Shown: positions 1 through 64,000 of the stretch, one piece after another
Position numbering within the stretch: the first letter of the stretch is position 1
Layout: every line of letters begins with the position of its first letter
NCBI RefSeq assembly: GCF_003260265.1
Contig: NZ_QITQ01000012.1
Span: 42,017-106,016 of the forward strand
DNA length: 64,000 nt
Reading direction: 5' to 3'
Source: Roseovarius amoyensis
Lineage (GTDB): Bacteria; Pseudomonadota; Alphaproteobacteria; Rhodobacterales; Rhodobacteraceae
Position numbers and translations under genes: made by a program
Notes under the pieces: model-generated
The model's database searches: none
Told to the model about the DNA's origin: nothing
Seen by the model: only the letters and a program-made list of their open reading frames with translations

Positions 1-179
1 TCGAGCGTCTCGAAACGGTCAAGGATGGTGCGCGCCAACGCCTGACCCGATACCTCGCCCTGGGTTCCGATCAGTTCGGCCGCCAGTTCCGGCATCGGGC
101 GCGTATCCGCGCGCCCGCGGCCACGGGCGCCATAACGGCGCTCGAACACCGTCGAAAGAAGGTCGGCCAGACGTGTCAC
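1..179 (-). CDS. malonyl-CoA decarboxylase, N-terminal part (runs off window)
   Basis: This is the 5' end of a gene that continues beyond the left edge, giving 59 codons. A GTG start at 179-177 overlaps the TGA stop of the TRAP large permease (GTGA). The peptide contains LLSTVFERRYG and, further on, GEVSGQALARTILDRF, which matches the N-terminal helical domain of malonyl-CoA decarboxylase (malonyl-CoA to acetyl-CoA plus CO2). It is the last visible gene of the TRAP operon. With a GntR regulator at the other end, this makes malonate the likely imported substrate; a malonyl-CoA synthetase would be expected further left. The identification rests on about 59 residues, and the start codon is inferred from the overlap. 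Confidence 0.7.
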   Translation of the reverse strand, partial: MTRLADLLSTVFERRYGARGRGRADTRPMPELAAELIGTQGEVSGQALARTILDRFETL

Positions 180-1492
180 TTGGCCGCTCCCATGACCAGG
201 TCGGGCAGCCACAGCGCAATATCGGGAAAGAGGCACAACAGCACGATCCCCAGGATCATGCAGGCGACATAGGGTAGCGAGCCGACAAGGATCGTCTTGA
301 GCTTGATATCGGGCGCGATGCCGTTGATCACATAGAGGTTCAGCCCCACCGGCGGCGAGATCAGCCCGATTTCCATGTTGATGGTCAGCACCACCGCGAA
401 CCAGATCGGATCGAACCCGGCCGAGCTGATGATCGGCATCAGGATCGGGGCGGCCATCAGGATCACGGCGACGGGCGGCAGGAAAAAGCCGGCGACCAGC
501 AGGAAGAGGTTGATCATCCCCATCAGCACCCAGCGGTTGACATCAAGCGAGCCGATCCATTCGGCGATGGACTGGGTGATGAACAGCGACGACATCATGT
601 AGCTGAACACGCCCGCCGCGCCGATGATGAACAAGATCATCACCGATTCCCGGGTGCTGTCGCGCAGGATCTGCCAGATCTGGCGGGGGCTCCACAGGCT
701 ATAGATGATCATCGCGATCAGCAGGCACAACAGCGCCCCGACGGCCGCCGTTTCAGACGGCGTGGCGATGCCGCCATACATGGCGTAAAGCACGCCCAGA
801 ATGATCGCCAGAAACGGCAGCACCCGCGGCAGGATCTCGAATTTCTCGCGCCAGCTGTAGTTGCCCGCCCGCAGCACATGCGCGTCACCCGAGGCCCATG
901 TCGAATAGAGCGACCAGGCCATGAACAGCACCACCAGCATCAGCCCCGGCACGACCCCGGCCAGGAACAGCCGCCCGATAGAGGTTTCGGTGGCAATGCC
1001 ATAGACGATCATGGTGACCGATGGCGGGATCAGGATGCCCAGCGTTCCCCCGGCCGCGATGGACCCGGCGGCGACGCTGTCGGGATAGCCGCGCTTGCGC
1101 ATCTCGGGGATGCCCATCTTGCCGATGGCGGCGCAGGTGGCGGGGCTTGATCCGCTCATCGCGGAAAACAGCGCGCAGGCGCCCAGGTTCGACACCACCA
1201 GCCCGCCGGGCACGCGGGTCAGCCAGCGTTCCAGCGCCTCGTACAGGTCGGCGCCCGCCCGGGTCGAGGCGATGGCCGCGCCCATGATGATGAACATCGG
1301 GATCGACAGCAGCGCGAAATTGTCGAGTTTGCCAAAGAACACCTCCGGCATCAGCCCCAGCGACGCGATGCCGTCAAATACGATCAGGAAACCGGCCGAG
1401 ACCACCAGCAGCCCGGCCGCGACCGAGATGCCCGAAAACAGCACCGCAATGGTGACGATGGCGACCAGCAGGCCAAGTGTCAGCGCATCCAT
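176..1492 (-). CDS. dctM: TRAP transporter large permease (DctM family)
   Basis: This 438-residue inner-membrane protein is full length for the DctM family, which forms the ion-coupled channel of TRAP importers. Many hydrophobic helices are visible, and family-typical stretches include SAMSGSSPATCAAIG near residue 110 and LISPPVGLNLYVING near residue 380. The start ATG shares one base with the dctQ stop (TGATG), and the stop overlaps the GTG of the downstream malonyl-CoA decarboxylase gene. Context (decarboxylase and GntR regulator) suggests a malonate carrier. That substrate is inferred from neighbours, not from the protein itself. Confidence 0.93.
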   Translation of the reverse strand: MDALTLGLLVAIVTIAVLFSGISVAAGLLVVSAGFLIVFDGIASLGLMPEVFFGKLDNFALLSIPMFIIMGAAIASTRAGADLYEALERWLTRVPGGLVVSNLGACALFSAMSGSSPATCAAIGKMGIPEMRKRGYPDSVAAGSIAAGGTLGILIPPSVTMIVYGIATETSIGRLFLAGVVPGLMLVVLFMAWSLYSTWASGDAHVLRAGNYSWREKFEILPRVLPFLAIILGVLYAMYGGIATPSETAAVGALLCLLIAMIIYSLWSPRQIWQILRDSTRESVMILFIIGAAGVFSYMMSSLFITQSIAEWIGSLDVNRWVLMGMINLFLLVAGFFLPPVAVILMAAPILMPIISSAGFDPIWFAVVLTINMEIGLISPPVGLNLYVINGIAPDIKLKTILVGSLPYVACMILGIVLLCLFPDIALWLPDLVMGAAK

Positions 1493-2079
1493 CAGTCGGC
1501 CCTTTCGGCAAGCGCGTCGGTCAGGCCGGCGTCGGGGTCAAAGCCGAAGGGTGGTTCGATCCCGCGGGCGGCGGCATAGAGGTCGGCGGCAAGCTGCAGC
1601 GCATAAAGGCCAAAGCCCAGCGGCAGCGCCAGGTAGGGCACCCACAGCTTGGGGTTCCAGGGCGAATTCGATGTCTCGCCCCAATCCCATGCCTCGTACC
1701 AGAAATGATAGCCGTGCCACAGCATCATGGCCGTGACCGCCAGCGTGAGCAGCAACACCAGCAGGGCCAGCACCTTGCGTGCCCCCGCCGGCAGCATCAA
1801 GGGCAGCAGATCGACGTTCACATGCCCGCGGGTGTACTGGACATAGGGCAGCCCCAGCATGGTGGCGGCGATCATCATGAAGGTGACGCCTTCGGTCTGC
1901 CAGATGGTCGAGCCGTTCAGAACAAAGCGGATAAAGATCATCTGGCAGGTGACGGCGACCGATGCCATGATCAGCAGCGCGGCGGCGATGCCAGCAATCT
2001 GGCTGAGCAGCCCAATCGCGTGCAGAATCGGATTGCCGCCGTGGCGGGCGGATGCGGTGGCGTGGGACGTACCGGACAT
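1492..2079 (-). CDS. dctQ: TRAP transporter small permease (DctQ family)
   Basis: This 195-residue protein has about four membrane spans (near residues 25-50, 60-80, 100-125 and 150-170), the usual DctQ layout. It pairs with the DctM subunit encoded immediately downstream, with which it shares one base. A 72-base gap containing a perfect GC hairpin separates it from dctP upstream. The C-terminal tail, about 30 residues rich in Pro and Asp, is slightly longer than typical. It belongs to the presumed malonate uptake operon. Confidence 0.88.
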   Translation of the reverse strand: MSGTSHATASARHGGNPILHAIGLLSQIAGIAAALLIMASVAVTCQMIFIRFVLNGSTIWQTEGVTFMMIAATMLGLPYVQYTRGHVNVDLLPLMLPAGARKVLALLVLLLTLAVTAMMLWHGYHFWYEAWDWGETSNSPWNPKLWVPYLALPLGFGLYALQLAADLYAAARGIEPPFGFDPDAGLTDALAERAD

Positions 2080-2116
2080 TTTGGCGCCTTCCGTTGTCAG
2101 TTGGTTGGCGGAGGTG

Positions 2117-2140
2117 CCGGGGGCGGCGGGCCGCCCCCGG
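2117..2140 (-). terminator. GC hairpin between dctP and dctQ
   Basis: A perfect inverted repeat with 11-base arms (2117-2127 and 2130-2140) and a 2-base GG loop lies between the dctP stop and the dctQ start. No U-run follows it on the minus strand. A 3' stabilising or processing hairpin, or a partial terminator that keeps binding-protein mRNA in excess, is therefore more likely than a full stop. Confidence 0.6.
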
Positions 2141-2151
2141 ACCGTGACCTT

Positions 2152-3132
2152 TTATTCGACCGAAAGCGCCAGGTCGAGCAGGCGTTGACCGTCGGGCGAC
2201 CCTTCGAGGAACGCCTTATAGGACGTTTCCTTGGCAAGGGCGCGCCAGGCGTCGAACTCTTCCTGGGTCATGTCGGCGATCTCGACGCCGTTCTCGGCAA
2301 AGACGTCGCGTGAGTTGCCGTCCTGTTTCTTGGCCTCTTCGAGATAGTACGCCTCGGCCTTGGCGGCGGCGTCCAGCAGGGCCTGCTGTTGTTCCTCGGT
2401 CAGGCCTTCGAACACCGACTTGTTCATCAGCATCGGCTGATACATGAACCACAGCGCGAAATCGCCGGCAGGTGTATAGCAGGCCACCTGTTCGTAGATG
2501 CGGTAGCTGACGAAGGACGAGGACGAGGTGTTGGCGGCGTCCAGCACGCCGGTCTGCATGGCGTTATAGAGCTCCGAAGATGCCATCGACGCGATCGAGG
2601 CGCCTGCGCCCGCAAGCATCTGCTCGAACGCCTTGCCGGCGGCGCGCATCTGCAGCCCGGCGACATCCTCGGGCGCGGTGAGGCACTTATCCTTGCCGGC
2701 AAAGCCACCGGCCAGGTAGCCGTGCACCAGCACCATCACGTCATCCTCGGCCATGATCTTTTCGATCTCTTCCATGAAGGCCGATTCGTTGAGGCGCGCG
2801 GCGTGATCGTGGTTTTTTACCAGCCCCGGCATCAGGGTCAGGTTGTAGGCGTTGCGCAAGCCGCCGGCATAGGACAGCGGGAACACCGTCATGTCGACCT
2901 GGCCGCGCGACAGGGGTTTGTACTGCTCGCGCGCTTTGAACAGCGACTGGCTGGGAAAAATCGTGATTTCCAGCCCGACATCGGCGGCGGCGACTTCGTC
3001 GGCGACGATCTGGGCGACCTTGTGGCGGACATCGGCCTCGGACCATTGGTGCGAGACGCGCAGTTCCTTGGCCTCGGCGCCGATGCTGAAGGCGGCTAGG
3101 GCCGCCAGGGCCAGTGATGCTGTGAATTTCAT
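2152..3132 (-). CDS. dctP: TRAP transporter substrate-binding protein (DctP family)
   Basis: This 326-residue periplasmic binding protein has an N-terminal Sec signal (MKFTASLALAALAAFSIGAEA, cleavage near residue 21). Family motifs include IFPSQSLFKAREQYKPLSRG near 60 and the QMRAAGKAFEQML region near 160, which carries the conserved Arg that contacts carboxylate substrates in this family. GGGAGGAAA lies just upstream of the start. It is the first gene of an operon dctP-dctQ-dctM-malonyl-CoA decarboxylase, divergent from the GntR regulator across about 140 bases with two palindromic operators. Malonate is the proposed ligand, by context. Confidence 0.92.
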   Translation of the reverse strand: MKFTASLALAALAAFSIGAEAKELRVSHQWSEADVRHKVAQIVADEVAAADVGLEITIFPSQSLFKAREQYKPLSRGQVDMTVFPLSYAGGLRNAYNLTLMPGLVKNHDHAARLNESAFMEEIEKIMAEDDVMVLVHGYLAGGFAGKDKCLTAPEDVAGLQMRAAGKAFEQMLAGAGASIASMASSELYNAMQTGVLDAANTSSSSFVSYRIYEQVACYTPAGDFALWFMYQPMLMNKSVFEGLTEEQQQALLDAAAKAEAYYLEEAKKQDGNSRDVFAENGVEIADMTQEEFDAWRALAKETSYKAFLEGSPDGQRLLDLALSVE

Positions 3133-3211
3133 GCTGTTTCCTCCCGTTGAAATGGCCCGGCTACGGGCGCATCGCTCAGCAAATCGCAGATTCTGCGGTT
3201 TGGGTCAATAT

Positions 3212-3225
3212 TTTTGTATACAAAA
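3212..3225. promoter_or_regulatory. palindromic operator TTTTGTATACAAAA
   Basis: A perfect 14-base palindrome centred at 3218/3219 sits in the divergent gap between dctP and the GntR gene. Its TGTATACA core recurs at 3256-3263, with centres 41 bases apart (about four helical turns). GntR/FadR-type malonate regulators are known to bind GTATAC-like palindromes, so this is the probable site controlling the TRAP operon. Confidence 0.7.
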
Positions 3226-3234
3226 GACGATCTC

Positions 3235-3265
3235 TTGTTTGAGTAAATCGTTTTCTGTATACAAG
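3235..3265 (+). promoter_or_regulatory. GntR gene promoter with operator in its -10
   Basis: TTGTTT (3235-3240) and TATACA (3258-3263) are separated by 17 bases. The -10 hexamer lies inside the second TGTATACA palindrome (3256-3263), as expected for autorepression. The predicted transcription start falls at about 3270, right at the ATG of the regulator (3271), so the mRNA may be leaderless or nearly so. Confidence 0.5.
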
Positions 3266-3270
3266 CGGGC

Positions 3271-3927
3271 ATGGAACGCAAACGCTCCGATACCATTGCC
3301 GAGGCGCTTGAGGGCATGATCCTCGAGGGTACGTTCGTCGATGGCGAACGCTTGGACGAGGTCCAGCTTGCCGAACGGTTTTCGGTGTCGCGCACGCCGC
3401 TGCGCGAGGCGCTGCAGCGGCTGGCCCTGTCGGGGCTGGTCGAGCAGATCCCGCGCCGGGGTGTCTTTGTCCGTCAGCCCGGCCCGGTCGAACTGGTCGA
3501 AATGTTCGAGGTGATGGCCGAGCTGGAATCGGTCTGCGCCCGGCTGGCCGCGTCGCGGATCACGGATGCCGCGCTGGCCGAGATGCGTGCCGTCAACGTA
3601 CGCTGCCAGCGCGCGGTCGAGGCGCATGATACCGATGGCTATTATTATGAAAACGAACGCTTTCACGCCATCCTCTACCGCCATTCCGGCAATGGGTTCC
3701 TGGAAAAGGAATGCAAGCGCCTGTTTCGCCGGCTGACGCCGTTCCGGCGGCTGCAACTGCGCCTGCGCGGGCGTCTGCGGCAATCCATGGCCGAACATGA
3801 GGCGATTGTCGCTGCGCTGGAGGCGGGCGATGCACTGGCCGCGTCCGATGCGATCCGCCGCCATGTCGCGGTGCAGGGCGAGAAATTTCACCACCTGATG
3901 AGCACATTGAAATCGGCGGCCGAATAG
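3271..3927 (+). CDS. GntR/FadR-family regulator, MatR-like
   Basis: This 218-residue protein has an N-terminal winged helix (residues 5-70, with the typical VSRTPLREALQRLALSGLVE) followed by an all-helical FCD ligand domain. Possible metal-ligand positions are the His in NERFHAIL (near 130), EHEAIVAAL (near 178) and RRHVAV (near 200). The gene is divergent from the TRAP and malonyl-CoA decarboxylase operon, the arrangement known for MatR of rhizobial malonate genes. The ATG at 3271 has only a weak Shine-Dalgarno (AGCGGGC). Its own -10 overlaps one of the two palindromes, so it probably represses itself as well as the operon. The inducer is presumed to be malonate or malonyl-CoA. Confidence 0.85.
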   Translation: MERKRSDTIAEALEGMILEGTFVDGERLDEVQLAERFSVSRTPLREALQRLALSGLVEQIPRRGVFVRQPGPVELVEMFEVMAELESVCARLAASRITDAALAEMRAVNVRCQRAVEAHDTDGYYYENERFHAILYRHSGNGFLEKECKRLFRRLTPFRRLQLRLRGRLRQSMAEHEAIVAALEAGDALAASDAIRRHVAVQGEKFHHLMSTLKSAAE

Positions 3928-3983
3928 GTCACGATCAGGTGCAGCGGGAAAAGATAAGTTTTTTACACTTGATTTGTTCAGGC

Positions 3984-3997
3984 TTGACCTCGGTCAA
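3984..3997. promoter_or_regulatory. FNR/NnrR-type box upstream of the nos operon
   Basis: TTGAC-CTCG-GTCAA is a perfect 14-base inverted repeat of the FNR/DNR/NnrR class. It is centred at 3990.5. A class II site at -41.5 predicts transcription starting at about 4032, with a possible -10 TAGATC at 4020-4025. It therefore places the following nos operon under oxygen or nitric-oxide control by a regulator encoded elsewhere. Confidence 0.75.
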
Positions 3998-4031
3998 TTA
4001 TTCTCGGGCCGAGTTCAGCTAGATCGCAGGC

Positions 4032-4400
4032 ATGATCCGCACCCGGTTAGATATCCTTTTTGGCATGATGCTGTCGTTTGCCCTGATTCTGGGCAGCACC
4101 GCAGGTGTGCTTGCCAAGACCGGTCAGCCGGGGCTGATCTCGATGGTTATCTGCACCGATGGCGGTGCGACGACGGTCCTTGTGGACAAGACCGGCCAGC
4201 CGGTCGAACAGGCGCCGCTTTATGATTGCCGCGACTGCCCGGTCTGCACGCTGCATTGCGACGCTCTGACCGCTCTGCCCCCGCACGTGGCAGAGCCGGG
4301 CCAGGTCGCCCGCCACCTGTCACCCCGAATCGAAGAGTCGCGGCACATGGGAATTTCGCGCCCGTGGAAACGTGCCCGCGGCCCCCCGAAAGAGAACTGA
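4032..4400 (+). CDS. small secreted Cys-rich protein leading the nos operon
   Basis: This 122-residue protein has an N-terminal signal or anchor segment (residues 9-28). A Cys cluster follows: ICTDGG near 41, then CRDCPVCTLHC near residues 66-76. The layout resembles small DUF2946-type proteins found beside copper genes, but I do not recognise a defined function. It ends 5 bases before nosR and lies directly behind the FNR-type box, so it is the first gene of the nos transcript. A copper-binding role for NosZ maturation is inference. The start is uncertain: 4032 coincides with the predicted transcription start, and ATG codons at 4065 and 4068 are alternatives. Confidence 0.6.
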   Translation: MIRTRLDILFGMMLSFALILGSTAGVLAKTGQPGLISMVICTDGGATTVLVDKTGQPVEQAPLYDCRDCPVCTLHCDALTALPPHVAEPGQVARHLSPRIEESRHMGISRPWKRARGPPKEN

Positions 4401-4405
4401 AAGAC

Positions 4406-6727
4406 ATGGTCGTATCCGTACTCCCCCCCGTATCCGCTTCGCTCGCCTTCGAATCGCCGCGTCCGACCTGCACCCAGACCGCGACGCCGCGCCCGAAAAC
4501 CGTTCATTCCCATATAACGACGTTTCTGATCCTCCTGTTGGTCGTGGCCAGCCTGGCGGCGCTTGCCGTGCTCATGGCCCAGCCGGTACGGGCACAGGCG
4601 GGGTCGGTTTTGGCCCAGTACATATCCGAGGTCGCCGCCGCAGACTTGGTCGAGGGGGCGGATGCCTTTGGCCCGGTGCGCGATGACGTACCCGTCGCGC
4701 CGCTGCTCAAGGGGGGCGAGCGCATCGGCTGGGCCTTCATCACCTCGGATTACGTGGGCACCACCGGCTATTCCGGCAAACCCATTCACACCATGGTCGC
4801 GGTCGATGACGCGGCGGTGGTGCGCGGTGTCAAGCTGGTCAAGCATTCCGAGCCGATCGTGCTGATCGGCATCCCCGACAGAAAGATCCAGGCGCTGGCC
4901 GCCGACTATGCCGGGCTCGACCTGGTGGCAGAGGCGACTTCGGGCGGCACGACGCATGATCTGAAGATCATCGCCGGGGCCACCGTCACCATCATGGTGA
5001 TCGACGACTCCATCGTTCGGGCCGGGCTCAAGGTGGCGCGCCGGCTGGGGCTGGGCGGGCTGAGCGCGCCCGAGGCCGACACCGGGCCGAAATTCGAGAT
5101 CAACCCCGATGCGCAGGCCGCCGGCGACTGGATGACGCTGGAGGGTGACGGCACCCTGCGGCGGCTGTCGCTGGACGTGGGGCAGATCAACGCCGCATTC
5201 GAGGCGGTCGATGACCCGCGCGCCGCCAAGCGCCCGATCAAGGACCCCGCCGACACCAATTTCATCGAGATGTACATGGGGCTGGTTTCGGTCCCGGCGG
5301 TGGGCGAGGCGCTGCTCGGCCCGGCGGAACACGCCAACATGCAGGGCTGGCTGGAAGAGGGCGATCACGCCATCATGATCGCTGGTAGGGGGATGTATTC
5401 CTTCAAGGGGTCGGGCTATGTGCGCGGCGGCATCTTCGACCGGATCGTTCTGATCCAGGGCGATGTGTCGGTGCGCTTCCGTGACCGCATGCACCGCCGG
5501 CTGGGCGCCATCGCCGCCGAGGGCGCGCCGGATTTCAGCGAGCTCGATCTGTTCCGCATCCCGGCCGATTCCGGGTTCGACCCGACCGAACCCTTCCGCC
5601 TGCAACTGCTGGTGCAGCGTGACGTAGCGGCGATCGAGCGGGTCTTTACCACCTTCGAGATGGGCTATCGTCTGCCCGACCAGTACCTGCGCCCACTGCC
5701 GGCTGCGGCGCCCCCGGCCGAAACCGCCGAGGCACGCGCCGTCGCCGACCAGGAAGAAAGCGCAGCCCAGGCGGCGCTGTGGAAACGCATCTGGAAGGAC
5801 AAGACGGTCGAGATCGCCGGGCTGTCCCTGATGCTGCTGGTGCTGACGGCGGCGTTCTTTTTCCAGGGCGTGCTGACACAGTCAGAAAAGGTGACCTTCT
5901 GGTTCCGGATGTCGTTCCTGACCGTCACGCTGGTGTTCCTGGGTTGGTACACCAACGCGCAACTGTCGGTCGTCAACGTGCTGGCATTGTTTGCCGCGCT
6001 GACCACCGATTTCAGCTGGCAGGCGTTCCTGCTTGATCCGCTGACCTTTATCCTGTGGTTCGCGGTGGCGGCGTCGCTGATTTTCTGGGGGCGGGGGGCC
6101 TATTGCGGGTGGCTGTGTCCCTTCGGCGCGCTGCAGGAACTGACCAACCGTTTCGGGCGCTGGCTGGGCATTCCGCAATGGACCCTGCCCTGGGGCCTGC
6201 ACGAACGGCTGTGGCCGGTGAAATACATGATCTTCCTTGGTCTGTTCGGGGTCTCTCTGACCTCGCTCGAACAGGCCGAGCACCTGGCCGAGATCGAGCC
6301 GTTCAAGACCGCCATCGTGCTGAAATTCATGCGCGCCTGGCCGTTTGTCGCCTATGTCGCGGCGCTGCTGATCGCCGGGCTGTTCGTTGAACGGTTCTAT
6401 TGCCGCTATCTGTGCCCGCTGGGCGGGGCGCTGGCGATCCCGGCGCGGATGCGCATGTTCGACTGGCTCAAACGGTACCGCGACTGTGGCAACCCCTGCC
6501 AGACCTGCGCCCATGAATGCCCGGTCCAGGCCATCCACCCGACCGGCGAGATCAACCCGAACGAGTGCGTGAACTGCCTGCATTGCCAGGTTCTGTACCA
6601 GTCGGAAACCAAATGTCCGGTCGTGATCCGCCGCAACAAGCGGCGCAAGAGCGCCGCACGAGGCGCCGCCGATCTTGACCGTGTCATCACCAATCATCCC
6701 AACCAAAAGGAGAAGACAAATGTCTGA
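4406..6727 (+). CDS. nosR: NosR, membrane flavo-iron-sulfur protein for N2O reductase
   Basis: This 773-residue membrane protein is required for nos expression and electron delivery to NosZ. A first membrane segment (about 38-60) is followed by a periplasmic FMN-binding domain with the acceptor motif GATVT at residues 191-195, which is probably flavinylated by NosX. Further membrane spans come after residue 470, then the cytoplasmic-type CGWLCP and CRYLCP motifs. At the C-terminus are two [4Fe-4S] motifs, CQTCAHECP and CVNCLHCQ. I chose the ATG at 4406, close after the preceding stop, because the open frame extended to 4226 overlaps the upstream gene. It overlaps nosZ by 8 bases. Confidence 0.97.
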
Positions 6728-8669
6728 CAAGACACCGAAAACCGGTCTCAGTCGCCGCGCCATGCTGGGCGCGACTGCCGGTGGCGCAGCCTTGCTGGGT
6801 GGTGCGAGCGGCGCGCGGCTGGCGCTGATGGGTGGCGCCGCAGGCGTTGCGGCCACGGCGGCAAGCACGACCGCGGCCCATGCTGCCGGCGATGGCATCA
6901 ACCTGGCCCCGGGCGAGCTGGATGAATATTACGGCTTCTGGTCGTCGGGCCAGACCGGCGAGATGCGCATTCTGGGCTTTCCGTCCATGCGCGAACTGAT
7001 GCGGGTTCCGGTATTCAACCGCTGCTCGGCCACGGGCTGGGGGCAGACCAACGAAAGCCTGAAAATCTTTGAGGAGGGCATGCTGCCCGAAACCAAGGCG
7101 TTCCTGAACGCAAACGGCAAGCGTGTCCACGACAACGGCGACCTGCACCATCCGCACATGTCGTTCACCGACGGCACCTATGACGGGCGCTATCTGTTCA
7201 TGAACGACAAGGCCAACACCCGCGTTGCACGGGTGCGCTGCGACGTCATGAAATGCGACAAGATCGTCGAAATCCCCAACGCCAAGGCGATCCACGGCCT
7301 GCGCCCGCAGAAATTCCCGCGCACCGGCTATGTCTTTGCCAATGGTGAAGATGAGACGCCGATGATCAATGATGGCTCGGTGCTGGATGAGCCCGACAAG
7401 TACGTCAACTTCTTCACCGCGCTTGACGGCGACACGATGGAAATCTCCTGGCAGGTGATGGTGTCGGGCAACCTCGACAACACCGATTGCGACTATCAGG
7501 GCAAATACGCCTTTTCGACCTCCTACAACTCGGAAATGGGTATGAACCTGGCCGAGATGACCGAGAACGAGATGGACCATGTCGTCATCTTCAACCTCAA
7601 GGAAATCGAAAAGGGGATCGAGGCCGGCGACTACCAGGAACTGAACGGCGTCAAGGTGATCGACGGGCGCAAGGGCCAGAACAAGAAATACACCCGCTAC
7701 GTGCCCATCCCCAACAGCCCGCACGGCATCAACACCGCGCCCGACCAGCGTTATGTGGTCGTGAACGGCAAGCTGTCGCCGACCTGTTCGGTGCTGGACG
7801 TGACCAAGATGGACGCGCTGTTCGAGGAAGACGCCGATCCGCGTTCCGCCGTGGTGGCCGAACCCGAGCTGGGCCTCGGGCCGCTTCACACCGCGTTCGA
7901 CGGCAAGGGGATGGCCTATACCACGCTGTTCCTGGACAGCCAGATGGTGAAATGGGACCTCGACAAGGCCGTGCGCGCCTATGCGGGCGAAGATGTCGAC
8001 CCGATCGTCAGCAAGGTCGATGTGCACTATCAGCCTGGTCACAACCACACCACCATGGGCGAAACGAAAGAGGCCGATGGCCGCTGGCTGATCTCGCTCA
8101 ACAAGTTCTCGAAGGACCGGTTCCTCAATGTCGGCCCGCTCAAGCCCGAGAACGAGCAGATCATCGACATCTCGACCGATGACATGAAGGTGGTGCATGA
8201 CGGCCCGACCTTTGCCGAGCCGCATGACGTGGTGCTGGTCCGCCGCGACATCGTCAATCCGGTCAACGTGTGGGATCGCAACGACCCGATGTGGGCCGAT
8301 ACCCGCCGCCAGGCCGAGGCCGATGGCGTCGATATCGACGACTGGAACGAAGAGGTGATCCGCGACGGCAACAAGGTCAGGGTCTACATGACCAGCGTCG
8401 CGCCGACCTTTTCGCTCGAAAAGTTCGAGGTGACCGAAGGCGACGAGGTGACGGTGATCGTGACCAACCTCGACGACATCGACGACCTTACCCACGGGTT
8501 CACGCTGAACAACCACGGCGTGGCGATGGAGGTCGGGCCACAGGCGACCGCGTCGGTGACCTTCACCGCCGCCAAGCCCGGCGTCTATTGGTACTATTGC
8601 CAGTGGTTCTGCCACGCGCTGCATATGGAAATGCGTGGCCGGATGCTGGTCAGGCCGAAAGGCGTCTGA
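6720..8669 (+). CDS. nosZ: nitrous oxide reductase NosZ, clade I
   Basis: This 649-residue periplasmic copper enzyme reduces N2O to N2. The Tat signal [12 protein letters not shown] (residues 11-22) identifies the clade I type. The N-terminal seven-bladed propeller carries the CuZ histidines, for example DLHHPHMSF and the [13 protein letters not shown] stretch. The C-terminal cupredoxin domain has the CuA motif C627-x-W629-x-C631-x3-H635-x2-M638. AAAAGGAGA is placed 7 bases before ATG 6720, which is why this start was preferred over the longer frame. It sits between nosR and nosD in the operon. Confidence 0.99.
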
Positions 8670-8672
8670 ACC

Positions 8673-10007
8673 ATGCTGTCGCGTTTTCTGCTGCTCGTTC
8701 TGGCGATTGCCGCCGCGCCGATGGCGTGGGCGGGGATGCTGGCCGTGCCGGCAGAAAACGGGGCGCTGCAAACCGCCGTTGCCGGGGCCGACCCCGGCGA
8801 CGTGCTGATCCTGTCACCGGGTCGCCATGCCGGCCCGGTGACGCTGGCCCGGCCGATCACGATTGACGGCAAGGGGCACGCAACGATTGAGGGCGACGGC
8901 ACCGGGTCGGTCGTTACCGTCACCGGGGCCGACATAACCGTGCGCGGGCTGACCATCACCGGATCTGGCAGCGATCACCAGACCATCGATTCCGGTGTGC
9001 AGCTGACCAAGACCGCCCGCCGCGCGGTGATCGAGGGCAACCGCATCCTTGGCAACCTCTACGGCGTCGACATACACGGCGCCGATGACAGCATTGTGCG
9101 CGGCAACGTGATCGTCGGCCGCCAGGATCGTCGGATGAATGCGCGCGGCAACGGTGTCTATGTCTGGAACGCGCCGGGCGCGCAGGTGATAGGCAACGAC
9201 ATCCGCTATGGCCGCGACGGCATTTTCGTCAACACTTCGCGCCGGAACGTCTTTGCCGATAACCTGTTTCGCGATCTGCGCTTTGCCGTCCATTACATGT
9301 ACGCCCATGACAGCGAGGTGTCCGGCAACATCTCGATCGGCAATCACTTGGGCTATGCCCTGATGTATTCCGACCGGCTCAAGGTGCTCGACAACCTGTC
9401 GCTTCATGACCGCGATCACGGGTTGATGCTGAACTATGCCAACAGTTCGGACCTGCGCGGCAACCTGGTCTGGGGCGGGGCCGAGAAATGCACCTTTATC
9501 TATAACGCCCACCGCAACCTGATTGTTGGCAACCGGTTCGAGGGCTGCGATATCGGTATCCATTTTACCGCCGGGTCGGACCGCAACGCGCTGACCGGAA
9601 ACGCCTTTGTCGGCAACCGTACCCAGGTGAAATATGTCGGCACGACCGATGTGGAATGGAGCTTTGACGGCACCGGCAACTATTGGTCCGATCATGCCGC
9701 CTTTGACCTGGATGGCGACGGACAGGCCGACAGCCCGTTTCGCCCCAACGATTTGATGGACCATATCCTGTGGTCGCAGCCGGCTGCGGCCTTGTTGGTG
9801 GGTGCGCCGGCGGTGCAGCTGATCCGCTGGTCGCAGTCCAGTTTCCCCGCCACGCTGCCGGGCGGGGTGGTGGACAGCCACCCGCTGATGACCCCGGTCG
9901 AGATCGACATTCCCGCAGATATCCGCGACCTGGCCCGGCAAGGCGCCGGAAAATGGCGCGACGGAAAGACAGATGACACAGAGTTTGACCCTCTCACGGC
10001 TCACTAA
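8673..10007 (+). CDS. nosD: NosD, periplasmic beta-helix copper-maturation protein
   Basis: This 444-residue protein begins with a signal peptide (MLSRFLLLVLAIAAAPMAWA). The body is made of repeated short strands with N-x-I/V-x-G-N turns (EGNRILGNLYGVDIHG, RGNVIVG, SGNISIGNHLG), the right-handed beta-helix (CASH) fold of NosD. NosD works with the NosFY ABC complex to assemble the copper centre of NosZ. It begins 3 bases after nosZ and overlaps nosF by 35 bases. Confidence 0.96.
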   Translation: MLSRFLLLVLAIAAAPMAWAGMLAVPAENGALQTAVAGADPGDVLILSPGRHAGPVTLARPITIDGKGHATIEGDGTGSVVTVTGADITVRGLTITGSGSDHQTIDSGVQLTKTARRAVIEGNRILGNLYGVDIHGADDSIVRGNVIVGRQDRRMNARGNGVYVWNAPGAQVIGNDIRYGRDGIFVNTSRRNVFADNLFRDLRFAVHYMYAHDSEVSGNISIGNHLGYALMYSDRLKVLDNLSLHDRDHGLMLNYANSSDLRGNLVWGGAEKCTFIYNAHRNLIVGNRFEGCDIGIHFTAGSDRNALTGNAFVGNRTQVKYVGTTDVEWSFDGTGNYWSDHAAFDLDGDGQADSPFRPNDLMDHILWSQPAAALLVGAPAVQLIRWSQSSFPATLPGGVVDSHPLMTPVEIDIPADIRDLARQGAGKWRDGKTDDTEFDPLTAH

Positions 10008-10869
10008 GAGCTATCAGGACACAAAGGCGCTGCACGACGTGACGCTGTCCGTCGGCGCGGGCGAACGCGTGGCGTTGCTGGGCCATAACGGCGCCGGCAA
10101 GTCGACGCTGATGAAGATCGTGCTGGGGCTGATCCCCTATGACAGCGGCGAGGTGCGCGTGCTGGGCGCGCGGCCCGGTTCGGCGGCAGCGCGCGCGGGT
10201 GTGGCCTATCTGCCGGAAAACGTGGCTTTTCACCCGGCGCTGACCGGGCTGGAACAGATCCGTCATTACCTGCGCCTTCGCGGCGAGCCCGCGCAGTTGG
10301 CGCCCGACCTGCTGGCGCGGGTGGGGCTGGCGGATGCGGGCAAGCGGCGGATCGGCACCTATTCCAAGGGGATGCGCCAGCGTGTCGGACTGGCACAGGC
10401 GCTGATCGGGCGGCCGCGCCTTTTGGTGCTGGACGAGCCCACCAGCGGGCTGGACCCGGTGTCACGGCGCGATTTTTACACGCTGCTGGATGATCTGGCC
10501 GCCGATGGCGCGTCAATCCTGTTGTCGAGCCATGCCCTGACCGAGGTCGAGGCGCGCACCGACCGGCTGGTGATCCTGTCGGGCGGGCGGCTGGTGACAC
10601 AAGGCAGCCTGACCGATCTGCGCCGCCAGGCGGCGCTGCCCGTGGCGCTGCATGTTGTCCCGCGCGAGGGGCAGGGCGCGCGCCTGGCCGAGGCACTGCC
10701 GCAGGGGCGGATGAACGGCACCGGGGTGTACCTGGATTGTGCGCCCGACGCCAAGCTGGCGACGCTGTCGCGCATTACCGCGCTCGGCGGGATCGTGGCG
10801 GATATCGACGTGATCCCGCCCAGCCTGGAAGACATCTACAGCCACTTCAGCCGGAGGGACGGGCAATGA
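9973..10869 (+). CDS. nosF: NosF, ABC ATPase of the Nos maturation complex
   Basis: This 298-residue cytoplasmic ATPase has Walker A GHNGAGKST (37-45), signature YSKGMRQRVG, Walker B LLVLDEPTSGLDP and an H-loop SSHALTE. It powers NosY and NosD in copper-sulfur centre assembly of NosZ. It overlaps nosD by 35 bases and shares ATGA with nosY, so the three are translationally coupled. Confidence 0.97.
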   Translation: MTQSLTLSRLTKSYQDTKALHDVTLSVGAGERVALLGHNGAGKSTLMKIVLGLIPYDSGEVRVLGARPGSAAARAGVAYLPENVAFHPALTGLEQIRHYLRLRGEPAQLAPDLLARVGLADAGKRRIGTYSKGMRQRVGLAQALIGRPRLLVLDEPTSGLDPVSRRDFYTLLDDLAADGASILLSSHALTEVEARTDRLVILSGGRLVTQGSLTDLRRQAALPVALHVVPREGQGARLAEALPQGRMNGTGVYLDCAPDAKLATLSRITALGGIVADIDVIPPSLEDIYSHFSRRDGQ

Positions 10870-11687
10870 GCCGGATACTGGCCACCGCACAGACCGAGTT
10901 CCTGATCGCGCTGCGCAATCGCTGGGTCACCATCGCCGTGGCGATGATGGTGGTCTTTTCGCTGGTGCTGGCGGCGGCGGGGTCGGCGCCCTCTGGCGCG
11001 CTGGGCGCGGACCGGCTGTCGGTGACGGTGGCGAGCCTGACTTCGCTGTCGGTTTACCTCGTGCCACTTGTGGCGCTCTTGATGTCGTTTGACGGCATCG
11101 CCGGCGAGGTCGAGCGCGGAACGCTGCCCTTGGTGCTGACCTACCCGGTTTCGCGGGCCGAGCTGATCCTCGGCAAGCTGCTGGCGCATCTGGGGGTTTT
11201 GTCGGTCGCCGTGGCGGCGGGCTATGGCAGCGCTGCAGTGGCGGCGGTGGCGACCGATGCGGATGCGCTGGCCGGTCTGCCGGCCCTGTGGCGGCTGATG
11301 TGGACGGCGGTGCTGCTGGGGGCGGCGTTCCTGTGCCTGGGCTATGCGCTGTCTGGTCTGTCGCGACGGCCATCGGGGGCGGCGGGGCTGGCCATCGGGC
11401 TGTGGCTGGTGATGATCGTGCTGTACGACCTGGGCCTGCTGGCGGCGGTCGTGGCCGACGATGGCGGCTGGTTCACGACCGAACTGTTCCCCTGGCTGTT
11501 GGTGCTGAACCCCGCCGACGCCTTTCGCCTGTTCAACCTGGCCGCGTCCGAGGCGACGGCCGCCGCTGCTGGCATCGGCGGCGCGGCGGGCGCGATCCCG
11601 CCCGTGCAGGCGCTGGTGTCGCTGGTGGTTTGGCCGCTGGCGGCGCTGCTGGCCTCGGTGCTGATATTCCGAAAGGTGACGCCATGA
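10866..11687 (+). CDS. nosY: NosY, ABC membrane permease
   Basis: This 273-residue protein has about six hydrophobic helices and is the ABC-2 type membrane partner of NosF. Start ATG 10866 overlaps the nosF stop (ATGA), with GGAGGGA just upstream; the longer open frame into nosF is not used. The segment FDGIAGEVERGTLPLVLTYP (about 70-90) is typical of NosY. Its own stop overlaps nosL by ATGA. Confidence 0.95.
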   Translation: MSRILATAQTEFLIALRNRWVTIAVAMMVVFSLVLAAAGSAPSGALGADRLSVTVASLTSLSVYLVPLVALLMSFDGIAGEVERGTLPLVLTYPVSRAELILGKLLAHLGVLSVAVAAGYGSAAVAAVATDADALAGLPALWRLMWTAVLLGAAFLCLGYALSGLSRRPSGAAGLAIGLWLVMIVLYDLGLLAAVVADDGGWFTTELFPWLLVLNPADAFRLFNLAASEATAAAAGIGGAAGAIPPVQALVSLVVWPLAALLASVLIFRKVTP

Positions 11688-12247
11688 AACGCATCCTTGT
11701 CCCGCTCTGTATGGCCCTGCTGGTGGCGTGCCAGCAGGAAGCGGCGGAAAAACCTCAGGCGGTGACGATGACCGAGGTCGCCGTCGGCCATTTCTGCCAG
11801 ATGAACCTGCTGGAACATCCCGGGCCCAAGGCACAGGTACACTTGGACGGGCTGGCGGGCACGCCGCTGTTCTTTTCGCAGGTGCGCGACGCCGTGGCCT
11901 ATCTGCGTATGCCCGAACAAAGCCACACCATCGCCGCCGTCTATGTCAGCGACATGGGTAGCGCGCCAAGCTGGGACGCCCCCGGGCGCGACAACTGGAC
12001 CCTGGCCGAGACCGCGCACTATGTCATCGAGTCGGGCCGTGCGGGCGGCATGGGCGCGCCCGAGGTGGTGCCCTTTGCCGACCGCCCCGCCGCCGAACGC
12101 TTTGCCGCTGCTCATGGCGGGCAAGTGGTCGGGCTGGATGACATCCCCGACGCCGCCGTTCTGGCCCCCCAGACCGCGGGGGACGAGGGCGACGCCGACG
12201 AGTTCAAGATGCGCCTCAGGGCGCTGTCCGAGGAAAGGATCAACTGA
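11684..12247 (+). CDS. nosL: NosL, outer-membrane-type copper chaperone lipoprotein
   Basis: This 187-residue lipoprotein has lipobox LLVAC with Cys near residue 18. The copper-binding C-x-M motif is present in GHFCQMNLLEH (about 37-46). NosL delivers Cu(I) to NosZ via NosDFY. It starts by ATGA overlap with nosY and is followed 1 base later by nosX. The C-terminal acidic tail is unremarkable. Confidence 0.96.
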   Translation: MKRILVPLCMALLVACQQEAAEKPQAVTMTEVAVGHFCQMNLLEHPGPKAQVHLDGLAGTPLFFSQVRDAVAYLRMPEQSHTIAAVYVSDMGSAPSWDAPGRDNWTLAETAHYVIESGRAGGMGAPEVVPFADRPAAERFAAAHGGQVVGLDDIPDAAVLAPQTAGDEGDADEFKMRLRALSEERIN

Positions 12248-12248
12248 G

Positions 12249-13172
12249 ATGCAACCGCTCTCTCGCCGCCGCTTTCTGACCATCGCAGCCTGTGCCGGGG
12301 TGTTTGCGCCGGGGGCCTCTGCCGCCGCCGGGGTAACGCAATGGCGCGAAACCGCGCTGGGCGCACACGTCACGCTGACCCTGTCCCATCCGGATGCCGA
12401 AACCATCGCCGAACGCGTCTTTGCCGAACTGCACAGGCTTGAGACAGTGTTCAGCCTTTACCGCGAGGATACCGCCCTTGTTGCGCTGAACCGCGACGGG
12501 CACCTGCCCGCGCCGCCCTTTGAACTGCTGGAATGCCTTGGCCTGTGCGGCCGGGTGCATCGCGCCACCGGCGGGGCGTTCGACCCGACGGTGCAGCCGC
12601 TCTGGCGGGCCCATGCGCGGCAACTGACCAATGGCGCGCCCGACCCCGAAGGGATCGAACAGGCCCGCGCGCTGGTCGGCTGGCAGGGCGTCGCGTTCGA
12701 CAGCGGTTCTGTGCGGCTGGCGCGCCCCGGCATGGCGCTGACGCTCAACGGGATCGCGCAGGGCTATATCGCCGACCGGGTGGCGGCGATGCTGCGCCGC
12801 GAGGGGCTGAGCGAGGTGATGGTCGATACCGGCGAATTGCACGCGCTGGGCGGGCATCCGGGCGGCGGCGACTGGCCTGTGACGCTGCAGGCGCCGGATG
12901 GGGACGTGCTGGGCCGGGCGGGGCTGCGCGATGCGGCGCTGGCCACCTCGGCGCCCGCGGGGATGCGGCTGGGCGGCACCGGGCCGGGGCATATCCTGAA
13001 CCCGGCCACCGGTCGGCCCACCGGGGCGCGCTGGCGTCTTGTCAGCGTGACCGGGCCGAGCGCGGCACTGGCCGATGCGCTGAGCACCGCGTTCTGCGTG
13101 ATGGATGACCGCACGGCGATGGAACAGGCGCTGGCGGCCTTTCCCGGCATGGGGCTGATGCACCTGTCCTGA
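12249..13172 (+). CDS. nosX: NosX, ApbE-type FAD:protein FMN transferase
   Basis: This 307-residue protein has a Tat signal (SRRRFLTIAACAG at residues 5-17) and an ApbE fold: GGAFDPTVQPLWRAH near 110, then NGIAQGYIADRVAAML and VDTGELHALGG near 170-200. It is expected to attach FMN covalently to the GATVT threonine of NosR in the periplasm. It is the last gene of nosRZDFYLX. It converges on the flavoprotein gene at 13213 with a GC inverted repeat between. Confidence 0.95.
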   Translation: MQPLSRRRFLTIAACAGVFAPGASAAAGVTQWRETALGAHVTLTLSHPDAETIAERVFAELHRLETVFSLYREDTALVALNRDGHLPAPPFELLECLGLCGRVHRATGGAFDPTVQPLWRAHARQLTNGAPDPEGIEQARALVGWQGVAFDSGSVRLARPGMALTLNGIAQGYIADRVAAMLRREGLSEVMVDTGELHALGGHPGGGDWPVTLQAPDGDVLGRAGLRDAALATSAPAGMRLGGTGPGHILNPATGRPTGARWRLVSVTGPSAALADALSTAFCVMDDRTAMEQALAAFPGMGLMHLS

Positions 13173-13175
13173 CAG

Positions 13176-13194
13176 GGCCGGCACGAGGCCGGCC
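13176..13194. terminator. inverted repeat between nosX and the flavoprotein gene
   Basis: GGCCGG (13176-13181) and CCGGCC (13189-13194) form a 6-base stem with a 7-base loop just after nosX and just before the convergent stop at 13213. There is no T-tract on either side, so terminator activity is only plausible. Confidence 0.4.
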
Positions 13195-13212
13195 TCGCGG
13201 GGGTGCTGGCGC

Positions 13213-15258
13213 TCAGATATCCTTCACCAGCCGCAGCGCGTCATAGATCGCGGCATGGGTGTTGCGGGCGCTTACCGCGTCGCCGATCCGGTAAAGGCGG
13301 AACTTGCCCTGCGCGTTGCGTACCACCTCTTGCGGGCGGCCGGCGATCAGCGCGTCGTAATCGACCGCACCGCCGTTCAGCGATTGCGGCTTGAGCTCGA
13401 AATAGAGGTCCGCCAGCGGCATGGTGCCGTAGTTGACCACCACTTGGTCATAGTGCTTTTCCGAGGTGAAATCGCTGTAGTCGGTGCCGATCACCGCCTT
13501 GAGCAGGTTGCCGTCGCGTACCACGTCGCGCAGGCGGCGGGTGACGGTAAAGGTCACGTCCTTGTGCTGCAGTGCGCGCATGTAGGGCACCAGGTTCATC
13601 GCCATGATGTCGGGCGCAAAGCTGCGGTCGGGGGTCATCACCTCAACGCTGGCGCCGGCATCTGCGGCCACCTCTGCCGCCATCAGGCCCGGATGATCGC
13701 CGCTTTCGTCGTAGATCAGCACGTTCTCGCCCGGCTTCACGTCGCCCGAGATCAGATCCCACGCGGTGACGACCAGCGGGTGTTCCTGCCCGGTCTCAAA
13801 GAGCTCGGTATTGGGCAGCCCGCCGGTGGCCACGATCACCACGTCCGGGTCCAGCGCGGCGACATCATCGGCCTCGGCCCAGGTGTTAAAGCGGAACTCG
13901 ACATCGCGGGCGGCGCACTGCGCCATGCGCCAGTCGATGATGCCGATCATCTCGCGCCGGCGCGGGTTGAGCGCGGTCAGCCGCACTTGTCCGCCGGGGT
14001 CGGGCTGGGCCTCGAACATGGTGACCTTGTGCCCGCGTTCGGCGGCGACGCGCGCGGCCTCCAGCCCCGCGGGGCCTGCGCCGACCACCACCACGCGCTT
14101 GCTGTCGGGTGCCGGGGTGATCTGGTGGGGCATCGACTGCTCGCGCCCCGTGGCCGGGTTGTGGATGCACAGTGCCTCGCCCGCCGCATAGATGCGGTCA
14201 AGGCAGAAGGTGGCGCCGACGCAGGGGCGGATGTCGTCCTCGCGTCCCTCGATGATCTTGCGCACGATACGCGGGTCGGCCATGTGCGCCCGGGTCATGC
14301 CGACCATGTCCAGAAGCCCCGCCGCGATGGCGTGGCGGGCGGTGGCGACGTCGGGGATGCGCGCGGCGTGGAAGGTGGGCATGCCGGTGGCCTTTTTCAC
14401 CTCACCGGCGAAATCCAGATGCGGCGCGGTCTTCATCCCCTGCACGGGGATGACATCGGTCATCGCCGGGTCGGTATGGATGCGGCCCCGTATCACGTTG
14501 AGGAAATCGATCATGCCGCTATCGGCCAGGCGTTTTGAGATCTCCAGCCCCTCTTCGGGGGTGATGCCGCCAGCCTTTGCCTCGTCCGCCGTATAGCGCA
14601 GCCCGACGATGAAATCGTCGCCCACGCGTTTGCGGATGCCTTTCAGAACATCCCAGACAAGCCGCATCCGGGAGTCGAGGGTCTGGCCGCCATAGGGCCC
14701 GTCAAGGTCGTTGGTCAGCGGCGACCAGAACTGGTCAAGCAGATGGCCGTAGACCTGCAGCTCTATCCCGTCCATGCCGCCCTCTTTCATCCGCTCGGTG
14801 GCATCTGCAAAGTCGGCGATGATGCGTTCGATATCCCAATCCTCGGCCAGCTTTGGAAACGCCTTGTGCGCCGGTTCGCGGTGCCTAGTCGAGCTTACAG
14901 AGGGCAGCCAGTCGCCCTTGGACCAGCCGGTGCGCCGGCCCAGGTGGGTCAGCTGGATCATCACTGCGCAGCCGTGTTCGTGGCAGGCGTCGGTCAGGTT
15001 CCTGATCCACGGCACGACCTCGTCCTTGTAGGCCAGGATGTTGTTGAACACCGGCGGGCTGTCACGGCTGACGGCGGCCGATCCTGCCGTCATCGCCAGC
15101 GCCACACCGGCGCGCGCCCGCTCGGCGTGATAGGCGGCGTAACGCTCTTTCGGCATCCCGTCCTCGGGGTAGGCGGGTTCGTGCGAGGTGGTCATGATCC
15201 GGTTGCGCAGCGTCAGGTGTTTCAGCTGATAGGGCTGCAACAGGGGGTCGTTGGACAT
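13213..15258 (-). CDS. TMADH/NADH:flavin oxidoreductase-family N-demethylase
   Basis: This 681-residue protein has an N-terminal old-yellow-enzyme-type FMN barrel (1-340), an iron-sulfur motif (346-364) and a C-terminal FAD/NAD(P) region with GAGPAG near 393. The layout is that of trimethylamine and dimethylamine dehydrogenases and of N-methylproline (stachydrine) demethylase, the latter being my best guess. The usual four cluster cysteines are incomplete: C346, A349 where the second Cys is normally found, C352 and C364. It lies 27 bases downstream of an MttB-family methyltransferase gene, and together they suggest stepwise demethylation of a quaternary or tertiary amine. Confidence 0.85.
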   Translation of the reverse strand: MSNDPLLQPYQLKHLTLRNRIMTTSHEPAYPEDGMPKERYAAYHAERARAGVALAMTAGSAAVSRDSPPVFNNILAYKDEVVPWIRNLTDACHEHGCAVMIQLTHLGRRTGWSKGDWLPSVSSTRHREPAHKAFPKLAEDWDIERIIADFADATERMKEGGMDGIELQVYGHLLDQFWSPLTNDLDGPYGGQTLDSRMRLVWDVLKGIRKRVGDDFIVGLRYTADEAKAGGITPEEGLEISKRLADSGMIDFLNVIRGRIHTDPAMTDVIPVQGMKTAPHLDFAGEVKKATGMPTFHAARIPDVATARHAIAAGLLDMVGMTRAHMADPRIVRKIIEGREDDIRPCVGATFCLDRIYAAGEALCIHNPATGREQSMPHQITPAPDSKRVVVVGAGPAGLEAARVAAERGHKVTMFEAQPDPGGQVRLTALNPRRREMIGIIDWRMAQCAARDVEFRFNTWAEADDVAALDPDVVIVATGGLPNTELFETGQEHPLVVTAWDLISGDVKPGENVLIYDESGDHPGLMAAEVAADAGASVEVMTPDRSFAPDIMAMNLVPYMRALQHKDVTFTVTRRLRDVVRDGNLLKAVIGTDYSDFTSEKHYDQVVVNYGTMPLADLYFELKPQSLNGGAVDYDALIAGRPQEVVRNAQGKFRLYRIGDAVSARNTHAAIYDALRLVKDI

Positions 15259-15285
15259 TCTCTTTCTACCTTGCTCAAGTCTTGC

Positions 15286-16860
15286 TCAGTACCAGGCGTC
15301 GGGCATGCCGGCCTTTTTGCGGGCGATAAAATCCTTCAACGCCTCGTCGGTGGCCTCATTCATCGGCGGCGCCTCATAGGCGGCCAGAATACCCTTCCAC
15401 CGCGCGTTGGCGCGTCTGGCACTGTCGATGCTGCCCTGTTCTTCCCATGTTTCATAGGGCTGATCGTCATTCAGTGCGCTGTCCCAATAGGCGGTTTGAT
15501 AATGGCGCAGGGTGTGATCGGTGCCGAACAGGTGCTCGCCCGGTCCGTTCTGCGCCAGCGCCTCGATGCCGAGCGTGTCGTCGTTGACCTCGATCCCCGC
15601 CAGGTAGGCGTGCAGCGCCCCGGCCATGTCGCAATCCATCACGAATTTCTCGTAGGACATCGACAGCAGCCCGTCGAGGAAACCGGCGGTGTGCAGGATA
15701 TAGTTCGCCCCGCCCTGGATGGCCGACATCATCGACATCATCGCCTGTTGCATTGCCTGCCCGTCGGGCCGTTTGGAGGTGCTGAAATTGCCCGCGCAGC
15801 GCAGCGGCAACTGCAGCCGCCGCGCCAGTTGGCCCATCACCAGCGACCCCAGCGCCGGTTCGGGCGTGCCGAATGTCGGGCTGCCCGAACGCAGCGACAT
15901 CGACGACAGGAACCCCGCCAGGATCGCCGGTGCGCCGGGGCGGACCAGCTGCGTCAGCGCGGCCGAGGCCATCGATTCCGCCAGGCATTGCGCCACCGAT
16001 CCGGCCATTGTCAGCGGCGACACCGCGCCGCCCAGCAGGAACGGCAGGTGGATAGAGCCCTGTCCCGCCCCGGCATAGGTGCGGATGCCGGCGGTGGTGA
16101 CCCCGTCCAGGACCAGCGGCGAGGTGGTGTTGAAATTGCCCATGATCACGCAATTCTGGTCGACGAAATCCGCCCCGAACAGGATGCGGCACATCTCGAT
16201 GCTGTCGGCGGCGCGTTCGGGCGCGGTGATCGAGCCCAGAAAGGCGCGGTCGGAATAGCGCATATGGGCATAGACCATGTCGAGGTGGCGTTTGTTCACC
16301 GCCACGTCGGTGGGTTCGCAGATGGTGCCGCCGGAATGATGCAGCCAGGGCGAGGATTGCGCCAGTTTCACCAGGTTCTGGAAATCCTCGATGGTGCCGT
16401 AACGGCGCCCCTTGTCGAGATCCATCACGAAGGGCGATCCGTAGGCGGGCGCGAACACCATCGCATCGCCGCCGATTTCGACATTGTTGGCGGGATTGCG
16501 TGCGCATTGGGTAAAGCGGGCCGGCGCGGTGCGCAGGATCTCGCGCAGCATGCCGGGTTCAAACCGGATGTTCCACGCCTCGCCCGATGCCGGGCGCACC
16601 TCGGCCCCGGCGTCGCGGTAAAGGCGCATCGCCTCGGCATCCTCGCGCAGCTCGATCCCGATCTCGGCAAGCATGCGGTCGGCGGCGGCCTCGATCCGGT
16701 CCAGTGCGTCTTCGCCCAGCAGGTCGTAGGGTGGGATCTTGCGGGTGATGAAGGGCACGCGCAGATGTGTGTTCTGACCGGGTGCGGCGCTGCGCATGCC
16801 CCGGGTCCGGCCCCGGCGGGTGCGGCGGGCGGCGCGCTGGGCCGTCTGGATTTCCGACAT
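15286..16860 (-). CDS. trimethylamine methyltransferase (MttB) family, non-pyrrolysine
   Basis: This 524-residue protein from ATG 16860 is preceded by AAAGGA. No in-frame TAG is present, so it belongs to the MttB superfamily members without pyrrolysine, such as glycine betaine or proline betaine methyltransferases. Family stretches include HHSGGTICEPTDVAVNKRHL near 200 and RPGAPAILAGFLSSMSLRSG near 330. It is the first gene of a two-gene operon with the demethylase-like flavoprotein and is divergent from a GcvA-like LysR regulator. The substrate cannot be read from the sequence. No cognate corrinoid protein is visible in the window. Confidence 0.85.
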   Translation of the reverse strand: MSEIQTAQRAARRTRRGRTRGMRSAAPGQNTHLRVPFITRKIPPYDLLGEDALDRIEAAADRMLAEIGIELREDAEAMRLYRDAGAEVRPASGEAWNIRFEPGMLREILRTAPARFTQCARNPANNVEIGGDAMVFAPAYGSPFVMDLDKGRRYGTIEDFQNLVKLAQSSPWLHHSGGTICEPTDVAVNKRHLDMVYAHMRYSDRAFLGSITAPERAADSIEMCRILFGADFVDQNCVIMGNFNTTSPLVLDGVTTAGIRTYAGAGQGSIHLPFLLGGAVSPLTMAGSVAQCLAESMASAALTQLVRPGAPAILAGFLSSMSLRSGSPTFGTPEPALGSLVMGQLARRLQLPLRCAGNFSTSKRPDGQAMQQAMMSMMSAIQGGANYILHTAGFLDGLLSMSYEKFVMDCDMAGALHAYLAGIEVNDDTLGIEALAQNGPGEHLFGTDHTLRHYQTAYWDSALNDDQPYETWEEQGSIDSARRANARWKGILAAYEAPPMNEATDEALKDFIARKKAGMPDAWY

Positions 16861-16978
16861 CGGCGGGGTCCTTTCAGGGGCGGGTCCTGGCCCGTGGTTT
16901 CCGGCGGCGCGGTGACCGCGAATGGGGCACGATCCCGCGCGAAGGGCGGTTTCGCAATTGCCAAAAAATTCATGATGG

Positions 16979-16993
16979 ATTAGAAGAACTAAT
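16979..16993. promoter_or_regulatory. LysR-type operator ATTAG-N5-CTAAT
   Basis: A perfect inverted repeat with 5-base arms and 5-base spacer fits the LysR T-N11-A rule. The CTAAT half-site is the one known for GcvA. It lies 118 bases before the MttB-type gene and 71 bases before the divergent LysR gene, so it can serve both directions. Confidence 0.65.
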
Positions 16994-17064
16994 GCACAAA
17001 AATGCACTATGACGACAATAAAGCGCTGAAACCGACATCATGAGCGACTTGTAGTGAGGTCAGC

Positions 17065-17949
17065 TTGCCCCAACGTCCCTATGGCCTGCCCCCGATGAGC
17101 GCGCTCGTGGCGTTCGAGGCCGCTGCCCGGCATGTCGGCTTCAAGGCCGCCGCGCGCGAGTTGAACGTCACCCCCGCCGCGATCAGCCACCAGGTCAAGG
17201 CGCTGGAGACAGAGCTGCGCTGCCTGCTGTTTCACCGCAATCACCGCGGGGTCGAGCTGACCGAAACCGGGGCCTATCTGCTGGTGGCGCTGCAGCGGGG
17301 TTTCGAGGCGATGGGCGACGCGGTCGATCAGCTGCGCAAGCGGTCGAACCGCGCCTCGGTCACGATCGGGGTGACGACGGCGGTCAGTTCGCTGTGGCTG
17401 ACGCCCAAGCTGGCCCAGTTCTGGAAGGCGCATGGCGACGTTTCGGTGGCGCAGATCGTCAGCGACACGGGCGGGCAGGTGCCGGCGGATTGCGATCTCA
17501 GCATCCATTACGGCGATATGGCGCGCGACAGCGGCGGGTGCAGCGTGCTGTTTCACGACCGGATCATGGCGCTGGGCAGCCCGCGCTTCGCCCGCGCGCA
17601 TCCGGTGTCGGATGCCGCCGAACTTGCGGCGCTGCCGCTGATCCATTTCGATTCCGGCGTCACCGGCTGGACCGACTGGCCCGGCTGGTTTCGCGTGCGG
17701 GGGCATGATGGGCCCGTGAACAGCAGCCACCGCGTCAACAACTACGTCATCGCCCTGCAGGCGGCGCGTGACGATATGGGCGCGGTGCTGGGCTGGGTCG
17801 GGCTGACGCACAACTATATCGACAACGGGCAACTGGTGCCGCTCTTGCCCGACGAGGTGGAAACGGTCGAGGACTTTTATGTCAAGCTGCACCCGCACGC
17901 GTCAGAGCGGGCCAAGCTGGTGCATGACTGGCTGCTGGCCTCGGCCTGA
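17065..17949 (+). CDS. LysR-family regulator, GcvA-like
   Basis: This 294-residue protein from a TTG start has N-terminal LPPMSALVAFEAAARHVGFK and NVTPAAISHQVKALE as the helix-turn-helix, typical of the GcvA branch. The remainder is the periplasmic-binding-like effector domain. TTG 17065 keeps the conserved N-terminus and has GTGAGG upstream; ATG 17095 is an alternative that would trim it. It is divergent from the methyltransferase-demethylase operon with an ATTAG-N5-CTAAT site between, so it likely controls methylated-amine use. Confidence 0.87.
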   Translation: MPQRPYGLPPMSALVAFEAAARHVGFKAAARELNVTPAAISHQVKALETELRCLLFHRNHRGVELTETGAYLLVALQRGFEAMGDAVDQLRKRSNRASVTIGVTTAVSSLWLTPKLAQFWKAHGDVSVAQIVSDTGGQVPADCDLSIHYGDMARDSGGCSVLFHDRIMALGSPRFARAHPVSDAAELAALPLIHFDSGVTGWTDWPGWFRVRGHDGPVNSSHRVNNYVIALQAARDDMGAVLGWVGLTHNYIDNGQLVPLLPDEVETVEDFYVKLHPHASERAKLVHDWLLASA

Positions 17950-17965
17950 CGGGGGCGTGCGTGTG

Positions 17966-18268
17966 TCAGTTGCCCGGAACCTGCCGTTCGAACCGGCGAA
18001 AGATCAGCGCGATCACCCCGGCGATGACCATATAGACCAGCGCCAGCAGCAACAGCGGCTCGTAGACGATGAAGGTATCCGAGCGCACGCGTGGTGAGAC
18101 CGAATAGATCTCGACCACGGTGATTGTCGCCACCAGCGGGGTCGCCTTTAACTGCAGGATCGTTTCGCCCCCCAGCGTCGGCAGGACATTGCGGATGGCC
18201 TGCGGCAGCCAGATAGGGCGAAAGATGGTAAGGCGCGGCATGCCAAAGGCGCGCGCTGCCGCCGGTCA
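17966..18268 (-). pseudogene. remnant of a polar amino acid ABC permease (C-terminal part)
   Basis: On the minus strand, in one frame, about 97 residues read PAAARAFGMPRLTIFR, then WLPQAIRNVLPTLGGE and a final membrane helix ending IFRRFERQVPGN. This is the conserved C-terminal portion of HisM/GlnP-type permeases, including the loop that contacts the ATPase. The homology begins directly after an in-frame TGA at about 18269, and gdhA ends at 18275, so the first half of the gene is missing. It is a deletion remnant left between the LysR gene and gdhA. Confidence 0.75.
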
Positions 18269-18274
18269 TGTCGT

Positions 18275-23035
<4,761 letters not shown>

Positions 23036-23059
23036 TTCAGACGCTCCGGTTTCTGGGTA

Positions 23060-24199
23060 TCATTCCGACGCGTCCTGGTCAGAGGCCGGCGCGCTTTCCT
23101 GTGCGTTGACGGTCGCGCCGGGGGCGGTCTTTTGAAAGCCCTCGATCACGATCCGGTCTCCCGCCGACAGCCCATCGTTGATCACCCAGTCGGTGCCGCG
23201 ATCCTGCAGGATCGACAGCGGCCGTTCCTCGATGACGCCATCGGCGTTCACGACCCAGGCGGTGGGCCGGTCGCGGCGGTCACGCACCAAACCCTGTTGC
23301 GGCAATAGGAACACGTCCCGGGCCACGCCCACGGGCATCTCGACCTGCACATACATGCCCGGCAGCAACAAGAGGTCGGGGTTGGCGAACTGCATTCGCA
23401 GGGTCACGACGCCGGTCAGCGGGTCGACATTGGGTTCCGCCGCCTGCAGGTGGCCGGTATGGCCGTAATCCGAGCCGTCCGCGAGCATCAGCCGCACGGT
23501 GCGGTCGGCGCCGGTCAGCAGTTCCTCGGTCTCACCGCGCCGCCAGCGCAGCAGGTCGGCGGCCGATTGGGTCACGTCGACATTGACCGAGTCGATGTTG
23601 CGGATCACCGCCAGCGGTGTTGCCTGGCTGGCAGTGACCAGCGCGCCCTGGCTGGTCTGCGACAGGCCGATCTGCCCGGACAGCCGGGCGCGGATGGTGG
23701 TGTGCGACAATTCGATTTCGGCCGAATTCAACTGCGCCTTTGCCAGTTGCAGCGCGGCAACGGCTGAATCCCGCGCCGACAGCGCATCGTCGAGCGCCTG
23801 CTGGCTGGCGACATTGCGGGCCTGCAGCTCTTTCAGGCGCTTTGCCTCGCGTTCGGCGGCGCGCAGCTGGGCTTCGGCCTGGGCGACGCCGGCGCGGGCC
23901 TGCTGAACCGCGGCCTCATAGCTGGCCGGGTCTATCTTGTATAGCGGGTCGTTCTCGGCCACCTGGGCGCCCTCTTCAAACAGCCGTTCGGTGATGATGC
24001 CGTTGACCTGGGGCCGCACCTCGGCCTGGGCCGAGGCCGCGACGCGCCCGGGCAGGGTGGTGGTCAGGGTGATCGTCTCGGGCTGGACCGTGACGACGGT
24101 GACGGTCGCGGGCGGCATTCCCTGCTGCTGGGCGGATGCAGCGGAAACGAGCCCGATGCTGGCGGCGAGGGCCAAAAAGATCCGTGCGGGGGATGTCAT
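23060..24199 (-). CDS. RND efflux periplasmic adaptor (AcrA/MexA type)
   Basis: This 379-residue protein from ATG 24199 (GGGAGAGC upstream) has signal peptide ARIFLALAASIGLVSAASA. The lipoyl half-motifs flank a coiled-coil hairpin rich in Ala, Glu and Gln (about 95-165), followed by beta-barrel stretches such as GQIGLSQTSQGALVTASQ. It lacks the lipid-modified Cys of AcrA and is therefore a soluble or signal-cleaved adaptor. It is the first gene of the efflux operon. A 6-9-6 inverted repeat (24250-24270) upstream could be an operator, but no repressor gene is adjacent. Confidence 0.92.
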   Translation of the reverse strand: MTSPARIFLALAASIGLVSAASAQQQGMPPATVTVVTVQPETITLTTTLPGRVAASAQAEVRPQVNGIITERLFEEGAQVAENDPLYKIDPASYEAAVQQARAGVAQAEAQLRAAEREAKRLKELQARNVASQQALDDALSARDSAVAALQLAKAQLNSAEIELSHTTIRARLSGQIGLSQTSQGALVTASQATPLAVIRNIDSVNVDVTQSAADLLRWRRGETEELLTGADRTVRLMLADGSDYGHTGHLQAAEPNVDPLTGVVTLRMQFANPDLLLLPGMYVQVEMPVGVARDVFLLPQQGLVRDRRDRPTAWVVNADGVIEERPLSILQDRGTDWVINDGLSAGDRIVIEGFQKTAPGATVNAQESAPASDQDASE

Positions 24200-24604
24200 G
24201 GCGATGCTCTCCCAAAGCGTTAGGTGCGGGATGCCAGACGCCCTGGGACATCTCGCAATCATGTCGAGATAAAGAGGGCGTCATTGAATGGCAAGTTCCG
24301 AGTCGAAGCGATAGCGCCAAGATGAAACGACGTTCGTAACAGTTTCGTGAGGTGCCGCAGGCCCCGGCCGGATCGAAAGCCCGGTCATTGCGTCGTTCAG
24401 GCAGCCTTGTTCTGGCTGACTCATATTAATAGGAGGCCTATGGAAAACTCATGACCAATGAAACGTCACCTTCTCACCTTCTCACCTTCTCACCTTCTCA
24501 CCTTGTTGCCGGCTTGTCGCCGGAGCTGTCCGTCGCGGGGTGGCCCAAAACGCCGCAACCTTTGTCGCTGCGGGGTCCGCCGGCGGCGGAGCATCAACCG
24601 GCGG
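24200..24604. other. 405-base region with tandem repeat and doubtful small ORF
   Basis: This stretch lies between the efflux adaptor start and the 3' end of the Lrp gene. It contains the weak inverted repeat ATCTCG-N9-CGAGAT (24250-24270), a perfect AGGAGG (24431-24436), a five-codon mini-ORF and an 8-base tandem repeat (24466-24504). No recognised gene is present. Confidence 0.5.
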
Positions 24605-24639
24605 TCAGTTCGGAGGCGGAAAGACTGACGTTCTCTTGA
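24451..24639 (+). CDS. doubtful 62-codon ORF over an 8-base tandem repeat
   Basis: AGGAGG (24431-24436) is followed by ATG GAA AAC TCA TGA, whose stop overlaps the ATG at 24451 (ATGA). The 62-codon frame includes the repeat-encoded SPSHLLTFSPSHL segment and runs into the 3' end of the opposite-strand Lrp gene. No family is recognised. It may be non-coding; the good ribosome site and coupling are the only arguments for expression. Confidence 0.2.
   Translation: MTNETSPSHLLTFSPSHLVAGLSPELSVAGWPKTPQPLSLRGPPAAEHQPAVSSEAERLTFS
24466..24504 (+). repeat. 8-base tandem repeat TCACCTTC, 4.9 copies
   Basis: Four exact copies of TCACCTTC (24466-24497) are followed by TCACCTT (24498-24504). Because the unit is 8 bases, loss or gain of one copy would shift any reading frame through it. 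Confidence 0.9.
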
Positions 24640-25063
24640 CGGTGCTGTAGACGAAACTGGTGTCGATAGAGGCCACGCCCCCGATGGGATGGATGCGGTT
24701 TCGGATGAAATCCTCGTAGGCCTTCAGATCGGGCACCAGCACACGCAGCTGGTAATCCATCGCGCCGGTCAGGATGTGGCATTCGAGGACCTCGTCGATC
24801 ATGCGCACCCTTTGTTCGAATTTCCTGACGTCGGGTTCGTTGTGGCGCTCCAGCCGGATGCGCACGAAGATGGTGATCGGCAGCCCGTAGGCGACGGGAT
24901 CCACATCGGCGCTGTAGCCCTGGATGACACCCGACGCTTCGAGGTTTCTGACCCGGCGCAGGCAGGGCGACGGCGACAGGTTCACCGCCTCTGCCAGGTC
25001 CTGGTTGGTCATCCGCCCGTTGCGTTGCAAGGCGCGAACGATATCGCGGTCTTTCTGGTCCAT
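24605..25063 (-). CDS. mdeR: Lrp/AsnC-family regulator of methionine catabolism
   Basis: This 152-residue protein has an N-terminal helix-turn-helix (MTNQDLAEAVNLSPSPCLRRV, about 18-38) and a C-terminal RAM domain with ECHILTGAMDYQLRV near 95-110. GGAGG precedes the start. It is divergent from mdeA and mdeB, the organisation known for MdeR of Pseudomonas putida, where the Lrp protein activates methionine gamma-lyase. A 17-base inverted repeat just upstream is its likely target. Confidence 0.85.
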   Translation of the reverse strand: MDQKDRDIVRALQRNGRMTNQDLAEAVNLSPSPCLRRVRNLEASGVIQGYSADVDPVAYGLPITIFVRIRLERHNEPDVRKFEQRVRMIDEVLECHILTGAMDYQLRVLVPDLKAYEDFIRNRIHPIGGVASIDTSFVYSTVKRTSVFPPPN

Positions 25064-25075
25064 GATTTCCTCCGA

Positions 25076-25092
25076 TTGGCAGGATATGCCAA
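25076..25092. promoter_or_regulatory. inverted repeat TTGGCA-N5-TGCCAA, candidate Lrp site
   Basis: A perfect 6-5-6 inverted repeat lies 12 bases upstream of the Lrp gene start and 85 bases before mdeA. A further CTGGCAA half-site follows at 25108-25114. Lrp-type regulators bind such degenerate 15-17-base repeats, often in arrays. Confidence 0.55.
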
Positions 25093-25177
25093 AATTGTAA
25101 CTTCCACTGGCAAAGGTCGCAATTCAATGCCCAGAAGTCCGGCGTATTATGGCGCAAACCGAAAACAGGAGCTTGCC

Positions 25178-26380
25178 ATGTCCCGTCCCACCGGCTTTGC
25201 CACCCGCGCCATTCACCACGCATATGACCCGCAGGACCACGAGGGCGCGCTGACGCCTCCCGTGCACCTGACCTCGACCTTTGCGTTCGACTCCGCCGAG
25301 GCCGGCGGAGAGATGTTTGCAGGCGAACGCCAGGGCCACATCTACAGCCGCATCTCGAACCCGACCTGCGACCTGCTGGAACAGCGCATCGCCACGCTGG
25401 AGGGGGCCGAGGCCGGGCTGGCCCTGTCCAGCGGCATGGGGGCGGTGACGGCGGTGTTGTGGACGCTGCTGTCGCCCGGCGATCAGGTCATCGTCGACAT
25501 GACGCTATATGGCTGCACCTTTGCCTTCATGCAGCACGGACTGGCCAAGTGGGGCATCACCATCACCCATGTCGACATGACCGACCTGGACAATCTGCGC
25601 GCCGCCATGACGGACAAGACCCGCGTCGTCTATTTCGAAACCCCCGCCAACCCGAACATGCGGCTGGTCGATATCGCCGAGGCCGCGCAGATCGCTCATG
25701 AGGGGGGCGCGCAGGTGGTGGTCGACAACACCTATGCCACGCCCTACCTGACCCGGCCGATCGAGCTGGGCGCCGATATCGTCCTGCATTCGGCCACCAA
25801 GTACCTGGGTGGACATGGCGACGTGGTGGCAGGGCTGGTCGCGGGCCGGGCCGAACAGGTTGCCGAAATCCGGCTGGTCGGGATGAAGGACATGACCGGC
25901 GCGGTCATGGCCCCGTTCAACGCCATGCTGGTCCTGCGCGGGCTGAAGACGCTGAACCTGCGCATGGATCGCCACTGCGCCTCGGCCCGCACGGTGGCCG
26001 ACTACCTGGCCGCCCATCCGGCGGTGCGCACGGTTTACTATCCGGGCCTTGCCGATTTTCCTCAGCGTGACATAGCCGAGCGGCAGATGGACCAGCCCGG
26101 CGCCATGATCGCCTTTGAGGTCGAAGGCGGCATGGCTGGCGGTATCGCCATGATGAACCGGCTGCGGATGATACACCGCGCCGTGTCGCTGGGGGATGCC
26201 GAAACGCTGATCCAGCACCCGGCGTCGATGACCCATTCGACCTATACCCCCGAGGAACGTGCCGAGCACGGTATCAGCGACGGCCTGATCCGCCTGTCGG
26301 TGGGGCTGGAAGATGTCGAGGATATCCTTTCTGATCTGGACCAGGCGCTGCCCGGCCCTGTACGGTACGCCGCAGAGTAA
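25178..26380 (+). CDS. mdeA: methionine gamma-lyase
   Basis: This 400-residue PLP enzyme of the Cys/Met metabolism family converts methionine to methanethiol, 2-oxobutyrate and ammonia. Motifs: YSRISNPTCDLLE (about 49-61), LYGCTFAFMQHG with the Cys characteristic of methionine gamma-lyases (Cys near 111), and the PLP lysine in SATKYLGGHGDVVAG near 205. ATG 25178 follows AGGAGC; the open frame running upstream overlaps the Lrp gene and is not used. It is followed 12 bases later by mdeB. Confidence 0.92.
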   Translation: MSRPTGFATRAIHHAYDPQDHEGALTPPVHLTSTFAFDSAEAGGEMFAGERQGHIYSRISNPTCDLLEQRIATLEGAEAGLALSSGMGAVTAVLWTLLSPGDQVIVDMTLYGCTFAFMQHGLAKWGITITHVDMTDLDNLRAAMTDKTRVVYFETPANPNMRLVDIAEAAQIAHEGGAQVVVDNTYATPYLTRPIELGADIVLHSATKYLGGHGDVVAGLVAGRAEQVAEIRLVGMKDMTGAVMAPFNAMLVLRGLKTLNLRMDRHCASARTVADYLAAHPAVRTVYYPGLADFPQRDIAERQMDQPGAMIAFEVEGGMAGGIAMMNRLRMIHRAVSLGDAETLIQHPASMTHSTYTPEERAEHGISDGLIRLSVGLEDVEDILSDLDQALPGPVRYAAE

Positions 26381-26392
26381 GGGAACCTGACC

Positions 26393-28759
26393 ATGCGCGC
26401 GCAAACAGACCACCTCAAGACGATCGAACAGCGGCTCTTGTGGCTGTCGCACTGGATGATCCACCACGCCAACCATGTCCGCCCCAAGGTGGACGGGATC
26501 AAGATCGGCGGGCACCAAGCCAGCTCGGCCTCGATGGTGTCTATAATGACGGCGCTCTATTTCTCGGCGCTGCGGCCCGAGGATCGGGTGGCGGTCAAGC
26601 CGCACGCATCGCCCATCTTTCACGCGATGCAATACCTGATGGGGAACCAGACCCGCGAGCGCATGGAAAACTTTCGCGGCTATGGCGGGGTGCAGAGCTA
26701 TCCGAGCCGCACCAAGGATATCGACGATGTCGATTTCTCGACCGGGTCGGTCGGGCTGGGGGTGGGCATCACCGCGTTGGCGTCGCTGGTGCAGGATTTC
26801 ATTGCCGCCAAGGACTGGGGTCAGGACGTGCGCCAGGGCCGCATGGTGGCGCTGGTGGGCGATGCCGAACTGGACGAGGGCAATGTCTATGAGGTGTTGC
26901 AGGAGGGGTGGAAGAACAACCTGCGCAACACCTGGTGGATCATCGACTACAACCGCCAATCCCTTGACGGCATCGTGCGTGAGGGTTTGTTCGAACGGAT
27001 CGAAAAGATATTTGCCGCCTTCGGCTGGGACGTGGTCCGCGTCAAGTACGGAGCCCTGCAGCGCGCCGCGTTCGAGGAACCGGGCGGCGCTGCCCTGCGT
27101 GACTGGATCGACGCCTGCCCCAACCAGGAATATTCCGCGCTGACCTACATGGGCGGGGCGGTCTGGCGGCAGCGGTTGATGGATGACCTTGGCGATCAGG
27201 GCGACGTCACCGCGCTGATCGAGCGGCGCAGCGATGCCGAGCTTGCCGCGCTGATGGAAAACCTTGGCGGCAACTGCGTCGAGACGATGGCCGACACGTT
27301 CGCCGCCATCGACCATGACCGCCCGACCTGTTTCCTGGCCTACACGATCAAGGGCTGGGGCACGCCGATCGCCGGGCACAAGGACAACCACGGCGGGCTG
27401 ATGACCAAGGCGCAGATGGCCGAGTGGCAGGCGCATATGGGCGTGCCGGAGGGGCAGGAATGGGACCCATTCGCCACCGTCGAGGATGTCGAGGGCCTCA
27501 AGGCGTTTCTTGGCCAGGTGCCCTTCTTCGCCGAGGGCATACGCCGCTACACCGATGCCAGGCTGACGGTTCCCGCCATTGCCTTTTCCAGCGACCGCGA
27601 GATTTCGACCCAGGCGGCCTTTGGCAAGATCATGGATGAACTGGGCAAGAGCGACAGCGACCTGGCCGCGCGGATCATGACGACCTCGCCCGATGTGACG
27701 GGCACCACGGGGCTGGGCGCGTTCGTCAACCGGCGCAAGCTTTTCGCCCGCGACGCGCTGCGCGATGCGTTCATCGAGCACCGCATTCCCTCGACCGCCA
27801 AATGGGATTTCACGCCAGAGGGCCAGCATCTCGAACTGGGCATAGCCGAGATGAACCTCTTCTTGCTGCTGGGGGCGGCGGGCTTGGCGCACAGCCTGTG
27901 GGGCAAGCGGCTGATCCCCATCGGTACGGTCTATGATCCCTTCGTGCATCGCGGCCTCGATGCGCTGAACTATGCCTGCTACCAGGATGCGCGGTTCATG
28001 ATCGTGGGTACGCCCTCGGGCGTGACGCTGGCGCCCGAGGGCGGCGCGCACCAGTCCATCGGCACGCCGCTGACCGGCATGGCGCAAGACGGGCTGGCCG
28101 CGTTCGAACCGGCGTTTGCCGACGAGTTGGCGGTGATCATGGAATGGGCGTTCGACTACATGCAGCGCGACGGCGAGGGCGACCCGGACGAACGCACATG
28201 GCTGCGCGATGAAACCGGCGGTTCGGTCTATCTGCGTCTGACCACCAAGCCATTGGAACAGCCGGGAAAACGCGTGGATGACGCGTTTCGCCAGGGGGCC
28301 ATAGACGGCGCCTACTGGCTGCGCAAGCCGGGCCCGAACTGTTCGGTCGTGATCGCCTATCAGGGCGCCGTCGCGGACGAGGCCATTGCCGCCGCCGGCA
28401 TGATCGGCGAGACCCGCCGCGACGTCGGCGTGCTGGCCGTGACTTCTGCCGACCGGCTGAACGCGGGCTGGACCGCGGCGCAGCGCGAACGCGCGCGCGG
28501 CAATACGAACGCCCGGTCGCATATAGAACGGCTGCTGGGCGATCTGCCCCGCCACTGTGCCATCGTGACGGTGATCGACGGACACCCCGCCACGCTGGCC
28601 TGGCTGGGGTCGGTCGCGGGCCACAGAACCATCTCGCACGGGGTCGAACATTTTGGCCAGACCGGCACCATCGGCGATCTTGCGCGGCACTTCGGCATCG
28701 ACCGAAAGGCCCTGGTTCAGTCGGTAAGTCGCCTTACAGACGGCATGGTCATCGCCTGA
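26393..28759 (+). CDS. mdeB: MdeB-type 2-oxoacid dehydrogenase E1 (AceE family)
   Basis: This 788-residue thiamine diphosphate enzyme belongs to the homodimeric pyruvate dehydrogenase E1 group but is about 100 residues shorter than AceE. The TPP motif is GDAELDEGNVYEVLQEGWKN (about 160-180), with IDYNRQSLDG after it. TKWDF-like and QHLELGIAEMN stretches match the transketolase middle domain. In P. putida the equivalent mdeB product acts on 2-oxobutyrate made by MdeA, and the same role is inferred here. No E2 or E3 gene is adjacent. Confidence 0.9.
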   Translation: MRAQTDHLKTIEQRLLWLSHWMIHHANHVRPKVDGIKIGGHQASSASMVSIMTALYFSALRPEDRVAVKPHASPIFHAMQYLMGNQTRERMENFRGYGGVQSYPSRTKDIDDVDFSTGSVGLGVGITALASLVQDFIAAKDWGQDVRQGRMVALVGDAELDEGNVYEVLQEGWKNNLRNTWWIIDYNRQSLDGIVREGLFERIEKIFAAFGWDVVRVKYGALQRAAFEEPGGAALRDWIDACPNQEYSALTYMGGAVWRQRLMDDLGDQGDVTALIERRSDAELAALMENLGGNCVETMADTFAAIDHDRPTCFLAYTIKGWGTPIAGHKDNHGGLMTKAQMAEWQAHMGVPEGQEWDPFATVEDVEGLKAFLGQVPFFAEGIRRYTDARLTVPAIAFSSDREISTQAAFGKIMDELGKSDSDLAARIMTTSPDVTGTTGLGAFVNRRKLFARDALRDAFIEHRIPSTAKWDFTPEGQHLELGIAEMNLFLLLGAAGLAHSLWGKRLIPIGTVYDPFVHRGLDALNYACYQDARFMIVGTPSGVTLAPEGGAHQSIGTPLTGMAQDGLAAFEPAFADELAVIMEWAFDYMQRDGEGDPDERTWLRDETGGSVYLRLTTKPLEQPGKRVDDAFRQGAIDGAYWLRKPGPNCSVVIAYQGAVADEAIAAAGMIGETRRDVGVLAVTSADRLNAGWTAAQRERARGNTNARSHIERLLGDLPRHCAIVTVIDGHPATLAWLGSVAGHRTISHGVEHFGQTGTIGDLARHFGIDRKALVQSVSRLTDGMVIA

Positions 28760-28788
28760 GCATCGCGGCCGTCAGGCGGCACCCCGGA

Positions 28789-28806
28789 CCCGGTCGAGAG
28801 ACCGGG
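28789..28806 (+). terminator. hairpin after mdeB
   Basis: CCCGGTC (28789-28795) and GACCGGG (28800-28806) enclose a GAGA tetraloop 30 bases after the mdeB stop. GNRA-type loops stabilise such stems. The T-tract is missing, so it may be a weak or Rho-assisted terminator. Confidence 0.5.
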
Positions 28807-29012
28807 CCGGCGTGGCGATCAATGGCCGTTTTCATGTGAGTTGGTGAGGTTCCCAATAAAGTGACGGGCCAGGGCGAATCCGTTGCCCGTCGATTGGTCA
28901 TCCTGACCGCGCTTTGTGTAAGTGTATGAATTAGTTGCCGCGGTGAACCAGAAATCCTCCGTTATGAGAACTTCAAATCTGTCCCACAGGCGCTGACGTC
29001 AGACTCATTCTC

Positions 29013-29153
29013 ATGCGGCATCGCGGGATCACGGAAAGAGAGGCCTACGACCTGATACGAAAACAGGCGATGGCCAAGCGAACGACCACGACAGAGATCG
29101 CGCAGTCCATCATCAATGCCGAGAGCATTCTCAGCACCATGGGAGGGACCTGA
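29013..29153 (+). pseudogene. ANTAR-domain remnant (NasT/AmiR-like C-terminus)
   Basis: A 46-codon frame from ATG 29013 reads HRGITEREAYDLIRKQAMAK followed by TEIAQSIINAESIL. This is the helical RNA-binding ANTAR domain that ends NasT/AmiR antiterminators. The receiver half normally found upstream is absent, and a TGA closes the frame about 45 bases before the ATG. It is most simply a 5'-deleted gene, though a free-standing ANTAR micro-protein cannot be excluded. The rest of the 28760-29165 gap shows nothing else beyond the hairpin after mdeB. Confidence 0.6.
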
Positions 29154-29165
29154 CCGCCGCGGCGG

Positions 29166-29525
29166 TCAGTCCCCGACCGGGCCCTGCGCCGAAATGGTGC
29201 AGTATTCCATCGCCTTGCTATCCGCCTCACAAGCGTCGGCCTCGACCGGGCGCAGCACAAAGCCGTCGCCCAGATCGGTGCCTTTCAGCGTGACGTGATA
29301 GTGCCAGCGCATGTCGGCGGTGCTGTGGCCGTGTTTATAGGGGGTCAGCGCCAGATCGGTTTCGCCGCAGCGCATCGCCTCGATGGTATAGCCGGCGCCG
29401 GTCAGGACCTGCCCCACGACGTCGGCCTTGGCCTCGCAATCCTCCATTGTCTCGGCCTCGCTCAGCGCCATGTGGATGGCGCCGCCATTGCCGAGCGTCA
29501 GGATAAGTAGTGCGGTCGTCAGCAT
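29166..29525 (-). CDS. small secreted protein of unknown function
   Basis: This 119-residue protein has N-terminal hydrophobic MLTTALLILTLGNGGAIHMA, probably a signal peptide, and four cysteines in the mature part (in EDCEAK, MRCGET, DACEAD and EYCTIS) that could form two disulfides. GGAGATA lies upstream. It starts 24 bases after the TonB-dependent receptor and is thus probably co-transcribed with it. No family is recognised. Confidence 0.65.
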   Translation of the reverse strand: MLTTALLILTLGNGGAIHMALSEAETMEDCEAKADVVGQVLTGAGYTIEAMRCGETDLALTPYKHGHSTADMRWHYHVTLKGTDLGDGFVLRPVEADACEADSKAMEYCTISAQGPVGD

Positions 29526-29549
29526 GCCGTATCTCCGTTTCCGAATGTC

Positions 29550-31571
29550 TCAGAACCGGGCCGTGAGAACAACATCGACGCTGCGCCCGGCACCCGGCAT
29601 CTGTCCATAGGGCTGATAGGGCTTGTCGAAGAGATTGTTAAGCTGAACCGTGACCGAGGCATGTTCATTCACCTCCAGCGATCCGCGCAGATTGATCGTG
29701 GTCCAGGCACCCGCCCCGGCCGTGACGGCGCCGGTGTTGTCGCGCAGCTTGGTCCCGGTTTCGCCCGTGGCATACAGATCGAACGATGCGGGCATCCCAC
29801 GGAATTCAAAATCCCTGCGCACGCCGATGGTGCCGGAAAAGTCGGGTGTGCCGCTGTCAGAGGTGTTGAAACCATTGCCATATTGCAGTTCGCGGCGCAT
29901 CAGCGCGGCTGAAACATAGGGAACCACGGCGTTGCCGAGATCGTGCTCGGCATAGAGTTCGATTCCCACCGTTTCGGCACCATCGACGTTCTGGTACTGG
30001 GCGCGCGGCGTCGGACCCAGCGGCGGCAGCGCCTGCCGGACGATGTAATCATCGGCCTTGGTATGGAACAGCGTGGCGTCCAGGACGGTCATGCCATTGT
30101 CGAACCGCGCGCCCAGCTCGAAATTGTCCGCCGTTTCGGGTTTCAGGTTTGGGTTCGGCAGCGTCAGCGCCCCGCCTGCGGTGGTTTGGGTGAACAACTG
30201 GTTGAGCGTCGGATAGTTGTAACCTTGCGAGAACAGGCCGCGCAGCGCCCAGTTGTCGGCAGGGGTCCAGACAACGCCGGCGCTGGCCAGGAAACGGTCG
30301 TCGGAATTTCTGCTGAGGGCTGCGGTGTTGCTGGCCTCAAGATCTGCCTCGACGTTGTAGTAACGCCCGCCGAAATGCAGTGCCAGTTGTGGCGACAGCG
30401 TGATCTCGTTCTGCATGAAGACCGAGGTCGTGACGATGCTGGCCTTGTCGAACCCGATTGTGGGCGTGGGGGGCGGTCCAAATGGTGGCGTGACCAGGCT
30501 GGTGGAATTTACCTCCAGCGCGTCATCCTCGTACTGCGCGCCTATGATCGTGCGGACATTGTCCCAGAACTGCAGCTCGGCCGAGATGTTCAGGCCGAAT
30601 GTCTCTTGTTCGTCGTTGTTGCTAGTGTCGATTGTCGGTGCGAACGGTCCCAGCACGATATTGTTGACGAATTCCCGGTCGATGGTCTGGTGGAACGCGT
30701 CGATCTTGAGAGAGGTAAGCCACGGCGTAAGGTCGGTGCCCTCGTAAAAGGCGCCCAGCTTGCGCAGGTCGCGCTTGGGCAGGTCGATGGTGAAGCCGGG
30801 TATGCCGGTATAGACCTCGGATGACAGGTCGTATGCCTGTGCCTCGACCCCGAAATAGTGGTTGCCGGTCCCATAACCCATGTAGGCGGACCAGTTTTCG
30901 TCCTCCACGCCCGATGGCACCAGTTCGCCAAAGCCGGCGGCGTGGCGGTTGCCCAGGTCGGACTTGCCCTGGCTGAGCCGCCAGGTGAAACCGCCCTGCC
31001 GCCCGGCGATGGAATTCGACAGTCGCCAGCCCTCGGTCGCGCCGAAATAGGACAGGGTCGAGGTGGCCTCGAACGGCTCGTCGGTGGCGCGCTTGGTGAT
31101 GATGTTGATGGTGCCGCCGATGGCGCGCTGGCCGCTGATCACCGAGGACGCACCGCGAACCACCTCGATGCGTTCGACGGTGGAGGGGTCGACCACCACC
31201 GGCGGGCCATAGGTGGTATGGTCGGTGATCGCCTGGCCGTTGATCAGGATGCGCACGCGCCGTGCCTCTTCGCCGCGGATCCGGATGCGGGTAATCCCCG
31301 CCTCTTCGATCATCACGCCGGGAATGTCCTTGAGAAAGTCGGCCACGCGCGCGGGTGGAACCTTGGAAATCTCTTCTTCGTCGATCACGGTCACCGCCGA
31401 GGGGTTCTCGAAAACCGTGGTTTCCAGCCCCGTCCCCAGCAGCGTGAGCGTGCCCAGGAAGGTGTCGTCGCTATCCGCCTGTTGCGCTGCTGCGCCATGG
31501 GCAATCGCAGCCATTGCCACGCCAGCCAACAGGCGGGCCAGCCGGCGGTTTCTACCGGTAAGTTTCGTCAT
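29550..31571 (-). CDS. TonB-dependent outer membrane receptor
   Basis: This 673-residue protein has a signal peptide (cleavage after GAAAQQ, about residue 31) and a plug domain from 50 to 165 with RIRIRGEEARRVRILINGQ and IERIEVVRGASSVISG. The beta-barrel ends in a C-terminal Phe (VDVVLTARF). It falls in the siderophore/heme receptor group, but the ligand is not evident. A 227-base gap separates it from nnrS on the same strand and includes a possible -35 TTGACT. The small secreted protein gene follows. Its placement beside an ABC importer and heme genes suggests a metal complex as ligand. Confidence 0.9.
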   Translation of the reverse strand: MTKLTGRNRRLARLLAGVAMAAIAHGAAAQQADSDDTFLGTLTLLGTGLETTVFENPSAVTVIDEEEISKVPPARVADFLKDIPGVMIEEAGITRIRIRGEEARRVRILINGQAITDHTTYGPPVVVDPSTVERIEVVRGASSVISGQRAIGGTINIITKRATDEPFEATSTLSYFGATEGWRLSNSIAGRQGGFTWRLSQGKSDLGNRHAAGFGELVPSGVEDENWSAYMGYGTGNHYFGVEAQAYDLSSEVYTGIPGFTIDLPKRDLRKLGAFYEGTDLTPWLTSLKIDAFHQTIDREFVNNIVLGPFAPTIDTSNNDEQETFGLNISAELQFWDNVRTIIGAQYEDDALEVNSTSLVTPPFGPPPTPTIGFDKASIVTTSVFMQNEITLSPQLALHFGGRYYNVEADLEASNTAALSRNSDDRFLASAGVVWTPADNWALRGLFSQGYNYPTLNQLFTQTTAGGALTLPNPNLKPETADNFELGARFDNGMTVLDATLFHTKADDYIVRQALPPLGPTPRAQYQNVDGAETVGIELYAEHDLGNAVVPYVSAALMRRELQYGNGFNTSDSGTPDFSGTIGVRRDFEFRGMPASFDLYATGETGTKLRDNTGAVTAGAGAWTTINLRGSLEVNEHASVTVQLNNLFDKPYQPYGQMPGAGRSVDVVLTARF

Positions 31572-31798
31572 TGCCTTTTCCCTCTGTCCGTTTCCACGGC
31601 ACGCGCGGAAACTTGTGCGCAGGTGTCACGGCTGGCGCAGGGCTGGCATTGACTTAGTTTTTTAATCAGATTTGGGGTGAATGCCGAAACATGAATGCAA
31701 AGTCAAGCAATTCGCGGGTATTCCGGGCCTTACATCCGGCTGTTGTAACGGGACAACGGCTGTGACTGGTCTTGCTGGCATGGAGCAGGCTGGTGGGC

Positions 31799-33094
31799 CT
31801 ATTCGGCGGCGGCGATATCGGGCGGGGGTGCGATGGGCGTGACCGCTTCGGGCACCGAATCGGGCTCTGACAGGGCTGTGCTGGCGGTCGCCGTGGCTGG
31901 TGCAGCGGTGAAATATGGCCAAAAGACCGCCAGCCAAGTCAGGTACCCCGCTGCCCAGGCCAGGGATGCACCCGCATGCACCGGCCCGGGTATGTCCAGG
32001 CCGAGGTCAGGCGCCAGCCGCAGCGCAACCGATCCGGCCAGCGCCAGCGCGCCCAGCCTTACGGCCCAGTTCAGGCCCAGCGGACGGTTGGTGTGCATCA
32101 GCCCGGCGATGCAGAAGATCGCGTAGATTCCCAGCCCCAGCCCGCCCATGAAGGCGGCGTGCAGGCCGGTGACCTGCGTCCAGGGGGCGCCCAGCGCGGC
32201 GGCGCCGGCCATCATCAGCCCGGTCCCGGCCAGCGTACTGGCCCCCGCCAGCAGCAGGATCTCGGCCCGCAGCGCATCGCGCCCGACAAAGGCCTCGGCG
32301 ATGCGGTCCATGAAGGCGGCGCCGGCGGCGAGCATCAGATACCCCGTCACCGCCGGCGACAGGCCCGCCACCTGACCGGCCATCGCCACCAGCACAAGGC
32401 CGGGTGCCAGGTTCAGCCGCCCGGGGTGGGGCCGAAACGGAGAGCTTTTCTCGGTCGGGTCGAGGATGAGATTGGTCACCGGCACCGTGACCCGGGAAAG
32501 GACGATCCCCAAGAGGCCGAGAAAGGCAAAGCCGACCAGATGGACAGCCATCGCCGCGCGCGCCACGTCCCCGAGGACGAAGGAAACCCGTGTCGCGGCA
32601 GTGCAGGCCATCAGCACGCCGATCCAGAAGACGAAAACCAGCAACCGGTCGGTGCGTTTCGACCACGACAGGCGCAGCAGATAGGCAAACAGCACCCCCA
32701 TCCATGCCAGATCGGCCAGTGCGCCCAGGGCGCTCATCCCGTCCCATCCCAGGAGGCCGACAACGCGCCCCGCGCCCCAGAGGGCGGCCAGCAGCCACAG
32801 CGGGCGGCCACGCAAGGGTTCGGTATCCGTCCATTCCGCCGCGGCAGTCGTCAGGAACCCGATCAGTGCCGCGCCGAAGGCCCCGATCAGCATTTCGTGC
32901 GCGTGCCAGATCGAGGGCGGCACCGTGCGCGCCAGCGGCAGGTCGAACCCCATCGCCAGCACCCAGAACAGCGGAAAGACGGCCGCGTAAACCGCCGCGA
33001 GCGGAAAGAACAGCCTGAATCCCTCGTCGGCCAGCATCCCGGCGCGGGTCGTCGGCAGCGCCCGTTCGGGCCCGGATGCGGGGGCGCAGCTCAT
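31799..33094 (-). CDS. nnrS: NnrS family heme/copper membrane protein
   Basis: This 431-residue protein from ATG 33094 has about twelve membrane spans. Signature stretches are GFRLFFPLAAVYA, SIWHAHEMLIGAFGAALIGF (His pair near 61-63) and the late GLHAAFMGGLGLGIYAIFCI. NnrS proteins are associated with denitrification and protect against nitric-oxide stress. The start overlaps the ABC ATPase stop (ATGA), making it the last gene of a five-gene operon. The link to an importer is unusual. A nos operon elsewhere in the window fits a denitrifying host. Confidence 0.9.
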   Translation of the reverse strand: MSCAPASGPERALPTTRAGMLADEGFRLFFPLAAVYAAVFPLFWVLAMGFDLPLARTVPPSIWHAHEMLIGAFGAALIGFLTTAAAEWTDTEPLRGRPLWLLAALWGAGRVVGLLGWDGMSALGALADLAWMGVLFAYLLRLSWSKRTDRLLVFVFWIGVLMACTAATRVSFVLGDVARAAMAVHLVGFAFLGLLGIVLSRVTVPVTNLILDPTEKSSPFRPHPGRLNLAPGLVLVAMAGQVAGLSPAVTGYLMLAAGAAFMDRIAEAFVGRDALRAEILLLAGASTLAGTGLMMAGAAALGAPWTQVTGLHAAFMGGLGLGIYAIFCIAGLMHTNRPLGLNWAVRLGALALAGSVALRLAPDLGLDIPGPVHAGASLAWAAGYLTWLAVFWPYFTAAPATATASTALSEPDSVPEAVTPIAPPPDIAAAE

Positions 33095-33840
33095 GCGATC
33101 TGCCTTTCGTCGACGTCGTGGATATGGCGAAACAGAGGATCGCGGCTTAGCGCGGCGGCGACCCATTCCTGTACCTGCGTGTCGCTGCGGCTGCCGGGGC
33201 GGCCGGGCAGGGAGCGGTCGCCCAGGATGCCGGCGCCGTAGGTGTCCAGCACCATGACGCGATGGGCGATGCGGGCCGCCTCGTGCAGGTCATGGGTGAT
33301 AAAGAGGCCCGACAGCCCGGCATCGGCACAGTTCGAGATCGCCACGTCTTGCATCCGGCGGCGCAGGGCTACGTCGAGCGCGGTAAAGGGTTCGTCAAAA
33401 TAGATGAAATCGGGCCGTACCGCCAACGCCCGCGCGATGGCGACGCGCTGGCGCATGCCGCCAGACAGTTCCACCGGGTACTTGGCCAGGTCGCCGGGTT
33501 CCAGCTCTGCCCGTGCCGCGGCCTCTGCAACACAATCTGCCCGCTGCCGCCGGGGCAGGCGGGACAGCCGCAGGCCAAAGGCGATGTTCTGCGCCGCCGT
33601 GGCCCAAGGCAGCAGCGACGGGTCCTGAAAGATCATCGCGTGGCGGCGATAGCGTCGCTCGATGCGGCCAGATTTCGGTTCCAACAGCCCGGCTGCGACG
33701 TGGGCCAGCGTTGACTTGCCGCATCCCGAGGGGCCGACCAGCGCGACGATTTCCTGCGCACCGACGGTCAGATCAACGGCCTTGAGCACCGACCGGCCCA
33801 GATAGGCGTGCTCGACGCCTGCAAGGGACAGCACGCTCAT
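33091..33840 (-). CDS. ABC ATPase, nitrate/sulfonate/taurine (NitT/TauT) type
   Basis: This 249-residue ATPase starts at ATG 33840. Walker A GPSGCGKST (about 36-44), signature ELSGGMRQRVAIARAL, Walker B FIYFDEPFTALD and switch His in FITHDLHEA are all intact. It overlaps the permease stop (ATGA) and the nnrS start (ATGA). The sequence class transports taurine, sulfonates, nitrate or thiamine precursors; the present substrate is unknown. Confidence 0.9.
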   Translation of the reverse strand: MSVLSLAGVEHAYLGRSVLKAVDLTVGAQEIVALVGPSGCGKSTLAHVAAGLLEPKSGRIERRYRRHAMIFQDPSLLPWATAAQNIAFGLRLSRLPRRQRADCVAEAAARAELEPGDLAKYPVELSGGMRQRVAIARALAVRPDFIYFDEPFTALDVALRRRMQDVAISNCADAGLSGLFITHDLHEAARIAHRVMVLDTYGAGILGDRSLPGRPGSRSDTQVQEWVAAALSRDPLFRHIHDVDERQIA

Positions 33841-34673
33841 CGTTTCACCCCCCAGGGCTGTGCCGCGCGGCGCCAGCGGTCGATCTCGCCCTTGACGGGA
33901 TGGACCAGCGTGTATTCCACCGCGATCAGCAGCAGAACGGCGATCAATACCCAAGCCAGCGCGGTGGCGATGTCCAAGTTGATCCGGGCATTGGCCAGCG
34001 CCCCGCCGATCCCGCCGGCATTTGCCAGTAGCTCGGCCATGACGGCAACCTTGAAGGCGGTGCCAAGTGCCAGCACCTGCGCCGGAAACAGCGTCGTCGT
34101 GGTCTGCCGCAACCCCACCGTCAGGAAACGCCGCACCGGCCCGGCGCCGAATGCCTGCGCCATACGGTCAAGGCCGCGGTCGCGGGTGGCGATGCCCTGC
34201 GCCGCGCCAAGGAACACCACCGGCAGGGCCGAGACCACGATCACAGTGCGTACCGTGGCGTCGGACCCGCCGAACCAGATCATCGCCAGCACGATCCAGG
34301 CGATGGGCGGCACCCCCATCAATACCGTGATCAGCGGCTGCGCCAGGCGCATCGTCGCGGGCGAATACCCGGCGATCAGACCGATGGTGATGCCCGCGCC
34401 GCTGACTAGGGCAAAGCCCGTCACCGCGCGCTGCAGGGTCAGCCCCGCCACCGCCCAGGCCGCCGGATCGCCCGCCAGCCGCCAGACTGCCGCGACCGTT
34501 TCCTGTGGCGAGGTCAGGATGAAGGGGCCATAGGCCTCGTGCCCGGCCTGCCAGATCGCCGCCAGCAGAAAAAGCGCCGCCAGCCCGGCCCAGCCCGACC
34601 ACAGGAATTCCAGCACGCGCCCGGCGCGCTCAGTCAGGCGGGTCGTGATGGGGGGGCTGAGGCGGGCGGTCAT
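33837..34673 (-). CDS. ABC permease, NitT/TauT type
   Basis: This 278-residue protein has six predicted helices and the EAA-like loop around FGAGPVRRFLTVGLR. ATG 34673 has GAAGGTG upstream; ATG 34742 is an alternative overlapping the binding-protein gene. It works with the ATPase encoded next and the Tat-exported binding protein encoded before. Confidence 0.88.
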   Translation of the reverse strand: MTARLSPPITTRLTERAGRVLEFLWSGWAGLAALFLLAAIWQAGHEAYGPFILTSPQETVAAVWRLAGDPAAWAVAGLTLQRAVTGFALVSGAGITIGLIAGYSPATMRLAQPLITVLMGVPPIAWIVLAMIWFGGSDATVRTVIVVSALPVVFLGAAQGIATRDRGLDRMAQAFGAGPVRRFLTVGLRQTTTTLFPAQVLALGTAFKVAVMAELLANAGGIGGALANARINLDIATALAWVLIAVLLLIAVEYTLVHPVKGEIDRWRRAAQPWGVKR

Positions 34674-34722
34674 TGCTGGCACCTTCGGGCTGGCCGGGCC
34701 GGGGCGTTTTCGGCAGGTCGGG

Positions 34723-35721
34723 TCATAGATAGAAACCGTCATCGGGCAATCGGCCGTTGATCGCGGCCATGTCGGCACCGGTCATCGCGGTCAGCATCCG
34801 CTCAATATCGGCGCGGGCCTGGGTCGCGGTCCGCGCGACAAGGTTGCAATGGGGGATCGACGCGGCCAGCAGCGGCGCGGGCATGCTCAGCGCCCCGGTG
34901 GCGTGGCTGGCGGCTGTGGCGGGGTCGGCCAGCACCTCTGCCGTTGCGGTCTCGATCCCCGCCATGATCAGCGGCAGGGCGTCGCCATGCTGGTCCAGCC
35001 AATCGCCGGTGATCGCCAGTCCGGCCTGCGGCAACACCCCGGCGGCGCCTGTCATCTCGCCCCAGGCGGCCTGCATGTCGATGGCGCGGCGGATGTTCCG
35101 GCCGGCCTGCCGCCCCTGGATGACGGCGGCGGTGGTCGCCGGTTCGGCATTCAGCGCCGCCTCGACCCGGCCGGCGAGCAGCAATTGCATCGCCTCTATA
35201 GGCGAGCCGGCATAGGTGATCTGCATATCTGTCGCGGCGTCCAGCCCGTGATGGGTCAGCAATTGGCCGAACAGGATCTCGGGCGTGTCGCCGCGAAATG
35301 GGACGGCGATGGTGCGCCCCTTCAGATCGGGGATCGTGTTGATGGTGTCGTCGCCGGTGGCAACATACAGCAACCCGTCGGTCATGACGTTGGCCAGCCG
35401 GATCGGAAAGCCACGGTTGTAGAGGTTCGCCGCCGCCTGAACCGGCACGATGGACAGGCTGATATTGCCCGAGGTCAGCCCGGCGCGCAGCTCATCCGGT
35501 GTGCGCCAGGCGCTCATGCTGGCCGCTTCGGCGATATCGGCAAAGCGGTCCGTCGCCACAGCATGCGCCAGCGTGACAGAGGGGCCGGCGGGCGGGCCGG
35601 AAAATGCCAGCGCGCCGATGCGGGGCTGTGCCCGCAGCAGGCCGGGCGCCGCCAGAACTGGCGCGCAGGCAAGCGCCCCCAGCAGCAGGGCACGGCGGTT
35701 GGGCGGCTGGTGGGGTGTCAT
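34723..35721 (-). CDS. ABC substrate-binding protein, NMT1/SsuA-like, Tat signal
   Basis: This 332-residue protein has a twin-arginine signal (NRRALLLGALACAPVLAA from residue 8). Its body is a type II periplasmic-binding fold: DLKGRTIAVPFRGDTPEIL near 130 and GSPIEAMQLLLAGRVEAALN near 170. Tat export suggests folding in the cytoplasm, possibly with a cofactor or metal. The start overlaps the stop of a small membrane protein (ATGA). No substrate can be named. Confidence 0.85.
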   Translation of the reverse strand: MTPHQPPNRRALLLGALACAPVLAAPGLLRAQPRIGALAFSGPPAGPSVTLAHAVATDRFADIAEAASMSAWRTPDELRAGLTSGNISLSIVPVQAAANLYNRGFPIRLANVMTDGLLYVATGDDTINTIPDLKGRTIAVPFRGDTPEILFGQLLTHHGLDAATDMQITYAGSPIEAMQLLLAGRVEAALNAEPATTAAVIQGRQAGRNIRRAIDMQAAWGEMTGAAGVLPQAGLAITGDWLDQHGDALPLIMAGIETATAEVLADPATAASHATGALSMPAPLLAASIPHCNLVARTATQARADIERMLTAMTGADMAAINGRLPDDGFYL

Positions 35722-36179
35722 GGCGAACTCCTTTCAACGGGGGCGGTGGGGCGGAAAAATGCCTCGCGCAGCGCCGAACCACCAAGGATCGGCAGAGCAG
35801 TCGGGATTGCGTATAGGGCCACAGCGCCCCAAACCCCGAGCGTATCAAGCGGTACGAACCCCAGGCCGGGGCCGAATGCCCCATGCAGCGCAGTCATGGC
35901 CAGCACGGCCACTGGCCAGAACACCAGCCGCAAGCGCGCCCGTGGCAGAAACACGGCGAACAGGCCCAGCGCCAGCACAGCCGGCCACCATGCGATGGCC
36001 AGCACCGCGATTCCGCCCAGGGCAATCAGTACTGAAAAGCGCAAATCAAACGGCCACAGGCCGCCCGCGAACGTGGCCTGCACGATGGCGGCAACCAACA
36101 GCACCACAAGGACCAAGAGGTGCAGCACAAGGCGCGTTCCACGGCTTTGCTTGCCCGATGTGGTCGTTGTGCGGCTCAT
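35718..36179 (-). CDS. small multi-span membrane protein, unknown
   Basis: This 153-residue protein from ATG 36179 has four to five hydrophobic segments (about 18-40, 48-62, 66-84, 92-110, 122-140). It is first in the operon that continues with the binding protein, permease, ATPase and NnrS, each joined by short gaps or ATGA overlaps. It could be an extra importer subunit, but I recognise no family. A TTGCAC-N17-TATCCA promoter precedes it. Confidence 0.6.
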   Translation of the reverse strand: MSRTTTTSGKQSRGTRLVLHLLVLVVLLVAAIVQATFAGGLWPFDLRFSVLIALGGIAVLAIAWWPAVLALGLFAVFLPRARLRLVFWPVAVLAMTALHGAFGPGLGFVPLDTLGVWGAVALYAIPTALPILGGSALREAFFRPTAPVERSSP

Positions 36180-36208
36180 GACAGCGCCCTGAATATGTAT
36201 TTTGAATA

Positions 36209-36237
36209 TGGATACGACGAAGGGTTTTGCCGTGCAA
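36209..36237 (-). promoter_or_regulatory. promoter of the five-gene NnrS/ABC operon
   Basis: Read on the minus strand, TTGCAC (36237-36232) and TATCCA (36214-36209) are 17 bases apart. Transcription would begin about 36203, leaving a leader of roughly 24 bases before ATG 36179. Confidence 0.45.
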
Positions 36238-36298
36238 CGCATTATTGACAGAAATGCTCGGAAATATTGTCGCGGTGGATTCCACGATCTTGCGCAGG

Positions 36299-37099
36299 TT
36301 ACGATGATTGCGCGCCCTGCAATGTCGCGGCATGGGGCAGCACCCAGGTGCCGCCCGACGGCGGCTGATGATTGACGCGCAGGTTGCAGCCATAGGCGTG
36401 CGACAGCGTGGTATCGGTCAGCACCGCCGCCGGGGCGCCGTTGGCGATGATCCGGCCGCCATGCACCATCGTGACGGCATCGGCGAACATCGCGGTCAGG
36501 TTCAAATCGTGCATCACCGCGATCACCCCGCCGCCGCGTTCGGCATAGCCGCGCACCAGCTCCATCACCACCAGCTGGTGACCAATGTCGAGGCTGGAAA
36601 CGGGTTCATCCAGCAACAGCCAGCGGGGTTCGCCCCCCTCGACCGGGTCCCACACCTGCGTCAGCACGCGGGCCAGTTGCACGCGCTGCTGTTCGCCGCC
36701 CGAAAGCTCGTGATAAAGCCGCCCACCATATCCTGACAGGCCGACCGCATCGAGTGCACGCAGGGGCAGGTGGTCGCGCCCGGCCGAGATGCCCGCGCTC
36801 AGGCCGAGGCGGACGACCTCGATCACCGTAAAGGAAAAGGCGAGCGTGGCCGATTGCGGCAACACCGCGCGCATGGCAGCCAGTTCCCACGCTTTCAGAT
36901 GCGCAGTATCATGGCCGTTGATCGTGACGCGGCCCGAAAAGGGCACCTCGCCGCAAAGTGCGCGCAAGAGCGTGCTCTTGCCCGACCCGTTCGGCCCGAC
37001 GATGGCAGTCAACCGCCCGGCCTCGGCGGTGAAATCGACGCCGTGCAGGATGGCGCGGCGGCCAAGGCTTACGCCTATGTCATGGGCGCGAAAGCTCAT
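36299..37099 (-). CDS. hmuV: heme ABC importer ATPase HmuV
   Basis: This 266-residue ATPase has Walker A GPNGSGKST (about 31-39), signature ELSGGEQQRVQLARVL, Walker B WLLLDEPVSSLD and H-loop AVMHDLN. It starts at ATG 37099 overlapping the hmuU stop (ATGA). The last gene of hmuSTUV, it powers heme uptake across the inner membrane. Confidence 0.95.
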   Translation of the reverse strand: MSFRAHDIGVSLGRRAILHGVDFTAEAGRLTAIVGPNGSGKSTLLRALCGEVPFSGRVTINGHDTAHLKAWELAAMRAVLPQSATLAFSFTVIEVVRLGLSAGISAGRDHLPLRALDAVGLSGYGGRLYHELSGGEQQRVQLARVLTQVWDPVEGGEPRWLLLDEPVSSLDIGHQLVVMELVRGYAERGGGVIAVMHDLNLTAMFADAVTMVHGGRIIANGAPAAVLTDTTLSHAYGCNLRVNHQPPSGGTWVLPHAATLQGAQSS

Positions 37100-38172
37100 G
37101 ACTCCACCACCATCCGGTTGCGCAGCAGGATCCACAGAAAGACCGGTGCGCCGAGGATGGCCGTGACGATACCGATGGGCAGCTCGGCCGGGGCGATCAC
37201 CACGCGGCTGATCATGTCTGCCCCCAACAGCAGGCCGGCCCCCAGCAGCGCGGCATTAGGCAGCAGCATCCGGTGGTCGGGCCCTGACGCCAGCCGCAGC
37301 AGGTGCGGCACCACGATGCCGACAAAGCCGATGCCACCCGACACCGCGACCGCCGCGCCGGTGGCGGCGGCGACGGCCAGAACCGACAAGTTCTTGACCC
37401 GCTGGACGGGAACGCCCAGGTGCCCGGCCGCCGCCTCGCCCAGTGCCAGCGCGTTCAGTCCGCGCGCCAGGAACGGTGCGCCCAGCAACGCCACCACGAT
37501 GATCGGCGCGGCGGCCATCAGCTTGGCCCATGTCGCACCGGAGAGCGATCCGAGCCCCCAGAATGTCAGGTCGCGCAGTTGCTGGTCGTCGGCGGCATAG
37601 ACCAGCAGGCCCGAGAGCGCCGCCGCCAGTGCCCCCAGCGCGATACCGGCCAGCAGCATGGTCGCGACCGAGGTACGCCCGCCGCGCGTCGAGACGCGGT
37701 AAAGCAGCAGCGTCGTGGCCCAACTGCCGGCAAAGGCGGCCAGCGGCACCAGGTGCGCGCCAACCAGCGCCATTGCCCCCGCCGGCAGGGCAGAGCCCAG
37801 GACGATGGCGCTGATCGCGCCCAGCCCGGCCCCGGCACTGACCCCGACCAGCCCCGGATCAGCCAGCGGGTTGCGGAAAAGCCCCTGCATCACCGCGCCC
37901 GACACTGCCAGCGCCGCCCCCACCAGCACGCCCATCAGCGTGCGCGGCAGGCGGATGTTCCACAGGATCGTTTCGTCCACGGATGACAGCGGCCGACCCA
38001 GCGCCAGGTCGGCCAGGGTCGACCACAGCGACGTGCCTGCAGCACCGATGGCCAGGCTTGCCGTCATTGCCGCGATCAGCCCCAGCGCCAGCCACAAGGT
38101 CAGTCGCCTTGCGGCCGCGGCGCGGTCGGGCAGCGCGGCATCGGCGATCTCGTTACAGGCTGCCAGGGTCAT
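37096..38172 (-). CDS. hmuU: heme ABC importer permease HmuU
   Basis: This 358-residue FecCD-family permease has about ten helices, with the typical RLPRTLMGVLVGAALAVSGA and GLVGVSAGAGLGA near 95-130 and GFVGIVVPHLLRL near 280. ATG 38172 lies inside the end of hmuT, an overlap of 20 bases. It forms the channel of the heme importer with HmuV. Confidence 0.95.
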   Translation of the reverse strand: MTLAACNEIADAALPDRAAAARRLTLWLALGLIAAMTASLAIGAAGTSLWSTLADLALGRPLSSVDETILWNIRLPRTLMGVLVGAALAVSGAVMQGLFRNPLADPGLVGVSAGAGLGAISAIVLGSALPAGAMALVGAHLVPLAAFAGSWATTLLLYRVSTRGGRTSVATMLLAGIALGALAAALSGLLVYAADDQQLRDLTFWGLGSLSGATWAKLMAAAPIIVVALLGAPFLARGLNALALGEAAAGHLGVPVQRVKNLSVLAVAAATGAAVAVSGGIGFVGIVVPHLLRLASGPDHRMLLPNAALLGAGLLLGADMISRVVIAPAELPIGIVTAILGAPVFLWILLRNRMVVES

Positions 38173-39028
38173 CGTCCCGTTCACCGTAAAGCGCATCCGC
38201 CAGGTCCTGCACCGCCAGCGCCGTGCGCGGGCCAAAACCCAGCAGGTACTGCCCGCCCATACGGATCACTGTGCGGGACTTGCCCGCCGGCGTGGCCGCG
38301 ATGGCGGGCATGGCGAAAAGCGTGTCGTCGTCGATCAGCGCCTGCCCGCCGCGCGTCATCATAAGGATGGCGTCCGGCGCTGCCGCGACGATGGCTTCGT
38401 CGCTGACAGGCTTGTAGCCGTCGAACCCCTCCAGCGCGTTGACCGCACCGGCCATTTCGATCACGGCGGCGGCCTCGGTGCCCTTGCCGGCGGCCAGAAT
38501 CCGCCCGCCCTGACCGCTGAGCACGAACAGCACACGCTTTCTGTCCTCGTCCGCAATCGCGGTGGCGCGGGTGGCGGCATGGTCAAGCTGGGCGGAAGTC
38601 TCTGCCTCCAGCGCGCTTGTATCGACCTTCAGCGCCGCACCCACGGCGCGGACCTTGTCGAGGATGCCGGTGCCTGACGGCGCATCCGGGATCAGCACCA
38701 GCGGCACCTGCGCCTCGTGTAACAAGTCCAGCGTTTCGGGTGGGCCGACATCGGCCTCGGCCAGGATCAGGCCGGGGTCCAGCGACAGAACGCCCTCGGG
38801 CGACAGCGCGCGGACATAACCCACGTCGGGCAGGTCAAGCGCCGCGTCGGGATAGTTCGACGTCGTGTCGCGGGCGACCAGCCGGTCCTGCTGGCCAAGC
38901 GCATAGACGATTTCGGTGATCGACCCGCCGACCGAGATGACGCGCTCGCCCGGGTCCGGGAACACGGGCGAGGCGATGGTCATCAGGGCCGCGAAGGCCG
39001 CGATACCCGCGCGGCGAATGCCCCCCAT
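38153..39028 (-). CDS. hmuT: periplasmic heme-binding protein HmuT
   Basis: This 291-residue protein has signal peptide AGIAAFAALMTIASPVF and a class III binding fold with RVISVGGSITEIVYALG (about 29-45) and the linker helix. The YVRALSPEGVLSLDPGLILAE stretch includes a Tyr at the usual heme-ligand position. Its start shares one base with the hmuS stop (TGATG). Confidence 0.94.
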   Translation of the reverse strand: MGGIRRAGIAAFAALMTIASPVFPDPGERVISVGGSITEIVYALGQQDRLVARDTTSNYPDAALDLPDVGYVRALSPEGVLSLDPGLILAEADVGPPETLDLLHEAQVPLVLIPDAPSGTGILDKVRAVGAALKVDTSALEAETSAQLDHAATRATAIADEDRKRVLFVLSGQGGRILAAGKGTEAAAVIEMAGAVNALEGFDGYKPVSDEAIVAAAPDAILMMTRGGQALIDDDTLFAMPAIAATPAGKSRTVIRMGGQYLLGFGPRTALAVQDLADALYGERDDDPGSL

Positions 39029-40089
39029 CAGGCGACCCCTTCACCGGCGAGGTCGGGCAGGGCATCGACCACCTTCTGCCAGTCGTCGCGGCTGTCGGGC
39101 ATGTCGCGCCCGGCGGGCACCGGGAAAATCTGAAAGATCAGCCCGCCCTCGGCGTCGAATGCCTCGACCGAAACTGCCGGCCCGCGCTTGGTGGGTTTGG
39201 TCACTTCCCAGACTTCGGCGATATGATCGAGCCGCAGGTGCAGGTTGAAGCCGGGATCAAGGATGTTCTGCCACGGCCCCATTGGCTTGAGCGTCTCGAT
39301 GGTGCCGGAACGGATCTGGATGCAACCCTGGTTGCCCACGAAGATCATGATCGGAAAGCCGCCATCGCGCACGGCATGCAGCATCTGGTCGACCGCGTCG
39401 GTCTGCAAGGCGCGGGCATAGGGTGCACCGACGATCCGGTAGGCGCCCAGTCGGTTCATCTTAAGCCGGTTGGCCATCGCATAGAACTGGTGCGTGTCGG
39501 TCATCGCCGCCCACCCCTCGCGCAGGGCGTCCAGCTTGGCCGGGTTGGACTTGGCCGGTTCCACCGGCTCGCGCGGCTGAACGTCCTGCCCGTCGGACTG
39601 GTCTTCGTGGCGCAGCGTCTCGACCGCGCGCGCCCAGGCGTCGAGGTCGGACCCATCGCGCAGGAAGATCTTGTTCACGGCGTCACCCGCCTTGTCGAAA
39701 ACCTGCAGGCTGCGGCGGATGCCGTTCGCGGTGGGTTTCTCGACGGCAAAGGCGCTGGCCCACCGGCCCGGAAAGATGCGCAGGTCGATGGGGTCGTTCA
39801 GCACCATCGCGGCATGTTTGCCGGGCTTGTAGTTGCCGTAGGTGCCGACCACCTCGCTCACGCACGACTCGTTGCGGGTCAGGGCCATTACCTCGCCCAG
39901 GGTGCAGGCGGCAGTATTGATGCCGTCAGGGTGGGGGTTCAGCCTGGTGGCGCCTGCGCCGACATGGGCGGCGACAAGCTGTGCCTCGGTAATGCCCAGC
40001 CCGTCGGCCAGGTCGCGTTCGCGCAAATCGGGGCTGTCTGCCCGTGCTGCGCGGATGTCGTTGGGTGAAAGAGGGGTGTCCAGGGCCAT
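39028..40089 (-). CDS. hmuS: HmuS, cytoplasmic heme-handling protein
   Basis: This 353-residue protein is made of two similar halves, characteristic of HemS/HmuS/ChuS proteins that accept or degrade imported heme. The conserved YGNYKP (about 87) and GNQGCIQIRSG (about 255) motifs are present. ATG 40089 sits 5 bases after AAAGGTGG; a GTG at 40098 would add three residues. It is the first gene of hmuSTUV, behind a promoter that overlaps the divergent exb/tonB promoter. Confidence 0.93.
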   Translation of the reverse strand: MALDTPLSPNDIRAARADSPDLRERDLADGLGITEAQLVAAHVGAGATRLNPHPDGINTAACTLGEVMALTRNESCVSEVVGTYGNYKPGKHAAMVLNDPIDLRIFPGRWASAFAVEKPTANGIRRSLQVFDKAGDAVNKIFLRDGSDLDAWARAVETLRHEDQSDGQDVQPREPVEPAKSNPAKLDALREGWAAMTDTHQFYAMANRLKMNRLGAYRIVGAPYARALQTDAVDQMLHAVRDGGFPIMIFVGNQGCIQIRSGTIETLKPMGPWQNILDPGFNLHLRLDHIAEVWEVTKPTKRGPAVSVEAFDAEGGLIFQIFPVPAGRDMPDSRDDWQKVVDALPDLAGEGVA

Positions 40090-40403
40090 ATGAGCCACCT
40101 TTGCTTCAGTAAATCGTTTTTGGGGGCGGTATCTGGCTTGGGCGCGGTGGCGCCTGTCGCTGGATAATGCGCGGCATCAGGTCGCGCGCATGTTGTTGAC
40201 ATTTTTAGTCGGAATCAATATCGACTGCAAGCAATAAGGCGGAGCGGGCAACGCCCCGATCCGCAGACAGCCAGCCTAGTGCCAGCCGGAAAATCGCAGG
40301 ATTTCGTGCCGACCGGGGGTTGACCGGCGTCGTGCCGGGCTGTCGTCAGAACGCCCAGCCGCCATCGCCTCGCAAACCGGCACACCGACAGGAGGCCTGG
40401 CCC
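40090..40403. promoter_or_regulatory. divergent hmu / exb-tonB control region
   Basis: The 314-base gap holds two overlapping promoters. Minus strand: TTGCAG (40230-40225), 17 bases, TAAAAA (40207-40202) toward hmuS. Plus strand: TTGACA (40196-40201), 17 bases, TATCGA (40219-40224) toward the secreted protein and exbB. An AGTCG-N10-CGACT inverted repeat (40207-40226) lies in both spacers, the place expected for a shared iron-responsive repressor. Its class is not identifiable by eye. Confidence 0.55.
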
Positions 40404-40841
40404 GTGCGTTCACTTTCCTTGTCCCTTGGTGCGTTTGTGCTGGCTGGTCTGGCCTGCATGGCCGCGGCCCAGGAACAGCCCGGCGATACAAATACCGGCC
40501 TGAAGATCGAGTTGAACTCCGCCACCGACACAGACGGCGCCTGCCGCATCAGTTTCGTGGTGGAAAACGCGCTGGGCGCGGACCTGAGCGAAGCGGTGTT
40601 CGAAACCGTGCTGTTCGATACAGCGGGCTCGGTCGAGCGGCTGACGCTTTTCGACATGCGCGACCTGCCTGACGGGCGCCCGCGCGTGCGCCAGTTCCAG
40701 ATAGACGGCATTGCCTGCGACGGCATCGGGCGCATCCTGTTCAACGGCGTTCAGGCCTGCACCGGCGAGGGGCTGGATGATGGCGCCTGCATGGACGGGC
40801 TGGGCCTGAGTTCGCGCACTGAAATTGAGGTGTTGGGATGA
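40404..40841 (+). CDS. secreted protein of unknown function, first gene of exb-tonB operon
   Basis: This 145-residue protein from GTG 40404 has a well-placed AGGAGG (40390-40395). Signal peptide SLSLGAFVLAGLACMAAAQ is followed by a small mainly beta domain with four cysteines (GACRISF, GIACDG, VQACTG, GACMDG). It overlaps exbB by ATGA. Such proteins often precede exbB in Rhodobacterales iron loci, but I know no function. Confidence 0.7.
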   Translation: MRSLSLSLGAFVLAGLACMAAAQEQPGDTNTGLKIELNSATDTDGACRISFVVENALGADLSEAVFETVLFDTAGSVERLTLFDMRDLPDGRPRVRQFQIDGIACDGIGRILFNGVQACTGEGLDDGACMDGLGLSSRTEIEVLG

Positions 40842-41494
40842 TCGGGGAATTGCAGGCGGCGCTGGCGAACATCCTTGACCTGGGTGGCCCGGTCGTCGCG
40901 GTTCTGGTCGTGACATCGGTGCTGACACTGGCGCTGGTTCTTTACAAGTTGTGGCAGTTCCACGCCGCCGGGGTGGGACGACACCGGGCGCTGTCGGCGG
41001 CGATCGACAGCTGGGACGAGGGCGAGCGCGCGCAGGCGGCCCGCCACCTTGCGGAAAGCACCAGCTACCTGGCGCCGGTGATCGACCGGGCCATGACCCA
41101 GGCCGATGCCGGCAACGCGCTGGTGTCCCAACGGCTGGATGCCGAGGCCGAGGCGCGGTTTGCCCGGCTCGAGGCCGGGTTCAAGGTGCTGGACATGGTC
41201 GCGCAACTGGCACCGCTGCTGGGGCTGTTCGGCACCGTTCTAGGCATGATCGAGGCCTTCCGAGCCCTGCAGGATGCGGGCAGCGCGGTTGATCCGTCGC
41301 TGTTGGCCGGGGGCATCTGGGTGGCGCTGCTGACCACCGCTGCCGGGTTGGCGGTGGCAATGCCCGCGGCGCTGGTGCTGTCGTGGTTCGAGGGGCGGAT
41401 GCATGGCGAGCGGGTGTTCGCGGAACGCGGCCTGCGGATCATTCTCGCCCCGGCGGGGCAATCGGATACGGGCACGCGGGCCCATGCCGCTTGA
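40838..41494 (+). CDS. exbB: ExbB proton-channel subunit
   Basis: This 218-residue protein has three membrane helices (about 15-37, 125-147, 160-185), including the MotA/TolQ/ExbB stretch LAPLLGLFGTVLGMIEAF. With ExbD and TonB it energises outer-membrane receptors. It overlaps the following exbD by 11 bases. Confidence 0.94.
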   Translation: MIGELQAALANILDLGGPVVAVLVVTSVLTLALVLYKLWQFHAAGVGRHRALSAAIDSWDEGERAQAARHLAESTSYLAPVIDRAMTQADAGNALVSQRLDAEAEARFARLEAGFKVLDMVAQLAPLLGLFGTVLGMIEAFRALQDAGSAVDPSLLAGGIWVALLTTAAGLAVAMPAALVLSWFEGRMHGERVFAERGLRIILAPAGQSDTGTRAHAA

Positions 41495-41855
41495 GATATC
41501 CAAACCCCGGCGCAGGTCGCTTTCGCTGACGTCGCTGATCGACGTCATCTTTCTGCTGCTGCTCTTTTTCATGCTGACCTCGACCTTTTCCCGCTTTGGC
41601 GAGGTGGAGCTGTCGGGCGCCGCGCGAGGGCAGGGCGCGGCACAGGATGCACCGCTGTTCCTGTCGGTGGACGAGGACACGCTGCGCCTGAACGGCGACG
41701 GAATAGGCCTGGATCGGTTGGCAGACGCGATCGAGGGGCGCGACGCGGCGCGCCTGCTGGTCAGCCTGGCGGGCGATGTTCAATCGCAGCGGCTGGTCGA
41801 TGTGCTGGCGGTGCTGCGCGGCATCGACGGGCTGACGGTAACGGTCCTGCAATGA
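41484..41855 (+). CDS. exbD: ExbD-family protein, first copy
   Basis: This 123-residue protein from ATG 41484 has one membrane helix with the ionisable Asp in LTSLIDVIFLLLLFFML (about 16-32), followed by a periplasmic domain. It sits inside the exbB-exbD-exbD2-tonB chain and overlaps the second copy by ATGA. Confidence 0.92.
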   Translation: MPLEISKPRRRSLSLTSLIDVIFLLLLFFMLTSTFSRFGEVELSGAARGQGAAQDAPLFLSVDEDTLRLNGDGIGLDRLADAIEGRDAARLLVSLAGDVQSQRLVDVLAVLRGIDGLTVTVLQ

Positions 41856-42250
41856 GCCGCCTTTCGCGTCAGAAACCCGGCCAGGTTCGGGAACCAACCA
41901 TCGCGCTGATCAACGTGGTGTTCCTGATGCTGATATTTTTCATGATCGCCGGCACGCTGGCGGCCCCCATGGATGGCGATCTGAACCTCGTGCAGACCGA
42001 AGCGCTGGAAGGGCGCGAGCCCCCCGATACGCTGGTGGTTCACGCCGATGGGCGGCTTAGCTGGCGGGGCGAACCTGTCGCCTCGGTCGCGGATTTCGTG
42101 GCGGAACAGGCCGAGCGCGGGCAAGGCCAGACCCTGCGCATCGTGCCTGACCGGGCGCTGCCGGCGAAAACGCTGGTGCGTCTGTCGGGCGAGATGCGCA
42201 CCGCCGGCGCGGCGCGGGTGATGGTTGTGACCGAAAGGGCGCTGCAATGA
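41852..42250 (+). CDS. ExbD-family protein, second copy (Asn in place of Asp)
   Basis: This 132-residue protein has a single helix, EPTIALINVVFLMLIFFMIA (about 14-33). The position of the essential Asp in the first copy (LIDVIF) is Asn here (LINVVF). A proton-conducting ExbD dimer normally needs that Asp, so this copy is likely a modifying partner. It overlaps tonB by ATGA. Confidence 0.85.
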   Translation: MSRLSRQKPGQVREPTIALINVVFLMLIFFMIAGTLAAPMDGDLNLVQTEALEGREPPDTLVVHADGRLSWRGEPVASVADFVAEQAERGQGQTLRIVPDRALPAKTLVRLSGEMRTAGAARVMVVTERALQ

Positions 42251-43164
42251 TCCCCCGCTCGCCATATGTCGCCGTTGTCAGCCTTGGCCTGGCCGGGGCG
42301 CTGCACGCGGCCATCGCGGTGGTGCCGGGCGGGCAGGTCGAGGTGACGGCGATCGAGGGCGGGGGCGGGGCGACCATTTCGACCCTGGGCGACAGCTTTG
42401 CCGACATGGCCGCGGGGGCGGAGGTGCCGGAACCCGAAACGGCAATGCCCGCAGAGGTCGCGGAAGCCCCGCCGCCGCCTGTCAGTGAGACGCCCCCGGC
42501 CGAAACCACGGCCGCAGCGCCCTCGCCGGAGACCACGCAATCGCCGCCGCCACAGGCGAAAAGGCTGGCCGCCCTTGCCCCGATGCAGGACAGCGCGCCG
42601 CCCGTGCCCGAGCGCGCCGCGCCGGTCGAACAGGCCCCGGCCCCGACGCCCGAGCCCGCAGAGCGGATCGTGGCTGAGCCCGAAACCCCCGCCCCGCAGG
42701 TTCCCGCCCGCCCGAAGGCGCGGCCCGAGCGGCCCCAGCCGGAACAGCCCCGGCAGCAGGCGACGCCGCCGCCGCAAAGGACGGTCCAGCAGCAGCCCGG
42801 CAATAGCAAACGCGATGCCCGCGCTGGCGATGCAAGCGGTCGGGAAACCGCGCAACAACAACAGGCCGGCCCGGCGCGCACCGCCGCTGCGCGTTCGGGC
42901 AATGCAGCGGTCACGAATTATCCCGGCCAGGTCATGCGCCGCATTCAGCGCACCCGGCGCGAACGCGTCAACGTGCGGAGGGCGGCGCAGGTCAGCTTTA
43001 CCATTGCCCCGAATGGCGGGTTGGCGGCTGTCGGGATCGCCCGCAGTTCCGGGTCGGCGCAACTGGACCGGGTCGCGTTGCAGCAGATCCGCCGGGCAGC
43101 CCCCTTTCCACCGCCCCCCGCCGGGGCGCAGCGCAGTTTTACGCTAAGGATCGCGGGCAGATGA
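42247..43164 (+). CDS. tonB: TonB energy-transducing protein
   Basis: This 305-residue protein has an N-terminal helix (about 8-26), a long Pro/Glu/Ala-rich periplasmic linker (70-200), and a C-terminal TonB domain (about 220-305) starting YPGQVMRRIQRTRRERVNVRR and ending FTLRIAGR. It is the last energising component of the operon and overlaps a 64-codon ORF by ATGA. Confidence 0.92.
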   Translation: MIPRSPYVAVVSLGLAGALHAAIAVVPGGQVEVTAIEGGGGATISTLGDSFADMAAGAEVPEPETAMPAEVAEAPPPPVSETPPAETTAAAPSPETTQSPPPQAKRLAALAPMQDSAPPVPERAAPVEQAPAPTPEPAERIVAEPETPAPQVPARPKARPERPQPEQPRQQATPPPQRTVQQQPGNSKRDARAGDASGRETAQQQQAGPARTAAARSGNAAVTNYPGQVMRRIQRTRRERVNVRRAAQVSFTIAPNGGLAAVGIARSSGSAQLDRVALQQIRRAAPFPPPPAGAQRSFTLRIAGR

Positions 43165-43355
43165 TTTTGAAGCCGCTCCTGTGCGCCTGCCGTGTATGGC
43201 GCTTTGGTCCGCATGTATCTTCGGGACAGGCCGAGCATCGCGCCGGTCCGTGCCGGGCGCAGGATGTCGAGGCGCTGGAACAGGCGTGCCGCTGCGGGGA
43301 TGCGGCCGGTGTCGGGCTGGAAACACTGCTGGATCATGTGAGGTGCAGACGATGA
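43161..43355 (+). CDS. 64-residue ORF between tonB and hemP
   Basis: The ATG overlaps the tonB stop (ATGA at 43161-43164) and its TGA overlaps the hemP ATG (ATGA at 43352-43355). The peptide is Cys-rich for its size (six Cys: LLCACR, PCRAQ, ACRCGD and RCRR). No family is recognised. Exact coupling at both ends argues that it is translated, at least as a ribosome bridge to hemP. Confidence 0.5.
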   Translation: MILKPLLCACRVWRFGPHVSSGQAEHRAGPCRAQDVEALEQACRCGDAAGVGLETLLDHVRCRR

Positions 43356-43522
43356 AATGCCCTCTTTGTGGCAGCCCGGCCAAGCCGGATACGCAGGATG
43401 GATTCCCGCTTTACGATGTGCGGGCCCTGATCGCGGAGGGGATCATGGCGAAACTCGTGCTCGACGGCCAGGTTTACACCCTGCGGATCACCCGGGCCGG
43501 CAAGCTGATCCTGACCAAGTGA
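43352..43522 (+). CDS. hemP: hemin uptake protein HemP
   Basis: This 56-residue protein ends in the HemP hallmark YTLRITRAGKLILTK. The N-terminus MKCPLCGSPAKPD carries a C-x2-C pair not essential to the family. It is the final gene of the exb-tonB operon. In related bacteria HemP/HmuP regulates or supports heme receptor expression. Confidence 0.85.
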   Translation: MKCPLCGSPAKPDTQDGFPLYDVRALIAEGIMAKLVLDGQVYTLRITRAGKLILTK

Positions 43523-43604
43523 GCCGGCGTATGCCCCTGAATTGACGACCTGAAAACCGCCAGTCTGCGGAGATGGGCGTTGGGTGCGGCAAGATGCGTC
43601 AAAG

Positions 43605-43634
43605 TTGACAGTTTTAATTGGTATAATTTATGCT
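43605..43634 (+). promoter_or_regulatory. promoter of the second TonB receptor, long leader
   Basis: TTGACA (43605-43610) is followed after 18 bases by TATGCT (43629-43634), in the most AT-rich stretch nearby; a TATAAT at 43622 is too close to the -35. Transcription from about 43641 leaves a leader near 215 bases. No riboswitch consensus, such as a B12 box, was found in it. The rest of the 43523-43855 gap holds nothing else. Confidence 0.55.
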
Positions 43635-43855
43635 AAATCAGGCGCGCGACGGGACCATCTGATGATTCCATCGGGATAAACGCCAGCCTCGCGGTTTTCG
43701 CGTCTCGCCAGCCTCAACAACAACAAGATCAGCCCAGTCCAGTTTCGGCTGTGGTTTCGTGCGTCGGCAGTGCCTGACGCATGGGGCCGCCGGGCGGAAA
43801 GGGGCTGCGTTCTGCCGGGCGATTCGTCCGGTCCAAACGCGAGAGGAAAAGGGAC

Positions 43856-46102
43856 ATGACACACCGACCGAGGGCCTTTTGGCCCATTGCCGCGGCGCTG
43901 ATTGCGGGCGGCACCGCTTTATCCGGCGCGGCGGCGCTGGCGCAGTCCGCGCAGCCTGGCAGCGGCAGCTATTTCGACCTTGGCACGCTGGAGCTGGACC
44001 TCGGCGGGCTGGCCGAACGCCTGCGCGAACGCATCGCACAGTCGGGCGAGGCGGCCAGCGTCGTCGGCAAGCAGGATTTCGACCAGGTTCCCAGCCCGAC
44101 CGTGGCCGATGCCGTGGCCACCGAACCCGGCGTGATCGTGCAGGAGTTCTTTGGCAGCAACGACCAGCCGCGCATCCAGATCCGCGGCTCCGGCCTGCAG
44201 CAAAGCCCGACCGAACGTGGGCTGTTGGTGCTCAAGAACGGGATGCCGGTGAACCGCGCGGACGGGTCATATATCGTCGGGCTGGCGGCCCCCGGCACCG
44301 CAGAGGCGATCGAGATATGGCGCGGCGCGGCGGCCAACCGGCTGGGCGCCTCGGTGCTGGGTGGAGCGGTCAATTTCATCTCACCCCTCGCCGCGACCGC
44401 CCCGGGATCGCGGCTAAGCTTCAACGCCAGCAGCTTCGGGCAGTACGGCGTTTCAGGCCAGACCGCGTTCGAGGGCGAAAGCGTGGGCACGCTCTTGCAG
44501 TTCGAGCTGAGCCGCAAGGATGGCTTTCGCGACATCAACAACGACTCGCGGCGCGAATTCATCGAGGCGAATACCGAGATACGCCACCGCAATGGCGCGA
44601 CGACGCAGTTGTTCCTGTCGGCCACCAACCTGGAATTTGACGTGCCCGGCCCGCTGACCAAGGCGGCGCTGTCGTTCGATCCCGGCCAGAACCATGCCGG
44701 ACCGGTGGTGGTCGGTCCCGGGGTGGTCGCCAATCCCGGCCCGAATGTTTATCGCGACCGGCCACAGCGCAGCTCGTCGCAGGTGCTGGCGGGGGCGCGC
44801 ACCGTCTTTGACGTGGGCGAGGGGCGTTTCGACCTTGGGTTCAGCCTCAGTCAGACCGATGACAGCTTTCGCTTTCCCATCGCCGCCGGCGAACGGGTGA
44901 CGAACGGCTGGGATACCAACTTGTCGGCGCGCTATGCGTATCAGCCGGACACGGTAAACGGGTTGCCGAAATTCGAGGTGACGTTGAACACCGCGTTCGG
45001 CCGTGCCGACCGCAGCTATTATCACAATGTTGGCGGCGTGCGCGGGCCGCAGTTCGGCGCCAACGATCTGGAGGCATCGACGACATCGCTGCATCTCGGC
45101 GCCAACCTGCCGCTGAGCGACAGCTTGGTGCTGTCGCCATCGCTGTCCTACACCTATGCCACGCGCAAGAATGCCGATGAATGGGCATTGGCGACGCGAC
45201 CGACGGTGGCGTTCAACCCGGGTGCCCCTTTTGCACCGCTGCCGGCCGGGGCCGTGCCGACGGTTTCCAACAGCTATGACCGCGATTACTCGGGCTGGAG
45301 CCCGCGCATTGCGCTGACCTGGATGCCGAGCGAGCGGCAAACCGCCTGGATCGCCTATTCCCACGGGTTTGAGCCGCCCACCCATGACGACCTGCTGGCA
45401 ACCACCGGCGGCACGCCCAATTCCGGCCCCGGCCGCCCCAATCCGGGTGCGCCGGGGCTGGCTGCGCCCGCATTCGCCGTCGCCAACCTGAGCGCGCAAG
45501 AGGCCGACACGATCGAGATCGGCTGGCGCGGCACCGCGATGTCGGGGTTCAACTGGGATGTCACCGCCTATCATTCGCGCATCAGCAACGAGATCCTGTC
45601 GCTGCGCGACGTCACTGGTTCGCCGCGCGGGTCAGTCAATGCCGACAAGACCATTCACAACGGGCTGGAGGCCGGCATCGGCGGGCCGCTTTCCGGCAGC
45701 CTTTATGGGCGACTGGCCTGGACATGGCAGGATTTCCGTTTCGACAATGACCCGCTGCGTGGCAACAACCGGCTGGGCGGCGCGCCCCGGCACCTGATCA
45801 ACACCACGCTGGCATGGAACGCGACCGAGCGGCTGACGCTCTTTGGTTCGGCCCGCTGGGTGCCGGAACGCATCCCGGTGGACAACATGAACACGCTTTA
45901 CGCCGACCCCTACGTGGTGGCCGATCTGCGGGCAGAATACCGGCTGAACGACACGGTCAGCTTTCAGGCCGGGGTGACCAACCTGTTTGACGAGAAATAC
46001 GCCTCATCGACGCTGGTCGTCGATGTTGCCCGCCCCGATCAGGCGGCGTTCATCCCGGGCGAAGAGCGGGCGTTCTATTTCGGCACCACCTTCGATTTCT
46101 GA
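43856..46102 (+). CDS. TonB-dependent receptor, FecA/siderophore type
   Basis: This 748-residue outer membrane receptor from ATG 43856 has AAAAGGGA upstream. A signal peptide ends near ALAQS (about 30). The plug carries PRIQIRGSGLQQSPTERG and IEIWRGAAANRLGASVLGGA, and the barrel ends FYFGTTFDF with a terminal Phe. It lies after the exb-tonB-hemP operon, with its own promoter and a terminator-like hairpin after it. The ligand is unknown; the neighbourhood suggests heme or a ferric siderophore. Confidence 0.9.
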   Translation: MTHRPRAFWPIAAALIAGGTALSGAAALAQSAQPGSGSYFDLGTLELDLGGLAERLRERIAQSGEAASVVGKQDFDQVPSPTVADAVATEPGVIVQEFFGSNDQPRIQIRGSGLQQSPTERGLLVLKNGMPVNRADGSYIVGLAAPGTAEAIEIWRGAAANRLGASVLGGAVNFISPLAATAPGSRLSFNASSFGQYGVSGQTAFEGESVGTLLQFELSRKDGFRDINNDSRREFIEANTEIRHRNGATTQLFLSATNLEFDVPGPLTKAALSFDPGQNHAGPVVVGPGVVANPGPNVYRDRPQRSSSQVLAGARTVFDVGEGRFDLGFSLSQTDDSFRFPIAAGERVTNGWDTNLSARYAYQPDTVNGLPKFEVTLNTAFGRADRSYYHNVGGVRGPQFGANDLEASTTSLHLGANLPLSDSLVLSPSLSYTYATRKNADEWALATRPTVAFNPGAPFAPLPAGAVPTVSNSYDRDYSGWSPRIALTWMPSERQTAWIAYSHGFEPPTHDDLLATTGGTPNSGPGRPNPGAPGLAAPAFAVANLSAQEADTIEIGWRGTAMSGFNWDVTAYHSRISNEILSLRDVTGSPRGSVNADKTIHNGLEAGIGGPLSGSLYGRLAWTWQDFRFDNDPLRGNNRLGGAPRHLINTTLAWNATERLTLFGSARWVPERIPVDNMNTLYADPYVVADLRAEYRLNDTVSFQAGVTNLFDEKYASSTLVVDVARPDQAAFIPGEERAFYFGTTFDF

Positions 46103-46109
46103 AGGTGCT

Positions 46110-46136
46110 GGCAGGGCATCATGTCGATGCCCTGCC
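46110..46136 (+). terminator. hairpin after the TonB-dependent receptor
   Basis: Perfect 11-base arms (46110-46120 and 46126-46136) with a 5-base loop lie just after the receptor stop. Only GCTGTTATCT follows, so the T-tract is poor. Confidence 0.6.
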
Positions 46137-46164
46137 GCTGTTATCTGTAGACAAGCTCCGGCAG

Positions 46165-46437
46165 CTAGGTGATGACCTGCGGCGCCAGCATGCAAATCGT
46201 CAGCCCGACAACCTGCAACAGCAGGAACGGGATTGCTGCGCGGAAGATGTCTGACATCGGGATCGATTCAGGCGCCACCCCGCGCAGGTGGAAAAGCGCA
46301 TAACCGAACGGCGGTGACAGAAAGCTCATCTGCATGTTGACGAGGTAGAGCACCCCGAAGGACAGCAGCAGATCGTCAGGATTGTCAAAGCTGAACACCG
46401 CGGCACCGAGCAACTTGATCAAGATGTCGAGACCCAT
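46165..46437 (-). pseudogene. TRAP large permease remnant (DctM C-terminus)
   Basis: A 90-codon frame ends with MSFLSPPFGYALFHLRGV and IPFLLLQVVGLTICM, matching the last part of DctM proteins of about 430 residues. The sequence before YLVNMQMSF does not align with the normal N-terminus, so most of the gene is deleted. It follows, on the same strand, DctQ and DctP remnants. Confidence 0.75.
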
Positions 46438-46440
46438 GTA

Positions 46441-46539
46441 TCAGGCTCCCCTTGCGATGGTTCGGATGTCTTTCGGCAGCTACGACACGCCCTGCAGGAC
46501 CAGCAGCATGCCACCGGCGAACATCATCCATTTTATCGG
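46441..46539 (-). pseudogene. TRAP small permease remnant (DctQ C-terminus)
   Basis: On the minus strand one frame reads FAGGMLLVLQGVS, an in-frame TAG, then LPKDIRTIARGA and TGA. This is the final helix and tail of a DctQ protein. The premature TAG and lack of upstream DctQ sequence mark it as dead. The TGA sits 4 bases before the ATG of the DctM remnant, preserving the ancestral order. Confidence 0.7.
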
Positions 46540-46926
46540 CTAAAGCGGAACTTCCCATTCGTTGAGGCTGATTTCGCCCCAGCGGATTGCCGGATCGGTC
46601 CAGTCTTTCAACGACAACCCGCGCAGCATCTCGCCAAATCCCACCTGGCCGCGGACCCGGTCGGAGATGATCGAGTTGCCGGACGGCATCGCCACCTCGG
46701 TGATCAGTTCGACGTGGTCCTGGCTCAGCCGGGTGGCCTCGGTCCCATCGGCCTCGAACTTTTTCCAGGCGTCATGGTCGGCCTTATGGATTTCCGCGTA
46801 GTGATGGACCGAATAAGATTTCGTCTCTATCTCCACGAATTTCTGCATTTGCGGGCTCAGCGCGTTCCAGGGCGACATCCCGACGGTGATATCCATGAGG
46901 TCGACCGCCGGGCCGACATATCCGCC
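46540..46926 (-). pseudogene. TRAP binding protein remnant (DctP C-terminal part)
   Basis: The frame contains PAVDLMDITVGMSPWNALSP and YSVHHYAEIHKADHDAWKKF, typical of the last third of TakP/DctP-like binding proteins. The signal peptide and first lobes are missing. The extreme C-terminus after about 46720 no longer resembles the family. The adjacent 46927-47094 stretch is non-coding debris in which I recognise nothing. Confidence 0.65.
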
Positions 46927-47094
46927 GCGCGATCGAATGCGAACTGGTCTGGATCGGCAGCCACATTGAGAAGCCCGAACCACAGCCGATGGCCCCTATC
47001 TTGCGAGAGGCACCGCCGAGCTGGGCGCAGGCTGGCGCGCGCCGGCCCTGGTATCATTGACAGTGCGTGGTCCGCTGCTGTCCGGATCGTGCCT

Positions 47095-48240
47095 TCAAAG
47101 GCACGCCTCGAGCAGCTTCCTGGTGTTCTCCGGCGTCATTTCGATCGGATTGCCGCCTGTCGAAGGGTCGCGCAGCGCGGCCTCTACCAGGGTGTCGATG
47201 TCGGGGTTCGTGACGCCCAGATCGGTCAGCGTCTTGGGAATGCCAAGGCTGTTGTTGAACTGGTCCACGAAGGCGCAGAAGCCATCGAACCCGCCCTCGA
47301 TCCCCAGATATGCAGCCGCCGGGCCAAAGCGGTCGCGGATTGCGGGCGCGTTGAACTTCAGCACGGCGGGCATGCAGACAGCATTGGTGGTGCCGTGGTG
47401 GGTGTGGTGATGCGCGCCGATCGGGTGCGACAGGGCGTGAATGGCGCCCAGCCCCTTTTGAAAGGCCGTCGCACCCATGGCGGCCGCGCTCATCATGTTG
47501 GCGCGGGCCTCGATATCGGTGCCATCGGCATAGGCGCGCGGCAGGTGGTCCTTGACCAGGCGCATCCCTTCCAGCGCGATGCCTTGGCTCATGGGGTGGT
47601 AATGCGGGCTGGAGAAGGCCTCGACACAATGCGCAAAGGCATCGAGCCCGGTGCCGGCCGTGATGTGCCTGGGCATACCGACCGTCAGTTCCGGATCGCA
47701 GATCACGACCGAGGGCAGAATCTTGGGGTGAAAGATGATCTTTTTCTCGTGGGTCTGCGAATTGGTGATGACCGATGCGCGCCCCACCTCGGAGCCGGTG
47801 CCGGCGGTCGTGGGGACGGCCACGATGGGCAGAATTCCATCGGGGTCCGCGCGGGTCCACCAATCGCCGATATCCTCGAAATCCCAGATCGGGCGGGTCT
47901 GACCGGCCATGAAGGCGAGCGTTTTCGCCAGATCGAGGCCCGACCCGCCGCCAAAGGCGATGACGCCGTCATAGCCGCCGTCGCGGCAGACCTTCAGCCC
48001 CTCTTCGACATTCACGTCCGAGGGGTTGGGGTCGACCTCGGCAAAGAGCGCGCGGCCAAGACCGGCCTCTTCCATCAGGTCCAGCGTTCTGGTGGTGATG
48101 TCCATCGACTTCAGGCCACGGTCGGTAACCAGAAGCGGCTTGGACATGCCCGCAGCGCGGCAGGCATCGCCGATCTCTTTGATGCGCCCGGCACCGAAGC
48201 GAATGGATGTGGGATAGGACCAGTTGCCTGTAAGAGCCAT
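47095..48240 (-). CDS. iron-containing alcohol dehydrogenase
   Basis: This 381-residue protein from ATG 48240 has the group III ADH layout: NAD motif GGGSGLDLAKTLA (about 97-109), PTTAGTGSEV (about 142), and metal ligands in GLDAFAHCVEAF (near 200), HALSHPIGA and HHTHHGTTNAV (near 265-285). It is the last gene of a seven-gene operon with the aldehyde dehydrogenase 1 base upstream. The proposed role is oxidation of the hydroxyl of an imported (gamma-glutamylated) amino alcohol. Confidence 0.92.
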   Translation of the reverse strand: MALTGNWSYPTSIRFGAGRIKEIGDACRAAGMSKPLLVTDRGLKSMDITTRTLDLMEEAGLGRALFAEVDPNPSDVNVEEGLKVCRDGGYDGVIAFGGGSGLDLAKTLAFMAGQTRPIWDFEDIGDWWTRADPDGILPIVAVPTTAGTGSEVGRASVITNSQTHEKKIIFHPKILPSVVICDPELTVGMPRHITAGTGLDAFAHCVEAFSSPHYHPMSQGIALEGMRLVKDHLPRAYADGTDIEARANMMSAAAMGATAFQKGLGAIHALSHPIGAHHHTHHGTTNAVCMPAVLKFNAPAIRDRFGPAAAYLGIEGGFDGFCAFVDQFNNSLGIPKTLTDLGVTNPDIDTLVEAALRDPSTGGNPIEMTPENTRKLLEACL

Positions 48241-48241
48241 G

Positions 48242-49621
48242 TCAGACCTTCTTGAGATGATAGGATTTCGGCCGGGTAAGGGCCTGATAAGCGAGCTTTG
48301 ACAGCCCCGCCCCGCGACCGGTGTCCTTGCAGCCGGTCCAGCACAATGCCGGGTCGAGATAGTCACAGCGGTTCATGAAAACCGTGCCGGTTTCAAGCTG
48401 GTCGCCGATGCGTTCGGCGGCGGCGATGTCGCGTGTCCAGACCGAGGCGGTCAGGCCAAAGCGGCTGTCGTTCATCAGGCGGATCGCGGTGCCGTCATCG
48501 GCCACGGGCATGATGCCGACCACGGGGCCAAAGGATTCGTCCCGCATCACCCGCATGTCATGGGTGACATTCGTCAGAACCTGCGGTGTCACATAGGTGT
48601 TTTCGCCGTCATCGGCGTCCATGCGTTCGATATGGGCGGTCGCCCCGTCTGCCATGGCCTCGGCGATCTGGGCGCGCACCTCGCGGGCGAAACGGATATT
48701 GGCCATCGGTCCGAGGGTGGTTTCCGGATCCAGCGGATTGCCGAGCTTCTGGGCCTTGGTCCAGGCCACGGCCCTTTCGACGAAGGCGTCGAACAGGCTT
48801 TCGGCGACATAGATCCGTTCGATCCCGCAGCAGCACTGGCCGGCGTTGAAGATTGCGCCGTCCATCAGCGTGTCGACGGCTGCATCCAGGTCGGCATCGG
48901 CGCGCACATAGCCCGGATCCTTGCCGCCCAGTTCCGTGGATACGGGAATGAAGGTTCCCGCCGCGGCGCGTTCCATCGCCTGGCCCCCGCCGACCGAGCC
49001 GGTGAAATTCACGAAGTTCACCCGGCGCTCGGAGATCAGCGTGTTGGTGGTATCGTGGTCGATCACCAGGTTCTGGAAGACGTCCTCTGGCACGCCGGCC
49101 TCGTGGAATGCCTCGGCCAACCGTTCCCCGACCTGCAGCGTCTGGCTGGCGTGTTTCAGGATCACGCTGTTGCCGGCGATCAGGGCCGGCGCCACCGTGT
49201 TGATGGCCGTCATGTAGGGATAGTTCCATGGCGCCACGACCAGGACGACACCCCAGGGCACGCGTTTGATTATGCGCTGAAAGGCGTCGCTGTCCTCGAT
49301 CACGTCGGGTGCGAGGCCTTCGGCCGCGATGTCGGCCATGTGGGTCAGGCGTTCACTGAAACCGCCGAATTCCCCGCCATAGCGCACCGGGCGCCCCATC
49401 TGGTGCGCCAGCTCGACCGCCATGCGGTCGGTATCACGCCCGACGATCTCGTTGGCCTTGCGCACGATGGCGATGCGTTCATCAAGCGGCTTTGCGGCCC
49501 AGTCGGCCTGTGCGCGGCGCGCCTTTTCGGCGGCCTTGATTGCCTCGTCGCGTGAAAGAACCTTGCGCGAAAGATAAACCGATCCGTCGATCGGAGATAT
49601 GAGGTCGATAGTCTTGGTCAT
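48242..49621 (-). CDS. NAD(P)-dependent aldehyde dehydrogenase
   Basis: This 459-residue ALDH-superfamily enzyme has VVAPWNYPYMTAIN (about 130-143), catalytic Glu in STELGGKDPGYV (about 235) and catalytic Cys in FNAGQCCCGIERIY (about 266-279). It is slightly shorter than the usual 480-500. It starts 2 bases after the glutamine-synthetase-like gene and precedes the alcohol dehydrogenase, consistent with an alcohol-aldehyde-acid sequence. Confidence 0.93.
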   Translation of the reverse strand: MTKTIDLISPIDGSVYLSRKVLSRDEAIKAAEKARRAQADWAAKPLDERIAIVRKANEIVGRDTDRMAVELAHQMGRPVRYGGEFGGFSERLTHMADIAAEGLAPDVIEDSDAFQRIIKRVPWGVVLVVAPWNYPYMTAINTVAPALIAGNSVILKHASQTLQVGERLAEAFHEAGVPEDVFQNLVIDHDTTNTLISERRVNFVNFTGSVGGGQAMERAAAGTFIPVSTELGGKDPGYVRADADLDAAVDTLMDGAIFNAGQCCCGIERIYVAESLFDAFVERAVAWTKAQKLGNPLDPETTLGPMANIRFAREVRAQIAEAMADGATAHIERMDADDGENTYVTPQVLTNVTHDMRVMRDESFGPVVGIMPVADDGTAIRLMNDSRFGLTASVWTRDIAAAERIGDQLETGTVFMNRCDYLDPALCWTGCKDTGRGAGLSKLAYQALTRPKSYHLKKV

Positions 49622-49623
49622 GG

Positions 49624-50988
49624 TCAGGCCCTTTCAAATCCCCGCGCGATTTCCCAGTCGGTCACGACGGCATCGAACGCCTCCTGTTCGACTTCGGCGG
49701 CGCGGGTGTAGTGATCGACCACCCAATTGCCCATGGTCTTTCGCAGCATTTCCGAGTTGCGCAAGGTTTCGGTCGCCGCCCGCAGCGTATGGGGCAGCAC
49801 GGGGATATCGTCCATCTTGTAGATGTCCCCGGTGACGGGCGGCGTCAGTTCCAGCCCTTCCTCGATACCCGAAAGACCGGCAGCCAGTTGCGACGCGCAG
49901 GCGAGGTAGGGGTTGATGTCTGAACCCGGCGTGCGGCACTCGATCCGCACGCCCTTGGTTCCGTCGCCGACCAGGCGATAGCACGCGGTGCGGTTGTCGA
50001 TGCTCCAGGCGATCCTAGTGGGGGCAAAGGTGCCCGGCATGAGCCGCTTGTAGCTGTTGATGTAGGGGGCGAGGAAATAGGTGATGTCGGTGGAATATTT
50101 CAGCAGGCCCGCGACATAGCTTTTCATCGTGTCCGACATGGTCAGGTCCGCGTCGGGGTCGTGGAAAGCGGGCGCATCCCCCTTGAGAAGCGATTGGTGA
50201 ATATGCGCGGCAGAGCCGACCTTGTCGTGGTGCCACTTCGGCAGGAAGGTCGCCGCGTGCCCGTGCTGGTTTGAAATCTCCTTGATCGCCTGTTTCGCGA
50301 TGGTGTGATGATCGGCGCAAAGCAGGGCATCGGCATAGCGGATGTTCAGCTCTTCCTGTCCGGTCTCGGCCTCGCCCTTGGAGTTTTCCACCGGCACGCC
50401 CGCCTCGACCAACAGATTGCGGATCGGGCGCATCACGTGTTCTTCCTTCGTGGTCTGAAGGATGTTGTAGTCTTCGTTGTAGCCGCTGATGGGGGTGAGG
50501 GGCCTGTACCCGTCGCGGCGAATTTCATCGTATGTCTTTTCGAACAGAAAGAATTCGAGCTCGGTCGCCATCACGGGGTCGAACCCCATGGCGCGGGCGC
50601 GCGCGACCTGCGCCTTCAGGATCTGGCGCGGGCTGTGCGGGACGGGTTCGTGGGTGTGGTGATCCATGATGTCGCACAGCACCAGCGCGGTGCCTTCGAG
50701 CCAGGGAATGCGGCGCAGCGTCGAAAGATCGGGCTTCATCACATAGTCGCCGTATCCCTGTTCCCACGATGTTGCGGCGAAACCGTCCGGTGTTGCCATC
50801 TCGAGATCCGTGGCCAGCAGGTAGTTGCAGCAATGCGTTTCTTCGTGTCCGGACTCGATGAAGTTCGTCACATGGAACCGCTTGCCCATGAGCCTGCCCT
50901 GCATGTCGACAAGGCAGACAAGAACCGTGTCGATCTCGCCCCTGGCGGCAAGTTCCTTGAGGGCGGCGAAGCTGAGATTGGCGGTCAT
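49624..50988 (-). CDS. glutamine synthetase family gamma-glutamyl-amine ligase (PuuA-like)
   Basis: This 454-residue protein starts at ATG 50988, with GGAGAC upstream. It has the GS catalytic features ATELEFFLF (about 144), GEAETGQEELN and KVGSAAHIHQSL (about 270), and RIECRTPGSDINPYLA near 357. The long open frame running further upstream into dctP is not used. PuuA, IpuC and GlnA4-type enzymes attach glutamate to amines. Adjacency to ADH, ALDH and an amidohydrolase supports an amino-alcohol or amine substrate rather than ammonia. Confidence 0.88.
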   Translation of the reverse strand: MTANLSFAALKELAARGEIDTVLVCLVDMQGRLMGKRFHVTNFIESGHEETHCCNYLLATDLEMATPDGFAATSWEQGYGDYVMKPDLSTLRRIPWLEGTALVLCDIMDHHTHEPVPHSPRQILKAQVARARAMGFDPVMATELEFFLFEKTYDEIRRDGYRPLTPISGYNEDYNILQTTKEEHVMRPIRNLLVEAGVPVENSKGEAETGQEELNIRYADALLCADHHTIAKQAIKEISNQHGHAATFLPKWHHDKVGSAAHIHQSLLKGDAPAFHDPDADLTMSDTMKSYVAGLLKYSTDITYFLAPYINSYKRLMPGTFAPTRIAWSIDNRTACYRLVGDGTKGVRIECRTPGSDINPYLACASQLAAGLSGIEEGLELTPPVTGDIYKMDDIPVLPHTLRAATETLRNSEMLRKTMGNWVVDHYTRAAEVEQEAFDAVVTDWEIARGFERA

Positions 50989-51010
50989 TTGTGGTCTCCG
51001 TGACAGAATT

Positions 51011-51035
51011 GGAGCGCCCCGTTGCGGGGCGCTCC
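51011..51035 (-). terminator. GC hairpin between dctP and the GS-like gene
   Basis: Perfect 11-base arms (51011-51021 and 51025-51035) surround a 3-base loop, located after dctP and before the glutamine-synthetase-like gene on the minus strand. On that strand AATTCTG follows, not a U-run. A stabilising 3' hairpin or partial terminator for the binding-protein mRNA is likely. Confidence 0.6.
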
Positions 51036-51053
51036 GGCTCTTTTGGGTGTGGC

Positions 51054-52091
51054 TTATTCGAAGTTGTAGGGAACCCCGGCCTGGTTGATGACCGAGTTGT
51101 AGTCGCGGAAGATGCCGATGATCTTTTCGTGCACCTCGCCCTCTTGCGCGACCTCGTTCCAGAACTCCTTGGCGGCGTTTTCCACCTCGGCCCATTCGCC
51201 CGGCGGCACCGAGCGCAGCTCCAGCTGGTCGCCATTGGCGCGCAGCGCGGCCTCGCCGCCCCAATACCACTGGTTGCGATAGGTGTGGCTGGCCTCGATC
51301 CCGGCCATCACCACGGATTTCAGGTGATCGGGCAGTTCGGCCCACCGTTCCTGGTTGGCGAACCAAGATCCGATCCATGCGCCCGAGATGTTGTTGGTCA
51401 GGAAGTAGTCGGTGACGTTCGCCCACCCCACGGTGTAATCCTCGGTGATGCCCGACCATGCCATGCCATCCAGTTCACCGGTCTGAACGGCGACCTCGGC
51501 ATCCTCGTAGGGAATGTTCACCGGGATGACGCCGAACTTGGCAAGGAAACGTCCCGCGGTCGGGAAGGTATAGAGCTTGAGACCGTCCAGGTCGGCGACC
51601 GAGGTGATTTCCTTTTTGGTGTTGAAGTTGCACGGGTCCTGCCCGGCGGCCGAAAGCCATTGCACGCCGACCTTGGCGTATTCATCGCGCCAGATATCAG
51701 CCAGCCCGTACTGGTTGAACAGCACCGGCACATCCAGGATGTGCTTGGTGGCAAAGGGGAAATAACCGCCAAAGACCCGCAGCGGCGTGGGTGAGGCCAT
51801 CGAGTCGTCGTCCGAGTGAACACCGTCGATCGTGCCGCGCTGAAGCGCCTGGAACAGCTCGCCTGTCGGTACGATCTGATCGGCATAAAACAGCTCGATC
51901 TCGAGTTCGCCATTGGCATTGGCGTTGATGTAGTCGATCGCAGGCTTGGTCACATGCTCGCCCAGCGCGCCGCCGGCATAGGTCTGAAAGCGCCACTTGA
52001 TTGCGCTTTGCGCCTTGACGATGGCGGGACTGGCCAGGGTTGCGGCCCCGGCAACGCCGGCCGTTCTCAGAAAATTGCGTCGTGTCGTCAT
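51054..52091 (-). CDS. dctP: TRAP substrate-binding protein, Tat signal (DctP family)
   Basis: This 345-residue protein has a twin-arginine signal TTRRNFLRTAGVAGAATLAS. Body motifs are ELFQALQRGTIDGVHSDDD near 75-95 and DLDGLKLYTFPTAGRFLAKF near 165. The unusual order in this operon is dctQ, dctM, then dctP. It lies 60 bases after dctM and precedes the GS-like ligase. The substrate is inferred to be an amine or amino alcohol. Confidence 0.92.
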   Translation of the reverse strand: MTTRRNFLRTAGVAGAATLASPAIVKAQSAIKWRFQTYAGGALGEHVTKPAIDYINANANGELEIELFYADQIVPTGELFQALQRGTIDGVHSDDDSMASPTPLRVFGGYFPFATKHILDVPVLFNQYGLADIWRDEYAKVGVQWLSAAGQDPCNFNTKKEITSVADLDGLKLYTFPTAGRFLAKFGVIPVNIPYEDAEVAVQTGELDGMAWSGITEDYTVGWANVTDYFLTNNISGAWIGSWFANQERWAELPDHLKSVVMAGIEASHTYRNQWYWGGEAALRANGDQLELRSVPPGEWAEVENAAKEFWNEVAQEGEVHEKIIGIFRDYNSVINQAGVPYNFE

Positions 52092-52151
52092 TTTCGTACC
52101 CTCTCTGTTAGGTTCGGATGCTCGACTGCCTTTTGACCGAGGTCTTTTTTT

Positions 52152-53477
52152 CTAGTTTCCATAGACATACCCCGGCAACCAAAGCGCGATCTCGGGGAAG
52201 ACCATGATTATGGTCAACGCGACCACCATCACCAGCACGAAGGGCAGGATGGAGGTATAGATATCCCTCAGCGTAATCTCTGGCGGCGCCATGGCGCGCA
52301 TCAGGAACAGGTTATAGCCGAAGGGCGGTGTCATGTAGGCAATCTGCGTGGTGATCGTGTAGAGCACACCATACCATATCAGGTCGAAACCCAGTGCCCC
52401 GACCAGAGGCACATAGAGCGGCGCCACGATGACCAGCATGGCTGTATCGTCCAGGAAGGTGCCCATGACGATAAAGGAAAGCTGCATCAGGATCAGGATG
52501 ACCCAGGGGCTGAAACCCAGCTGTTCGGTGAACAGGCTTTCGATTGCCTTGACCGCGCCCAGCCCGTCGAACACCGCGCCAAAGGCGAGGGCGGCCAGGA
52601 TGATCCACATGAACATGCACGATATGCCAAGCGTCTTGCGCACCGAGGCTTCGAACACCCGGCGTGTCATGCGCCCCTTGAAGACGGCAGCCAGGAATGC
52701 CGCGATCGCGCCGATGGACGACGATTCAACCAGCGATGTCCAGCCATTCACGAAGGGCACCATCATCGTAAAGAAGATGAACAGCGGCAAAAGCCCGGCG
52801 CGAAGCAGCCTGAGCTTTTCGGCCATCGGAATGTCGCGCTCTTCCTTGGGCAGGATCGGGCCGAGTTGCGGGTTCAGCCGGCAACGGATGACGATGTAGA
52901 GAACGAACAGCCCCGCCATCATCAGCCCCGGCAGCACCCCTGCCAGCCAGAGCTGGCCAACCGGCTGGCGGGCGATCATGGCGTAAAGCACCAGCACGAC
53001 CGAGGGTGGAACCAGGATGCCAAGGGACGACCCGGCCTGTATCACGCCGGTGACCATTCGCTTGTCATAGCCCCGTTTCAAAAGCTCGGGCAACGCGATG
53101 GTCGCACCGATGGCCATGCCTGCGACCGACAGCCCGTTCATGGCTGAAATCAGCACCATCAGCCCGATCGTGCCGACGGCCAGCCCGCCGGACAGCCCGC
53201 CCATCCAGACATGGAACATGCGGTATAGATCGTCGGCGATGCGGCTTTCGGACAGGACATAGCCCATGAAGATGAACATCGGCAGCGTCAGCAGCGGATA
53301 CCATTTCATCAGCTTGATCGCCGCCGCGAAGCCCAAGTCATAACCGCCCCGGTCCCCCCAGAGGAAAAAGGCCGCCATCACGGCCACAAAACCGATGGCG
53401 CCGAACACGCGTTGCCCGGTCAGCAGCATCAGCATCATTGATGCAAACATCAGCGCGGCGATAGCTTCATAAGGCAT
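52152..53477 (-). CDS. dctM: TRAP large permease (DctM family)
   Basis: This 441-residue protein has full-length DctM topology, with motifs ISAMNGLSVAGMAIGATIA (about 110), GSSLGILVPPSVVLVLY (about 150) and AYMTPPFGYNLFLM near 390. It shares one base with the dctQ stop. It is intact and forms the uptake system with its neighbours, in contrast to the decayed TRAP genes at 46165-46926. Confidence 0.94.
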   Translation of the reverse strand: MPYEAIAALMFASMMLMLLTGQRVFGAIGFVAVMAAFFLWGDRGGYDLGFAAAIKLMKWYPLLTLPMFIFMGYVLSESRIADDLYRMFHVWMGGLSGGLAVGTIGLMVLISAMNGLSVAGMAIGATIALPELLKRGYDKRMVTGVIQAGSSLGILVPPSVVLVLYAMIARQPVGQLWLAGVLPGLMMAGLFVLYIVIRCRLNPQLGPILPKEERDIPMAEKLRLLRAGLLPLFIFFTMMVPFVNGWTSLVESSSIGAIAAFLAAVFKGRMTRRVFEASVRKTLGISCMFMWIILAALAFGAVFDGLGAVKAIESLFTEQLGFSPWVILILMQLSFIVMGTFLDDTAMLVIVAPLYVPLVGALGFDLIWYGVLYTITTQIAYMTPPFGYNLFLMRAMAPPEITLRDIYTSILPFVLVMVVALTIIMVFPEIALWLPGYVYGN

Positions 53478-54055
53478 CAGGCGTCGTTCCCCGTGGTCTC
53501 GATTTCGCCGTGATCGACGTCCTTCGGCCCCATGTCATATCCCCTTATCCTGAGGATATCCTTGAAGAATTCGCTGACCGCCTGGAGGAGCATCAGGAAA
53601 ATGCCGATGACCATGATCGTCTTGATCGGCCACAGATAGGGCCGCCAGACGCTTGAACTGCGCTCGCCGCCGTATTTGAAGGAATACATCAGGCTGTCCC
53701 AGCCGCCCCAGAGCAGAAAGAAGAGGTAAACGACCAGGAACAGAACGGTGATGGCATCGACCTGCGCCTTGCGCCGTTCGCTCCATTCGCCGTAAAGCAG
53801 GTCCATGCGCACGTTCGACCCCATCTGGATCGAATAGGGGCCGCCGAGAATGTAATAGGCGACCATCGCGAACTGCGCCATCTCCAGCGTCCAGAGTGAG
53901 GGGTTGATGCCAAAGCCCATGTCGCTGCCGACTTTGGTAAGGGACGACCAAAGCAGGATCGCCATCATCACGAAGATGCCGTACATCACGATGCGCCCGA
54001 TCCATCGGTTGATGCGGTCGATCACCGCGACGTATTTCAGCATCAATCGGGTCAT
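53477..54055 (-). CDS. dctQ: TRAP small permease (DctQ family)
   Basis: This 192-residue protein has four membrane segments (about 18-38, 58-76, 96-118, 145-165). It overlaps the amidohydrolase gene by 4 bases (ATGA) and dctM by one. The C-terminal tail is acidic and about 25 residues long. Confidence 0.9.
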   Translation of the reverse strand: MTRLMLKYVAVIDRINRWIGRIVMYGIFVMMAILLWSSLTKVGSDMGFGINPSLWTLEMAQFAMVAYYILGGPYSIQMGSNVRMDLLYGEWSERRKAQVDAITVLFLVVYLFFLLWGGWDSLMYSFKYGGERSSSVWRPYLWPIKTIMVIGIFLMLLQAVSEFFKDILRIRGYDMGPKDVDHGEIETTGNDA

Positions 54056-54825
54056 GCTGCCGTGGCTTCCAGGTCAAGTGATGTGACCAGCATTTCGGCG
54101 AGGAGCGAAGAGGTTTGCGTCACCTCGGCCTCGCTGCCAAGAAGGTCGTTGCGCACCTCGATCATCACGTTGTCCAGCCCACGGGCTATGGCATGACGTC
54201 TGAGGGTATGGGTCACCCCGTCGCTGGCCGAATAGGGTTCGTTCAGCTCGGTCAAGAGCGGGGTATCGGCATTCTCCAGCATTGCCTCGGCAAGGCGGGC
54301 GTCGGCATCGTGCAAAAGCCCGATCTGCGTCTTGCGGTCCTTTCCGTCCCAGACGGGCGTAAAGCTGTGAACCGTGACGAGGGTCGGCGGTGCATCGAAC
54401 CCATCAAGCACGTCGGAAACCGTCGCATGAAACGGCTCATAGACCTCGGCCGTGCGTGCGGCCCTGTCGGATTCTGACAGATCGCGGTTTCCCGGCACCG
54501 GGATTTCGCCACTCTGGACGGGCATCGAACCGGGCGCTTCGGGCGGGCGGTTCAGGTCATAGACCAGCCGTGAGACCCTTGCGACGACAAGGGGGGCGTC
54601 CAGCCTTCGAGACAGGTCCCGGGCCAGCAACTCGGCCCCGATGTCCCACACGGCATGGGAAAACCGATGCTCTTCGGCCAGCCCGAGCGTGCCCAGAGAG
54701 GGCGGGATAAAGGCGCTGGCGTGTTCGCAGACAAGACAGATCGGAGCCCGGCCGCCGGCGTTGACGATTTCGGCGGGGTGTCCGTCTTCGGGCGTCAGAA
54801 TCTGGCCTGCGTTTGCTTCGGTCAT
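54052..54825 (-). CDS. N-formylglutamate amidohydrolase family protein
   Basis: This 257-residue protein matches the HutG/FGase fold: ICLVCEHASAFIPPSLG (about 29-45), HAVWDIGAELLARDLSRRL (about 57-75) and LVTVHSFTPVWDGKDR (about 148). It is first in a seven-gene operon with TRAP QMP, GS-like ligase, ALDH and ADH. In this context it may hydrolyse a gamma-glutamyl amide at the end of the pathway rather than N-formylglutamate. No hut genes are present. Confidence 0.82.
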   Translation of the reverse strand: MTEANAGQILTPEDGHPAEIVNAGGRAPICLVCEHASAFIPPSLGTLGLAEEHRFSHAVWDIGAELLARDLSRRLDAPLVVARVSRLVYDLNRPPEAPGSMPVQSGEIPVPGNRDLSESDRAARTAEVYEPFHATVSDVLDGFDAPPTLVTVHSFTPVWDGKDRKTQIGLLHDADARLAEAMLENADTPLLTELNEPYSASDGVTHTLRRHAIARGLDNVMIEVRNDLLGSEAEVTQTSSLLAEMLVTSLDLEATAA

Positions 54826-54871
54826 GACGTGACATTAGTGGCGTCCACCCAAAGGCTGTCAAGAATTTTTG

Positions 54872-54898
54872 GTAGATGTTTTTACGATGGCGATCTAC
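54872..54898. promoter_or_regulatory. inverted repeat GTAGAT-N15-ATCTAC upstream of RpiR gene
   Basis: Six-base perfect arms (54872-54877 and 54893-54898) lie in the divergent gap between the amidohydrolase operon and the RpiR gene, an AT-rich stretch. It is a candidate operator for the adjacent regulator. Confidence 0.4.
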
Positions 54899-54929
54899 TT
54901 TGTAGCAAATGCTTCAAAAAGGGGCGAAT

Positions 54930-55793
54930 GTGAAACGCACCGTGGTCGTCAAGGACAGGCTCAAGGATCAGGCGGGCGCGCTGACACCCGCCGAGCGCCT
55001 GCTGTCGGACGTGCTGTTGCGCGACTATCCGATGTCGGGGTTGCAATCGATCACCAAACTGGCGGACGCGGCCAATGTTTCGACACCCACCGTTATCCGG
55101 CTGGCGCGCAAGCTGGGATTCGATGGTTTCCCCGAGATGCAGGAGGCCCTGCGCGAAGAGGCGTCGGCCCAGATCAAGAGACCGATCCTGAAGCGCGAAG
55201 GCTGGCCGCAGGGGCGCAAGGATTCCCCGGCGTTCCGCAGCTTTGCCGAAGCCGTGTTCGACAATCTCAACCAGACCATCGAACGCCTGGACCCCGCGAC
55301 ATTCGACGCCGTGGCCAGGATCCTGGCCGACACGAGGCGCAACCTGTTCCTGCTGGGCGGGCGTATCACGCGCTCGAACGCGGATTATTTCTTCAACCAT
55401 CTTCAGATCGTCCGCCCCGGCGTGACGTTGTTGTCGCAATCTCCGAACGTCTGGCCGCAATACCTTATCGACATGGGGCCGCGTTCGGTTCTCGTGATTT
55501 TCGATATTCGCCGCTACGAGGCGGATCTGGCGCGGCTTGCGGGTCTGGCCAAGGAACGGGGCGTTGTCATCATCCTGTTCACCGATCAATGGGGGTCGCC
55601 GATCTCGAAAACGGCCGATCACGTGATCAATGCGCTGGTCGAGGTGCCGTCAAGCTGGGACTCGACCCTCGGGATCAACCTGATCGTGGAGGCGCTGATC
55701 GCCGCCATCCAGACAAAGCGTCTGGAAAAAGCGCGCGACCGGATCGAAGCGCTGGAAGACATGTTCCGCTCTACCCGGATATTCCGAAAGTGA
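54930..55793 (+). CDS. RpiR-family transcriptional regulator
   Basis: This 287-residue protein has an N-terminal helix-turn-helix with ITKLADAANVSTPTVIRLAR and a C-terminal SIS domain (NLFLLGGRITRSNADYF near 145; VVIILFTDQWGSPISKTAD near 215). AAAAGGGG lies before GTG 54930. ATG 54909 gives seven more residues but has no ribosome site. It is divergent from the amidohydrolase-TRAP-ligase operon and probably controls it. SIS domains usually bind a phosphosugar, although several RpiR proteins of amine loci exist. Confidence 0.86.
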   Translation: MKRTVVVKDRLKDQAGALTPAERLLSDVLLRDYPMSGLQSITKLADAANVSTPTVIRLARKLGFDGFPEMQEALREEASAQIKRPILKREGWPQGRKDSPAFRSFAEAVFDNLNQTIERLDPATFDAVARILADTRRNLFLLGGRITRSNADYFFNHLQIVRPGVTLLSQSPNVWPQYLIDMGPRSVLVIFDIRRYEADLARLAGLAKERGVVIILFTDQWGSPISKTADHVINALVEVPSSWDSTLGINLIVEALIAAIQTKRLEKARDRIEALEDMFRSTRIFRK

Positions 55794-55805
55794 ACTTGCG
55801 GATGT

Positions 55806-55826
55806 TGCGCGCAGAGCCTGCGCGCA
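55806..55826. terminator. bidirectional hairpin between convergent genes
   Basis: TGCGCGCAG (55806-55814) and CTGCGCGCA (55818-55826) have a 3-base loop, placed between the convergent ends of the RpiR and phosphatase genes. There is no T-tract. Confidence 0.5.
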
Positions 55827-55858
55827 CCCATGCCGCTATGCACTGGCAGGCATGATGC

Positions 55859-56647
55859 TCAGCGCAGCGCGGCAAGCGCCTCGTGATGGAGTTCGGCACT
55901 CGCCGCGGCGATCACATGGCCGTCGGATTGCAGGGTCAGGTCCTGCCCGTTCCAGTCGGTGATCACGCCCCCGGCGCCCTTGACCACCGGAACAAGCGCC
56001 ATGAAGTCGTATGGGTAAAGGTCCATCTCGAACACGATGTCCACATGGCCCGACGCCAGCAGCCCGTAGGCGTAGCAGTCCCCCCCGAATCGGCGCATGC
56101 CGGCCTTGCGGGAAAGCAGCTCGAACCGGTCCAGCCCCGCCGCGTCGAAGATGTCGGGCGATGTCGTATACAGTATTGCCTCGTCCAGCCGGGTCTTGCC
56201 GCTGGTGCGGCAGGGTGCGCCGTTGAATGTGGACGGGTTGCCGCGCACCCCCATCCAGCGGTCGCCCGTCGCGGGTATCGATATGGTGCCAAGTTCGGGC
56301 ACCCCGTCGGTCAGGCAGGCGATCAGCGTGCCGAATGTTGGCATCCCGGAAACGAAGCTCTTGGTGCCGTCGATCGGGTCGAGCACCCAGACATGCGAGG
56401 CATCCAGACGGGCGTTTTCGTATTCTTCCCCCAGAATGCCGTGGGTCGGAAATTGCCGGGTAATTCTTTCACGCATGGCCGTTTCGATGGCGCGATCGGC
56501 CTGCGTGACCGGCGACTGGTCCGCCTTGTGTTCGACGTTCAGCGGCTTGCGGAAATAGCTCATCGCCATGGCATCGGTCGCATCCGCCATCTCATCGGCA
56601 AATCGGGCCAGCATCGCGATGTCGTCTGACGTCGTGGGGCTCTGCAT
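55859..56647 (-). CDS. inositol-monophosphatase/HisN-family phosphatase
   Basis: This 262-residue Mg-dependent phosphatase has GEEYEN (about 73), WVLDPIDGTKSF (about 87-98) and a final DCYAYGLLASGHVDIVFE region. It resembles histidinol-phosphatase HisN and inositol monophosphatases. ATG 56647 has TAAGGA at proper spacing; ATG 56653 lies directly against it. It is divergent from an ABC importer and DeoR regulator, so it may strip phosphate from the imported compound. Confidence 0.88.
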   Translation of the reverse strand: MQSPTTSDDIAMLARFADEMADATDAMAMSYFRKPLNVEHKADQSPVTQADRAIETAMRERITRQFPTHGILGEEYENARLDASHVWVLDPIDGTKSFVSGMPTFGTLIACLTDGVPELGTISIPATGDRWMGVRGNPSTFNGAPCRTSGKTRLDEAILYTTSPDIFDAAGLDRFELLSRKAGMRRFGGDCYAYGLLASGHVDIVFEMDLYPYDFMALVPVVKGAGGVITDWNGQDLTLQSDGHVIAAASAELHHEALAALR

Positions 56648-56707
56648 GATCATTCCTTATCTCGGGCGGCAGCGTGCCACGGCGATCTGTTCGAAAATTA
56701 ATCGTAG

Positions 56708-56739
56708 ACAAAACACACAAAAGTGCAAGACTACACAAA
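56708..56739. promoter_or_regulatory. ACAAA direct repeats in the divergent control region
   Basis: ACAAA occurs at 56708, 56717 and 56735 (offsets 0, 9 and 27), inside the larger ACACAAA repeats at 56715 and 56733. On the minus strand, TTGCAC and TACGAT 16 bases apart form a promoter for the phosphatase. DeoR proteins bind spaced direct repeats, so this is a candidate site for the regulator at 60665. Confidence 0.35.
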
Positions 56740-56854
56740 TATCCCCATGCTGCGCCGCATGCGGCGTGGCAATGAGAGCGGGCCGTGCAAGGGCCGCACC
56801 CATCCGAGGCAGGCACTGATTCAGGAATACCTGGACCAACAAGGAGAGATGAAA

Positions 56855-57862
56855 ATGAAAACATGGACCAAGTTTACAGCGGTTTCACTGGCCGCCCTTG
56901 GCGTGGCCGCGATGGCCAGCGCCGATGAGATCACCGTCTACACCGCGCTCGAGGAAGAAGAGATCGGCGCCTATATCGAGGCCGCGCAGCAGGCGATGCC
57001 CGATACTGAGATCAACGTGCTGCGCCTGTCCACCGGCAAGCTGGGCGCACGGCTGCTGGCCGAGGCGGGCAACCCGCAGGCCGACGTGATCTGGGGCTGG
57101 GCCGTCAGCGCCATGATGGATCCGCAAATCCTGGAAATGGTCGAACCCTACGAGGCCAAGGGTGTCGAGGTTCTTCCGGCCAAGTTCCGCGATGAGGACG
57201 GCAAGTGGTTTGCGCCCATCGGTTACATGGGCGCCTTCTGCGTGAACACCGCGCGGCTGGAGGAAAAGGGCCTTCCCATGCCCGCCAGTTGGAAGGACCT
57301 GGAAGACCCGGCATTCAAGGACGAGATCCTCATGCCCGATCCCAATTCCTCGGGCACCGGTTATCTGCATGTGAACGCCGTGCTGCAAAGCATGGGCGAA
57401 GAGGCCGGCTGGGCACAGCTTGCGGCTGTTGACCCCAACATGGCGCAGTATACCTCGTCGGGGTCCAAGCCGTGCAAGTCCGCGCGCGTCGGGGAATACA
57501 CCGTCGGGATTTCGCTTGCCTTCACCGCGATGCAGTCCATCGAAGAAGGCTATCCGCTGGCGATGGTCTTTCCCGAGGGCGGCGTGGGGTATGAACTCGA
57601 AGCCTCTGCCCTGATGGCCAGCTCCGACGACAAGGAAGGGGCGAAAGCGTTCCTCGACTGGACGATGTCGGAAGAGGCGATCCAGCTTTACCAGCAGTAC
57701 AAGGCGCTCATCACCGTGCCGGGCGTCGATGCCTCTGCCGCGGCCGAGGCCGCAGGGCTGCCGGCCGACATCTCGACCGTTCTGGCGGACATAGATTTCG
57801 TCGAGGCGGCCGAGAACCAGACCGCCGTCAAGGAAGCCTGGAAAGAAAAGTTCGGCCGCTGA
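56855..57862 (+). CDS. ABC substrate-binding protein, Fbp/AfuA-like (family 1)
   Basis: This 335-residue protein starts at ATG 56855 with AAGGAGA at good spacing (ATG 56849 is too close). Signal peptide TKFTAVSLAALGVAAMASA is followed by ITVYTALEEEEIGAYIEAAQ. The class includes ferric iron, 2-aminoethylphosphonate and hexose-phosphate (AfuA) binders. The iron-ligand Tyr pair of FbpA is not evident. It is first in the operon of binding protein, ATPase, double permease and DeoR. Confidence 0.88.
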   Translation: MKTWTKFTAVSLAALGVAAMASADEITVYTALEEEEIGAYIEAAQQAMPDTEINVLRLSTGKLGARLLAEAGNPQADVIWGWAVSAMMDPQILEMVEPYEAKGVEVLPAKFRDEDGKWFAPIGYMGAFCVNTARLEEKGLPMPASWKDLEDPAFKDEILMPDPNSSGTGYLHVNAVLQSMGEEAGWAQLAAVDPNMAQYTSSGSKPCKSARVGEYTVGISLAFTAMQSIEEGYPLAMVFPEGGVGYELEASALMASSDDKEGAKAFLDWTMSEEAIQLYQQYKALITVPGVDASAAAEAAGLPADISTVLADIDFVEAAENQTAVKEAWKEKFGR

Positions 57863-57948
57863 CAACGGCCCGGGCGGCGCCGGTGGCGCCGCCCTGTGCG
57901 TCTGGCCCTTCGCGGGCCGGCGCGACCATGACGGGAGATCTGAACGAC

Positions 57949-58989
57949 ATGTACCTGAGCGTCAGCAACGCCACCAAGACCTATGGTACCTTCAAGGCCC
58001 TCGACAGTGTGTCGATCGAAATTGAGCAGGGCGAATTCGTCTGCCTGCTGGGGCCTTCGGGATGTGGCAAGACAACGCTCTTGCGGCTGATTGCCGGGCT
58101 GTCAGAGCTGGATGGCGGCGATATCCTGCTGGAGGGCAGGGCGCTGTCGGACCAGCCGGCGCGCAAGCGCGGCTTTGGAATCGTGTTCCAGTCCTATTCT
58201 CTCTTTCCCAACATGACCGTGGCTGAAAACATCGGCTACGGGCTAAAGATACGCGGCACCCCCCGCGCGGAGGTGTCGAAACGGGTGGCGGAACTGCTGG
58301 CGCTGGTAAAGCTGCCGCATGTCGCCGACAGTTTTCCCGGCCAGCTTTCCGGCGGCCAGCAGCAGCGGATCGCGCTGGCGCGGGCCATTGCTGTCGATCC
58401 GCGCGTGCTGTTGCTGGACGAGCCGCTTTCGGCGCTGGATGCCAAGGTGCGTGCCGAACTGCGCAGCGAGATCCGTCATGTGCAAAGGACGCTGGGCATT
58501 CCCACGCTGATGGTGACCCACGACCAGGAAGAGGCGCTGGCCCTGGCGGACAAGATCATCTGCATGAACCACGGCGTTGTCGTTCAGTCCGGCACGCCCG
58601 AAGACCTGTATCACCGTCCGGCGACGCGTTTCGTGGCCGACTTCATGGGGATCAGCAACCTTGTCCCGGCCGAGCCCATCAGCCGCGAATACCCGGATCT
58701 GATGAACACCCGGCCGGCGGGGGCGGATGACAGCCACGTCGCCTGCATCCGGCCCGAACAGATCGGCATGACCCCGGACCCCGAGGGGAACGCCACCGTG
58801 CGCAGCATCAGCTTTCTGGGTAACCTGCGCCGGCTGGAGGTCGACAGCCCGATCGGGCCGCTGGTGGTCGAAACCCACGGGGGCAATCCCTGCCGCGAGG
58901 GCGAGCGGGTCAGCCTGAACATCGCGCCCGAGGCCTGTATCTGGGTCGAGGATGATATGCCCGGCAAACCGGTCGGGGCCGCGGCATGA
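57949..58989 (+). CDS. ABC ATPase, Fbp/PotA-like
   Basis: This 346-residue protein from ATG 57949 (GGGAG upstream; ATG 57928 possible) has Walker A GPSGCGKTT, signature QLSGGQQQRIALARA, Walker B LLLDEPLSALD and a C-terminal TOBE domain. It pairs with the 560-residue permease, whose start overlaps its stop (ATGA). Confidence 0.93.
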   Translation: MYLSVSNATKTYGTFKALDSVSIEIEQGEFVCLLGPSGCGKTTLLRLIAGLSELDGGDILLEGRALSDQPARKRGFGIVFQSYSLFPNMTVAENIGYGLKIRGTPRAEVSKRVAELLALVKLPHVADSFPGQLSGGQQQRIALARAIAVDPRVLLLDEPLSALDAKVRAELRSEIRHVQRTLGIPTLMVTHDQEEALALADKIICMNHGVVVQSGTPEDLYHRPATRFVADFMGISNLVPAEPISREYPDLMNTRPAGADDSHVACIRPEQIGMTPDPEGNATVRSISFLGNLRRLEVDSPIGPLVVETHGGNPCREGERVSLNIAPEACIWVEDDMPGKPVGAAA

Positions 58990-60668
58990 GCGTGACGCAG
59001 ACGACCACCACGCCCACGCGCCGGTGGGCGGATGCCGACCGCCTGCTGACGATCGTCTGCGTCGGGTTGCCGCTGCTTGGTCTTGTGCTGTTCTTCCTCT
59101 ACCCGATGCTGATCGTCTTCATGCGGTCCGTGGCGGTCGGGGATGGCTACGGGCTGGGGAATTACAGCAAGGTCCTTGGCTCTGCCGGGTTCTGGCGCGC
59201 GACATGGCATTCGCTGTTCATGGGCAGCGCCACCACCGCCCTGAGCGTCTTTCTGGGCTTCATCATCGCGCACGGGCTTTATCGCTGCGCGTTCCCCGGC
59301 AAGTGGCTGATCCGCAGCGTGATCGTCCTGCCGCTGCTGGCGCCCTCGCTGGTGCAGGCGCTGGGGCTGATATTCCTGCTGGGGCGCAATGGCGTCATCA
59401 GCCGCGCGCTGGGCATCGAGATCGACATCTACGGGTTCTGGGGGCTGCTGATCGCCAACACGCTTTACGCACTGCCGCAGGCGGTGATGATCATCGGGGC
59501 GGCGCTGGTGCTGCTGGATGCGCGAACCTATGAGGCGGCAGAGGTCATGGGCGCCTCGCCGACGCGGCAGTTCCGCGACCTGACCCTGCCGGCGGCGCGC
59601 TTCGGCATCCTGAACGCGGCCTTTGTCTGTTTCACCATCACCATCACAGATTTCGGCAACGCGGCGGTGATCGGGGGTGACTATTCGGTGCTCGCGACCG
59701 AGATCTATTCCCAGGTGGTCGGGCAGCGGAATTTCAACATGGGGGCCGTGGTCGGCATCATGCTGTTGCTGCCCACCGTGGTGTCCTATGCCATCGAGCG
59801 TCAGGCGATGAAACGCCAGGAGACGGGGCAACAAGTCGGGCAGGTGCGTTTCCAGCCGGCATTCACGCCGGCACGCGACCTGCCGATGGCGCTGCTGTCG
59901 CTGCTGATCTGTGCCGGCATCGTCGCGGTGATCGGCATCGTGGTCTATGCCAGCTTCGTCACGCTCTGGCCCTACAACATGGCGCTGTCGGTCAAGCATT
60001 ACGACATTACCCTGGCGGGGGGTTATTCCTCGCTCTGGATGACCATCGTGATCTCGCTCATGGCGGCGGCGGGCGGCACGCTGGCGGTGTTCCTGCTGGC
60101 GCTGGGGCTGCGGCGGCTTCCGCGGGCGGTGGCACAACCGATCCAGATCCTGGCTGCCATGCCGGCGGCGGTGCCGGGAATGGTGCTGGGCCTGGCCTAT
60201 ATCCTGACCTTCAACTCTACGGCGACGCCGCTTTATCTGCTTTACGGCACGGCCGCGCTGATCGCGATCGTGAACTTCTACCATTACCACACGCAGGCCT
60301 TCCTGACCCTGATGACGGGTTTCCGCCAGCTGCCCCGCGCATTCGAAGAGGCGGCCGGCTGTCTTGGCGCGGGGCTGGCGCGAACGGCGGTCGACATCGT
60401 CGCCCCGTTCGTCGCGCCAATGTTGATATCGGTGTTTTTCTTCCTGTTCATGCGCTCCATGGTCACGTTGTCGGCGGTCGTCTTTCTCACGACCCCGCAT
60501 CTGAGCGTCGCTGCCGTCACGATCATGCGGCTGGATGACGCCGGGCTGACATCTCAGGCGGCGGCCTTTTCGACCTGCGTGATGGCGGTTGTCTGCCTCG
60601 CCCTGCTGGGGATGAAGGCGACACTGGCCATGATGGGGCGGCGCAACCGGATGAATGGCGCGTCATGA
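58986..60668 (+). CDS. ABC permease with two fused domains (FbpB/PhnV-like)
   Basis: This 560-residue protein contains two permease halves, each with an EAA-type loop: YEAAEVMGASPTRQFRDLTL near 180 and FEEAAGCLGAGLARTAVDIV near 455. About twelve helices replace the usual homodimer, as in FbpB and AfuB transporters. It overlaps the ATPase stop and the DeoR start by ATGA. Confidence 0.92.
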   Translation: MSVTQTTTTPTRRWADADRLLTIVCVGLPLLGLVLFFLYPMLIVFMRSVAVGDGYGLGNYSKVLGSAGFWRATWHSLFMGSATTALSVFLGFIIAHGLYRCAFPGKWLIRSVIVLPLLAPSLVQALGLIFLLGRNGVISRALGIEIDIYGFWGLLIANTLYALPQAVMIIGAALVLLDARTYEAAEVMGASPTRQFRDLTLPAARFGILNAAFVCFTITITDFGNAAVIGGDYSVLATEIYSQVVGQRNFNMGAVVGIMLLLPTVVSYAIERQAMKRQETGQQVGQVRFQPAFTPARDLPMALLSLLICAGIVAVIGIVVYASFVTLWPYNMALSVKHYDITLAGGYSSLWMTIVISLMAAAGGTLAVFLLALGLRRLPRAVAQPIQILAAMPAAVPGMVLGLAYILTFNSTATPLYLLYGTAALIAIVNFYHYHTQAFLTLMTGFRQLPRAFEEAAGCLGAGLARTAVDIVAPFVAPMLISVFFFLFMRSMVTLSAVVFLTTPHLSVAAVTIMRLDDAGLTSQAAAFSTCVMAVVCLALLGMKATLAMMGRRNRMNGAS

Positions 60669-61420
60669 TGTGGGCAAAGGAACGCCACCAACGGATACTG
60701 TCCATGCTGGCGGCGAACCGGCAGGTGCGTGCCAATGACCTTGCGGAACTGCTGAACGTCTCGCGGGAAACCATTCGGCGCGACTTGCTCGACCTTGAGA
60801 AGTCCGGCCAGGTCAACCGTGTTCACGGCGGCGCGGTCGTGCCCGAGCGCCGCACCGAAGAACCGTTTCGCCAGCGTATGACCGCCCGGTTGCGCGCCAA
60901 GTCCGAAATCGCGCGCAAGGCAGTCGGGCTGATCGAGCCGGGGCAGACGGTGCTGGTGGACGCGGGCACGACGACGACCATCTTTGCGCAAGAACTGGCG
61001 AAACTCACCGGTGTCTCGGTCGTCACCAATTCACTGGACATTGCGACGACGCTTCAGGGCGCAGGCAAGGAGGTGCTGTTGCTCGGCGGCAGGATGGCCA
61101 CGGAGGTGCCGTCGACGGTGGGGGAGCTCACCTTGTCCGAGATCCGCCGGTTTCGCGCCGACATCTGCTTTTCGGCGCCGGTGGCGGTGCATCCGCGGAT
61201 GGGCGTGTTCTTTTACGACCTGCAGGAGGCCGAGATCGCCGTGGCGATGGCGGCACAGGCCCCAAAAAGGGTGATCCTGGCCGACCACAGCAAGCTTGGC
61301 GAAACCAGCCGGGTGCGCTCATGGCTGATGGAGGAGATCGACACCCTGGTGACGAGCTCGGCCGCGCCGAAAGATCTGATCGCATCCTTCCGCGAGGCGG
61401 GCGTTGAGGTCCTGGTCTGA
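60665..61420 (+). CDS. DeoR/GlpR-family regulator
   Basis: This 251-residue protein has an N-terminal helix-turn-helix (ANDLAELLNVSRETIRRDLL, about 23-42) with RVHGGAV just after. The effector domain begins KSEIARKAVGLIEPGQTVLVDAGTTT. DeoR proteins generally sense phosphorylated sugars. It is translated by ATGA overlap at the end of the importer operon, so it probably autoregulates it. Confidence 0.9.
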   Translation: MMWAKERHQRILSMLAANRQVRANDLAELLNVSRETIRRDLLDLEKSGQVNRVHGGAVVPERRTEEPFRQRMTARLRAKSEIARKAVGLIEPGQTVLVDAGTTTTIFAQELAKLTGVSVVTNSLDIATTLQGAGKEVLLLGGRMATEVPSTVGELTLSEIRRFRADICFSAPVAVHPRMGVFFYDLQEAEIAVAMAAQAPKRVILADHSKLGETSRVRSWLMEEIDTLVTSSAAPKDLIASFREAGVEVLV

Positions 61421-61528
61421 TCAGGCGGGTGATCTCGGGCCTGGGTTTGGCGTGACCGGCCCCGCAAGGTTGATCAGGTTGAAGGCGGCAAACAATGCGT
61501 CAGAGACACGTTTCCGCTAAGCGCCACT

Positions 61529-63262
61529 TCATGACACTGGCTGTTCTTCGGTCTCGATCGGTGGGATTTCCGTGCGCTCCTCTTCGGCGCCGCCGCAAAG
61601 CATGTCCACTGCGCGGTCGGCGGCATCCTGGAACGGTTCAAGAACCAGATCAGCCCCCGAGGCGAACAATTCCTCGGTGTCGTGCTTGTGGTGCGAAGTG
61701 ACCCCGATCCGGCCGCGGAAACCGGTGGAGTTGTGGGTCAGCTGGATAAGCGTCATGCGGGTATCCTCATAGCTGAGCCCGGTGGGATGGATCGGCACCG
61801 TCGAGACGATCCATTGCGCGTGCGACAAGGGCAGTTCGGCCAGAAACTCCGCGTCGGTTGCGTCACCATATTCTGCCTCGAGGCCGAGCTCGCCCCAGCG
61901 TCGCACGGCCAGCGGGTTGAAATCGACCCCGAGCACCCTGACACCGCGCTTTTGCAGGCGTATGCCGATGGCGGTGCCGAACCGCCCGAGGCCAAAGATG
62001 ATCACCTTGTAGCCGTCGCCAGGATGCGTGCTGGCCTCGGAGGGCTCGCGCGGGGTGTCCTTGCGTTCGAAGATGCCGAGTACCGGCTCGAACAGCGCGT
62101 ATAGCCGGTGTGAATAGGTGATCATGTAGGTCGAGGCGGCGATCGTCACCAGCCCGACCATGGTCACCAAGCCAAGCGTATCTTCCTGCACATGGCCGAG
62201 CGACACCCCCATGGCGACGAAAATAAGTGAGAATTCGCTGATCTGCGCGACGGTCAGCCCGGCAAGGAACCCGGTGCGTTTGCGAAAACCCAACGCCCCC
62301 ATGATCACCAGCACGATCAGCGGGTTGCCAATCAGCACGAAGAGCGAGAAGAGAACCGCGCCAGTGACATGCGCACCCAGCAGCGACAGGTCGAGCGCGG
62401 AACCGAGCGCGATGAAAAAGAACAAGAGCAGGAAATCCCGCAGCGGGGCAAGACGGGCCGCTATGGTTTCGCGGTAGGGCGTCGAGGCCAGGGAAACGCT
62501 CGCCAGAAGGCCGCCCACCTCCTTGCCGAGACCGACGAAATCGGCGACGGCAGCGAATATCGCGGCCTGCGCAATGGCGAAGATCACCAGTAGTTCGGGC
62601 GCCCGCGCCAGCCGTTCGGTCAGCGGGTTGGCAACATAGCGCACGAACAGGATGACCAGTGTCACCATGGCCACGCCCGATGCGAGAACGGTCAGAACCG
62701 ATCCGCCCCCATGCCCGGCGCCACCCTCGGTGGCGGCGCCGATGCCGATGGCCGACAGCACGATCATCGCCAGCACCACGACCAGATCCTGCACGATCAG
62801 AAACCCAAGCGCGATCTGCCCATGCAACGAGTCGATCTCGCGCTTGTCGGACAGCAGTTTCACGATGATGATGGTCGAGGAAAACGTCAGCGCAACAGCA
62901 ACATAAAGGCTGGTGATATGCCCCAGGCCTAGGGCCAGACCAATCAGGTAGCCGAATATAGACGTAAAAGCGACCTGCCCGAGCCCCGTCAGCAATGACA
63001 CCGCCCCGAGCGAGCGGATCAGTTTTACATCAAGCTTTATGCCGACAAGAAAGAGCAGCACGGCGATGCCGAGTTCCGACAAAAGGCTGATCTCGTCGGC
63101 CGAACGCACCACGTCCAGTACCGATGGCCCCGCGATCAGGCCGACGGCGATGAAGCTGACGATCAGCGGCTGACGCAGGATGATCCCAAGGAAGCCAATC
63201 ATTGCAGCCATGACCAGCAGTGCGGCGATTTCGCCAAAGGCGGTGTGAAAGAATACGTCCAT
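61529..63262 (-). CDS. CPA2 monovalent cation:proton antiporter with RCK domain
   Basis: This 577-residue protein from ATG 63262 has about twelve helices (LLSELGIAVLLFLVGIKLDVK, TFSSTIIIVKLLSDKREI) and a C-terminal TrkA_N domain with GLGRFGTAIG near 430. It resembles KefB/YbaL potassium-efflux antiporters. A GTG at 63298 would add 12 residues but has no ribosome site. It is divergent from the usp gene. Confidence 0.92.
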   Translation of the reverse strand: MDVFFHTAFGEIAALLVMAAMIGFLGIILRQPLIVSFIAVGLIAGPSVLDVVRSADEISLLSELGIAVLLFLVGIKLDVKLIRSLGAVSLLTGLGQVAFTSIFGYLIGLALGLGHITSLYVAVALTFSSTIIIVKLLSDKREIDSLHGQIALGFLIVQDLVVVLAMIVLSAIGIGAATEGGAGHGGGSVLTVLASGVAMVTLVILFVRYVANPLTERLARAPELLVIFAIAQAAIFAAVADFVGLGKEVGGLLASVSLASTPYRETIAARLAPLRDFLLLFFFIALGSALDLSLLGAHVTGAVLFSLFVLIGNPLIVLVIMGALGFRKRTGFLAGLTVAQISEFSLIFVAMGVSLGHVQEDTLGLVTMVGLVTIAASTYMITYSHRLYALFEPVLGIFERKDTPREPSEASTHPGDGYKVIIFGLGRFGTAIGIRLQKRGVRVLGVDFNPLAVRRWGELGLEAEYGDATDAEFLAELPLSHAQWIVSTVPIHPTGLSYEDTRMTLIQLTHNSTGFRGRIGVTSHHKHDTEELFASGADLVLEPFQDAADRAVDMLCGGAEEERTEIPPIETEEQPVS

Positions 63263-63552
63263 TAATCCCACTGTTTCCCGGTTATCTTCATGCCCCACTG
63301 GGCGGACCCGGTCTTCCCTACGGCATTGTCTGTTTCGGCGGCTTGTGCGCGATCCCTATCGGCAAGGGGGGCAGATCAGTTCTGATGATCTTGACGGTCC
63401 GACATTCATTACTCGACATTTCGACGTCTTTTCACAGGGTTTGCCTTGCTATAGCCTGATATAGTTTAGTTTGACGATTTCGGACATGCCTTGACGCGGT
63501 TTGGCGAGCATTTTCTTGCCCCGATGGGCTTGCCGCAAGGGAATGCAATGCA

Positions 63553-63876
63553 ATGAAGAAAATCATGGTTGCCACGGATTTCTCGGAGCGGTCGGACCGA
63601 TCCCTGATGCGTTCCAAGCTGTTGGCCAGACAGTTCGGGGCCACCATCACGCTTCTTCATGTTGTCGATGACGATCAGCCGCGCCGAATCGTCGAGACCG
63701 AGCGTGACGAGGCCGCAACGCTGCTGCGGCAGATCGCTCTGACATGCAGACAGAACGATGGCGTCAGTTGCGAGACGCGAGTCATTCTGGCGTCACCCTT
63801 CGCCGGTATCCTTCAGGGGGTCGAAGAGGCCGCCCCCGACCTGCTGGTGATCGGCCCGCACCGCCGACAGATGCTA
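63553..63876 (+). pseudogene. universal stress protein (UspA family), 3' end cut by IS
   Basis: The frame from ATG 63553 begins MKKIMVATDFSERSDRSL and has the UspA nucleotide-binding motif in VIGPHRRQML. Family members run to about 140-150 residues, but here codon 108 (CTA at 63874) is the junction with an IS630-family element. The ORF then reads 13 element-derived residues to 63918. The last helix and final strand are lost. It may still be expressed, in truncated form. Confidence 0.8.
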
Positions 63877-64000
63877 GAGCGGGTTGCGTCTAATCGGTTT
63901 CATAGCCTGCAGCCTTGAAGAAGTTGTAGCATTCCTCGTCAGTGAAGAGATCACAGACGTGACCGACCGCGCGCCAGAGGTCATCGTAGGTCCGCGCGGC
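63874..64000 (-). mobile_element. IS630-family insertion sequence, right end
   Basis: The element starts at CTAG (63874-63877), the preferred IS630 target with TA duplicated, and continues with GAGCGGGTTGCGTC, its terminal sequence. Only 127 bases lie in the window. Confidence 0.7.
63890..64000 (-). CDS. IS630-family transposase, C-terminal 36 residues
   Basis: On the minus strand the last 36 residues before TAG (63892-63890) include YDDLWRAVGHVCDLF and ECYNFFKAAGYETD, the usual C-terminus of IS630 transposases. The remainder is outside the window. Confidence 0.8.
   Translation of the reverse strand, partial: AARTYDDLWRAVGHVCDLFTDEECYNFFKAAGYETD

Follow-up and report, generated by a model that had tools for sequence, protein, structure and literature searches.

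The eto operon of Phaeobacter sp. MED193 combines a TRAP importer with the enzymes of a gamma-glutamylation pathway. Its genes are listed in the MED193 account in the order RpiR, GGAH, EtoV, EtoW, EtoX, ETAGA, GAADDH, GETADH (MED193_10021-10056; PMC10132767). The account also reports that the operon proteins are higher on phosphorylethanolamine and that MED193 EtoX binds ethanolamine with a Kd of about 7.9 uM. According to papers that cite Vetting et al. 2015, a version with a TRAP importer and an amidohydrolase was also described in Chromohalobacter/Agrobacterium. Further sources identify PDB 4uab as the complex of Chromohalobacter Csal_0678 with ethanolamine, with Glu220 as the platform residue (PMC12410723), and state that Csal_0678 does not have the carboxylate-binding Arg (PMC4646407). 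Two other routes have been linked to ethanolamine. The Eut pathway, which depends on EutBC ethanolamine ammonia-lyase, shares its substrate with the proposed eto route. In Streptomyces coelicolor, the GlnA4 route (SCO1611-1615; PMC6529630) shares the chemistry, with a proposed conversion of gamma-glutamylethanolamide to the aldehyde, then to gamma-glutamylglycine and finally to glycine.

We examined a related locus in the window, the entire 64,000-nucleotide stretch of Roseovarius amoyensis DNA that was analyzed. Positions 47095-55793 hold seven same-strand genes and a divergent RpiR regulator. An earlier note had predicted a TRAP importer, a GS-like ligase, an iron ADH, an ALDH and an amidohydrolase, with an RpiR regulator opposite; each was found where the note placed it with a Pfam match over cut-off, and both outer coordinates, 47095 and 55793, were exact. 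The seven minus-strand genes, of which the amidohydrolase (54825) is the first and the ADH (47095) the last, either overlap or are separated by no more than about 65 bases. The features are as follows.

54909..55793, plus strand: RpiR-family regulator (HTH_6 and SIS), Pfam over cut-off; an RpiR gene is in the MED193 gene list too
54901..54916, no strand: candidate RpiR operator, an imperfect inverted repeat (prediction only)
54052..54825, minus strand: GGAH, predicted gamma-glutamylglycine amidohydrolase of the FGase family (PF05013; PDB 2odf)
53477..54055, minus strand: EtoV, TRAP small membrane subunit (Pfam DctQ)
52152..53477, minus strand: EtoW, TRAP large membrane subunit (Pfam DctM)
51054..52091, minus strand: EtoX, TRAP binding protein, predicted ethanolamine binder (PDB 4uab/4xf5; E217, Y174)
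51009..51037, no strand: G+C-rich stem-loop of 13 bp in the gap that separates etoX from the ligase gene
49624..50988, minus strand: ETAGA, GS-like ligase, predicted glutamate-ethanolamine ligase (PDB 5dm3; flap Glu replaced by Phe)
48242..49621, minus strand: GAADDH, aldehyde dehydrogenase (PF00171)
47095..48240, minus strand: GETADH, iron-type alcohol dehydrogenase (PF00465)

Matches over the Pfam cut-offs were obtained for Fe-ADH (PF00465, 2e-50), Aldedh (PF00171, 2.2e-117), Gln-synt_C (PF00120, 6.4e-97), FGase (PF05013, 1.6e-39), DctP (PF03480, 1.9e-22), DctM (3.2e-65) and DctQ (4.1e-19), and for the HTH and SIS domains of RpiR, which is encoded on the strand opposite to the other seven genes. 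The ligase query (PDB, Pfam and NCBIfam) and the ADH query (Pfam and NCBIfam) began 3-4 codons upstream of the likely starts. Judged from the gene list in PMC10132767, the eight families and their order are those of the MED193 eto operon, although this is another organism and the ethanolamine binding and induction data belong to MED193. The four enzyme families listed for Chromohalobacter salexigens in PMC9397018 are also those found here. We are confident that the cluster matches the published eto operon both in its genes and in their order. It very probably serves to import ethanolamine through the TRAP transporter, and is predicted to oxidize it to glycine with glutamate masking the amine.

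The arrangement is conserved. We compared loci from the best 80 of 422 relatives found, which are hence close ones, and left out 12 in which a contig end lay too near the importer. All eight genes were present in the same arrangement in 54 of the remaining 68 loci, which excludes chance clustering of the eight genes. The 14 departures comprise five loci without RpiR and GGAH, one without RpiR, two without ALDH, one without ADH, two with only the importer, RpiR and GGAH, two with the importer only, and one with an apparent EtoV/EtoW swap. Direct matches do not support the swap, because EtoV came first in 79 of 79. Where the importer had no neighboring ligase gene, a ligase with 66-82% identity was encoded outside the fetched stretch in all five genomes; a ligase match was also missing at one further locus (L065), where the contig stops directly past the importer, and this locus was left out of the set. 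In a sample of 198 genomes from the family, with each genus represented once, 108 had the system, a spread that fits the published view of lipid-headgroup ethanolamine as an important marine nutrient.

EtoX gave 4uab/4xf5 as its top PDB match (6.5e-144), and the alignment with C. salexigens Csal_0678 is gapless over residues 27-344. The next TRAP proteins scored about 1e-17, placing EtoX with the Csal_0678/EtoX clade rather than with another TRAP clade. A Tat-type signal was matched weakly. Residue E217 is invariant in 85 of 85 EtoX proteins, and its pairing with Glu220 assumes a three-residue numbering offset to the nearest Glu. Position 174, equivalent to the carboxylate-binding Arg-147, is Tyr in 81 and Phe in 4 of the 85. 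We aligned the genome's 11 other DctP proteins using reading frames picked by profile, and found that position 174 is Arg in ten and Ser in one, and that position 217 is Asp in one and Glu in none. Because the conserved Arg is missing and EtoX groups with 4uab, we rejected a carboxylate or sugar acid as the TRAP substrate. From these residues and the clade, R. amoyensis EtoX is predicted to bind ethanolamine.

The top PDB match of the ligase was 5dm3 (1e-201), which we take to be the C. salexigens enzyme Csal_0679; ordinary glutamine synthetases scored near 1e-58. The ligase belongs to the GS fold family and keeps the metal and glutamate ligands, and its N264 equivalent is Val, Ile or Ala. Three ammonium-site residues, E327, D50 and Y179, have been named in glutamine synthetase (PMC6529630). 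The flap Glu (E327 equivalent) is Phe in 75 of 77 ligases, with gaps in the other two, and Phe is likewise reported at this position (F331) in ethanolamine-specific GlnA4 of S. coelicolor. In our own alignment, D50 was kept in 77 of 77 ligases and Y179 in 75 of 77 (two gaps). Because D50 and Y179 are retained and only the flap Glu differs, these residues by themselves leave room for glutamine synthesis. The amidohydrolase matched PDB 2odf (Atu2144) at 9e-70 but reached only 22 bits with the HutG model for N-formylglutamate deformylase, for which the cut-off is 279. ADH and ALDH belong to broad families, and we found no NCBIfam equivalog over cut-off among the best 25 of 45 matches for ALDH or among the matches listed for ADH. 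We found no published kinetics for any TRAP-operon ligase or its amidohydrolase.

These data allow other explanations of the operon to be weighed. The retained D50 and Y179 would suit an ordinary glutamine synthetase that lies in a chance cluster with a carboxylate TRAP importer. The flap Phe, the presence of four other PF00120 genes in the genome (one with the normal flap Glu), the missing Arg of the binding protein and the order kept in 54 of 68 of these close loci all speak against this reading, which we consider very improbable. It is also highly unlikely that the operon's substrate is a mono- or polyamine that carries no hydroxyl, such as isopropylamine or putrescine, with a GS-like gene of the PuuA or IpuC type. 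Gamma-glutamylputrescine synthetase (PuuA) does appear among the NCBIfam matches of the ligase, but at 213 bits, where the cut-off is 650, and PauA7 (4hpp) scored 62 bits against 674 for 5dm3; on these scores a polyamine pathway was rejected. In addition, an alcohol-oxidizing enzyme makes sense only for an amine that bears a hydroxyl, and Pfam found no amine oxidase family among the operon's proteins.

The same pathway logic could instead act mainly on a different small amino alcohol (alaninol, serinol, 1-amino-2-propanol or 3-aminopropanol), whose product would be some other amino acid or carbonyl compound. The breadth of the ADH and ALDH families would allow this, and in the available text of PMC10132767 the MED193 EtoX tests covered ethanolamine and phosphorylated compounds only. 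However, a close EtoX relative was crystallized with ethanolamine, phosphorylethanolamine raises the MED193 operon proteins, and an importer with 52% identity lies near ethanolamine ammonia-lyase genes, which makes a different amino alcohol improbable. Ethanolamine is the most likely substrate, and alaninol, aminopropanol and polyamines, which the earlier note had also put forward, are less likely.

With ethanolamine as substrate, EtoX would capture it and EtoVW would carry it into R. amoyensis cells. The ligase would then join ethanolamine to glutamate with ATP to form gamma-glutamylethanolamide, the alcohol of which would be oxidized to the aldehyde by the iron-type ADH and on to gamma-glutamylglycine by ALDH. 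The FGase-type amidohydrolase would finally release glycine and return the glutamate. This scheme of import, gamma-glutamylation, two oxidations and hydrolysis is the part of the earlier proposal that most likely stands: it is published for the gene set, and most tests favor ethanolamine, with mixed evidence from the ligase residues. Its suggestion that the TRAP and N-formylglutamate-amidohydrolase-type version might be new did not hold, as it is already described in Chromohalobacter/Agrobacterium and in Phaeobacter. The operon is a conserved, already described system and not a new pathway. Since ethanolamine is the most likely substrate and the operon type is published, we make no claim of discovery for it; the small additions are an operator candidate for RpiR and a second lineage of importers that is linked to glycerol-type genes.

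The locus differs from the other ethanolamine systems in its parts. GlnA4 clusters have a putative ethanolamine transporter (the permease orf4, absent in S. coelicolor) instead of TRAP. Unlike the operon here, they also list EpuRI as repressor, orf2 as a short-chain dehydrogenase and orf5 as a glutamine amidotransferase, although SCO1615 is placed by the text in the formylglutamate amidohydrolase family. The R. amoyensis genome gave no EutB match, and Pfam found no EutB, EutC or shell-protein families among the operon's proteins.

Control of the operon is predicted to lie with the divergent RpiR protein, which would act at a TGTAGC-N4-GCTACA-like site within the shared promoter gap. The candidate operator (54901..54916) reads TGTAGC-N4-GCTTCA, an imperfect inverted repeat of that consensus. 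The RpiR ATG at 54909 sits within it, and the GTG at 54930 is a putative alternative start. No consensus sigma-70 promoter was found in the divergent gap, and a scan of 46900-55900 gave one site, located elsewhere. The pattern TCTTGACA-N15-19-TANNNT occurred in only 3 of 65 gap regions. The region holds seven terminator-like sites, a number not above that of shuffled sequences (6.5). The stem-loop at 51009..51037 may set transcript levels.

The neighboring 2-aminoethylphosphonate-type ABC genes (56723-60668) were also considered. A link to the operon was unsupported, with a HisN or PhnS2 match in 3 of the 80 fetched stretches (L022, L026 and L068 only, among the best 80 of 422 relatives). The ABC ATPase had no match at 1e-120 in 18 other same-genus genomes, with scoring confined in most of them to 67 of the first-look candidates.

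A second EtoX-type lineage is 52-54% identical and shares both Glu217 and the aromatic residue at position 174. Glycerol-type genes accompany it in five of five plasmid loci, once together with eutBC; the plasmid regions L106 and L108 were without annotation and were read by translated comparison. We tentatively suggest that importers of the EtoX type serve as interchangeable front ends. In this reading the partners of the second lineage are a regulator of the DeoR/GlpR type, a GlpK-like kinase and an FAD pair resembling glycerol-3-phosphate oxidase, joined by EutBC in the one case above and by the gamma-glutamyl ligase set in another, and its operons might take up and burn glycerol and ethanolamine together, both halves of the phosphatidylethanolamine headgroup, though we hold this to be rather doubtful. 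In Chelatococcus sp. CO-6, a 52%-identical EtoX is encoded near eutBC.

Gene calls and Pfam searches placed seven closely spaced genes on the minus strand of the window, with an RpiR regulator running in the opposite direction. Every family was found where the earlier note had described it. The host genome is 3.8 Mb in 85 contigs, and the features of this region are as follows.

Features of the eto locus and its surroundings
47095-54825, minus strand: in gene order, FGase-family amidohydrolase (GGAH), TRAP small subunit (EtoV), TRAP large subunit (EtoW), TRAP binding protein (EtoX), GS-like ligase, aldehyde dehydrogenase (ALDH) and iron-type alcohol dehydrogenase (ADH)
54909-55793, opposite direction to the seven genes: RpiR regulator
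55859-56653, minus strand: inositol-monophosphatase family gene, above the HisN histidinol-phosphatase cut-off (290 versus 275 bits)
56723-60668, plus strand: ABC genes nearest the 2-aminoethylphosphonate type 2 models PhnS2, PhnT2 and PhnU2
60665-61420, following the ABC genes: DeoR-like regulator, assigned by eye

The proposal that these genes gamma-glutamylate and oxidize an amino alcohol is most likely correct in mechanism, with ethanolamine as the substrate, but the accompanying view that a TRAP and amidohydrolase version was new does not hold, because published work already describes the system, its steps or its ligand (PMC10132767, PMC6529630, PMC9397018, PMC5812351). PMC10132767, which cites Vetting et al., describes and names the genes of a Phaeobacter sp. 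MED193 operon arranged in the same order; there, EtoX binds ethanolamine (7.9 uM) and five of the operon's proteins are raised on phosphorylethanolamine. The window system is thus one already described. The same steps are reported for Streptomyces, those beyond the first being mostly deduced (PMC6529630, PMC9397018), and the four enzyme families are listed for C. salexigens in PMC9397018. EutB had no match in the window's genome.

The binding protein's best solved relative is 4uab/4xf5 (6.5e-144), and the next TRAP proteins match near 1e-17. According to PMC12410723, the 4uab structure is Csal_0678 with ethanolamine, and Glu220 is its platform residue for the amine and hydroxyl; ethanolamine is described as a particular surprise among the ligands of TRAP proteins (PMC5812351). 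Csal_0678 lacks the equivalent of Arg-147, which is tied to carboxylate ligands (PMC4646407). The position expected to match SiaP 147 is Tyr174 in the window protein, the offset being 27 at both ends of the PDB match. We aligned 85 EtoX proteins, from the window, 80 related loci and four plasmid loci, and found Tyr at this position in 81 and Phe in four. The Glu nearest the reported platform, E217, is invariant in all 85, and its three-residue distance from 220 is taken to be a difference in numbering. The genome encodes 11 further DctP proteins; ten of them have Arg at position 174 and one has Ser, and none has Glu at 217, one carrying Asp there.

The ligase is closest to 5dm3 (1e-201) and then 11zs (6e-163) among solved structures; ordinary glutamine synthetases match near 1e-58, and PauA7 (4hpp) scores 62 bits. 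Four further PF00120 genes are present in the genome, and a single one has the normal flap Glu. The ethanolamine-specific GlnA4 is reported to carry Phe331 in place of the GS flap Glu327 (PMC6529630), and 75 of 77 eto ligases have Phe at the flap position, with two gaps. The residue evidence is nevertheless mixed, because the other two ammonium-site residues named in PMC6529630 are retained in the alignment although the flap Glu is replaced (D50 in 77/77; Y179 in 75/77, with two gaps). Pfam assigns the amidohydrolase to the FGase family (PF05013); its sole solved match is 2odf (Atu2144; 9e-70), and it falls far under the HutG model cut-off (22 versus 279 bits). Neither dehydrogenase exceeded the cut-off of any listed NCBIfam equivalog, which neither helps nor hurts this reading.

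Within the family, sampled at one genome per genus, the binding protein is present in 108 of 198 genomes. We fetched the best 80 of 422 relatives in the genome collection, 68 of which had enough flank; the top four are Roseovarius loci with binding proteins 93-96% identical to that of the window, and two Ruegeria loci are likewise 94-96% identical. The order RpiR (divergent), GGAH, EtoV, EtoW, EtoX, ligase, ALDH, ADH occurs in 54 of the 68. The other 14 comprise five loci without RpiR and GGAH, two without ALDH, one without RpiR, one without ADH, two with RpiR, GGAH and importer only, two with the importer only, and one apparent EtoV/EtoW swap. The swap is a product of open-frame ends, since direct matching puts EtoV first in all 79 loci that have both. 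Five loci have an importer without a neighbouring ligase on a contig that continues (L014, L015, L018, L021, L030). A search of seven genomes found the ligase encoded outside the fetched stretch in all five of these (66-82% identity) and within the operon in the other two. The amidohydrolase had a match at 1e-20 in five of eight genomes searched and none in the remaining three, which are small; at 34-53% identity, some of the matches may be paralogs. In one of the five genomes with the ligase outside the fetched stretch (G230), an amidohydrolase 53% identical adjoins the ligase.

An inverted repeat (54901-54916) lies in the gap that separates rpiR from the amidohydrolase gene. It has 11 of 12 matches to TGTAGC-N4-GCTACA, a pattern derived from two Marivita loci, so the test is after the fact. 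At least 10 of 12 matches occurred in 21 of 26 loci with an RpiR sharing 55% identity or more with that of the window, in 1 of 38 with a more distant RpiR, and in 28 of 5000 control stretches away from the promoter. That the repeat tracks RpiR type suggests a candidate operator, although close kin make up many of the loci. Among the matches listed in a literature search on RpiR, ethanolamine, TRAP and binding motif, PMC10132767 alone was on the subject.

We also examined seven plasmid regions. In each of them, position 217 of EtoX is Glu and position 174 is Tyr or Phe. Paracoccus denitrificans PD1222 and Shinella (60 and 73% identity) carry the classic eight genes. Tistrella, Chelatococcus, Paracoccus albus, Neorhizobium and Rhizobium ACO-34A (L103-L107) encode a second importer lineage, 52-54% identical, which in all five is accompanied instead by a DeoR-type regulator, a GlpK-like kinase and two FAD proteins. 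Models were scanned in Chelatococcus and Paracoccus albus, where the kinase comes closest to glycerol kinase (375 and 373 bits versus a cut-off of 590) and one FAD protein is nearest type 2 glycerol-3-phosphate oxidase (197 and 206 versus 460); we assign neither a substrate because these scores are well below the cut-offs. The Chelatococcus locus (L104) also has eutBC, and that of Paracoccus albus (L105) the ligase-ALDH-ADH set. Judged by title and the start of the abstract, none of the matches listed in a search on TRAP transporter, glycerol kinase and ammonia-lyase was on the subject.

Directly downstream of the ADH gene, inspection by eye suggested degraded remains of another TRAP-like system (46168-46983, minus strand). 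One piece resembles a binding-protein C-terminus (46540-46983, no Pfam match) and, beyond intervening stops, a second piece resembles the terminal part of a large TRAP subunit (about 46168-46438); at the DNA level the remnant matched neither the genome's other DctP loci nor five related loci (L006-L010). On the other side, the inositol-monophosphatase family gene separates the eto regulator from the ABC genes. The latter score under all three model cut-offs (PhnS2, 333/393; PhnT2, 410/458; PhnU2, 485/593 bits), and their ATPase had no match at 1e-120 in 18 other genomes of the genus. Three records from Rhodobacteraceae or Marinovum carry an ABC transporter immediately upstream of etoVWX and in the same orientation (L022 and L026, both 3771-8016; L076, 3-2686), in the position held by RpiR and GGAH in other loci; the transporter's PhnS2-like binding protein is about 41% identical in L022 and 40% in L026, and the L076 record begins inside the ATPase gene. 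Another ABC transporter follows on the same strand about 2.4 kb past the ADH start in 13 of the 80 loci (L008, L009, L011, L012, L013, L017, L019, L033, L035, L036, L067, L074, L075); its ATPase shares about 38-46% identity with the PhnT2-like protein of the window, and its permease about 24-27%.
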